Origin: a candidate division WWE3 bacterium GW2011_GWB1_41_6 | GTDB taxonomy: Bacteria; Patescibacteriota; WWE3; UBA101185; UBA10185 | Direction: 5' to 3' | Assembly (NCBI GenBank): GCA_000997355.1 | Contig: LCBS01000002.1 | Span: 11,144-54,983, forward strand | Length of the DNA: 43,840 bases | Shown: piece after piece, positions 1 through 43,840 of the stretch | How positions within the stretch are numbered: position 1 is the first letter of the stretch | How the letters are laid out: each line of letters starts with the position of its first letter | The notes under the pieces: model-generated | What the model saw: the letters and a program-made list of their open reading frames with translations, nothing else | Told to the model about the DNA's origin: nothing | The model's database searches: none | Translations under genes and position numbers: made by a program

Positions 1-438
1 ATCCACACTGTTATAAATTATGTCTTGGGACACACCTGCCGTGACCTTAACTCCATAAGGATCCATCTGTGTGTGATTAAAGACCGTAACTACAGGTTCG
101 TACTTTTTTAGCGCGGTTACTACGCTATTAATTGCACCGGGAAGCAAAGTATCATCATCACAAAAGAACCAAACGTATCTTGTAGGAGCCAACTCGTAAC
201 AAGTACACACGTTCCCGTTAAAACCCAAATTCTTCTCGTTCCGGTTATAAATTAAATTGGGAATTCTATCTTTATAGCCTGAAACCATTTCTTGGGTATT
301 ATCCGGCGAGGTGTCATCCGATACTAATATTATTACCTCATCAGTATTCTGTTTCTCTAACTCTTTGAGAATTTCTTCTAAAGTCTCGGATCGGTTATAT
401 GTAGGTATAGCAAATGTTAGTAATGGTTTATTTTCCAT
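1..438 (-). CDS. GT2 family glycosyltransferase, N-terminal part (runs off the window; absent from the ORF track)
   Basis: Reverse-strand translation from ATG at 438: MENKPLLTFAIPTYNRSETLEEILKELEKQ...VSDDTSPDNTQE...YVWFFCDDDTLLPGAI; open to the window edge; GT2 N-terminus and DDD motif. Confidence 0.9.
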   Translation of the reverse strand, partial: MENKPLLTFAIPTYNRSETLEEILKELEKQNTDEVIILVSDDTSPDNTQEMVSGYKDRIPNLIYNRNEKNLGFNGNVCTCYELAPTRYVWFFCDDDTLLPGAINSVVTALKKYEPVVTVFNHTQMDPYGVKVTAGVSQDIIYNSVD

Positions 439-1099
439 TTTCGTTTTTAGCAACAACTAAAAATTGGTAACTAAAAAGAGTTGGGAGGAGTTTATTTAAA
501 TAGTTTAAACGTGTCAGTATACCAAACTGGTTATAAGGTAATACTTTAACTAGCTCCAACCCCGCAGACTCTACCATATGTGCTCCCGATTTTACAGTAT
601 AAAATTTCAAATGAGTCTTATCTAAAGTTCCAAAATCTTTATAATCCCATTTCCCCATTAGTAACAACAACCTATTTAAAATAAATGCTACGTTAGGCAG
701 CGACACAATAACTATTCCATCCGGTTTCAAATATCTCATAAGGTTCGTTAGAACTCCCACAGGGTTGACTAAGTGTTCTAGTACATCGGCAAATATTATT
801 ACATCGTAACGTCCATCAGTGTTATCTAGTTCAAAACTATCATTATTTAAATTTACTATAAACACATTTCTGTAACCTTTTCTTAGTGCTTGTTCTGAAA
901 CTTGCCTATTAACTTCAATTCCGTCGACTACACATCGCTTCTTTTCTTTAAGTAACCTTCCCAGGTTCCCAGTCCAACACCCCACATCCAAACAAAGAGA
1001 ATCCTCAGGAACTTCTTCGTAGACGAACATGTTCAAAGAATTGGAGTAATCTCCCGATGCTATTGTAGTAGTATTGTTTGTATCTATATTATTTAACAC
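428..1099 (-). CDS. SAM-dependent methyltransferase (class I)
   Basis: CLDVGCWTGNLGRLLKEK motif I and YDVIIFADVLEHLVNP. Confidence 0.85.
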   Translation of the reverse strand: MLNNIDTNNTTTIASGDYSNSLNMFVYEEVPEDSLCLDVGCWTGNLGRLLKEKKRCVVDGIEVNRQVSEQALRKGYRNVFIVNLNNDSFELDNTDGRYDVIIFADVLEHLVNPVGVLTNLMRYLKPDGIVIVSLPNVAFILNRLLLLMGKWDYKDFGTLDKTHLKFYTVKSGAHMVESAGLELVKVLPYNQFGILTRLNYLNKLLPTLFSYQFLVVAKNENGK

Positions 1100-1898
1100 T
1101 TTTAATATAAAAAACTTCTGCTTGTTTCTTAAATAAATTATGTTTCAGTAATCTTTCTTCCAGTTTCATAATCTTTGGATATATAGAAGTAAGGTGCTTA
1201 ACTTTTGTTAATGGTACAAACCTATCCAACCATCCAAAAAGGAAAAAGAACACATGGCCGTGTCCTATTTCCTGCACTTCAAATCCAGTATCCCTTAGAA
1301 GCATAGCAACTTTTTGATAATCCACCGGATACTTCTCCGGAATTTTTCCATCAACTACCAAATCATCGGGAAACTTATTTTTAAAGAATGCCGGAAATAG
1401 TGCGAAGATATTTCTTCCTAATCTAATAAAAATGTTGTTAGAACTTAGGTCGCTTAAGAAGAACTTGCCGCCTGGTTTAAGTTTTTGATATATCTCACTG
1501 AATATATCTCCGTGATCAAATGAGTGGTGCAATACATGAAGCATAAACGCTGCATCTAAAGTACCATCCTCAATCTGCGGTATTTTATTATCTTTTATTT
1601 TATAGAAAGTGTAACCTGGATAGTACTCTTTTGCTTTTTTTACAGCCTGTTCCGCTATATCTACTCCGTAAAAAAAGTATTCTTCCAGATTTCTGGCCTC
1701 AAAAAAGATATCCAAAGAGGTGCCTGATCCGCATCCATATTCTAAAATATTTTTCTTGTCTTCTATCCAATTAAAACCTTCGATTTGCTCTTTATTTGCA
1801 TAATAATAAAAGATGTTTTTGGTAAATTCCTTTTTCCCGGCTAATGAGTTTTGGTTAAAAAATAGTTCTTGATCTGTTATTACATTGCTTTTATTCAT
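1089..1898 (-). CDS. SAM-dependent methyltransferase (class I)
   Basis: ILEYGCGSGTSLDIF motif I; LDAAFMLHVLHHSFD; KPGGKFFLSD. Confidence 0.85.
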   Translation of the reverse strand: MNKSNVITDQELFFNQNSLAGKKEFTKNIFYYYANKEQIEGFNWIEDKKNILEYGCGSGTSLDIFFEARNLEEYFFYGVDIAEQAVKKAKEYYPGYTFYKIKDNKIPQIEDGTLDAAFMLHVLHHSFDHGDIFSEIYQKLKPGGKFFLSDLSSNNIFIRLGRNIFALFPAFFKNKFPDDLVVDGKIPEKYPVDYQKVAMLLRDTGFEVQEIGHGHVFFFLFGWLDRFVPLTKVKHLTSIYPKIMKLEERLLKHNLFKKQAEVFYIKSVK

Positions 1899-1904
1899 GT
1901 TTTT

Positions 1905-2492
1905 CTAAACTTTCTGAAGCGTAATCATAAGTTCTGTCGCGCCACCTACCCAGTAGCACCACACTCTTTCAAAAAATATTGGACTTAAATTAATTAGTTT
2001 ATTCAATAACAGAACAAATGGTTTTGCGAACCATACACACTGATTAGCATGAATGTATTTTGCGTAAAATCCTTTGTTTGGGTAAAGGCCAAAATACTTT
2101 ATCTCTTTCTCAAGTATCTTGTATTCCACGTTAGTATAAAAATGCTGGTAATTATTACTTTTCAAACAGTCGAAACTCATGTATCCGAATGGCCTAATGT
2201 GTGTAATATCGGTAAAAGCACCCAAAGAAGAAAAGTGAGGAACCCTCATATACAAAATACCTCCCGGCTTCAAAAACCTATAAACTTCCTCCAATTTTCT
2301 TAAAGGATTTTCCAAATGTTCGAGCACGTGATACATATGAGCTTCATCTGCGTAATTATCAGGAAAGGGATAGGGTACTTGGTTCAAGTCATGGACAACA
2401 TCTACGTAACCCTCAATTTTAACTGTATCCACACCTATAGAGTTGGGTATTCTGGTTTTCCCACAACCGAGATTAAGTACTATTTTTTCCAT
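1905..2492 (-). CDS. Methyltransferase domain protein (methyltransf_11-like)
   Basis: Start chosen at MEKIVLNLGCGKTRIP (2492), not the ORF-track 2513, because 2493-2508 carries a -10-like element; AHMYHVLEHLENP and LKPGGILYMRVP. Confidence 0.8.
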   Translation of the reverse strand: MEKIVLNLGCGKTRIPNSIGVDTVKIEGYVDVVHDLNQVPYPFPDNYADEAHMYHVLEHLENPLRKLEEVYRFLKPGGILYMRVPHFSSLGAFTDITHIRPFGYMSFDCLKSNNYQHFYTNVEYKILEKEIKYFGLYPNKGFYAKYIHANQCVWFAKPFVLLLNKLINLSPIFFERVWCYWVGGATELMITLQKV

Positions 2493-2508
2493 ATAAAATA
2501 GTATAGCA
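2493..2508 (-). promoter_or_regulatory. Extended -10 (TGcTATACT) 7 nt before ATG of 1905-2492
   Basis: Minus strand TG-C-TATACT-attttat-ATG. Confidence 0.65.
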
Positions 2509-2551
2509 TTCACTTTTTATACAGTCCTGCATAAAGTAAAGGCTTCGCTCA

Positions 2552-2587
2552 TTGCCACCAACTTCAAAATTAAGGTATTATAGTTGA
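2552..2587 (+). promoter_or_regulatory. Sigma70-type promoter TTGCCA-N18-TATTAT, 6 nt before ATG of 2588-3871
   Basis: TTGCCA 2552-2557, TATTAT 2576-2581, agttga, ATG 2588. Confidence 0.65.
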
Positions 2588-3871
2588 ATGAAGGGTTTTT
2601 TCGTTTTTAGTTCTGTAGCAGTTGTTGTTTTTATTTTAAAACTATCAATATCAACGCTTGGCTATAATAATGACATCGAGATATGGAAACACGTATCTAG
2701 AGGAATGTTAGATGGGTTTTTAAACGGCAGGGTCATATATACATATACTCAATTTTATAACCACGGTCCAATCAGATCTTACGCATTATATTTCTTAGCG
2801 TTTGCTTTAAATAAATTATCCCTTAATGACATGTATACATTCCACATCTGGGTGGTATTTTTCCTATCCATATTCGACACTATCATGGCATTATTAATCT
2901 GGAAAATATTCGGAAAAGTATCATCGCTTATTTACTTGTTAAATCCGGTAAGTTTACTTATCACCGGATATCACTCACAGATAGAAAGCACAACTATTAT
3001 GATAGGTTTGTTAAGTTGGTTCGTTTTACTAAAGGCAAAAGATCTCTATGAAAAGAAGAATCCCAAGTATAAAAAACTCCTGATTGCCTCCGCCATAATT
3101 TTAGGATTTTCTCTGGGTATAAAACACGTTTTATTCTTTTTCCCGTTTTACGTATTTCTTATGCACCGCAGGAATAAGATCTTTAAAACCTCGGATATTA
3201 TTACTTATATCTTTATACCGTATTTTATCTTTTTCGGACTTTTCGGAATAGAAATCTTACGTGATTCTTATCATCCTGCAGCGATCACATTTAGGAATAT
3301 AAAGATGTTTGTATTTGACTACAGAAGCGGAGGGCTGTACGGTACTTCCGGTTTTGCTCAGCTTCTTCATCTATTTTTACCGGCTGCTTACATACAAAAA
3401 TACTTTTCGTGGACGCCTTTCTTTAAAGATTATTCATTTTTCTTTGTTACAAGTTTGTTATTATTTGGTGTATTGGCGATAAATAAAGTAAAGGATATTA
3501 AGATCGTGTACCCACTTTATTTACTTGCGATGTTTGCCTTTTCACCTTCCTTGGCAAATCAATATATGGCTGTCCCATTGCTAGCAATGTCTGTGTTTTA
3601 TAAAAATATTATTGCGTTCATATACTTTTTAAATACTTATATTTATTTAGCTGCAGGTCCTTCAGCAAATATTAGCGGCTTAGTCCGGTACCAAATGAAT
3701 TTACTGATAGGTAATATTAAAGTTCCATTCTTTCCTTGGAGTATGTCAACTCAGCATCAGGATAAGTATTCACAAGTGTGGGCTATACTGCTGGCAATTC
3801 TTCTTCTGTACCAGATGTACTACACTCCGACAAGAAAGCAGGTTGTTAATATAATTAAAAATTATTTATGA
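2588..3871 (+). CDS. Multi-pass membrane protein, probable GT-C fold glycosyltransferase
   Basis: 427 aa with about 10 hydrophobic segments; early-loop acidic residues (YNNDIEIWKHVSRGML) and overall layout as in GT-C enzymes; glycan locus context. Confidence 0.6.
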   Translation: MKGFFVFSSVAVVVFILKLSISTLGYNNDIEIWKHVSRGMLDGFLNGRVIYTYTQFYNHGPIRSYALYFLAFALNKLSLNDMYTFHIWVVFFLSIFDTIMALLIWKIFGKVSSLIYLLNPVSLLITGYHSQIESTTIMIGLLSWFVLLKAKDLYEKKNPKYKKLLIASAIILGFSLGIKHVLFFFPFYVFLMHRRNKIFKTSDIITYIFIPYFIFFGLFGIEILRDSYHPAAITFRNIKMFVFDYRSGGLYGTSGFAQLLHLFLPAAYIQKYFSWTPFFKDYSFFFVTSLLLFGVLAINKVKDIKIVYPLYLLAMFAFSPSLANQYMAVPLLAMSVFYKNIIAFIYFLNTYIYLAAGPSANISGLVRYQMNLLIGNIKVPFFPWSMSTQHQDKYSQVWAILLAILLLYQMYYTPTRKQVVNIIKNYL

Positions 3872-4266
3872 TTAAAAAACTATCTTTAGCAGCATACTTT
3901 TCTGCATTTACTTTTATTATCATTATGTTGGTAATTTTCATAAAAACATATACTGATGAGGGAAATAAAATAACAATACGGAAAGCCGCCAATATAACGG
4001 AGTGCCCAAAATCCTCAGATGAGGTGGATGTAACGGCAAATGTTATCGAGCAATGTGATGGAAACAAAGAATGCATCTATTCACAACCCTTTGAAAAAGC
4101 CGTATCCGGTTGTATCAATAAACATAAGGTGGAGTGGAGCTGTCAAGATTCCGGAATTTTTAAAGCTCTATATTCATCAACAAACGTCATAGATAAAAAA
4201 ACCGGTAATATAGAGACAACAATTCGCTGTCCGGGAAGAATTTTCAAACCTGCTAATAGCGTTTAA
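3868..4266 (+). CDS. Small membrane-anchored/secreted Cys-rich protein, possible SUEL/galactose-binding-lectin-like domain
   Basis: N-terminal TM/signal; ITIRKAANITEC...VIEQCDGNKECIYSQPFEKAVSGCINKHKVEWSC resembles the SUEL C-x-G-xx-x-C...C...K-x-x-V-x-Y-x-C pattern. Confidence 0.5.
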   Translation: MIKKLSLAAYFSAFTFIIIMLVIFIKTYTDEGNKITIRKAANITECPKSSDEVDVTANVIEQCDGNKECIYSQPFEKAVSGCINKHKVEWSCQDSGIFKALYSSTNVIDKKTGNIETTIRCPGRIFKPANSV

Positions 4267-4277
4267 CTACACGAAAG

Positions 4278-4293
4278 TGATATTATTACTTTT
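4278..4293 (+). promoter_or_regulatory. Extended -10 (TGaTATTAT) 7 nt before ATG of the sulfotransferase gene
   Basis: TG 4278-4279, TATTAT 4281-4286, tactttt, ATG 4294. Confidence 0.6.
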
Positions 4294-5187
4294 ATGGATT
4301 CAATAGATTTTATCGGCATCGGTGCTCCCAAAAGCGGTTCTACATGGCTTAGTAAGTGTCTGGAAGAACATCCACAAATATTACTTTCATCTAAGAAAAC
4401 TAGGAAGGAAGTACTATTCTTTAATACGGATGATATATGGGGTGAGCATAAAACAAACAGACTATCCTGTTATAATCGTGGATTTGAATGGTATCTACAG
4501 CAATTTCCTGAACCAAAAGTTGGATACTTACGTGGTGAATTTAGCGCATCGTATATGGCAGATCCAGTCGCGTATGAAAGAATTAAGGAACATTTGCCAA
4601 ATGTTAAACTAGTAGCTATTCTTAGAAATCCTGTTGATATGGTCTACTCGTCATATTGGTATTTTTATCATGGAACATTACTTGACGTCCCGGAGAGTTT
4701 TTCGGAATCTTTATCTAAAGGAATGTTTATTGATAAAGGATTTTATTATAAACACTTAAAGAAATTTTATGATAACTTTCCTGCTGATAATATCCATGTA
4801 GTTATTTACGACGATACAATTAAAAACCCTACCTCCGTCACACGTGACTTATATAATTTTTTGGGAGTAGATCCAAGTTTCATTCCCCCATCAATTGATA
4901 AGAGAATTAACAGTGCCTATGAAACAAAAAGCAAACTCTTAAAAGATATTATTCATAAGTGTATGGTCGCCATCGATAGATTAGAACTTGAGAATGTACG
5001 AATGCGAATCTTAGAGAGTAGGACACTCTTTAATATTTATTCTACAATTAATAAACGCCCCAGCCAGTATCCAAAAATGAGCGTTGATGACAGAAAAAAA
5101 TGTGTTGAGATTTTTATGGATGATATTAATTCTCTGGAAAAGTTACTCAACAGGGATTTTAGTTCCTGGAAATCGGTTGAATCTTAA
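4294..5187 (+). CDS. Sulfotransferase family protein (PAPS-dependent type)
   Basis: 5'-PSB-like GIGAPKSGSTWLSKCLEEHP and 3'-PB-like VAILRNPVDMVYSSYWYF motifs. Confidence 0.88.
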   Translation: MDSIDFIGIGAPKSGSTWLSKCLEEHPQILLSSKKTRKEVLFFNTDDIWGEHKTNRLSCYNRGFEWYLQQFPEPKVGYLRGEFSASYMADPVAYERIKEHLPNVKLVAILRNPVDMVYSSYWYFYHGTLLDVPESFSESLSKGMFIDKGFYYKHLKKFYDNFPADNIHVVIYDDTIKNPTSVTRDLYNFLGVDPSFIPPSIDKRINSAYETKSKLLKDIIHKCMVAIDRLELENVRMRILESRTLFNIYSTINKRPSQYPKMSVDDRKKCVEIFMDDINSLEKLLNRDFSSWKSVES

Positions 5188-6236
5188 CTGATACTGTTAT
5201 GGATATTCGATATAGTCTGAACCCTATGATGATAAGTATGCTCAGCTAATACTCTTTGTTTACCTGCTTCTATTATCTTTAATCTCTCATTAGGATATTT
5301 AAGATAGTGTTGTATCTTCTCCGTCCAATCGACTTTATCATCAGCAATCACTATCTCATCGCCCTCTCTAAAATATTTTCTTATGCATGCAACATCGTCA
5401 GTAATTTCAAAACCTCCGCATGCAGGTATTTTAAATGTCCGTTCGTTACAGTCTCCTCCATACTTCTTCTGATACTCCTCATGGACGTTCAAGGATACGG
5501 TGGATGATGTGTATATTTTTCTTTCATCCTCTAAACTTAATTTAGGTTTTTGCAAAGCTTTAAGATAAGGGATGTTAAAATATTGACCACCTTTTTGGAT
5601 TAAGGATAGGATACGGTCTGTAGCAGCCCAATCCTGACCGTAAGTACGAACGTTATAGATGCTCCGCATAGGGAGTATGACTTCTTTAAAAAACGCGCGT
5701 TTTTCAGGAAGATTGGTACCAAGGAAGGATATATCGGAGTGGAATCGCTCCGAATATTCCGGATAGTGCATAGTTTTGTCTGCTGCTAAAGGGATTGTGT
5801 AATGTTTATAACCGGTCTCCTTTTCAAAACCTTCCATTCGTGGATCACCGACTTCACAAACATTGTAGTATACATCCCCAAATCTGCCGGACTTTATCAT
5901 GTTGGTATATTCAGGCATATCAGACAGACCGGGAGATTCGTTAATGCGTAATTTTGATAGAGGTGATTTCCAAAACGGTATCGAGACGAAAACTTTGGCT
6001 CCATTCTTCCTTGCTTGCTGTATATTTTCCAAATCCAGAAATTTCAGAACATACGAATTAATACCTGTAAAAATTATATGAGGTTTGTATTCTTCTATTT
6101 CTTTCTTTTGGTTGCTATCAGCTGTAAGAAATCTAAAATCGTGACCTAAGTCCGTGAAAGCGTTCTTATAGCCATTGTAAATTGTCCTTCCTGCGTAGAT
6201 TGTATTAAGATGGGGAACGAAATATAATATTTTCAT
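5184..6236 (-). CDS. Glycosyltransferase, CgeB/spore-maturation-like (GT-B)
   Basis: Start at MKILYFVPHLNTIYAGRTIYNGY (6236); C-terminal CNERTFKIPACGGFEITDD...IRKYFREGDEIVIADD typical of CgeB-like GTs. Confidence 0.75.
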   Translation of the reverse strand: MKILYFVPHLNTIYAGRTIYNGYKNAFTDLGHDFRFLTADSNQKKEIEEYKPHIIFTGINSYVLKFLDLENIQQARKNGAKVFVSIPFWKSPLSKLRINESPGLSDMPEYTNMIKSGRFGDVYYNVCEVGDPRMEGFEKETGYKHYTIPLAADKTMHYPEYSERFHSDISFLGTNLPEKRAFFKEVILPMRSIYNVRTYGQDWAATDRILSLIQKGGQYFNIPYLKALQKPKLSLEDERKIYTSSTVSLNVHEEYQKKYGGDCNERTFKIPACGGFEITDDVACIRKYFREGDEIVIADDKVDWTEKIQHYLKYPNERLKIIEAGKQRVLAEHTYHHRVQTISNIHNSIS

Positions 6237-6237
6237 T

Positions 6238-6909
6238 CTAACTTTTTCTGACGAAACCTTCCCAAACGAACGGATAACTATATGAAGAGTTGTGTGTTTG
6301 AAGTAACTTTTCAACTATCCGTTTTCTTTCTTTGGCGGCATTAGGTACCGTGGTATGAAACTGAACTTGCAATTCCTTTATATGACTGATGAACCCTGAC
6401 TCAATAATCCTGTCTAATAGTGAGTACTCTCCACCTTCAATATTTATAGATATTAGATCAATATCCTTGGATAAATTTAATTCTTTTACTATCTCTGAAA
6501 CATCACGCAAGGCGATTTTCTGCTTATCTTGGCCTTCAGAATAGACTGAACTTTTTTCTCCCAACACACTGATGAACATTTCCCCATTAGTCCCCGAAAG
6601 ACCGTAATTAAATATGTGAACATTAGGGCTGTTATTATATTTTGATACAAGAGTCTTATAGAAAGTGTCTACTGGTTCAAAAATGTAAATATTTGGACTA
6701 TACTTCTTCAAGATCCTGTCAGAAAAAACACCAATATAACCACCCACGTCAAAAACAATACTGTCCTGGTTTAATACGTGATCGACTAATAAAGTTTCTT
6801 CACCGTTATCGTAAAACCACTTACCTAAATTCTCCTTGTAAATGTTATTTCCTAATATTTTGTAATATAAATAATAAAAAAAACCTGCGATTCTTTTTGC
6901 TAACTTCAT
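6238..6909 (-). CDS. FkbM family methyltransferase
   Basis: VFDVGGYIGVFSDRI, IYIFEPVDTFYKTL, DLISINIEGGEYSLLDRI; SD AGGAGGT upstream (plus strand acctcct near 6911-6917). Confidence 0.88.
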   Translation of the reverse strand: MKLAKRIAGFFYYLYYKILGNNIYKENLGKWFYDNGEETLLVDHVLNQDSIVFDVGGYIGVFSDRILKKYSPNIYIFEPVDTFYKTLVSKYNNSPNVHIFNYGLSGTNGEMFISVLGEKSSVYSEGQDKQKIALRDVSEIVKELNLSKDIDLISINIEGGEYSLLDRIIESGFISHIKELQVQFHTTVPNAAKERKRIVEKLLQTHNSSYSYPFVWEGFVRKS

Positions 6910-6919
6910 TTCCTACCTC

Positions 6920-8059
6920 CTAAGTAAACAAACTTGAAAAAATAACATTGTAATCAAAAGAAGCTGAAAATTCCACGGCGTTTTTACGATATATATCATT
7001 GATTTCGGGTTGCATAAGTTTTGTTACCGCATCCACAATATTCTCTATATTTTCCTCTATAACTATACCTGCATTTGAATCCCGGATCTGCTTAGACATC
7101 CAAGGTAAGTCAGTCAGTACCGGAGGAACTCCGCACGCCAAATACTTCTTTATTTTTCCCGGATCTGCGTAATATGTCCAGGTATCTAAACTTTTTATAT
7201 AAGGAGCTATTGCGACACAAGACTTGGCAATTTCTGCTTCTAAAACTTCATCTTCTTCTATCTTTCCTTTAAAATCACAGTATTCGCCCACACCTAAACT
7301 TGAAGCTAAGTTTTTCAACTCGATCCTGTATTCCCCACCGCCAATGATCTTGAATTTTAACCCCGGAATGTTTTTTATTAACTGAGGAAGTGCTTGTATT
7401 ACTAATTGAACACCTTGTTTCGGTATAAGTATCCCCATATAAACTAAAGTCGTTCTTTCACACTCGGTATATGAATATTTTTTTATCCGGTCCCGCCACA
7501 CACCATAAGGCACCACTTTTTGCACTTTATAAATTGACTTGGGAATACCCCACAAATTTTCCCTGGCTTCTGCCATTCTCGGAGACAAATCCCACACTTC
7601 ATCTGAATTCTTATACCCGGAAACATTAATAAACTTATATATCCGGTTTTTTAATTCCGAATCAAACCGGTTTCCCGGCACAAAATCTATTACCCAATAA
7701 ACGGTTTTTTCAACCTTTTTAATAAACTTTAACAACTCACCGGACAATGTACATAATCCATCCATCCCGATGTAGTAATCCCAAACTAACTTAGAACCGA
7801 CAACCCATTTCACTGTGTAAAACAATTCCTTTAGGTAAATCAACGGTTCCGGCCAATTCTTATAATCTCTTGATCTCTCCTCCTTACAAAAAGCTCCGTC
7901 TCTATACCATGTATAATAGCTGCATCTATCTTCAGCCTCGTTAAAACTATGGCGTATGTGAAGTACATTCTTATATTTGTTCTTGTTAAGGTAAATCACC
8001 AGATCATCGTCAGGCTGCGTAAGATATTTGTGAGCAACAATTGCAATATTTTTAGACAC
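6920..8059 (-). CDS. GT4-like (GT-B) glycosyltransferase
   Basis: TTLVYMGILIPKQGVQLVIQALPQL...FKIIGGGEYR...GKIEEDEV...ADPGKIKKYLACGVPPVLTDLP. Confidence 0.85.
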   Translation of the reverse strand: MSKNIAIVAHKYLTQPDDDLVIYLNKNKYKNVLHIRHSFNEAEDRCSYYTWYRDGAFCKEERSRDYKNWPEPLIYLKELFYTVKWVVGSKLVWDYYIGMDGLCTLSGELLKFIKKVEKTVYWVIDFVPGNRFDSELKNRIYKFINVSGYKNSDEVWDLSPRMAEARENLWGIPKSIYKVQKVVPYGVWRDRIKKYSYTECERTTLVYMGILIPKQGVQLVIQALPQLIKNIPGLKFKIIGGGEYRIELKNLASSLGVGEYCDFKGKIEEDEVLEAEIAKSCVAIAPYIKSLDTWTYYADPGKIKKYLACGVPPVLTDLPWMSKQIRDSNAGIVIEENIENIVDAVTKLMQPEINDIYRKNAVEFSASFDYNVIFSSLFT

Positions 8060-8827
8060 TATATTAACCCTCTGTTCCTAAGAAAATTGAATAAATCAAC
8101 TCTAAAAGAAGGGGGCATAATGTATCCTGTTGCTAATTGTAATATGTTGTAAATCACATCAGAAATACCATACGTATAGCCAAGGTTTCTTACAGCGTTA
8201 ATCCGCATTTTTAACGTTAACATTTCTACCCTCCTCAGTTTTCTATTACTGGTAGAATTCATAAAAACCCTATACTTCAACAAGGGGTAAGGTACTGAAG
8301 AAAATTTGTACTTGCTTCCCATTTTGAACCACAGATCTGAACATTACGACAGGATGGGCAAAGGGACTATATCTCATCATAGTTCGTTTCAAAGATCCGG
8401 GATTTGTTTTGTACGAACGGTAGGTTAACACACGATCATTCTCGTCGATGATCTGAATATCGGCGCCTACCACTCCTACTTCCGGATCATCTGAAATTAG
8501 TTTGTACTGCATCTCCAACCTCCAGGGAAAACTAACATCGTCAGCATCCATACGGGCAATGATATTCGATCTGGAAAGACCAATCCCTTTATTTAACGAA
8601 CGGGCGATATATAAATTCTTTTCGTTTCTTATAACAATAATTCTCTTATCCTTATGTATGTATTCTTTGAGGATCTCAGGTGTAGAGTCAGTAGATGCAT
8701 CATCAACAACTATAAGCTCAAACTCTTTAAAAGTTTGATTTAAAATGCTATCGATTGCATGTTTAATGTATTTTTCTCCGTTATAGACCGGTAGTACTAT
8801 TGATATAAGCGGCGTTTTATTATCCAT
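8059..8827 (-). pseudogene. GT2 family glycosyltransferase disrupted by an internal out-of-frame deletion
   Basis: ORF 8270-8827 has a normal GT2 N-terminus (LISIVLPVYNGEKYI...ARMDADD...SPFAHPVVMFR); C-terminal GT2 segment DLWFKMGSKYKFSSVPYPLLKYRV... continues in another frame (to 8059); junction about 8332-8342. Confidence 0.8.
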
Positions 8828-8973
8828 GTTTTTTAATTACTTCTGATGATACTACACTTTATTTGTTATATATCATTATATAATACTGTATTTAAGGATT
8901 AGAGACACAACTAAATATGTTACAATAGGCCTATAGCACTTTATTTGGCTGTTAAATAAGAAGGGAGAAACAT

Positions 8974-9756
8974 ATGCCAGGTAGAAACGGTATATCAGCT
9001 ACGGTGTTCTTTCCATTAACAAATTTAGAACATATCGTTTTTTTAGCGGAGAGAGCAGGGTTTGAGGGTATACAGATCATACCCGACAGAGTTGTGAATC
9101 CAAGAAAACTTTCCATGTATTCGGATAAAATCATATCCTGGGAAGGCCAGGCATGGCATCCCAGTACAGGAAACGATCGGTGGATTGGCGTGTTGAAAAG
9201 GAAATTAGGACTGGCTGACGATGATGAACCCGATATCACTTCTCAAATAATATTTGGCGACCGCGGCGATGTAAGCACTCGTCTCAGGGAAATGAGGCGG
9301 GTTCTGGACCCCAGTACGGAAATACGGCACACTCCTTCTCCACAAAAATTGTTCGAAATACTTCCGGAAGGAATGGACGCAAATCTCAGACTCGAAGAAA
9401 TTGTGTTCCCGGGTAGTGAGCAAAGACTAGTCATCGATACACACCATTTCTTTAGACGAAGCAAGGACAGAAGCAAAAAGAGGATCGGTAAAAATCTGAA
9501 CAGCCTTCTAACATTAATGGAAGAAGCAGGACACCAGATTGAACTGATCCATGTGCATCCGACGGTTAAAGACCAGGTACAACTAATGACTTCCGGTAGG
9601 TGGTCACTTACACCAATCCTGTATGAACTAGGATTGCTGGATGTTCCGTGGATCCTGGAGATGTTCCCGCCGTTTTTTATTACAGTGTTTGATGAAGTGT
9701 GGTTAATAAGATACCTGAATAAAATCAGGTCAAAGATCGTGACGGATTTTTCCTGA
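8974..9756 (+). CDS. Uncharacterised protein, possibly a xylose-isomerase-like/AP-endonuclease-type TIM barrel
   Basis: SD AAGGGAG before ATG; NLEHIVFLAERAGFEGIQIIPDR, LVIDTHHFF, IELIHVHP, ILEMFPP resemble TIM-barrel strand ends. Confidence 0.55.
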   Translation: MPGRNGISATVFFPLTNLEHIVFLAERAGFEGIQIIPDRVVNPRKLSMYSDKIISWEGQAWHPSTGNDRWIGVLKRKLGLADDDEPDITSQIIFGDRGDVSTRLREMRRVLDPSTEIRHTPSPQKLFEILPEGMDANLRLEEIVFPGSEQRLVIDTHHFFRRSKDRSKKRIGKNLNSLLTLMEEAGHQIELIHVHPTVKDQVQLMTSGRWSLTPILYELGLLDVPWILEMFPPFFITVFDEVWLIRYLNKIRSKIVTDFS

Positions 9757-9764
9757 CCAAATAC

Positions 9765-9803
9765 AACCGCTTGTGGTACAAAATACCCGGGCGGTTTTTA
9801 TTT
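9765..9803 (+). terminator. Rho-independent terminator downstream of 8974-9756
   Basis: AACCGC-TTGT-GGTA-CAAAA-TACC-CGG-GCGGTT followed by TTTATTTG. Confidence 0.7.
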
Positions 9804-9815
9804 GTACAAACCTTC

Positions 9816-10637
9816 TTATTGATTATGTGCAAACTCGCCTGTATTTATCCGCATATCTAATTCCTCGTCGTAGATCCATTTTCTACTGCACCTATCCTCA
9901 TAGTATCTAAGAAGATATATTCTGTAAAAAACTGATGCGGTATCCCATAATACTCCACGGACAGTTGGATCCAAAAATAATGGTTTATTCCTCTTAATCT
10001 TTGATTCCTCGGTAAAATTAAGGGTTATTTTTACGGGCGCTTCGAATATTCTATCAAACCCCAAGTGACGTGCTACGGCAAGCAGTTCTACGTCAAATGC
10101 AAATTCTTTAACCACAAGCCGAGGTAACACTCTCTCTAATAGTTCCCGCCTATATACTTTAAGCCCTGTTTGTGTGTCCTTGATCTTTAGCCCAAAAAGT
10201 ACCCACACGATCATTTGATAACCCCAACTGTACAATTTACGAAGCCTTGAATAATATTTTACTTTCGAAGCTGGATGCCTTTTACTTGCAACCATTATAT
10301 CCGCCTCATACCAGATCATTTGTTCAAGCATCATTGAGATACCGTTAGGATCGATCTCCATGCCCGCGTCGATAAACGCTACATACTCGCCAGTAGAACG
10401 TGCCATACCATATCTAACCGCGTACCCCTTTCCTTTGTTATTCTCGTATCCCAAAACCTTGATCTTCTTACAATCTGCTGCACTCGCCTCTTCATAGGTA
10501 TTATCCAAAAATCCATCCACTACCACTATCATCTCAAAATCGAATCTGGTACTGTTCATTACCGTACAGATCTTTTCGATGTCTTCTTTAATAGTTTTCT
10601 CTTGTTTGTACGCGGGAACGATTATGGAAACCAGCAT
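9816..10637 (-). CDS. GT2 glycosyltransferase, dolichyl/polyprenyl-phosphate hexosyltransferase-like
   Basis: MLVSIIVPAYKQEKTI, NNKGKGYAVRYGMARSTGEYVAFIDAGMEIDP, KDTQTGLKVYRRE. Confidence 0.88.
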   Translation of the reverse strand: MLVSIIVPAYKQEKTIKEDIEKICTVMNSTRFDFEMIVVVDGFLDNTYEEASAADCKKIKVLGYENNKGKGYAVRYGMARSTGEYVAFIDAGMEIDPNGISMMLEQMIWYEADIMVASKRHPASKVKYYSRLRKLYSWGYQMIVWVLFGLKIKDTQTGLKVYRRELLERVLPRLVVKEFAFDVELLAVARHLGFDRIFEAPVKITLNFTEESKIKRNKPLFLDPTVRGVLWDTASVFYRIYLLRYYEDRCSRKWIYDEELDMRINTGEFAHNQ

Positions 10638-11880
10638 GCTTTACATAATACAACAAAATAGTTACTAGTAGAAACACTGCAACAAAAAGATTTATTTTAA
10701 TGACATCGGTCAAGCTGTCGTGGAAATAATATATAAGGATATATTGTGCAATTACGGCAGGTATCTGGAGTAGGGCTACTTTTGTTTTATTGATGGCAAG
10801 AAGGAACATCACCATGAAATTGATCAGAACATACACGCCCACAAAAAGCGAAAATAACGGAATGTACGGAACAGACGGGAGGAATTTCTCTCCGAACATT
10901 ACACCTGCGATCAATCCCGGTAGTAATGTAAACACCACCACACCACCAACAACAAGTAGCAACTGAAGGGCCAGAAACTTTTTCAGCTTGCCTGTGTAAT
11001 CCTCTCCCTTTGAGTAAGCTTCGGAGATCTGAGGAAACATAACGACCACTACCGTTCCTGCTCCAAACAACAGCACTTTGCTTACCGTAACCGTACCTGC
11101 GTAGTAACCGGCAGATAACTCATCAAAATATTTTTTGACTAAGATGATATCCATATTGTTCATTAGTATCATCCCAAGGTTTACTAGCAGTACAGGAAGA
11201 CCGAACATAACGATCTTTTTATAAAAGACCTGCAAGCTTTCCTTATTATAATCAATAAAGTTCCTGCTTGTTAGTAATGTACTTAGCGCGTACATCAGAA
11301 CAACGCTCATTGCAATTCCCATAAACACACCGGGAAGGCCCAATCCTACAATAACCAGTATCACGGGAAACACAAAACGGAATAGCCCACCTAAAACGTT
11401 ATACAAAGCATACGCTTTGAAGCGTAGCAACCCTTGTAAATAAGCGGCCGGAACGATGAGTAAATAAGTAAGACCAAGGAATGGCCCAAAATAGTAAAAA
11501 AGATCTGCGTTCTGTATGTTGAAAAAATCAGCTATAGGTTGGTGGAACGATGCAAAAAATGCAGAAATAAGTACGGCAAAAACCAACGCGAAAAAGGATA
11601 GTTTCCAATACAATTGAGTCAGTTGGTCAAAGCGGTTCTTAGCTTTAAGTTCGGAGGCTAGCTTGATAAGTGACGTGCTGACAACCATTGCAGGCACACC
11701 GGCGATGCTTGCAAAGGCTAATAAGGCATTGAATGTCCCATAATCCGCCACAGTAAGCAAACGGCCTAATATAAACTGCAATAGATAGCTAAACACACTT
11801 GCGGTAAATATTCCAACAGTCACGATAAACGTCCCTATCAATACCTGATCTTTAGTTATAGTTTTAATTCTTTCGATCAT
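10588..11880 (-). CDS. Polysaccharide flippase (Wzx/PST, MATE-like)
   Basis: Start at MIERIKTITKDQVLIGTF; LLQFILGRLLTVADYGTFNALLAFASI signature; about 12 TM. Confidence 0.88.
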   Translation of the reverse strand: MIERIKTITKDQVLIGTFIVTVGIFTASVFSYLLQFILGRLLTVADYGTFNALLAFASIAGVPAMVVSTSLIKLASELKAKNRFDQLTQLYWKLSFFALVFAVLISAFFASFHQPIADFFNIQNADLFYYFGPFLGLTYLLIVPAAYLQGLLRFKAYALYNVLGGLFRFVFPVILVIVGLGLPGVFMGIAMSVVLMYALSTLLTSRNFIDYNKESLQVFYKKIVMFGLPVLLVNLGMILMNNMDIILVKKYFDELSAGYYAGTVTVSKVLLFGAGTVVVVMFPQISEAYSKGEDYTGKLKKFLALQLLLVVGGVVVFTLLPGLIAGVMFGEKFLPSVPYIPLFSLFVGVYVLINFMVMFLLAINKTKVALLQIPAVIAQYILIYYFHDSLTDVIKINLFVAVFLLVTILLYYVKHAGFHNRSRVQTRENY

Positions 11881-11914
11881 GGGATTTCTTATTTCAGTAT
11901 TTATTATAGAACAA

Positions 11915-13576
11915 TTAGAGGCTAACCTGTAGGGGAGTACGTTCGTAAACATTATAAATATCAACTCCTCTTAGTTTCACGGATTCCACCTTCGTCAGAT
12001 TAAATCTATCTTCACCAGCCGACTGGTCATCCCAAACCGGGTATACCAAAAAGTCAGCGATCTCCGCATGGTCCGACAGGTCGGATATCACTGCCCAAGC
12101 CCCGGTCCTACGGATGAATGGCCATATCTGTGTGTAGTACTTTTCCTGGAAACCTATCACTAACTTTCTATCATCACCGCCGGCGCCTGCAAACTCCTCG
12201 ATGGACTCCCCTTCTGCAAAATCCTCATATCCCCGATCAGTTTTAATCTCCTCAAAGTAAGAGGTTACTTCTTTTTGGCCGATCATCCACTTTGGTTCCA
12301 GGATAAATATCCCCCTCTTTAATCCACCAAGCAACGGATTATAGAAAGAAAAATAATCGGGGTGCAGACGGAGTATGGTAAATGCCGCGGGAAGTAACAC
12401 AATAAAACATAGTAGAAGTGCGGTGCGGCGGCTCTTAATGAACAAACCGGCCTTGTTACAAGCCCAATGATAAAAAAACGTCGAAACCAGGCCGAAACCC
12501 ATAATAGTGGGAAGTATATAGCGGTCAAGTTTCTTGGATGGAATGGTAATTTCTATCAAGTATAGGATCGAGAAAAGCAAGGTATAAAATATGAAGTTCT
12601 TTTTACCTTTATCAATATTCTTAAAAATGAAAAGTGCGCCGATCAAACCGATCACTATGTATACTGACGATCGGATCCCCAACACTACCAGATAGAAAGT
12701 AACACCAGGGTCATCTACCAGTCGACCGAAGAAGAACTGCTCGTGACCCCGCTCAACACCTATCGTAAAAATCCCCCGGTAAACAGCCCTTAATGCTTCC
12801 CCCGGATTGACCCACATGGCCGGCCAAAATAATACAAATAAAATCACAACGGACAGTAGCCACTTTGTATAATCAAAAAAAGTTAACGAAACTGCGGTCT
12901 TCAATGAACCCCTGTTGTGCCAATACCAGATAAGCATCATCAAACCTGTAAACATCACTAAATAAAGCGAGGAAGATTTAGTCAGAATAGAAAGCGCTGC
13001 AAACAATGCCGAAACATACATCCTGCTTTTATGATTGGTATCAAAAAGATAGTAATACAGCCATACGAACGACGCGATCATGAAAGTGGACATTAAACCT
13101 TCCAGATGTATGACCCGCGTAAGAGCAATGTAGAATGGTTCAAGAGAGATTAGAATAATGGCAGGAATAGCGTATTTCTTACCGAACAAGTTCCTGAGAA
13201 CGTAGAAAACAGAGGCAAGGGTAAAGCCAATCGCTATAACAATTACCAGCTTTTGAACAAAATTCAGTTCGAAAATTGTATTAATGTTGTCGTCAAGCGG
13301 AGGATGACCCCTGAAAATATCATAGTAAAAGTTATATATCTTTACTCCAAGGCTCCCCAGCCACATGAGTGTAACACCGGGGTGATACTTCTGGATTGTA
13401 AGCTCAAAATCCAGGTTAAAAATTCCGCTTCCAAAATCATAGATACGCGATTTCCATTTCCAAACATCCGTGTTGAACTCATCGTTTCCTAATGAGGGAA
13501 TACGTGACAGGACAAAAAGTATAAGTACAGTTATTTCGTATTTTAAGTTTGAAAAAAATCGTTTTATTGAGCTCAT
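11915..13576 (-). CDS. GT39/PMT-like multi-pass glycosyltransferase
   Basis: YHPGVTLMW...SLEPFYIALTRVIHLEG...IPSKKLDRYILP; hydrophobic; paralogous motifs with 14837-16417. Confidence 0.75.
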   Translation of the reverse strand: MSSIKRFFSNLKYEITVLILFVLSRIPSLGNDEFNTDVWKWKSRIYDFGSGIFNLDFELTIQKYHPGVTLMWLGSLGVKIYNFYYDIFRGHPPLDDNINTIFELNFVQKLVIVIAIGFTLASVFYVLRNLFGKKYAIPAIILISLEPFYIALTRVIHLEGLMSTFMIASFVWLYYYLFDTNHKSRMYVSALFAALSILTKSSSLYLVMFTGLMMLIWYWHNRGSLKTAVSLTFFDYTKWLLSVVILFVLFWPAMWVNPGEALRAVYRGIFTIGVERGHEQFFFGRLVDDPGVTFYLVVLGIRSSVYIVIGLIGALFIFKNIDKGKKNFIFYTLLFSILYLIEITIPSKKLDRYILPTIMGFGLVSTFFYHWACNKAGLFIKSRRTALLLCFIVLLPAAFTILRLHPDYFSFYNPLLGGLKRGIFILEPKWMIGQKEVTSYFEEIKTDRGYEDFAEGESIEEFAGAGGDDRKLVIGFQEKYYTQIWPFIRRTGAWAVISDLSDHAEIADFLVYPVWDDQSAGEDRFNLTKVESVKLRGVDIYNVYERTPLQVSL

Positions 13577-14856
13577 AGGTCCGGGTCCCCTCCAACAATC
13601 TTTGAATCTGGTCTCAATGGCACTACTTCCGTGAGGTCTATTATGTTCATAATAGCAAAATATAAAGGAATTATAAAAAAAATCAGCGTCAGGAGGAGGA
13701 TCAAAAATCTACCTAGACTCGAAAGTTTCGGTTTTAGGTATTCACCGGCCATCACTATAAAATACCCCGCTATAATTGCGACAAAAGGATACGTGATCAT
13801 ATAGTAATGGGAACGGTTCTTATAAAATCCCGAAATATAAAAGAAGAACAAAACTGAAGGTATAGCCAAGAATAATCTTCTAATAAGGTCCGGCGAACGT
13901 TTGCGTATTATCAGATCCTTTATTGTAGCAAGGAATACGATCCAATAACCCACAAGGAAAGTGTATCCTACGTCACTGGCAATTTTCTCCCACATTGAAG
14001 TAAAAAACCTGACAATCTGTTTATGGAACTCTACCTTTCCCACGTTCGTAAACTGCCAAAAAGCCCCTGTCGGACCATCCGTCCGTGAAAAAGTCTTATA
14101 ATCCAATAGTGCGTAAGGTGTTCCCAGTATAAATCCAAAAAACGAAGCCGCAGCCGCAAGGAACAAACTGTTAATACCTTCGAATGTTATATAACTTCCC
14201 TTTTCCTTATATATCCTCAAAAAATGCGCTAAAGGTACTAAAATAGCAGACAGCCCTCCGTTATATTTAGTAGAAGCAGCAAAACCGACGAACAAACCGG
14301 CAAGGATATAATCTTCCGTTCTAAACCGCTTAAAAATATTAGTAGAACAATACAAAGCCCAGCTTAAGAAAAATGTCATAGGCACGTCTATCAGCGCGTA
14401 GTGTGAGTGGCGTACGTGAAACGGCATTAAAGCCATTGCCAAGGCGGAAAAAAGCGCAATCTTTTTGTTAAACAGGTTTTTTGCGCTCAGATAGACTGGT
14501 AATATAGTTAATGCACCGATCGTGGCTGATAGTATCCTTGAGATAAGATAAAAAATAAGGTTATCGTTCCAGAAAAGCGGTATCCACTGGATTATCAATG
14601 TCCTATAACCCCAAGCCGCCGCGTAATCCCTGAACAAGGCAAATACCTTATAAATAAAGAAGTTCATGTAGATATACAAATGAGGCCAATCAAAATGCCC
14701 CGGGTTAAGATTAAATCTCATCGCTAAAGCCGCTCTAACGACCGCAGGCTCGTCAGGATGACGTATGACCGGAAAACTATGCTGGATCCCCGCAAGCCGC
14801 AGGAGCAAAGCTAATGCAAGTATGATAAGTAGCGGATTAATCCACTTTTTTGACAT
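13573..14856 (-). CDS. GT39/PMT-like multi-pass glycosyltransferase
   Basis: HSFPVIRHPDEPAVVRAALAMRF...MPFHVRHSHYALIDVPMTFFLSWALY...KYNGGLSAILVPLAHF. Confidence 0.82.
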   Translation of the reverse strand: MSKKWINPLLIILALALLLRLAGIQHSFPVIRHPDEPAVVRAALAMRFNLNPGHFDWPHLYIYMNFFIYKVFALFRDYAAAWGYRTLIIQWIPLFWNDNLIFYLISRILSATIGALTILPVYLSAKNLFNKKIALFSALAMALMPFHVRHSHYALIDVPMTFFLSWALYCSTNIFKRFRTEDYILAGLFVGFAASTKYNGGLSAILVPLAHFLRIYKEKGSYITFEGINSLFLAAAASFFGFILGTPYALLDYKTFSRTDGPTGAFWQFTNVGKVEFHKQIVRFFTSMWEKIASDVGYTFLVGYWIVFLATIKDLIIRKRSPDLIRRLFLAIPSVLFFFYISGFYKNRSHYYMITYPFVAIIAGYFIVMAGEYLKPKLSSLGRFLILLLTLIFFIIPLYFAIMNIIDLTEVVPLRPDSKIVGGDPDL

Positions 14857-16417
14857 AGATCCTCCAATACTCCAACCCGTTCATATAAACCGATTCATCT
14901 TTTTCAAAAACTGTACCACTCGTAAGGACCTTTTCAGGGATTTCCTCGTTGATACCTAAGATAAGCAGGTCATAATCACTTGACCCGTTGACGCGTATAT
15001 CAAAGATCCGTGAGTTCATATAAATAGCTCTCATTGGCTTGGTATCGATAAAACCAACCCTAGGATAATAGCCGTATTTTTCAATAATCTTTTCTTTGAG
15101 TTCCGGTATCCCAATACCAAACGGTTTTTGGGCGATTATTTTGTTCGCGTTGTCCGTTGAGCCGAACAACGGACTTGTATAAGTGAACTGGTAAGGATGG
15201 AACAAACAGGAACTTATTATTACGAGCAAAACCGCAAGTATCATTAACCGGTAAAAATAACGGATTCTGAACTGTTCGAAACCCAAAACCGCGCTTAAAG
15301 CCATGAATGGAAATAGTGGAAGCATGTACCTGTCAATCTTCTTACTCGGTACCGACATTACAAGCAGATAAGAAAAGAAGAACGCAAAAAGAAAGGTCCA
15401 TATTTTATCCTCCCGCAAACAAAGCAGCGCACTGCCCAATCGCATACTGTTAGCTTTAATGTTATTCCTTATCTTTATCACACATACGTATAACAGCAGA
15501 AGGATTCCCGCCCAAACGACAGGAGAAACTTTCATCAGCAGCACCAGCGGGTAGAACGAATAGCCTGCGTCACGCGTGTACTCACCTAATATTATCTGTC
15601 CATGCCCATCCCTGATACCAATTCTCTCGCCTTCCAAGAATATATCCTTTATTACTGACACCGGTTCAACCCAAAGCGCGGGGAACAACGCAAATATTGT
15701 TGCTACAAAAGGAAAGGCCAAACTTAAGAAATATTTTAATGCAGGTTTAAATCCTATCCTGTAGAAGACATAAGCACCGCCTGCTAATGAAGCAAAAAGT
15801 ATCCCGCCTACTCCGATGCTTTTTGTTAAGAATGCCAGGCCCATAAAAACTCCAGCCGAAGCGCCCATAACCCAGCGGAATTTTAGAAGGTTTAGATACG
15901 CTAACAGCAATCCGTTAAACAGGAACAAAGTAAAAAGTACATCCATATGAAGCAAGCGCGAGTTCCCGAGAAAAAACGGCTCGAAAGAAAATAGTGAAAC
16001 TACCGCGATGGAACGTACAAAACCCTTAAAACCATCCGAAACCCAAATTTTTGATAATAAATAAATAGTAATTATGGATAGAATCAACTGAACCACTACC
16101 AAAGCATATTTTGCGACAAAATGAAAAACAGAGAAATTGTAGTGATTGTAAGTACTTTCTTCCGGATATAACTGTTTTACGATTTCAACGGCGGGTCCTG
16201 CGATCCACATCAGAGTGACACCGGGGTGGTAATGCTGGTAGGTTTTTTCGAACTGCCCGGTCTTCAAACCGACAACGAATTGCTCGGATCTGTAGTGCCA
16301 GTTCACACCGTCCGGATTTATGGCATCAGTACCCAATCGGTCAATTCTTGTTATAAAAAAAACTAAAGTAAACAAAGATAAAAGTAACCAACAGTAGCGG
16401 CTGTTAAAGTTCGACAT
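14837..16417 (-). CDS. GT39/PMT-like multi-pass glycosyltransferase
   Basis: YHPGVTLMW...SFEPFFLGNSRLLHMDVLFTLF...VPSKKIDRYMLP. Confidence 0.78.
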   Translation of the reverse strand: MSNFNSRYCWLLLSLFTLVFFITRIDRLGTDAINPDGVNWHYRSEQFVVGLKTGQFEKTYQHYHPGVTLMWIAGPAVEIVKQLYPEESTYNHYNFSVFHFVAKYALVVVQLILSIITIYLLSKIWVSDGFKGFVRSIAVVSLFSFEPFFLGNSRLLHMDVLFTLFLFNGLLLAYLNLLKFRWVMGASAGVFMGLAFLTKSIGVGGILFASLAGGAYVFYRIGFKPALKYFLSLAFPFVATIFALFPALWVEPVSVIKDIFLEGERIGIRDGHGQIILGEYTRDAGYSFYPLVLLMKVSPVVWAGILLLLYVCVIKIRNNIKANSMRLGSALLCLREDKIWTFLFAFFFSYLLVMSVPSKKIDRYMLPLFPFMALSAVLGFEQFRIRYFYRLMILAVLLVIISSCLFHPYQFTYTSPLFGSTDNANKIIAQKPFGIGIPELKEKIIEKYGYYPRVGFIDTKPMRAIYMNSRIFDIRVNGSSDYDLLILGINEEIPEKVLTSGTVFEKDESVYMNGLEYWRIYVKKVD

Positions 16418-16452
16418 ACTAATAGAGTAATTGATTGGCGGTTTTTAATCAA
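16418..16452 (-). promoter_or_regulatory. Promoter TTGATT-N17-TACTCT, 6 nt before ATG of 14837-16417
   Basis: Minus strand TTGATT (16452-16447), TACTCT (16429-16424), attagt, ATG 16417. Confidence 0.45.
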
Positions 16453-16564
16453 ACGGTCAAGTTATACGTAAAGATCAAATTTTCCATTCCGAAAAATTTT
16501 ATACCGATGCTTCATAAGTGTGAGTTCGGGCAAACGGTTTTTAAGAACGAAAAATAAAAATCTT

Positions 16565-16604
16565 AGGGGGAGGTGTTGAACTATGCGTACTTCCCCCTCT
16601 TTTT
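16565..16604. terminator. Bidirectional terminator-like stem-loop between divergent genes
   Basis: AGGGGGAGGT-gttgaactatgcgt-ACTTCCCCCT (10 bp with one G-T wobble) followed by CTTTTTG on +, and AAGATTTTTATTTTT on -. Confidence 0.75.
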
Positions 16605-16610
16605 GCCTTG

Positions 16611-16627
16611 TGATAGTATAAGCAAGT
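16611..16627 (+). promoter_or_regulatory. Extended -10 (TGaTAGTAT) 8 nt before ATG of the LABN gene
   Basis: TG 16611-16612, TAGTAT 16614-16619, aagcaagt, ATG 16628. Confidence 0.45.
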
Positions 16628-16987
16628 ATGCTTCAACAGCTTCTTCAATTGATCCAAAAATTTTGGGATCCGTGGATAATATTCGGATTTGCTGCACAGT
16701 TCGTATTTTTCCTTAGATTTGCCGTGCAGTGGTGGGTTTCCGAAAAGAAAAAGGAAAGTGTCATACCCGTAGCATTTTGGTACTTAAGCCTGGTAGGGAC
16801 CGTAATGATACTCGCATACTCCATACGCCAGAAAGATATAGTCTTCATCACCGCGTCCATACTAAACGCAATGATATATATACGTAACCTGTCGCTTATT
16901 CACTCAAAGAAAAAGGCTGAAAAAATTGTAGTAAACCCGACTGACGGTAAGGTAGATAGTACCGTTATTGAATCGTCAAACGATTAG
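16628..16987 (+). CDS. Lipid A biosynthesis N-terminal (LABN) domain protein, stand-alone
   Basis: FAAQFVFFLRFAVQWWVSEKKKESVIPVAFWYLSLVGTVMILAYSIRQKDIVFITASILNAMIYIRNLSLI matches the LABN pattern. Confidence 0.85.
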   Translation: MLQQLLQLIQKFWDPWIIFGFAAQFVFFLRFAVQWWVSEKKKESVIPVAFWYLSLVGTVMILAYSIRQKDIVFITASILNAMIYIRNLSLIHSKKKAEKIVVNPTDGKVDSTVIESSND

Positions 16988-18447
16988 AACCTTTTTAAAA
17001 CGCTTAATTTCCTAAGCACGAATTGGAAATCCTCTTTATTGTAGAAACGGGCTATGTATGTTCCTGCTATATAAACACCTACCAAGACTATATATAAGGG
17101 TAATTTGATCCATATATTTTCTATGAACCCGATATAGGCTATCGCCAAACCTTCTACTAAAAGTAGAATATGGTCATGAGTTATGAACTTAAATTTCAGC
17201 CTGATTTGCGAAACTGAGATCAGAAGCGCGAAAGATAACAACGCGCCGACTACTAAACCGTAGGCCATAGCCTCAACACTTCCGAGATACATCCGCGCGG
17301 CAAAATAGAAAAGTGCAGTACCGGCTAATAGAACGATGAAACTTGCCACCATTTCTTTCACAAGCTTGGCGGGAATTATCACGCTGGATTTGATTATATT
17401 CACGAACGAATAAAACACGAACGCAAATACCAGGGGAAGTATCAGTGGCATGGACGGATCATATTTAGATCCCCCGACTGCAAGACGTACTATCTCAGGA
17501 GCCCAGAAAACCGCCGAACTTCCTGCAATAACAATAAATGCAAACAGTTTGTTGAAGTTCTGGGAAAATATTCCTTTAAATCCCTCTCTATCATGAACGT
17601 ACTTGTCCGAAAATACGGGTAAATTGACATCCGTTACCGCATCGGATACGTTCATCAGTTTTTTTGAGTAAAGAAGAGCGAATCCAAAATATCCTACAAT
17701 CTCAGCATCAACGCTCAGTCCGAGCAAATTAGGTCCGAGCTTTTCCCAGTTTGTGTAAATGATCTTTACAAGATAAATTCCGATACTAATAGAAAACAGC
17801 TCTCTGAATAACCTCTTGAAATCGTTCTTATCGGGAAGCTCCAACTCACCTCTCATTGGTTTGAATGCCAAATACGATAAGACAATCGTGGCAACAATAT
17901 TAAAACCAAGCAATGCGAAAAAATAACCGTTTACGCGGTACCGATATACAAGTGGAATATACAAAGCAACACTAACCAAGGCAATAAGCGCCTGGTACAG
18001 GAAAAGGTGCTTGAACCTCTTTGTTCCGGCGATCACCGAGTTCAATATACTTTGAAAACCCTGAAATAAAAGGACTACCGCGTAAAGTTTTAACGGAAAT
18101 GAGATTTCAGGGCTGCTGTATATATCTCCGGACAATTTATCGGAGTAGAAGAACAGGCCTATGGCTATTGGAATAGTAACGATATAACGGATTACTACTG
18201 AAGTTATAAAAATCTTAAAGATCTCCTTGTTATCTTTCGCCGCCGAAACTTCCCGCGTACTTGCGGATGCCAACCCCAAATGCTGATATATCCCAAGCGC
18301 CCCTCCAAGAGATACAGCCAGTTGCACCAAACCCCATTCCGGGACGGTAAGCAACCTGACGATAAAAAAGGATTGGATAATACCCAATGCCATCGCTGTA
18401 CCCCGGGATGCGAAGCTTATCACCTGCCATTTAGCAAGATCTCTCAT
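16984..18447 (-). CDS. Polysaccharide flippase (Wzx/PST-like)
   Basis: SFIVRLLTVPEWGLVQLAVSLGGALGIYQHLGLASASTREVSAAK; about 12 TM. Confidence 0.87.
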   Translation of the reverse strand: MRDLAKWQVISFASRGTAMALGIIQSFFIVRLLTVPEWGLVQLAVSLGGALGIYQHLGLASASTREVSAAKDNKEIFKIFITSVVIRYIVTIPIAIGLFFYSDKLSGDIYSSPEISFPLKLYAVVLLFQGFQSILNSVIAGTKRFKHLFLYQALIALVSVALYIPLVYRYRVNGYFFALLGFNIVATIVLSYLAFKPMRGELELPDKNDFKRLFRELFSISIGIYLVKIIYTNWEKLGPNLLGLSVDAEIVGYFGFALLYSKKLMNVSDAVTDVNLPVFSDKYVHDREGFKGIFSQNFNKLFAFIVIAGSSAVFWAPEIVRLAVGGSKYDPSMPLILPLVFAFVFYSFVNIIKSSVIIPAKLVKEMVASFIVLLAGTALFYFAARMYLGSVEAMAYGLVVGALLSFALLISVSQIRLKFKFITHDHILLLVEGLAIAYIGFIENIWIKLPLYIVLVGVYIAGTYIARFYNKEDFQFVLRKLSVLKRF

Positions 18448-20537
18448 CTAACCTCCACCTCACCTAAGTAAATACTTCTTGTTCTGATTACATTAGAAAT
18501 TCCGGTAAAAACCTGATATTGCCCCGTATCAAGATACGATGGCAGGGCGAGTTCGTTAGTTTCAATGTAATAATGGTCTTCAACCCATTGGCCTAACTGA
18601 ATCAACCCGAACGACGGTAAAGTAGCCACCTGGTAAACTTCACCGGTATCCTTATGAATAAAGGAAAGGAACGAGAAGTAGTCATCCAGTGAATCATCGT
18701 CACGCTTGACGAATACAATCTGAGTCAGAGTAGGTTCTCCCCGGTTTATAACCTCGGGAATTTCATAATCAACAACGGTGAGAGAATTGAATATTTCATA
18801 ATCGAACTTTTCATCGTAAACGAATTTCTCCTGCAGAGGCAGAAGATCCGTTTTGTTGTGCGGGCCGACGTTCTTAAACACGAACAAATTACCGCACCCG
18901 GCCGATATCTGATAATCGGGATTCTTGATCAGATCTCCTACAACGTCGTTTACAAGGTCAAGATTAACATCCAGTATGGTAAGAATTTTCCTGGAGAAGA
19001 CATCCACAATCACGTAATCAGCTTCTTTATAGAGCGCGGGAAAGATCGCATATGTTTCGCGCATGGATAAATGTGCACCAAGGTAATCCGGCCCGGAAAC
19101 AGATGCATCACCTGGGATCATATCAATTACCTTTAAAGCACACTCTCTGTCCTTGTTCTCCAACGGTGTGATCTTAAAAACATCTCCGGGCTTGATGTCC
19201 TCATTCTTGATTATCTCTGTATCGGTCTTGGCAAAAGCGATGCCGGCTACCCTCTTTTGGACAGCTTGTGTAAACCATAGGTATACAGGGTTGTTGTAAG
19301 TATACGAAGTGTAAATGTTCGTGAACAAAATAAAAGCCGATACTCCAATAACAATATGCCTTCCTTTGATGCGATATTTTTTAAAATAGCTATCAGTTAG
19401 TGCGCCGAGAAATCCTATGGAAAATATCGTGGAGAGAAAGATTACCGGCACGATCATGGATATACGGTGATTGTTGATCTCGGCTGTCCCAATCCCGCCT
19501 GCAGTCGTAAGATAATTTATCAAAAAATCCGGAGCCGATATAACCAAAACCGCGGGGGATATGAATGGTAAATACCCTACGGGTTCAAAGGTCCGTCTCA
19601 GGTTATCCATCTTATCCCCGCCAAAGAATACTCTCACTAAAGTTTCCGGTTGGATAATCATATTGATTATTACTTCGCTATAAGAATCCCCAAACGCATC
19701 ATATCTGGATAAGAAATAATTAGGTTTAGTGACGTCCCGTGTCAGGTCGGACCCGATCCCAATCGTTTGCGCGAATCTCTCGTAACCTTCGATCCTATAG
19801 TGGGCATAGTAGGGAATTATTACAAAAAAATTAATAACAAACCAGATTATTCCTACTGCAAACATAGTAAACCCTAGTTTCTTGTTATTCCTGAAAAGCC
19901 AAATGAAAATCCCGTAAAGGGAAACATATAGAGGAAGTTGCTCTTTGCCAAATATTGTTAATACCAGCAAAGACCAAAATATAATTAAACCTTTTCCTGT
20001 GATACTCCCCATTTTGTACATTTTCTCGTAAAGATAAAAAGCTGCCAGAAAGAATGGTATTACAACCGTTACTCCGTGAAAACCTGTCCACGCCGTCAGA
20101 AAACCAACCGCGGGATAGAATAAGAATGCTACGCTAAGCAATAACGCTGCGGTACGGGACCCAAGTTCCAGTTCCGCGATCTTGTAGATTAAAAAGGCGC
20201 TGCCTATCACCAACACCAACTGAGACACTACTAAAGTCATAGGGTGCTGAAATAACGCAAAGATAGGCACAAACAATAAAAGTATAGGGTCGACGTGGCT
20301 CATTGACCAGCGGGGGAGGTTCGTTCCAAAATAATCGGTCATATATAAAACTCTTCCGTGAAGCGTATTCCAAACCATTTGGGTCATATTACCCAGATCG
20401 AACTTTCCGAAGTCGAAGTTATTGTAACGAAAAAAATTTATCCTTAGATTAACCAGCAACACGACTACGGAAACCGCGCTAAGTGTAATGATATGGATGT
20501 AAGATCTGATCAGATTTCTTATCTTTGTAAAGTTCAT
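18444..20537 (-). CDS. DUF2079 family membrane protein
   Basis: FDFGKFDLGNMTQMVWNTLHGRVLYMTDYFG...SHVDPILLLFVPIF...PAVGFLTAWTGFHGVTVVIPFFLAAFYLYEK. Confidence 0.85.
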   Translation of the reverse strand: MNFTKIRNLIRSYIHIITLSAVSVVVLLVNLRINFFRYNNFDFGKFDLGNMTQMVWNTLHGRVLYMTDYFGTNLPRWSMSHVDPILLLFVPIFALFQHPMTLVVSQLVLVIGSAFLIYKIAELELGSRTAALLLSVAFLFYPAVGFLTAWTGFHGVTVVIPFFLAAFYLYEKMYKMGSITGKGLIIFWSLLVLTIFGKEQLPLYVSLYGIFIWLFRNNKKLGFTMFAVGIIWFVINFFVIIPYYAHYRIEGYERFAQTIGIGSDLTRDVTKPNYFLSRYDAFGDSYSEVIINMIIQPETLVRVFFGGDKMDNLRRTFEPVGYLPFISPAVLVISAPDFLINYLTTAGGIGTAEINNHRISMIVPVIFLSTIFSIGFLGALTDSYFKKYRIKGRHIVIGVSAFILFTNIYTSYTYNNPVYLWFTQAVQKRVAGIAFAKTDTEIIKNEDIKPGDVFKITPLENKDRECALKVIDMIPGDASVSGPDYLGAHLSMRETYAIFPALYKEADYVIVDVFSRKILTILDVNLDLVNDVVGDLIKNPDYQISAGCGNLFVFKNVGPHNKTDLLPLQEKFVYDEKFDYEIFNSLTVVDYEIPEVINRGEPTLTQIVFVKRDDDSLDDYFSFLSFIHKDTGEVYQVATLPSFGLIQLGQWVEDHYYIETNELALPSYLDTGQYQVFTGISNVIRTRSIYLGEVEVR

Positions 20538-20552
20538 ATTTTGTAATGCGCC

Positions 20553-21239
20553 TTAGTCAACAAACCTATATTTGATCAAAGTGTAAAGCGCTGAGATACC
20601 GTCTTTCCAGGTGATCTTCTTGCCTTCACTGAAACTTCTTCCTTTATAGCTGATGGGAACTTCCCTGATCCTCATTTTGGATTTTAATATCTTTGCGGTG
20701 ATCTCAGGTTCGAAATTAAACCGTGATGACCTTATATTTATATTGCGTACAAAATCCCCGGGCAAAAGTTTGTAACAGGTTTCCATATCGGTCAGAAGTA
20801 CTCCGTATAGAACATTGGTAACCAATGTCAAAAGTTTGTTTCCCCAATAATGCAAACTGGACATATCCTCATAGTTCCCTGAAAAACGTGAGCCGTATAC
20901 CACACTTACATTTTCCTCTTCAAGTCCTCTGATAAGTTTTAAATAATCCTGAGGGTCATATTCCAAGTCGGCATCCTGCACGATCACATAATCTCCTGTC
21001 GTCTGTTTAAAACCATCCCGCAGTGCCGCTCCTTTGCCCTCGTTTGTTTTCTTGAAAAAAATCTTAAGGTCGGGCTGATCATTCCCTATCTGTCTTAAGA
21101 TACCTATGGAACCATCGGTAGAAGCATCGTCGACTAGAATAATCTCCACATCCAAACCTTCAACTGCTTTCACTTTTTCGATGATCTCTTTTAATGTGGT
21201 TTTTTCGTTATAAACCGGTATTACTACAGAAAGTTTCAT
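20553..21239 (-). CDS. GT2 glycosyltransferase, polyprenyl/dolichol-phosphate mannosyl(glucosyl)transferase-like
   Basis: LSVVIPVYNEKTTLKEIIEKV...DDASTDGS...KGAALRDGFKQTTGDYVIVQDADLEYDPQDY. Confidence 0.9.
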   Translation of the reverse strand: MKLSVVIPVYNEKTTLKEIIEKVKAVEGLDVEIILVDDASTDGSIGILRQIGNDQPDLKIFFKKTNEGKGAALRDGFKQTTGDYVIVQDADLEYDPQDYLKLIRGLEEENVSVVYGSRFSGNYEDMSSLHYWGNKLLTLVTNVLYGVLLTDMETCYKLLPGDFVRNINIRSSRFNFEPEITAKILKSKMRIREVPISYKGRSFSEGKKITWKDGISALYTLIKYRFVD

Positions 21240-21272
21240 GAAGCGGCTTTCTAGTACAATGTCGTACCTAAG

Positions 21273-22829
21273 TTACAGCACTCGTACAATTTTAGCAAAA
21301 AATACCTTGCCATTTACTTCGTACTCAAAATTCCTGATCTCATCCAGATACGGCCTTTGATTTATATCCAGCGTCATATCGGTGTTATGTTCGTTGGTCA
21401 GGATCAGGTAATCAAATCCCAGTTCTTTTAGCCTGGATTCCTCAAGGTCAGCTTTTTTATCATATGGGTAAAAGACACCACGCACCTTTTCATTTGCACG
21501 GCGGTCGTTCAAATACCAGTTCGAGACGCTGCTAACGTCGTTATAGGCAATCAAACCTTCGAGGTTTTCTGATGCGTACTCAGTTGCGTTCTTAATTGAA
21601 ATAAAGTTATCTTTATGAAGCCAAATTGTCGCTCCTGACCAGATCATTAATGTTATAAAGGTACTAAAAACGAACAAATTATATTTTCTATTTAATATAG
21701 AATGAACGGAGAAGAGATATATCAGGAGCACGAGCAGAAGCAGAGGTTTATACAGCACTAAAAACTGCAGTTTCAAAAAGTACTGGGATAGGGGATAGAT
21801 CACTATCAACGTCGTTAAACCTAGTAGGGGAGTGAGAGGTGTTTTTTGGAGTTGGTCAAAATAGGTACGTGCTGAAACCGCCAAAAATATTATCAAAAAA
21901 GGAATTACCGGAACAAATAACCTCGGAACCGCAGCAGGCCACAATAATACCAGAATTAGCTCTATTAACACGAAAACCCCGATCCCTATATCCCCTACCG
22001 CTAACGAAAAAATCTTATGGATGTCGTTAAATATGAAATACCACGCCCATATAACACCAAAAACAAATAGCATAGAGATTACAAATATAGCTAATGTTTT
22101 TAAATCATAAGCACGGGAGGAAGGCTCATCAAAATAACTTGAGCTCAAAGGGTTCCTATAGAACCAGTAAGGCGATACAGTCGCAAAAAATCCCGCAATG
22201 TATCCGGTTAATAAGGGCAAACGTTTAAGAAAATCTTGTTTGGATAGAATATCAACAATTCTAAACTTCTCTGCAAAATAGATGCCCAGAGCCAGTGAGC
22301 CAAAGAGAATATAACCCTCAAATCTTGTGAGTATGGATAAACCCGCAATAATTCCTAAAACCGCGGCAAGACGTATGTTCATACTATCCTTGTGCTTTTC
22401 TAGCAGGTAGAACGCAAGCATTACCAATAAAGTAAACGGTACATCCGCGTAAATGCGTAACGACCAGTACAGATAAACAGGATTAAGAGCAAAAAGCAGC
22501 AGGGCAAGATTTTTGTATTTATCTTCTTTTAAATATAGCTGCGTTAGTTTGTAAAACACCCCAAATGAAGCGATACTGACAGACAGCATAAAGATCCTAC
22601 CCCAAAGTATCTGGTCAACACTTCCGGGACGCAATGCAAGCAGTACCGAAAATAGGGGCGGTCTCTTTTCATCAGCAGGGTAATTTAAATTCCTGATATA
22701 CTCAGAAGCCCGTAGTATACGGTAGCTATCCCCCCACTCAGCGGTATTTACATTAAGTAGCAGTAAATGGGTTAACAAAAAAAGTAGAAAAACCAAGACA
22801 GTTTTATTTTTTAATACATTTTTAAGCAT
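21273..22829 (-). CDS. GT39/ArnT-like multi-pass glycosyltransferase
   Basis: GDSYRILRASEYIRNLNYPADEKRPPLFSVLLA...LFALNPVYLYWSLRIYADVPFTLLVMLAFYLLEK; start at M6 of the ORF (22829). Confidence 0.82.
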   Translation of the reverse strand: MLKNVLKNKTVLVFLLFLLTHLLLLNVNTAEWGDSYRILRASEYIRNLNYPADEKRPPLFSVLLALRPGSVDQILWGRIFMLSVSIASFGVFYKLTQLYLKEDKYKNLALLLFALNPVYLYWSLRIYADVPFTLLVMLAFYLLEKHKDSMNIRLAAVLGIIAGLSILTRFEGYILFGSLALGIYFAEKFRIVDILSKQDFLKRLPLLTGYIAGFFATVSPYWFYRNPLSSSYFDEPSSRAYDLKTLAIFVISMLFVFGVIWAWYFIFNDIHKIFSLAVGDIGIGVFVLIELILVLLWPAAVPRLFVPVIPFLIIFLAVSARTYFDQLQKTPLTPLLGLTTLIVIYPLSQYFLKLQFLVLYKPLLLLVLLIYLFSVHSILNRKYNLFVFSTFITLMIWSGATIWLHKDNFISIKNATEYASENLEGLIAYNDVSSVSNWYLNDRRANEKVRGVFYPYDKKADLEESRLKELGFDYLILTNEHNTDMTLDINQRPYLDEIRNFEYEVNGKVFFAKIVRVL

Positions 22830-22843
22830 TGTATAAAAGGGCA

Positions 22844-23980
22844 TTAACTTCCGGTTACCTTCTCAAATACGCTCAACGTTTCACGTGCGGTATTCTCCCA
22901 GGTGCGGTGGGCGGCAATTTCTTTAGCTTTTTCGACCATCCCCTGGTTATATTCCCCATGCATGAGAGACTTAACTTTATTTTTTATATCTTCCGCGTCT
23001 TCCGGATTCACGTACCATACACTATCACCTGCCAGTTCCGTATATGCTTCAATACTTGACACTATCGCAGGAACTTCGGACGCCATAGCCTCGAGCAAAG
23101 GCAATCCAAAGCCTTCTTCAAAAGAGGTACTAACATATGCCCTCGCTCCGGACAGTAAAGGCGGCAGATCGCTATCCTCTACTCTTCCAAGAAATAATAC
23201 ATTATTTTGAACATGGAAACGCTCCGGAGCCCTAAGCGATTCCTCATAATCCCATCCCTTTTTCCCCACAACCACCAACTTAAAATCCATTCCACCCAAT
23301 TCCTTTAAGGCCAGCGAGAAACCTTCTATCAACTTCGGGAGGTTTTTCCTGGGCTGGATTGTGGAAATGAATAAAAGATAACGGCCGGTTAGTCCATACC
23401 TTTCACGGACGGTACTGATTTCTTCATCGGGATATTTTCGGAATATACCACTGACCCCTTCGGGTACAACTGTAATTTTCGATTCCGGTATCCCCCAATT
23501 CTTTTCAAGTATCATTTTTCTGGTGTGGTTAGAAGGTACTATCAATATCTCTGCGTATTTTGCAACAAACCATTCTGGTTTTCCCAAAGATAATTTCCTG
23601 ATCAAGTTTCCTGAAGTTCCGGCATAGTTATATTCCAAACCATGGATCATTCCCACTGTCTTCATTCCGGGTTTTCTGATCATAGGCATTGTATGAACCG
23701 CCGTAAAAAATACATCGGGTGTGTCTCTATAAAGAGCTTTCATCAATCCTGTCTGCGTCCACGATAAACTCTTATCTATAACTTTGTAAGAAAAGTTGGG
23801 ATTCTCATCTGTAAGATTTTGCCAAAAGACCGCGTCAGGTTCAGCGGGAAAATACAGGGTGTATAAGTTCGTGTTATCTGCTTCTGCCAAAGCGCGTATC
23901 AGGTTTATGGTATATAGTTCGGGACCGGCAGGTTCGTTAGTGAGCAGCATCTGTCCGTTAATCCCAATTTTCTTCTGCAT
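22844..23980 (-). CDS. GT4 family glycosyltransferase
   Basis: KITVVPEGVSGIF, LFISTIQPRKNLPKLIEGF, VSTSFEEGFGLPLLEAMASEVPAIVS. Confidence 0.92.
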   Translation of the reverse strand: MQKKIGINGQMLLTNEPAGPELYTINLIRALAEADNTNLYTLYFPAEPDAVFWQNLTDENPNFSYKVIDKSLSWTQTGLMKALYRDTPDVFFTAVHTMPMIRKPGMKTVGMIHGLEYNYAGTSGNLIRKLSLGKPEWFVAKYAEILIVPSNHTRKMILEKNWGIPESKITVVPEGVSGIFRKYPDEEISTVRERYGLTGRYLLFISTIQPRKNLPKLIEGFSLALKELGGMDFKLVVVGKKGWDYEESLRAPERFHVQNNVLFLGRVEDSDLPPLLSGARAYVSTSFEEGFGLPLLEAMASEVPAIVSSIEAYTELAGDSVWYVNPEDAEDIKNKVKSLMHGEYNQGMVEKAKEIAAHRTWENTARETLSVFEKVTGS

Positions 23981-23992
23981 AACGCAATTATA
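23981..23992 (-). promoter_or_regulatory. Consensus -10 TATAAT 6 nt before ATG of 22844-23980
   Basis: Minus strand TATAAT (23992-23987)-tgcgtt-ATG. Confidence 0.65.
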
Positions 23993-24055
23993 GACGTTGC
24001 GGCCGAACCTAGCTACACTTACCGCCTCAACCCACGTAATTTATAACAACCGGCG

Positions 24056-24070
24056 TGATAAAATAGTCGT
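24056..24070 (+). promoter_or_regulatory. Extended -10 (TGaTAAAAT) 6 nt before ATG of 24071-25207
   Basis: TG 24056-24057, TAAAAT 24059-24064, agtcgt, ATG 24071. Confidence 0.6.
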
Positions 24071-25207
24071 ATGAGAACTATCGGAATAGATGCCAGATTT
24101 TACGGTGAGGCCGGGCCGGGCAGGTACGTTAAATCCATAATCCAACACCTGGAAAGATCGGATAACGTAAATATGTACATCGTATTCCTTAGGGATAGGG
24201 GTATGGATGATTACATTCCGCAGAACCCGAACTTTAAAAAAGTCCGCGCTCATTTCAAGTGGTATTCCTTCGAAGAGCAAGTCAATTTCCTTTTTTTGCT
24301 CCTAAGACAAAACCTGGATATTTTATACATACCTCATTTTAATATTCCTATCCTCTACCCCGGTAAACTGGTAACGGCTATTCCTGACATTATAATGCAC
24401 ACATACAGTACAGAAAAAGGCACGACTTTACCTAAACCATACTTTAGATTTAAAAAATGGGTTTACAAAATGGTTGTACTTTGGGCGACTTTCCGTTCAA
24501 AGAAAGTTATTGTTCCGTCAAACGATACTCTTAACGATTTCAGAAAAGTATATCCTTTTATTTCCAAACAAAAGTACGTCCTTGCACCTGAAGGCGTAGA
24601 CCCCGAACTACTAACACAGACAACGGGCGAGCCCACGGAAGTTCTGGCAAAGCACGGTATTGAAAAACCTTTTCTACTGTATATAAGCAGTTTTTACGAA
24701 CACAAGAACGTACCGGCGCTACTGGGTGCATTCAAAATCTTAACGGAACAATATAATTTCACCGGACAATTAGTTTTAATAGGAAAAAAGGATAAATTTT
24801 CAGAAGAGATAGAAAAGCAGATCAAAGAAAAAGGGTTGTACGGACGTGTTCTGATGCCGGGTTCCACAAGCTATGTAACGGATACAGATACAGTGGTTTT
24901 GCGCAAGGAAGCCGAAGTGTACGTCTTTCCGTCATTAAAAGAAGGTTTCAGCCTGACACCGATGGAGGCGCAGGCTTTCAGTCTGGCTGCGGTCATATCA
25001 GACATTCCATGCCACCGTGAGATCTACGGAGACTCAGTTCTTTATTTTGACCCTCACAACCCTCATGAAATTGCGGAGCGGATCAACCAGGTTCTATTAG
25101 ACACCAACTTAAAACAACAGCTAATCGAAAAAGGCTCTGAACTGATTAATAAATATAATTGGAATGAGACAGCCCGTATTACTAAGGAAGTATTCAATGA
25201 GGTATAA
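24071..25207 (+). CDS. GT4 family glycosyltransferase
   Basis: IGIDARFYGEAGPGRYVKSIIQHL, LYISSFYEHKNVPALLGAF, VFPSLKEGFSLTPMEAQAFSLAAVISDIPCHREIYGDSVLYFDP. Confidence 0.92.
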   Translation: MRTIGIDARFYGEAGPGRYVKSIIQHLERSDNVNMYIVFLRDRGMDDYIPQNPNFKKVRAHFKWYSFEEQVNFLFLLLRQNLDILYIPHFNIPILYPGKLVTAIPDIIMHTYSTEKGTTLPKPYFRFKKWVYKMVVLWATFRSKKVIVPSNDTLNDFRKVYPFISKQKYVLAPEGVDPELLTQTTGEPTEVLAKHGIEKPFLLYISSFYEHKNVPALLGAFKILTEQYNFTGQLVLIGKKDKFSEEIEKQIKEKGLYGRVLMPGSTSYVTDTDTVVLRKEAEVYVFPSLKEGFSLTPMEAQAFSLAAVISDIPCHREIYGDSVLYFDPHNPHEIAERINQVLLDTNLKQQLIEKGSELINKYNWNETARITKEVFNEV

Positions 25208-26387
25208 TCTTTGAATAGATGGTCTCTATCTCCTTAACTTTTACTTTCCAGGAATAAAACCTCTCTATCTCATACCTATCTACCTGCACGGGATTTTCCA
25301 CAATCTCTCTGATCCGCTGAGCTATAGTTTCCGGTTGAGGATCATCCAGATAATAAAGTCCCTGTATATCATTCTTTGCCCTGAAACCCGAGACCAAAGC
25401 AGGAATTCCGCAAGCTAAACTTTGCATCACAACTTTAGGAAACCCTTCCCAGCTTGATGGCAGCACAAATATATCAGATACCTGAAAAGCAATAGGTGTT
25501 TGAGGGTATGGTGTATAACCTCCGCGGACCACACGCTCTTCTAAATGCATATCTTTGATCATTTTATCCAAACGCAGTAAATATTCATTATCCCCCGGCC
25601 CGATAAGCAAAAGTTTGTAGACATCAGGTAGATATTTTAATGACTCAATTAAAAGATGGACGTTCTTGCGTTCCAGCATCACCCCATGGTTAACAATAAC
25701 AATATCCTGACGGTCCAGGTCAAGTTCGTATTTTGATTTTTCACGTTCCTCTGCACCTACGGGTCTAAAAATATCCGTGTTAACTCCGGACTCCACGACA
25801 AAGCACTTAGCAGGATCGGCACCGTATAAATCTATGGCATCCTTCATATTCTCTTCGCTGACAAAAATACAGGCGGAAGCAGTATGTACGGCCATCCGAT
25901 TCGCAAACTTCTCGAACGGCCATGACAGGTACTTTGAGTGTGTTTTTACATCTATATTCTTTTCCTCGGCAGCTTTTTCCCTCATCGCAGCAACATTATG
26001 AAAATGAACTACAAGAGGTGTTTTAAGTTCAGCCGCCCTCCGGTAAATTTTCTGCAGTAAAAATCTGTAAAAATATATCCAGATCCCAAAATGACCGTGT
26101 GAATGTATCAGATCTACTTTATTACCTTCTTCCGCCCTCCAATATAAATAATAGAAGAACATCAATAGTGAGGTAGTCAGTGGCAGTGTTCCGGGAAGCG
26201 GTTCCCTTACAAAAGGGTATATATCGGTGTTTGGCAGTCTTTCCCGCTGACCTGCTTTTGGCCAATGACCGCAAAACAACACAAATGAATGACCCAATTG
26301 CGTCTGCGCACTAGTTATTTCATAAGGATGCGGCGCGAGTCCGTGCCAGGGAGGCGGCCAGTCATATACAATTCTTAGTATCTTCAT
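25194..26387 (-). CDS. GT4 family glycosyltransferase
   Basis: FVVESGVNTDIFRPVG, GVMLERKNVHLLIESLKYLPD, FVLPSSWEGFPKVVMQSLACGIPALVS; SD AAGGAG upstream. Confidence 0.92.
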   Translation of the reverse strand: MKILRIVYDWPPPWHGLAPHPYEITSAQTQLGHSFVLFCGHWPKAGQRERLPNTDIYPFVREPLPGTLPLTTSLLMFFYYLYWRAEEGNKVDLIHSHGHFGIWIYFYRFLLQKIYRRAAELKTPLVVHFHNVAAMREKAAEEKNIDVKTHSKYLSWPFEKFANRMAVHTASACIFVSEENMKDAIDLYGADPAKCFVVESGVNTDIFRPVGAEEREKSKYELDLDRQDIVIVNHGVMLERKNVHLLIESLKYLPDVYKLLLIGPGDNEYLLRLDKMIKDMHLEERVVRGGYTPYPQTPIAFQVSDIFVLPSSWEGFPKVVMQSLACGIPALVSGFRAKNDIQGLYYLDDPQPETIAQRIREIVENPVQVDRYEIERFYSWKVKVKEIETIYSKIIPH

Positions 26388-26392
26388 TTATG

Positions 26393-27259
26393 TTACTCCT
26401 TAAGCAGAAATACATCACCGTTCTTTAAACCGTATTCATCAATTATACCCCCGTTAACTGCGATAACGGCTTTGGAACGGGTTCTTGCTTCGATATAAGG
26501 GGAAATGTTGTCGGCACTGGTCGGACCTACTTTTGTATGGTAATCAACTATATTAAAAGTTCCGTCCAGAAAGATCAGGTCCATAGTGATTTTGGTCTTG
26601 CGTACATAAAAACCGTAATAATCCATGGCATCTCCTATATAAACTATGCCGGTTCCCTCAGGTAAATTTTCAGCTTCCGTCAACAAATCTTCGAACTGTT
26701 CAAGGCTTACTACCCTGTTTAGTTCCCACATCTTATCCTTGACCGTAAAGTTAATGGTATTTTTCACGTTGCTTAGGTACGTTTCCGCGACGAAATCCAT
26801 TGTATCAGCAAATACTACCTCCTGATAACTACCGCTCTCTTTGTTCATACTCCTAATCTCTATTTTGATAGCATCTGACTTCCTTAGCTCCTCCTTGCCG
26901 ATTGTAACGGGAAAGTTCACAAGAAAAGTAATCTCAGGCTTATCCATCGAAAAATTCCTTCTTTCAACGAACTTCACCACACCCTTCTCTTTATTCCACA
27001 AATATGTGGTCATTTGGTATTGCTCACTGTCTGCGGGAAGGTTCCGAAAGTTCACCGATAAAGCGTATATATCAGGGAATGAACTCCTTTTTTCAAAATC
27101 GGTTATCGATATCTCGATATTTATATACTTATTTTTATCTTCCTTGGTACGAAGAGTGCCGTTATCTCCGTATAAATACAAAAATATGGCAAAACCGACA
27201 CCGGCAATTATACCTATAATTATGATAAATATTAGAAGTTTTTTAAGTAGATAGAACAT
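26393..27259 (-). CDS. Membrane-anchored protein with C-terminal DUF192-like domain
   Basis: N-terminal TM; C-terminal GFYVRKTKITMDLIFLDGTFNIVDYHTKVGPTSADNISPYIEARTRSKAVIAVNGGIIDEYGLKNGDVFLL matches the DUF192 layout. Confidence 0.72.
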   Translation of the reverse strand: MFYLLKKLLIFIIIIGIIAGVGFAIFLYLYGDNGTLRTKEDKNKYINIEISITDFEKRSSFPDIYALSVNFRNLPADSEQYQMTTYLWNKEKGVVKFVERRNFSMDKPEITFLVNFPVTIGKEELRKSDAIKIEIRSMNKESGSYQEVVFADTMDFVAETYLSNVKNTINFTVKDKMWELNRVVSLEQFEDLLTEAENLPEGTGIVYIGDAMDYYGFYVRKTKITMDLIFLDGTFNIVDYHTKVGPTSADNISPYIEARTRSKAVIAVNGGIIDEYGLKNGDVFLLKE

Positions 27260-28451
27260 TTTTAGTACTTTCTTTCATATTATTAATTACTTCAACATAT
27301 TTATCCAGCATTACGTTCATAGTGAAATGCCCCAATGCCCGGTTCCTACCGTTCGTACCCATTTCCGCTCTCATATTGGGATCCTGCGCAACCGCCTTTA
27401 TCTTCTCGGCCAGTGCCTCACTATCTCCGGGTCGGACAAGAAAACCTGTCTCACCGTCCACTACCGCATCGGATACACCGCCTATATCGGAGGCGATCAC
27501 GGGAAGCCTTGATAACATCGCTTCAGGGATGGTCATAGGAAAGCCTTCCACCCTCAAAGTCGGTAGCACAAATACATCTGCGGTTCTCAATCTTTTTATT
27601 ACATCACGATACGGCACTTTTCCGTAAAATTTAACTTTTGGACCAAGGTCACGGCGTGCGACAAGTTCTTTTAATTTATTAAGATCAGCACCATCCCCTA
27701 CTACCTCAAGTATGATGTTTTCTTTCCGCAGCACTTCCATCACATGTACCAGGTTATACAAACCTTTAGACCTTACCACTCTCCCAACATAAATAAGCTT
27801 TACCGGACCTTCCTTAAGTTCAAAGGTTCCCATGAACTTCTCCGGATCCACACCGTTGTATATTACCTCCACTTTTTCCTCGGGAACAAACGTCTCGTTC
27901 ATTAAAGCGGTTTTTACCGCCTGCGACACCGCTACAACCTTGTCTGCACCAAGCACAAACTCCCTTTGCCTGCCAAAGTAATTCGCAAGAACGAATAACA
28001 GGTCCTTTGTAAGCCTTATCAGAGCTGTAATCCCTGCCGAATCATATAGACGGGTCTTTAGCTCCCCCATGATCGTTCCGTGTGATATTGCCAATATCTT
28101 TATGTTCAGTTCTTTTTTATTCCTTATAATTCCCAAGCCTGCCGAGCTTTGGCTGATAACAAGATCATATTGTTTATCTTTAAGCTCGTTCTTAAATTCC
28201 TCAAATGATCTCACAACCCAATTATTTTTCTTCTGCCAGGGAGCGACCCACATTTTATAAATGGAGGGAATGAAGACGTAATTAACTTTATTCCCGGAAG
28301 TATAGTCTATATTAAGCTCCTTTCGCGGCGAGAAAACCGTAACAGCGTGGCCTTTTGACGCTAGGCCTTCACAAAGTACTTTGTTCTGGGTTTCCAAACC
28401 CCCGTATCCGGCATGAAAGGTCGTAGACTTGATGAAAACGGCAACGTTCAT
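27243..28451 (-). CDS. GT4 family glycosyltransferase
   Basis: VEVIYNGVDPEKFMG, LIYVGRVVRSKGLYNLVHVMEVL, FVLPTLRVEGFPMTIPEAMLSRLPVIASDIGGVSDAVVDGETGFLV; start taken at MNVAVFIKS (28451). Confidence 0.92.
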   Translation of the reverse strand: MNVAVFIKSTTFHAGYGGLETQNKVLCEGLASKGHAVTVFSPRKELNIDYTSGNKVNYVFIPSIYKMWVAPWQKKNNWVVRSFEEFKNELKDKQYDLVISQSSAGLGIIRNKKELNIKILAISHGTIMGELKTRLYDSAGITALIRLTKDLLFVLANYFGRQREFVLGADKVVAVSQAVKTALMNETFVPEEKVEVIYNGVDPEKFMGTFELKEGPVKLIYVGRVVRSKGLYNLVHVMEVLRKENIILEVVGDGADLNKLKELVARRDLGPKVKFYGKVPYRDVIKRLRTADVFVLPTLRVEGFPMTIPEAMLSRLPVIASDIGGVSDAVVDGETGFLVRPGDSEALAEKIKAVAQDPNMRAEMGTNGRNRALGHFTMNVMLDKYVEVINNMKESTKNVLST

Positions 28452-28463
28452 AAACAAATTGTA
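28452..28463 (-). promoter_or_regulatory. -10 TACAAT 6 nt before ATG of 27243-28451
   Basis: Minus strand TACAAT (28463-28458)-ttgttt-ATG 28451. Confidence 0.55.
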
Positions 28464-28470
28464 CTATATT

Positions 28471-28485
28471 TGTTATACTAAAAAT
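28471..28485 (+). promoter_or_regulatory. Extended -10 (TGtTATACT) 6 nt before ATG of the TPR gene
   Basis: TG 28471-28472, TATACT 28474-28479, aaaaat, ATG 28486. Confidence 0.65.
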
Positions 28486-29163
28486 ATGGATAAAGGCAGT
28501 ATTGAACACGCAAAAGAGTTAATGGAAAATGGTTGGAAACACCGTGAGGAGTTAAAGTTCGGGGAAGCTGAAACTTTGCTCGAACAAGCAAAAACAATTT
28601 TTATGGAAAATGAGGATTGGTTCAACTACACTGAAACCCTGAACCATCTAGCGTACCTGCATAAACTGAAAGCATCTCAAGAGCTACAAATAGCTGAGAA
28701 ATTTGCTACCGAGTCGTATAATACCGCACGCGAAAAAGGTTCAAAGGAAATACACGCCTTGCGGGCAGTAATAAGTATTTTAGAAAGCCGTGGTATGTTT
28801 GAAAATGCTATTCCCTACACAAAAAAATACATTGAACTGCAGGGTGGTCCTGGTTCTAAAGGAGATATTGAATCACATCTTGCCAATTTTCTACTAAGAA
28901 CAGGAAAGTCTGAGGAGGCATTGGAAACGGTAAACAAAGCTATAGCCAATATTGAAGCGGGTTGGGAGTCGGAACGTGAACCTCACAGGAGTGTGTGGAA
29001 GTCCAAAGCTTTGACCGTAAAAGCCTTGATCTTGTTCAATTCCGGTCAAAAAGAAGAAGCGCTTAAACTAGTAGATGAGGCTTGGGAACTGGCAAAAGAA
29101 CAAAAACTTATAACGCGGCTAAGTCAGATAAAAAGTGTAAGAGAAATGATTGTAAGTTCTTAA
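28486..29163 (+). CDS. TPR-repeat protein
   Basis: Start taken at MDKGSIEHAKELMENGW (28486); repeated helical hairpins (WFNYTETLNHLAYLHKL..., GDIESHLANFLLRTGKSEEALETVNKAIANIE, ALTVKALILFNSGQKEEALKLVDEAWELAKEQ). Confidence 0.75.
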   Translation: MDKGSIEHAKELMENGWKHREELKFGEAETLLEQAKTIFMENEDWFNYTETLNHLAYLHKLKASQELQIAEKFATESYNTAREKGSKEIHALRAVISILESRGMFENAIPYTKKYIELQGGPGSKGDIESHLANFLLRTGKSEEALETVNKAIANIEAGWESEREPHRSVWKSKALTVKALILFNSGQKEEALKLVDEAWELAKEQKLITRLSQIKSVREMIVSS

Positions 29164-29171
29164 ACTTACTA

Positions 29172-30386
29172 CTACCCTTCCAGTAATAAAATCTCCAACT
29201 TTGAGATATTTTCACCAATATCGAACAATTTTCCGGCTCTTAGTGAAGCGACCTCACCTAATTTTATTCTAAGTACCGGATCCCCTAACAGCCTTTCAAT
29301 CTCTGTCGCTATTGCTACGGGGTCCCGTTGAGGTACTATTATACCGGTATGGCCGTGCTCTATAAGATCTTTCATACTCCCCGCTTCAGTGGCAATAACA
29401 GGAATCCTGTGCATGGCAGCCTCAATTACTACCGTTGGAACACCGTCCGCATCCCCTTCCCCGGTTTCAATACTTGGAAGTACAAAAATGTCCGCTTTAG
29501 CATAGAATCTGCTTACCTCATCGTGAGGAAGGCCTGAACCTTTGCCATCGATGTATACAGTATCAACCAGTTCCTTTTTCTTTATGAGATCAACCAAACC
29601 TTCGTATAAAGGCCCCGGTCCTATGATATGAACTTCGTGAACAACACCGGATTTTTTTAATATAGCAGACGCTTCGATAAGATACTTCAACCCTTTCTTC
29701 TCCACAAGCCTGGCAACGGATAATATAATCGGTCTTTGCCCTTCAACCTTGTCTTCATCAGACCCGTGCTCGGTAATTTCCACACCATGGTACAACTTAC
29801 GAACTTTATTCAGTGACTCCCCGCCTGCCACGCTTACGAACTTGTCGTAAGCATATGTGTTGCAAATCGTAATGAACTTAGCCTTCTCAGCCTTTTCTTT
29901 TAGTAAAGTTCCTTCAACGAATACATCACGTGCGTGTCCGGAAATGCTAAATGGTATTCTTAATATCTCTGATGCAATCATAACTACAGTGGACGGATCT
30001 GATAGGAAATGGACGTGTATATGATCGGGATGAAACTGTTCGATCAGATATGTGTAACCAAGCGACTTTAAGAAAAGATAAAGTCTTGAGGCAAAATTAT
30101 GGGAAGAATCTCTTTTTACCAGATTCCACGCTGAGAGAACACTATGCGTATTCTTGAATAAATAACCCAGCGCTTTATAGCAGGCGTGCATGTTCAACCT
30201 CCTGTAATCAGTAATACCTATTACCCCGTCTGAAGCCTTACCTGAAGCCTTCTGCAAAGAAAATACACGGATATCCAGATTCCCCAACTCAATTAATTTA
30301 CGCACTTCACGTTCGATAAATGTTTCCGTGAGCCGGGGAAACTCCGGTATGAAATAAAGTATTTTCTTTTTAGCTATCTTGTCCAT
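29172..30386 (-). CDS. GT4 family glycosyltransferase (colanic-acid-GT-like)
   Basis: FIPEFPRLTETFIEREVRKL, HIHVHFLSDPSTVVMIASEILRIPFSISGHARDVF, FVLPSIETGEGDADGVPTVVIEAAMHRIPVIATEAGSMKDLIEHGHTGIIV. Confidence 0.92.
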   Translation of the reverse strand: MDKIAKKKILYFIPEFPRLTETFIEREVRKLIELGNLDIRVFSLQKASGKASDGVIGITDYRRLNMHACYKALGYLFKNTHSVLSAWNLVKRDSSHNFASRLYLFLKSLGYTYLIEQFHPDHIHVHFLSDPSTVVMIASEILRIPFSISGHARDVFVEGTLLKEKAEKAKFITICNTYAYDKFVSVAGGESLNKVRKLYHGVEITEHGSDEDKVEGQRPIILSVARLVEKKGLKYLIEASAILKKSGVVHEVHIIGPGPLYEGLVDLIKKKELVDTVYIDGKGSGLPHDEVSRFYAKADIFVLPSIETGEGDADGVPTVVIEAAMHRIPVIATEAGSMKDLIEHGHTGIIVPQRDPVAIATEIERLLGDPVLRIKLGEVASLRAGKLFDIGENISKLEILLLEG

Positions 30387-31749
30387 TTTTTAGCAACGCT
30401 GAGGGAACCGTTGACTCACTAGGTTCGTCAACCTTATCCAATCCATTGGTTCTTTTTCCTACGGCAAAGTAAACAAAGCCGTAATCCTGAACTTTCTCTT
30501 TATCAAGCAAGTTCCTGCCATCGAATATCACTTTTTGTTTTACCAGCGGTTTAACACGTTCCGGATCAAGATTAGCAAACTCCTTCCACTCTGTAAGTAT
30601 CAAAACCGCGTCTGAACCTTCTATTGCTTCATATTTGTCATGGCAGTAAACAATGTTCGCATCGCCAAGAACTTTTTTGGCATTTGCCGTCGCTTCAGGA
30701 TCATAAGCCCTTATCTTTGCACCCATTCCTCTAAGGTCTCTGATCACCTCAATCGACACGGATTCCCTGATATCATCAGTATCCCCTTTGAAAGCCATTC
30801 CCAGACACGCTAGGGTCAATCCTGACAGATTCTCACCAAACATCTTAGTAATTTTCTTAAGGAAATATTTTTTCTGAAGTTTGTTTACCTCCATAACGCC
30901 CCGCAAAAGCTTAAAATCATAAGCCTGGTCGGTTGACGTCCGGTACAGCGCGGCTACATCCTTAGGAAAACAACTCCCCCCATAACCTATGCCCGCGTTA
31001 AGGAAATACTTACCGATCCTTTTATCCAACCCCATCCCATATGAAACGGCAGCTACATCCGCACGGCCGCGTTCACATAACTGAGCCATCTCATTAATAA
31101 ATGAGATCTTTGTGGCAAGGAAAGCATTTGATGCATACTTGATCATCTCTGCAGATCTTAGATCGGTTTCAACGACCGGGGAGTTAAGATGTTCGTAAAG
31201 CTTACTTAATACATCCAAAGCCTTTTTTGAATCGGAACCTATAACGGTCCTATCTGTATTCTGCATATCCTCAACTGACGAACCTTCGCGTAGAAATTCA
31301 GGGTTTGACGCAACATCAAATTCAGCTGAACCTTTTAGATTTTCTTTGATAAGTTTTTTGATCTTCTCATTCGTACCCACCGGCACAGTACTCTTTGTAA
31401 CGATCACTTTATAGTCAGTTAGATTTTGGCCTATTTCACGCGCCACTGCCCAAACAGCCGAAAGATCGGCCGACCCGGTGTCACTCTGAGGCGTTCCTAC
31501 GCAAATAAACACAACTTCCGCGTCTCTCATACCCTCAACAAGTGATGTCGTAAACACAAGCCTCCCTTTTTCAATATTCCTCAAAACAATCTCCGAAAGC
31601 CCCGGCTCAAATATGGGCATCTCGCCTGAGTTTATCGTCTCGATTTTTCTCTCATCTATGTCTACTCCTTTGACAGTGTTCCCCCAATCCGAAAATATTG
31701 CTGCTCCTACCAGACCTACATAACCTGTGCCTATTACACAAATATTCAT
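30370..31749 (-). CDS. ugd: UDP-glucose/GDP-mannose dehydrogenase family (UDP-glucose 6-dehydrogenase)
   Basis: MNICVIGTGYVGLVGAAIFSDWGN (start 31749, SD AGGAGG upstream), VTKSTVPVGTNEKI, NPEFLREGSSVEDM, NAGIGYGGSCFPKDVAAL. Confidence 0.92.
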   Translation of the reverse strand: MNICVIGTGYVGLVGAAIFSDWGNTVKGVDIDERKIETINSGEMPIFEPGLSEIVLRNIEKGRLVFTTSLVEGMRDAEVVFICVGTPQSDTGSADLSAVWAVAREIGQNLTDYKVIVTKSTVPVGTNEKIKKLIKENLKGSAEFDVASNPEFLREGSSVEDMQNTDRTVIGSDSKKALDVLSKLYEHLNSPVVETDLRSAEMIKYASNAFLATKISFINEMAQLCERGRADVAAVSYGMGLDKRIGKYFLNAGIGYGGSCFPKDVAALYRTSTDQAYDFKLLRGVMEVNKLQKKYFLKKITKMFGENLSGLTLACLGMAFKGDTDDIRESVSIEVIRDLRGMGAKIRAYDPEATANAKKVLGDANIVYCHDKYEAIEGSDAVLILTEWKEFANLDPERVKPLVKQKVIFDGRNLLDKEKVQDYGFVYFAVGKRTNGLDKVDEPSESTVPSALLKNGQDS

Positions 31750-31832
31750 ACGGGTATCCTCCTGAGGCAGTGGATGGATTCTCCCATTGGGCAGGTAAAA
31801 CATACCTTCAATAGGTTCGTCCAGATCGAATT

Positions 31833-32585
31833 TTATACTCTGTAAACTCCCTTTAAATCATTTATCCTTATTTTAAGAACGTCACGGGCCATTTTGTAAG
31901 AGTTCTGGAAAAAGTTGAGCCGCATTGTCTTCACAAATGTCCACGTCACAGGCACTTCTTTGATCGAATAGCCTTTTTTCCTGGCGAGAAATAAAACCTC
32001 AACCTCCAGCGCACCGAAGAACGGCTTCTGGGTGATCTCAGCATTGGGACCGTATACTTTTAACATTGAAAAAAGGTCCTTCGCTACGTGTGCTTTGAAC
32101 AGTTTGAATCCGCATTGGGAATCCCTTATACCCGGAAGTGCAACCAACTGCACAAGCCAGTTGAACGCCCTCCCAACCAGATGACGGTAGTAAGGTTCGC
32201 CAATTCTAACCGCTCCGATCCCTTCCCTTGACGCGATTACAATATCAAAATTCTGGTCTATCAACCAAACCGAAAGTTTTTTAAGTTCGTTTATAGGGGC
32301 TGAGAAGTCGGCATCAGCTAAATAGATATAATCCCCACGTGCTTTTTGAACACCGGTGTACAACCCTCCTGCTTTACCCATATGCTGATTCCTTACAAGA
32401 ACTATTTCCAAGTTCGAATACGCATACTCTTCCACAATATCAGCTGTCTTATCGATGCTTCCATCATCAACAACCACAATCTCAAAGGAACTGGAGAATG
32501 TCCTCATAAAATTTAAGGCTTGAGTCAAGGAGGTTGTTATTTTATCAGCTTCGTTGAATGCTGATATTACTATTGAGTATTCCAT
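31833..32585 (-). CDS. GT2 glycosyltransferase (dolichyl-phosphate glucosyltransferase-like)
   Basis: YSIVISAFNEADKITTSLTQAL, VDDGSIDKTADIV, YIYLADADFSAPINEL, DSQCGFKLFKAHVAKDLF. Confidence 0.9.
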   Translation of the reverse strand: MEYSIVISAFNEADKITTSLTQALNFMRTFSSSFEIVVVDDGSIDKTADIVEEYAYSNLEIVLVRNQHMGKAGGLYTGVQKARGDYIYLADADFSAPINELKKLSVWLIDQNFDIVIASREGIGAVRIGEPYYRHLVGRAFNWLVQLVALPGIRDSQCGFKLFKAHVAKDLFSMLKVYGPNAEITQKPFFGALEVEVLFLARKKGYSIKEVPVTWTFVKTMRLNFFQNSYKMARDVLKIRINDLKGVYRV

Positions 32586-32592
32586 AAAAGAA

Positions 32593-33720
32593 TCAGGTAG
32601 CTTTCTTGTTTTTCCAGATAATTTTACTATAAATAGTAAAATTCCACACTAACCCTATCATTACACCTACCATAAATGCGGTGTTAGCAACTAAAAAAGT
32701 ATCCCCAAACGTAGCTATTGAGGTCTTGACCAGCCAACTTCTGAAAATGATCGGCATGTAAGAAAATAATCCATATACAACAAAGCTTTTGATCGTTTTT
32801 GATACGCTGGTTATCCTACGGTCGCCAAACGACCACAGATTGTTGAAAGTAAAAGTTACCACCATAGCGAAGAACCCTGCTGTTGCGCTGGCGTGCTGTG
32901 AAGAAAGCAAGGTAATTCTTAATAAGTTAAATAATCCAAGATCTGTGAATAACCCCAAAAACCCCACTGCCAGAAATTTAATAAAACTTTTATTTTCCCT
33001 TACACTGATCGTAAGCACAACCTTTAATGATTCAATTGGGTTATTTCTTTCCATTTTAGAATCCCCCCGGTCCCTCATCCCAAAAACGATGGGTATTTCT
33101 CTTATCTTTGCCCCAGCCTTATACATTTTATGCAGTAGATCCATTTTATAAGCAAAACCCTGCGATAAAACATCATCAAGATCAATCTTGTCAACGAAAC
33201 CATGCACACGCGACGCTTTGAAACCTGTTGTAAAATCGTTTACCGAAAAGATGCCCAAGACTGCTTTGGAGAACAGGTTTCCACCCACACTTAATAACTT
33301 TCTGTATAATGCCCAGTTCTGAGGTATGCTGCCCCCTTTTGTGAAACGTGACCCTATTACGTAGTCTGCACCGTTATCTATTTCCTGCACCATTCTTAAC
33401 ACATCCGCCGGGTCGTGCTGAAAGTCCGCATCCATCTCAATAAGAACTTCGGCGTCAAGTTCGTTCATAGCTTTTTTAAACGCGTTTGTATAAGCCACAC
33501 CTAAACCTTTTTTTTCTTTCTGAAGCAATAAATGAACAAAAGGGTACTCTAAACTCATTTTGTTAACCGCATCAGCTGTACCGTCAGGAGAGCTATCATC
33601 AACCACTAAAATACCAAATTCGTGCTGGGGCATCTTTTTAAATTCCTCAGCCAACGCCGGTATCAGACGCGTGATATTATCTACCTCGTTGTAAGTAGGT
33701 ATAATTACTATAATTTTCAT
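32593..33720 (-). CDS. Two-domain protein: DPM1-like GT2 plus C-terminal GtrA-like membrane domain
   Basis: IIVIIPTYNEVDNITRLIPAL...MDADFQHDPADVLRM...DFTTGFKASRV; C-terminal IKFLAVGFLGLFTDLGLFNLLR...FFAMVVTFTFNNLWSFGDRR is GtrA-like. Confidence 0.92.
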   Translation of the reverse strand: MKIIVIIPTYNEVDNITRLIPALAEEFKKMPQHEFGILVVDDSSPDGTADAVNKMSLEYPFVHLLLQKEKKGLGVAYTNAFKKAMNELDAEVLIEMDADFQHDPADVLRMVQEIDNGADYVIGSRFTKGGSIPQNWALYRKLLSVGGNLFSKAVLGIFSVNDFTTGFKASRVHGFVDKIDLDDVLSQGFAYKMDLLHKMYKAGAKIREIPIVFGMRDRGDSKMERNNPIESLKVVLTISVRENKSFIKFLAVGFLGLFTDLGLFNLLRITLLSSQHASATAGFFAMVVTFTFNNLWSFGDRRITSVSKTIKSFVVYGLFSYMPIIFRSWLVKTSIATFGDTFLVANTAFMVGVMIGLVWNFTIYSKIIWKNKKAT

Positions 33721-33732
33721 AAAAGCAATTCA

Positions 33733-33990
33733 CTATAAACTCAGGACTGAAAATATAAGAAGAAAGACCAGAGCACCGAAGAGGATATACTCAAAGATCG
33801 TTAGTCTGTTCAATCTTTTTTCCAAAGCATGATGAATTATACCCCAGAGAACGTAGTATAACGAACCTAAGGCAGCCAGAATAAGTTGCGCCCGTGTATC
33901 AAAACGGAAAAGTACAAAAAATACCGAGAGCACACTCAGTCCAAGGGCTAAAAAAGAATAATGTAAAATGTGTTTTTCCTGTTCGGTCAT
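33733..33990 (-). CDS. Small integral membrane protein, 3 predicted TM
   Basis: 85 aa hydrophobic ORF fitting between the GT2-GtrA gene and the CAP gene. Confidence 0.6.
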   Translation of the reverse strand: MTEQEKHILHYSFLALGLSVLSVFFVLFRFDTRAQLILAALGSLYYVLWGIIHHALEKRLNRLTIFEYILFGALVFLLIFSVLSL

Positions 33991-34919
33991 AAGATTTTAC
34001 CCGGCATCATCATTAACAACATACCGACCAAAGTAATCATTAAAAAGCTCAGGTGTGCTAAGCTATGCCCCGTCAACTTAAAAATGGAATGCCTCTTTGA
34101 GTACCAGATATCCAGAAGAAGTAACACGACAATATAAATTACGAATACTAAGCCGATCGCCTTTGATGCCGTAGCAATATCGACCGTCGGTTGGACAACG
34201 GGGTTCTCAATTACTATTTGTTTTTGTATCGGCTCATTCTTTGGATCGGGAACGAGACCCGTATCCTCCAAAACTGTTGCCACACTCTCCAATATCTTAT
34301 TTTCATCCTTGGCACTTGCCACATAAGAACCAGTCCTGCTCTTGCCAAACATCTGCACCACCAAAGTGGTCTCATATCCGTCGAGAACACCGTTCACAAC
34401 CGCAAAACCTATTTCTTCATAATTCTTGTTCATAATGTTTTCTTTATGCGATGATGAATTTACCCAAGCCTGTACAACATCTTTCGATGTATTGAAATTC
34501 TTTGCAAGATTCTCGCCTGCATAGACATAATCATAGTTTTCCCTAAGTATAAAATCCCATGGTTCCGTACCGCTCGGTGATATGTGGGACCAGTAACCTT
34601 CTTTGAACATATCTTCCGCTTTCCTCTTAGCTGCGCTACTCAACGCACTATTTATGCGCAATTCCGTCAGTCCCGACTCCAATCTCTTCTGGTTGGTCAA
34701 ATTTAAGAGATCTTGAGTGGTAATATCCGAAGCGTACCCTAAAACCCCCGGGAAAGTCTTTGAAATAAGCCTAAAACTACCAAAGATTAACACGATCCCC
34801 AGTAAATATGTAAATATTGCAGAATGGGATAGTAAAGTAGCTCTTGTCTTATGATGGGGATGGGGAACAAAATGATGTTTAAAACTATATTCCTTATGGT
34901 TTGGCAGAGTTTTAGACAT
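33987..34919 (-). CDS. CAP/SCP-domain protein with flanking TM segments
   Basis: Start at MSKTLPNHKEYSF (34919); LTNQKRLESGLTELRINSALSSAAKRKAEDMFKEGYWSHISPSGTEPWDFI...YVYAGENLAKNF...AWVNSSSHKENIMNKNYEEIGFAV. Confidence 0.88.
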   Translation of the reverse strand: MSKTLPNHKEYSFKHHFVPHPHHKTRATLLSHSAIFTYLLGIVLIFGSFRLISKTFPGVLGYASDITTQDLLNLTNQKRLESGLTELRINSALSSAAKRKAEDMFKEGYWSHISPSGTEPWDFILRENYDYVYAGENLAKNFNTSKDVVQAWVNSSSHKENIMNKNYEEIGFAVVNGVLDGYETTLVVQMFGKSRTGSYVASAKDENKILESVATVLEDTGLVPDPKNEPIQKQIVIENPVVQPTVDIATASKAIGLVFVIYIVVLLLLDIWYSKRHSIFKLTGHSLAHLSFLMITLVGMLLMMMPGKIL

Positions 34920-34935
34920 TAAAAAAATTATAGCA
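34920..34935 (-). promoter_or_regulatory. Extended consensus -10 (TGcTATAAT) 7 nt before ATG of the CAP gene
   Basis: Minus strand TG-C-TATAAT-tttttta-ATG 34919, directly after the map stop codon. Confidence 0.7.
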
Positions 34936-34938
34936 CCA

Positions 34939-35679
34939 TTAGAAGCTAGTAATAATAACGGGGCCATCCTTTGTCGCAGCGACCGTTTGTTCGAACAAAC
35001 CGGATAGACTTCCATCTGACGTTTTTATTGTCCAATCATCATCATCAACTTCTATTCTTGGACTGCCCCTCTGATATATCACTTCGATTGCCAGTACTAG
35101 CCCTTCCTGAATCAGAGGGCCTTCACCTTTTCGGCCATAGCCGGGAACGAGCGGATCTTCGTGCAATTCCGCACCAACACCGTGTCCTACCAGGTCCCGG
35201 GATACGGAATATCCTACGCTTTCTACCGTACTTTGAATTGCTTGGGAGATATCACCAATCCTATTACCAACTAATAATTTTGAGATCGCGTTGCTCAACG
35301 CTTGTTTGCCCGTATCCAGAAAAACTTTCTCTTTATCGGTACCGACTTCTACCGTATGTGACAAGTCGGTATGAAACCCTTTATAAAGTACCCCAAGATC
35401 GATGCTAACAACATCACCCGTTGTTAGCTCATAATCTGTCGGTATCCCGTGAACGATCCCCTCGTTAACATTTATACAAGTAGCGTAAGAATACCCATCC
35501 ACAGTTTTGAACGACGCCTCCCCGCCCGAATCTATGATATATTGATCGGCTATACGGTCCAATTCGGAAAGTTTAATTCCCGGCTTTATATTTTCCAGCA
35601 CTTTTTTTAAGGCAGTCGATGCAATCACACCACCCTCCCTCATAGTTTCGATATCATTTTTTGTTTTTAACGGAATCAT
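34939..35679 (-). CDS. map: Type I methionine aminopeptidase
   Basis: IPLKTKNDIETMREGGVIAS, CINVNEGIVHGIP, GDVVSIDLGVLYKGFHTDLSHT, GHGVGAELHEDPLVPGYG. Confidence 0.95.
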   Translation of the reverse strand: MIPLKTKNDIETMREGGVIASTALKKVLENIKPGIKLSELDRIADQYIIDSGGEASFKTVDGYSYATCINVNEGIVHGIPTDYELTTGDVVSIDLGVLYKGFHTDLSHTVEVGTDKEKVFLDTGKQALSNAISKLLVGNRIGDISQAIQSTVESVGYSVSRDLVGHGVGAELHEDPLVPGYGRKGEGPLIQEGLVLAIEVIYQRGSPRIEVDDDDWTIKTSDGSLSGLFEQTVAATKDGPVIITSF

Positions 35680-35680
35680 A

Positions 35681-36301
35681 TTAAAGTTTTAGTGCGGAAA
35701 GGACGCTGGAAAACACCTCATCCGGGCTTACTTCCGCATCGATATCCAATACAATACCTTTATCTCTAAAGTAAGTCACAACATTCACCGCATCTTCCCA
35801 CTGCAGCTTGTACCGGCGTTCTACAACTTCCTTGCTATCATCATCTCTTTGGATCAAACTACCACCGCATACATCGCATATCCCTTCTACTTTTGGAGGT
35901 ATATATACAATATTATAAACTTCCCCACAATTACTACACACTCTTCTACTGGTGATTCTTTTAATAGCAGATTCAAGAGAAAGATTCAGAACAAGCACTT
36001 GATCAAATCCCGGGTTAAAGTAATGCAAGTCGATCATCGTCCTCCCCCATCCGTCTAAAATATAACCATTAGAGCAGTCAGGTTCCTTAACCCTTTTTTC
36101 AAGCAACTCTGCCACAATATCCTGCGGAACAAGGCCGCCTGAATCCATTTCTGCCTTTACTTCGTCATACCGGGGATGATTTTCAGGTATGTTTCTGCAC
36201 ACTTGCCCCACTTGTATTAACGGCAATTTCAAACGGTCGCTCAGTTTTTGGCCTACTGTACCTTTTCCGGATGCCGGCGGTCCCATTAAAAGTATTTTCA
36301 T
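35681..36301 (-). CDS. adk: Adenylate kinase family protein with Cys4 zinc LID
   Basis: MKILLMGPPASGKGTVGQKL Walker A; RRVCSNCGEVYN...CDVCGG LID Cys4. Confidence 0.88.
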   Translation of the reverse strand: MKILLMGPPASGKGTVGQKLSDRLKLPLIQVGQVCRNIPENHPRYDEVKAEMDSGGLVPQDIVAELLEKRVKEPDCSNGYILDGWGRTMIDLHYFNPGFDQVLVLNLSLESAIKRITSRRVCSNCGEVYNIVYIPPKVEGICDVCGGSLIQRDDDSKEVVERRYKLQWEDAVNVVTYFRDKGIVLDIDAEVSPDEVFSSVLSALKL

Positions 36302-36564
36302 AGTCCCGGTATCCCAAACTCGCTCATCTGACCACGCATCTGTTTTTCGACTTTCTTATCCACCTGTTTCATGGCATCGTTTATAAGATCGCGTAAAGCT
36401 TTATCTTCCTCTCCTTCGAATATGATTTTTTCTACCCTTTTATCTCCACGGATCAGAACCGTATAGTCACCTTTTTCTTCCTGAACATAAATCTGCTCCA
36501 ACTGTTTCTTCAGGTCATCCTGCATCTTTTTCAGTCTTTTGAGATCTTTTATTTTATCGAACAT
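36298..36564 (-). CDS. YbaB/EbfC-family nucleoid-associated protein
   Basis: 88 aa, coiled N-terminus LKRLKKMQDDLKKQLEQI, central VEKIIFEGEEDKALRDLINDAMKQVDKKVEKQMRGQMSEF; SD AAGGAGG upstream. Confidence 0.72.
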   Translation of the reverse strand: MFDKIKDLKRLKKMQDDLKKQLEQIYVQEEKGDYTVLIRGDKRVEKIIFEGEEDKALRDLINDAMKQVDKKVEKQMRGQMSEFGIPGL

Positions 36565-36586
36565 AGGTCCTCCTTAAGAAATTTGT

Positions 36587-37846
36587 TTAATCAAGAAAAC
36601 TCTGATAATTCCTGGTTACTTTATACGATTGTACTTGTCTGATAGTTTCGAGTACAACCGAAACAACGATCAAAAGCCCCGTACCGCCAATGGCAAAATT
36701 GCTTAAACCTCCCAAAACCTGTAAAAGAAATGGCATGATCGCAACAAGTCCCAGGAACATTGCGCCTGCAAGTGTAATCCTATTTATAACATCCTTAAGA
36801 TACCTTGTAGTCGCTGAACCCGGTCTTATACCCGAAATGAAACCGCCCCTCTTTTTAACATCATCCGAGATCTTTTGGGGGTTGAACTGCACGGAAGTAT
36901 AAAAATACGTAAAACCAAAAACCAGTAAAAAGTATAAAACATTGTACAAAATACCGGACTCCGTGAAGTTAGCCGCTAAAAATCTCCCTGCCTCCTGTAG
37001 TGTGGGGTTTGTAGTAGCCTGTAGGGGGCCCGCGATCATCGAAGGAAGCAGTACGACGGATACGGCAAAGATTATAGGAATGACGCCTGCCTGGTTGATC
37101 TTTATAGGCAGATAGCTTCGTACTTTCTGTGAACGGACACCCGCCCGGCCGTACTCTATCGGAATATTCCTTGTACCCTCGTTAACCAGTACCACACCTG
37201 CAATAATTAGCAAAGTCAGGGCGGCAAATATCAGAACGTTTATAAAACTTTGCGTTTCGATCGTCGAAACGAACTGAACGATCGATATAGGCAAACGGCT
37301 AATAATACCGACGAAGATAAGCATCGAGATACCATTCCCGATCCCGTATTCCGTGACAAGTTCACCTATCCACATCAATAACATACTGCCGGCAGTGAGA
37401 GTTAATATGAGAATTATGAGCTGTACCACGTTCAAAGAATTGATAACCTCCTGACGGTTCAACAAAAAATACATTCCGTATGATTGTAATAATGCGAAGG
37501 GAACAGTCAGGAACCTGGTATACATGTTGATTTTTTCTCGGCCGGATTCACCTTCTTTAGACAATTCTTCTAAAGAAGGGATCATCATTGTGAATAACTG
37601 GAGCACGATCGAAGCGTTAATATAAGGATTTAAACCGAGTGTAACGATGGAAAAGTTTTGCAAACCACCTCCGCTAAAAAGATCGAATAGTCCGAGAATG
37701 CTATTACCTTCAAGGTACGATTTCAGCGCAGAGGTATCAACACCGGGAACCGGTATGTGAGCGAGCAGACGGAAGATAAATATTATCATTACCGAAAATA
37801 CAATTCTCCGTCTAAGTTCAGGAAATCTAAATAATATATTTGTCAT
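36587..37846 (-). CDS. secY: Protein translocase subunit SecY
   Basis: RRRIVFSVMIIFIFRLLAHIPVPGVD, SLEELSKEGESGREKINMYTR, LPIKINQAGVIPIIFA, GGFISGIRPGSATTRYL. Confidence 0.97.
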   Translation of the reverse strand: MTNILFRFPELRRRIVFSVMIIFIFRLLAHIPVPGVDTSALKSYLEGNSILGLFDLFSGGGLQNFSIVTLGLNPYINASIVLQLFTMMIPSLEELSKEGESGREKINMYTRFLTVPFALLQSYGMYFLLNRQEVINSLNVVQLIILILTLTAGSMLLMWIGELVTEYGIGNGISMLIFVGIISRLPISIVQFVSTIETQSFINVLIFAALTLLIIAGVVLVNEGTRNIPIEYGRAGVRSQKVRSYLPIKINQAGVIPIIFAVSVVLLPSMIAGPLQATTNPTLQEAGRFLAANFTESGILYNVLYFLLVFGFTYFYTSVQFNPQKISDDVKKRGGFISGIRPGSATTRYLKDVINRITLAGAMFLGLVAIMPFLLQVLGGLSNFAIGGTGLLIVVSVVLETIRQVQSYKVTRNYQSFLD

Positions 37847-37855
37847 TTTCTTCTA

Positions 37856-38299
37856 TCAAGAAAGTACTGCCCCTGCTTTTTCGGCTTGTTTCCTGGCGTT
37901 TTCGGAAAACTCAAACCCAGACAGATTCAGTATTTTCTTTAATTCTCCCGTACCGACAACTTTTACTTTGGTACGTTTGGTCTTCTTAATCATACCTTTT
38001 TCTATAAGAGTTTGTGGAGTAATTTCTAAACCATCTTCAAAAATGTTCAACCTATCCAATGTTATTGTTATTGTTTTGTAGCGTTTAGGACTCTTGAATC
38101 TGCTAAGAATTGGCAATTTTCTGAACAAAGGAACTTGTCCGCCTTCGAACCCGGCGGGGATGTTCTTACCGGCTCTGGATTTTTGGCCTTTCTGGCCTTT
38201 TCCTACAGTATGGGCGCCCTTGCCGCTACCCCGACCGCGTCCGACGATCTTTTTAGGTTTCCTATTTCCTTTTATTTTTTTTATATTATGTAATTCCAT
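37856..38299 (-). CDS. rplO: 50S ribosomal protein L15
   Basis: MELHNIKKIKGNRKPKKIVGRGRGSGKGAHTVGKGQKGQKSRAGKNIPAGFEGGQVPLFRKLP; start 38299. Confidence 0.95.
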   Translation of the reverse strand: MELHNIKKIKGNRKPKKIVGRGRGSGKGAHTVGKGQKGQKSRAGKNIPAGFEGGQVPLFRKLPILSRFKSPKRYKTITITLDRLNIFEDGLEITPQTLIEKGMIKKTKRTKVKVVGTGELKKILNLSGFEFSENARKQAEKAGAVLS

Positions 38300-38301
38300 T
38301 A

Positions 38302-38760
38302 TTAACCTTTTAACTTTGATAATGCCTTGATCGTACATTTTACATTACCAAGTTTATTATTTGAACCAAGAATCTTTGCGGAAATATCTTTTATACCCGC
38401 AAGTTCAACAACGTTTCTGACCGACCCGCCTGCAATAATTCCTGAACCTTCAGGTGCCGGTTTTAAGAACACTATTGAAGAACCAAACTTATCTTCAACC
38501 TCATGAGCGATGGTTGACCCTTTGAGCTTGATATCGATCATGTTCTTCTTAGCATTCTGAACTGCTTTCTGCACTGCCGAAGAAACATCCCTTGCCTTAC
38601 CCAATCCCGTCCCTACTTTGCCGTTCTTATTGCCTAAAACTACCAATGCCGTGAACCCGATCTTATTGCCTCCTCTCGTCTTTTTGGAAACCCTTTTGAT
38701 CTGTATCACTTTTTCTTCATATTCTTTTGGAGCTGAATATCTTTCCTGTCGTTCTGCCAT
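38302..38760 (-). CDS. rpsE: 30S ribosomal protein S5
   Basis: [51 protein letters not shown]. Confidence 0.97.
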
Positions 38761-38761
38761 A

Positions 38762-39121
38762 TTAAAACTCTAAACCTCCTTCACGGGCCCCGTCGGCCAA
38801 ACTTTTTACCCTGCCATGGTACCTGTATCCGCTTCTGTCAAAAACCGCTGTCTTTATCTTCTTTTCCGTTGCTTTTTGAGCCAACAGTTTTCCTACCTCA
38901 AAAGCCGCTTCCGTCTTTGTTCCTTTTTCGTGAAGCTTCTTTACGTCACCAGAAATGTCCACTAAAGTCTTGCCTTGAGTATCATCAATCAGTTGGGCGT
39001 ATGTATAGTTCAAAGAACGGAAAACCGACAATCTCGGTCTTCCAGCCGTTCCGAACACTTTTTTTCTGACCCTGAGTTTCCTTCTTTCCCTATTAGTTTT
39101 TCTTAAAATTACTTTATACAT
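38762..39121 (-). CDS. rplR: 50S ribosomal protein L18
   Basis: [33 protein letters not shown]-type core; [28 protein letters not shown]. Confidence 0.96.
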
Positions 39122-39135
39122 ACGATGTTCTTATA

Positions 39136-39675
39136 TTAAACTTTTCCTGACTTTCCGGCTTTCCTTCTTACTATTTCGCCTATGTATTTAATACCTTTAC
39201 CTTTATAGGGTTCAGGTTTCCTAATTTTTCTTATTTTCGCTGCGGTCAATCCGACAAGCTGTTTATCATTTCCCTTTATCGTAATATTCTGTTGGTCAGG
39301 AACTTCTATTGTTATTCCTTCGGGTGCTTCATATTCTACGGGATGGGAAAAACCTACACTTAAGGAAACACCTTTCGGCATGGGTTTAGCCCTATACCCA
39401 ACCCCAACCAGCTCCAGTTTCTTTTCAAAACCTTCGGAAACTCCCAGTATCATATTTGCGATCAAAGCCCTAGTAAGCCCCCAGTATGCATCCGCGTCGC
39501 CCGTTTGCCTTGCGATCTCTACTGTTAACACTCCATCGGTTTGGGATACTTTGATTTCAGACCTAACCGTATATGATAGCTCACCTCTGGAACCTTTAAC
39601 AACAACGTTTCTTCCGTTAATCTCAACGGATACGCCTTGTGGTATTTCGATGGGTTTTTTTCCTATACGTGACAT
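39136..39675 (-). CDS. rplF: 50S ribosomal protein L6
   Basis: MSRIGKKPIEIPQGVSVEINGRNVVVKGSRGELS; RKPEPYKGKGIKYIGEIVRRKAGKSGK. Confidence 0.97.
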   Translation of the reverse strand: MSRIGKKPIEIPQGVSVEINGRNVVVKGSRGELSYTVRSEIKVSQTDGVLTVEIARQTGDADAYWGLTRALIANMILGVSEGFEKKLELVGVGYRAKPMPKGVSLSVGFSHPVEYEAPEGITIEVPDQQNITIKGNDKQLVGLTAAKIRKIRKPEPYKGKGIKYIGEIVRRKAGKSGKV

Positions 39676-39682
39676 ATTACTT

Positions 39683-40081
39683 TTACTTTACGGAACAAAT
39701 AAGCTCCCCTCCCAGTTTTCTTTTCTTGGCTTCGGATCCTTCCATAATTCCTCTTGATGTCGAGACTACTAGCGTACCATATCCCCCTGCAACTCTTTCG
39801 ATATCCTTGTAACTTTTATAAACTCTTCTTCCCGGCTTGGAGATCCTTTTTACATCGGTAACTCTTGGCAAACCATTCTCATAAGAAAGGTCAAGATGAA
39901 TTTTCTTTCCGGCTGTTCCACTTTCTTTAAATACTTTGACGTTTTCCAAAAAACCGGATTTTTGCAAATTTTTAGCCACTTCCTCGCTTTCCTTGCTATG
40001 AGGAACTTCGATGGAACGTCGGCCGGCCATTGAGGCGTTTTTAATGGAACTTAACATGTTCGACAACAAATCTACAGACAT
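39683..40081 (-). CDS. rpsH: 30S ribosomal protein S8
   Basis: SVDLLSNMLSSIKNASMAGRRSIEVPHSK; ISKPGRRVYKSYKDIERVAGGYGTLVVSTSRGIMEGSEAKKRKLGGELIC. Confidence 0.96.
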   Translation of the reverse strand: MSVDLLSNMLSSIKNASMAGRRSIEVPHSKESEEVAKNLQKSGFLENVKVFKESGTAGKKIHLDLSYENGLPRVTDVKRISKPGRRVYKSYKDIERVAGGYGTLVVSTSRGIMEGSEAKKRKLGGELICSVK

Positions 40082-40083
40082 TT

Positions 40084-40269
40084 TTACCAGCTAGCCTTTC
40101 TTACACCGGGGAGTTCTCCCTTATGGGACATCTCTCTAAAACATTTCCTGCACATCTTGAACCTGCGCATATATCCTCTTGGGTTGCCGCAGATACTGCA
40201 ACGGTGGTATGTTCTTACCGTAAATTTATTCGGTTTCTTATGTTTTTCAATTAACGCTTTTTTTGCCAT
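40084..40269 (-). CDS. rpsN: 30S ribosomal protein S14, zinc-binding short form
   Basis: 61 aa, [38 protein letters not shown]. Confidence 0.96.
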
Positions 40270-40288
40270 ATATTTAACAAATTATTAA

Positions 40289-40843
40289 TTAACTGCTTTT
40301 CCTTTCATCTTTCTTAAACGGAAAGCCAAGTTCTCTAAGCAGTGCGAGATTATGATCCTTATTATTCCCTTCCATGACCACGGTCACCTGTAACCCTCTT
40401 ATACCCTTAACAGTATTGGGATTAACTTCTGGGAATATTACATGTTCTCTTAGGCCAACCGAGTAATTACCGTTTTCATCAAAAGATGTTGTATTCAAAC
40501 CTCTAAAGTCTCTGACACGAGGTAGCACTACGTTCAGGAACTTATCTAAAAACGCCCACATTCTATCACCCCTAAGCGTAACTGCATACCCCACCACTTC
40601 ATTCTTGCGCATCTTAAACCCCGCCTCTGACTTCCTCGACTTTCTCGGGAACGGTCTTTGTCCCGTAATCAGACTAAGATCGTTGATCAATGAATCCACT
40701 GCTTCCCTGCTATCCCTGTATGAACCCATGCCAGAATTTACCGAGATCTTCTTTAGTCGGGGAACTTCCATTATATTAGAAAGTTTAAATTCTTTCATAA
40801 GTTTTGGAGCTATTGTCTTTTGATACGTTTCTTTCATTTTCAT
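40289..40843 (-). CDS. rplE: 50S ribosomal protein L5
   Basis: NIMEVPRLKKISVNSGMGSYRDS; RGDRMWAFLDKFLNVVLPRVRDFRGLNTTSFDENGNYSVGLREHVIFPEV. Confidence 0.97.
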   Translation of the reverse strand: MKMKETYQKTIAPKLMKEFKLSNIMEVPRLKKISVNSGMGSYRDSREAVDSLINDLSLITGQRPFPRKSRKSEAGFKMRKNEVVGYAVTLRGDRMWAFLDKFLNVVLPRVRDFRGLNTTSFDENGNYSVGLREHVIFPEVNPNTVKGIRGLQVTVVMEGNNKDHNLALLRELGFPFKKDERKSS

Positions 40844-40850
40844 ATATAAA

Positions 40851-41165
40851 TTAGCTCGTTTCTAAAACATCCCCCGTTCTCTTATTGATACGGTACTTTT
40901 TTCCATCCACTAATGTATATCCGATTCTCACGGCCTTTCCGAGTTTGTCATCAAAATACATTACATTGGAAATATCAATTGGCTTTTCAACCGTGATGAT
41001 TCCGCCTTCCTTGGAAACCGCACCGGGCTTCACATGCCTTTTTACCCTATTCACACCCTCAACCAGTACTTTCTTTTTTGCCGTATCAACTACCAGCACT
41101 TTACCTTTTTTTCCTTTGTCTTTTCCGGCAATTACTATGACCGGATCATTTTTTCTTATCTTCAT
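40851..41165 (-). CDS. rplX: 50S ribosomal protein L24
   Basis: MKIRKNDPVIVIAGKDKGKKGKVLVVD; start 41165 with SD AAGGAGG upstream. Confidence 0.95.
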   Translation of the reverse strand: MKIRKNDPVIVIAGKDKGKKGKVLVVDTAKKKVLVEGVNRVKRHVKPGAVSKEGGIITVEKPIDISNVMYFDDKLGKAVRIGYTLVDGKKYRINKRTGDVLETS

Positions 41166-41166
41166 G

Positions 41167-41535
41167 TTATAAAACCTCCTTGGCAAGCGAGGCGACTTTT
41201 AAATAACCTTTATCCCTTATTTCCCTGCCTATCGGCCCGAACACACGTGTTCCTACCATCGTGACATCTTTGTTTACTACCACAGCTGCGTTGTCATCAA
41301 ATCTTATATAGCTTCCATCCTTTCGCCTTCGTTCCTTTTTAGTCCGTACTATCATAGCTTTAACAATTGAATGATCCTTAACAGTCCCGACTGAGGTTGC
41401 ACCTTTTACAACTACTGTAACAACATCCCCTACGTAAGCGAACCTACGCTTCGAGTTACCCGGGATTCCCACAACTTTTAGAGCCTTAGCCCCGGAATTA
41501 TCTGCAACTCTTAATACTGTTCCAACCGGTATCAT
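41167..41535 (-). CDS. rplN: 50S ribosomal protein L14
   Basis: MIPVGTVLRVADNSGAKALKVVGIPG; TMVGTRVFGPIGREIRDKGYLKVASLAKEVL. Confidence 0.97.
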   Translation of the reverse strand: MIPVGTVLRVADNSGAKALKVVGIPGNSKRRFAYVGDVVTVVVKGATSVGTVKDHSIVKAMIVRTKKERRRKDGSYIRFDDNAAVVVNKDVTMVGTRVFGPIGREIRDKGYLKVASLAKEVL

Positions 41536-41544
41536 AATTAATCC

Positions 41545-41811
41545 TTATTTCTTTCCTTCAGATAAATTTTCCGTTACTATCCATGTAACTTCCTTACTTA
41601 GCGGCCTGCATTCCTCAATAACCACTTCGTCACCTTCTTTTATTGGGTTATCAATCCTGGCTTTGAACCTTCTTGTATTCTTAACCATCTTCCCATAAAT
41701 CGGGTGTTTCTTGGGCAACTCTACTGCAACAACCACTGTCTTTTGCATCTTTGCTGAAACTACTTTTCCTTTTAGTATTTTTTTACTCACTTTCCTCCTC
41801 ATTTTTAACAA
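41545..41811 (-). CDS. rpsQ: 30S ribosomal protein S17 (start uncertain: 41811 or 41802)
   Basis: KGKVVSAKMQKTVVVAVELPKKHPIYGKMVKNTRRFKARIDNPIKEGDEVVIEECRPLSK. Confidence 0.95.
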   Translation of the reverse strand: MLKMRRKVSKKILKGKVVSAKMQKTVVVAVELPKKHPIYGKMVKNTRRFKARIDNPIKEGDEVVIEECRPLSKEVTWIVTENLSEGKK

Positions 41812-42007
41812 TACTATTTTCTTTTTCCTGCTCGTTTTTCACTGTTAAAACCCTAGCCAGATCTTTTCTTATAGCCCTTACCTTACGTAAGTTCTTATCT
41901 TTGCCGAGTATTATCCCCTCCATAGAGTCTTCGATCTGTTTTTTCAGATCTTTCACCGTTTCGTTTAACTCTTCTATGCTTTTGTTCCTAATTTCTTTTA
42001 ATTCCAT
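41783..42007 (-). CDS. rpmC: 50S ribosomal protein L29
   Basis: MELKEIRNKSIEELNETVKDLKKQ...KNLRKVRAIRKDLARVLTV between rplP and rpsQ. Confidence 0.92.
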   Translation of the reverse strand: MELKEIRNKSIEELNETVKDLKKQIEDSMEGIILGKDKNLRKVRAIRKDLARVLTVKNEQEKENSIVKNEEESE

Positions 42008-42021
42008 ATAATTTAAATATA

Positions 42022-42429
42022 TTAATTCCTGACCAAAAACCTTGTTTTGATCGGCAGCTTATCTGATGCTCTTCTGAACGCACCTCGTGCAATATCTTCG
42101 GTCACTCCTGATATTTCAAATATTATCTTGCCCGGTTTAATAACGGCTGCGTAATGATCGGTAGGTGACTTTCCGCTTCCCATCCTGGTTTCATTAGGTT
42201 TCTTTGCGATAGCTTTGTCAGGGAAAACTCTTATCCATAATTTCCCGCCTCTTTTAGTGTTCTGGGCAATCGCTTTTCGCGCAGCTTCGATCTGCCTGGA
42301 TGTCAAAAGTCCTCTATCTTCAGCTTTTAAAGCATACTCACCAAAAGAAATGACCGCACCTCTCACGGCAATACCTCTGTTAGTTCCTCTTTGATGTTTT
42401 CTGTACTTTACTTTTTTAGGTAATAACAT
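42022..42429 (-). CDS. rplP: 50S ribosomal protein L16
   Basis: LLPKKVKYRKHQRGTNRG; GKLWIRVFPDKAIAKKPNETRMGSGKSPTDHYAAVIKPGKIIFEISGV. Confidence 0.97.
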   Translation of the reverse strand: MLLPKKVKYRKHQRGTNRGIAVRGAVISFGEYALKAEDRGLLTSRQIEAARKAIAQNTKRGGKLWIRVFPDKAIAKKPNETRMGSGKSPTDHYAAVIKPGKIIFEISGVTEDIARGAFRRASDKLPIKTRFLVRN

Positions 42430-42448
42430 ACATAACTTCTAACTTTAT

Positions 42449-43084
42449 TTACTTTATGGATTTTTCTCCTTTATAGATCCATACTTTTACACCAACCACA
42501 CCGTATATCAGTTTTGCGTCAACCTGCGCGTAATCGATATCCGCTCGTAGGGTTTGGGAAGGAACGGAACCTCTGGTAATAACTTCCGATCTTGATATAG
42601 AATTTCCTCCGCTTAGCAATCCTGAGATCCTTATCTTTATTCCTTTTGCACCTCTGTCAATTGCCGCGTTTGCTGCCGATAATAGAGTTCTTCTATACGG
42701 GATCCTTCTTTTTAACTGACGTGCAATATAATCCGCGACAAGCTGAGCTTCTATCTCCGGTGTCTTCACTTCTTCAGCCGTAAGTTTTATCTTTGAGGTG
42801 GTCAGCTTTTTAAGCTGTTTTTCTACCTCCTCAACCCCGGAACCTCCGCGTCCGATCACAAGTCCGGGTTTGGAAACCTTAACAATAATGTTAACCTCAT
42901 TTACAGAGCGCTCAATATCAATACTTTTCAAACCGGCAGCATCAAACTTTTCTTTAAGGAACTTCCTGATCTTCAGATCCTCCAATGCAAGATCTGCATA
43001 GCCTTTCTTGTCGGCGAACCATTTGGAGGTCCAGTCTTTTGATATTCCGATCCTAAACCCGGTAGGGTGTATCTTCTGTCCCAT
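42449..43084 (-). CDS. rpsC: 30S ribosomal protein S3
   Basis: MGQKIHPTGFRIGISKDWTSKWFADKK; KPGLVIGRGGSGVEEVEKQLKKL; QVDAKLIYGVVGVKVWIYKGE. Confidence 0.97.
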   Translation of the reverse strand: MGQKIHPTGFRIGISKDWTSKWFADKKGYADLALEDLKIRKFLKEKFDAAGLKSIDIERSVNEVNIIVKVSKPGLVIGRGGSGVEEVEKQLKKLTTSKIKLTAEEVKTPEIEAQLVADYIARQLKRRIPYRRTLLSAANAAIDRGAKGIKIRISGLLSGGNSISRSEVITRGSVPSQTLRADIDYAQVDAKLIYGVVGVKVWIYKGEKSIK

Positions 43085-43086
43085 AT

Positions 43087-43446
43087 CTATTTACCCTCTT
43101 TGGCTTCCCTTTCCTTTAAACCTACTACTATATGACTTGTTCTTTTTAGAATCGGGTTGAATCTTGACTTAGCAATGATCTGGCCTCTTTTCAAAGGAGA
43201 GCCTCCGTTCACATATATCTCGGAAACATACAGATCATCTGTTTTAAGGTTCAGATTGTGCCTGGCATTAGCCTCAGCAGATTCCAAAGTCTTAAGTATC
43301 ATATCCGAAGCCTTTGTCGGATCCATTTTCAGGACAAGTTTGGCTTCCTTCAATGCTTTTCCTCTTATCATATCCATTACCGGTGCCACCTTTTTAGATG
43401 AGATCCTGGCACTCTTATATTTTGCATAAACATCAGCTTTGTTCAT
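43087..43446 (-). CDS. rplV: 50S ribosomal protein L22
   Basis: Start MNKADVYAKYKSARISSKKVAPVMDMIRGKAL (43446); SAEANARHNLNLKTDDLYVSEIYVNGGSPLKR. Confidence 0.95.
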   Translation of the reverse strand: MNKADVYAKYKSARISSKKVAPVMDMIRGKALKEAKLVLKMDPTKASDMILKTLESAEANARHNLNLKTDDLYVSEIYVNGGSPLKRGQIIAKSRFNPILKRTSHIVVGLKEREAKEGK

Positions 43447-43450
43447 ATTG

Positions 43451-43714
43451 TTACTTCTTGGACGAATGCGCCCTAAATTTCCTTGTCGGAGCGAATTCAC
43501 CTAATTTATGGCCCACCATGGATTCGGTGATAAACACCGGAAGATGCTGCTTGCCGTTGTGTACTTCTAACGTCATTCCAACCATATCAGGAACGATAGT
43601 AGAACGCCTTGCCCAGGTCCTGATCGGTTTGTTCTGGTTGCTCTCTTTCATCTTAATTACTTTTTCCATAAGCTTTTCATCTATGTATATTCCTTTTTTT
43701 AGTGACCTGGTCAT
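43451..43714 (-). CDS. rpsS: 30S ribosomal protein S19
   Basis: [72 protein letters not shown]. Confidence 0.97.
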
Positions 43715-43717
43715 ATT

Positions 43718-43840
43718 TTATTTTCTCCTGGGCCTTCTGGCCTTAACAACGAACTTACTGGTATTCTTCCTGCTTCTGGTCTTCTTGCCTCGTGTCTGCC
43801 AACCCCAAGGTGACTTAGGCGCGGGCATACCAATACCGTT
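43718..43840 (-). CDS. rplB: 50S ribosomal protein L2, C-terminal fragment (runs off the window; absent from the ORF track)
   Basis: Reverse-strand translation NGIGMPAPKSPWGWQTRGKKTRSRKNTSKFVVKARRPRRK*. Confidence 0.92.
   Translation of the reverse strand, partial: NGIGMPAPKSPWGWQTRGKKTRSRKNTSKFVVKARRPRRK

Follow-up and report, generated by a model that had tools for sequence, protein, structure and literature searches.

A divergent, membrane-anchored domain related to rhamnose-binding lectins, next to a PAPS-type sulfotransferase in a surface-glycan locus of a candidate division WWE3 bacterium

A small open reading frame encoding 132 amino acids (W132; positions 3868..4266, plus strand) in a candidate division WWE3 genome appears to specify a membrane-anchored domain of the RBL/SUEL (rhamnose-binding lectin) type. 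We propose that W132 is lineage-specific together with the GT-C gene that it overlaps, and that it is a surface-displayed binder made beside a sulfotransferase that decorates a polysaccharide. We give this joint reading a probability of roughly 60%. The analysis covered a window of 43,840 nucleotides (G000:C2:11144-54983) from a genome of 938 kb in 54 contigs that is 85.7% complete, and all genes are mechanical ORF calls.

W132 was found where the initial annotation had placed it, and the layout described there (ATGA overlap, TM anchor, six cysteines, and spacing motifs) was seen in the ORFs and the translation. The ATG of W132 overlaps the stop codon of an upstream ORF encoding a multi-pass membrane protein of 427 amino acids (2588..3871, plus strand) as ATGA. 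Residues 7-25 of W132 form a single strong TM segment at the N-terminus (mean hydropathy 2.6), and the remainder carries a six-Cys domain (about residues 35-121) with cysteines at positions 46, 63, 69, 82, 92, and 121 and the motifs C63-D-G-N-K-E-C69, G81-C82, and K85-x-x-V88-x-W90-x-C92. We describe the product as a TM anchor plus an RBL/SUEL-like domain from profile searches, a structure model, and the ATGA overlap. The 427-aa protein had no significant match in Pfam and NCBIfam; its hydrophobic, multi-TM character and its gene context suggest a GT-C-like glycosyltransferase. A TATTAT box lies 6 nt before its ATG.

The resemblance of the domain to SUEL lectins, noticed earlier from cysteine spacing, did not extend to direct family membership: W132 alone scored above the cut-off for no Pfam or NCBIfam family, including PF02140, and scanning its own genome with PF02140 gave no match. 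A single-sequence search of the PDB returned three non-significant matches (best E 0.44), two of which, P113 (E 0.57) and CSL3 (E 1.8), have the RBL fold. The plasmid sequences gave a marginal match, Paraburkholderia WP_253045855.1 (E=2), which aligned pairwise with W132 at 1e-8. From this protein, we reached a family with members in Caballeronia and Paraburkholderia, which extended further to Deltaproteobacteria, Syntrophobacter, Maritalea, Bdellovibrionaceae, and one IMG/VR contig. Two profiles built without W132 ranked it first among the ORFs of the window, at 30.4 bits (E=8.5e-9) for six Burkholderiaceae sequences and 29.0 bits (E=2.3e-8) for 28 bacterial relatives. Across about 40,000 shuffles of the W132 domain, half of them with the cysteines fixed, the highest scores were 18.3 and 23.2, respectively. 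In alignment A4, which comprises 29 sequences and includes W132, all six cysteines are invariant, and its profile matched the L-rhamnose-binding lectins 5h4s (6.8e-12), CSL3 (9.4e-9), and CSL2 (1.4e-5) in the PDB, with weaker matches to latrophilin-family chains (from 0.006). PF02140 was matched at E<=0.1 by 17 of the 29 members, and one bacterial relative, a three-domain protein (L092), exceeded the gathering cut-off with 49.8 bits. Because profiles and bacterial intermediates connect W132 to RBLs, the sequence evidence supports W132 as a divergent, membrane-anchored RBL/SUEL-like domain, homologous via these intermediates.

The Burkholderiaceae members (L045, L047-L051, and L061-L096) make up a small secreted RBL-like family, some of whose members are unannotated; those scanned whole had PF02140 scores below the cut-off or none. 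The sequences of alignment A1 varied too much to yield a usable search pattern. Several candidates were discarded: a Paracoccus match (H2) does not fit the cysteine pattern, weak tblastn matches in relatives (L002-L007) had internal stops or no cysteine pattern and were attributed to chance, and PF02140 matches in genomes of the phylum were all below the cut-off, many with stops, and were also judged to be chance.

AlphaFold2 predicted W132 poorly from the single sequence (pLDDT 51) and with a pLDDT of 83.7 and a pTM of 0.66 when supplied with alignment A4. The latter model contains strands at residues 35-45 and 50-54, a helix at 56-63, strands at 68-74 and 83-92, and a C-terminal hairpin, a b-b-a-b-b order that agrees with the RBL fold. 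A Foldseek search with the model found nothing at E<=0.001, and the 50 matches listed included no RBL chain. Most bacterial members retain a YG motif and some a GDP motif; W132 has neither. According to alignment A4, it also lacks the GTY motif, and the loop around this position is shortened. Rhamnose-binding RBLs have the GTY motif in common, and P113, which has the RBL fold without GTY, is regarded as probably not a lectin (PMC7482062). We do not claim sugar binding by W132 because the GTY, YG, and GDP motifs are missing; sugar binding is doubtful on these motifs, and 'lectin' here denotes kinship.

We searched for relatives of W132 and its neighbors in other genomes. No W132 relative was found in 143 related genomes, in 380 genomes of the phylum, or in scans of genome contigs and viral contigs. 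The GT-C gene had one homologue in 136 relatives, with 32% identity, located beside a GT2-like ORF and without W132. The combination of GT-C gene, W132, and sulfotransferase occurred in no other genome sampled, an absence that the initial annotation had itself named as counting against its proposal of neighboring genes that make, sulfate, and bind a sugar. Of that proposal, the kinship to SUEL lectins and the sulfotransferase were supported, the binding role is doubtful, and conservation of the three genes was not seen in the relatives sampled. As judged from these comparisons, W132 is a lineage-specific addition and the three genes are not a conserved module.

The genes downstream include the conserved part of this surface-glycan locus. 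On the minus strand, the window encodes a glycosyltransferase (PF13524; 5184..6314), an FkbM-like methyltransferase (6238..6909), and a GT4-type glycosyltransferase (6920..8059), and these genes and the adjoining GT2 gene (5184-8827 in all) have homologues in genome G038 that are ordered alike and lie next to two sulfotransferases, with identities of 48, 47.5, 60, and 49%, respectively; the homologue of the first adjoins a sulfotransferase. In the window, a frameshift apparently divides the GT2 gene (8059-8827, minus strand) into 8270-8827 and 8059-8322, and its homologue in L105 (13013-13849) is a single ORF of 278 amino acids. A conserved surface-glycan block with GT2, Wzx-type flippase (PF13440), and PMT-like GT-C genes follows (9816..16417, minus strand). 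Its genes from 9816 to 14856 are syntenic with G002 and G009, both of which have a sulfotransferase in that locus. Elsewhere, G002 encodes a 451-aa protein with 54 cysteines (L107, 1076-2431). The GC content is 33-36% for the genes from 428 to 5187 versus 39-44% in the block 9816-25207, consistent with variability of the low-GC segment 428-5187 within an otherwise conserved surface-glycan locus.

The gene after W132 (4294..5187, plus strand) encodes a PAPS-type sulfotransferase resembling heparan-sulfate 3-OST, as the initial annotation had recognized in part. It matched PF13469 (2.3e-18) and PF00685 (4.4e-18), and the translation contains the 5'-PSB motif PKSGSTWL and the 3'-PB motif RNPVDMVYSSYW. 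Its PDB matches included 3rnl (2.9e-21) and 1zrh (3-OST-1; 2.5e-11), and homologues were present in five relatives. A TATTAT box (4281..4293, plus strand), part of a putative leaderless-type promoter, ends 7 nt upstream of the ATG of this gene. Of 23 gene starts tested in the window, 6 had a TATAAT-like box at a distance of 5-7 nt from the start codon against a shuffle mean of 1.4 (P=0.0018), which suggests leaderless transcripts in the window; boxed starts include 2588, 4294, 22844-23980 (minus strand), and 24071. Because start-proximal boxes exceed those in shuffles across the window genes, the leaderless-type promoter proposed earlier for the sulfotransferase is credible.

We then looked for a source of PAPS. 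Neither ATP sulfurylase (Sat) nor APS kinase was found in the genome of the window, which does not prove their absence because about 14% of the genome is missing. In genome G034, a Sat-APS kinase fusion clusters with genes for an ABC transporter and three sulfotransferases. In G038, APS kinase occurs without Sat; it lies about 6 kb from the sulfotransferases of that genome and is fused to a cytidylyltransferase-like domain; the ORF in L105 (15488-16225) encodes 245 amino acids, with the cytidylyltransferase-like domain preceding the APS kinase domain and sulfotransferases nearby. In G002, about 100 kb separate a Sat-APS kinase from the sulfotransferase locus, and the models used found neither Sat nor APS kinase in G009 (near-complete, single contig) and G032. 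Among 371 genomes of the phylum, Sat scored above the cut-off in 8 and a sulfotransferase was found at E<=0.001 in 28, with both present in 4; this co-occurrence (4/8 Sat genomes versus 28/371 overall) has a Fisher P of 0.0015, uncorrected for shared ancestry. Sat ORFs lie in L104 (6974-8743), in L107 (7823-9553), and in G072, G300, G376, G126, G354, G214, and G303. The phylum frames are open over 548-926 amino acids, and the APS kinase fusion was verified with Pfam in L104 and L107 only. CysQ-like ORFs, recognized by eye from the sequence, lie beside Sat in G376, G126, G354, and G303. Among the titles and abstracts listed, our literature search, which had partial coverage, found no earlier report of a PAPS synthetase near sulfotransferases in this phylum.

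Glycan sulfation by this organism is plausible. A more far-reaching scenario, which we consider unlikely as a whole, is that some members of the phylum make sulfated surface polysaccharides via their own PAPS synthetase, a fused ATP sulfurylase-APS kinase often encoded beside a CysQ-like gene, and that the organism of the window has its PAPS supply in the missing sequence or takes PAPS from a host and displays a repurposed RBL-fold attachment receptor.

Other explanations for W132 were weighed against the joint reading. It could serve the overlapping GT-C-like enzyme as an accessory subunit, stabilizing it or presenting its acceptor, and not act as a free surface binder. The start-stop overlap of the two genes and the single TM segment, which fits a membrane partner, speak for such a subunit, but the sole GT-C homologue found has no W132-like neighbor and most W132 relatives are secreted, either as stand-alone proteins or as domains within larger ones; we hold a subunit role to be improbable. 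Slightly less probable still is that W132 is a true lectin for a sulfated or rhamnose/galactose-containing glycan of this locus. Although W132 is homologous to L-rhamnose-binding lectins and its gene sits within a glycan locus, it is not co-inherited with the sulfotransferase and lacks both GTY and the surrounding loop, and the GTY-less P113 was considered an unlikely sugar binder (PMC7482062). That W132 is an unrelated Cys-rich orphan resembling RBLs by chance seems very remote: single-sequence searches gave no better than E 0.44 in the PDB and 2 in plasmids and its model gave no Foldseek match, as such an orphan might, but profiles that had not seen W132 detected it well above the shuffles, including those keeping the cysteine positions.

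Under the joint reading, W132 would be made together with the GT-C-like protein, and both genes would have entered the variable, low-GC part of the surface-polysaccharide locus as a lineage-specific insertion. By the positive-inside rule, the Cys domain is predicted to lie outside the cell, a location that would allow three disulfides to form. The PAPS-dependent sulfotransferase may decorate the polysaccharide of the locus; its clustering with the same glycosyltransferases was observed in a relative, and the substrate is our inference. W132 would most likely be a small surface-displayed binding domain for the cell's own glycan or for a partner or host surface, and its ligand need not be a sugar. 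A membrane-anchored RBL-like domain in a reduced-genome lineage is a testable candidate for surface recognition, and the presence of a PAPS synthetase near sulfotransferases in a few phylum genomes suggests that glycans are sulfated in cells in which this would not be expected.

To our knowledge, rhamnose-binding-lectin domains of the animal type have rarely been described in bacteria. W132 shares with SUEL_Lectin/RBL domains (PF02140; CSL3, 5h4s, and latrophilin RBL) the CDG-x3-C, GC, and VxWxC framework, the predicted b-b-a-b-b order, and profile homology via bacterial members. It differs from them in lacking AxYG, GDP, and GTY motifs, in its shortened loop and single TM anchor, and in an extra C-terminal hairpin with the sixth cysteine, which is also present in bacterial members. 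Indeed, the secreted RBL-like proteins of Burkholderiaceae (e.g., WP_253045855.1), Deltaproteobacteria, and Bdellovibrionaceae have the same six cysteines and the C-terminal strand bearing the sixth, whereas they have signal-peptide-like starts or lie within larger proteins and keep a YG-x-NC motif; W132, with its membrane anchor, shares only about 15-28% identity with them. The N-terminal domains of Plasmodium P113 (6z2l) likewise combine kinship to the RBL fold with the lack of a GTY motif, but they are two tandem domains with a protein ligand (RH5). The sulfotransferase of the window shares its PAPS-binding motifs and domain with heparan-sulfate glucosaminyl 3-O-sulfotransferase-like enzymes (3rnl and 1zrh).
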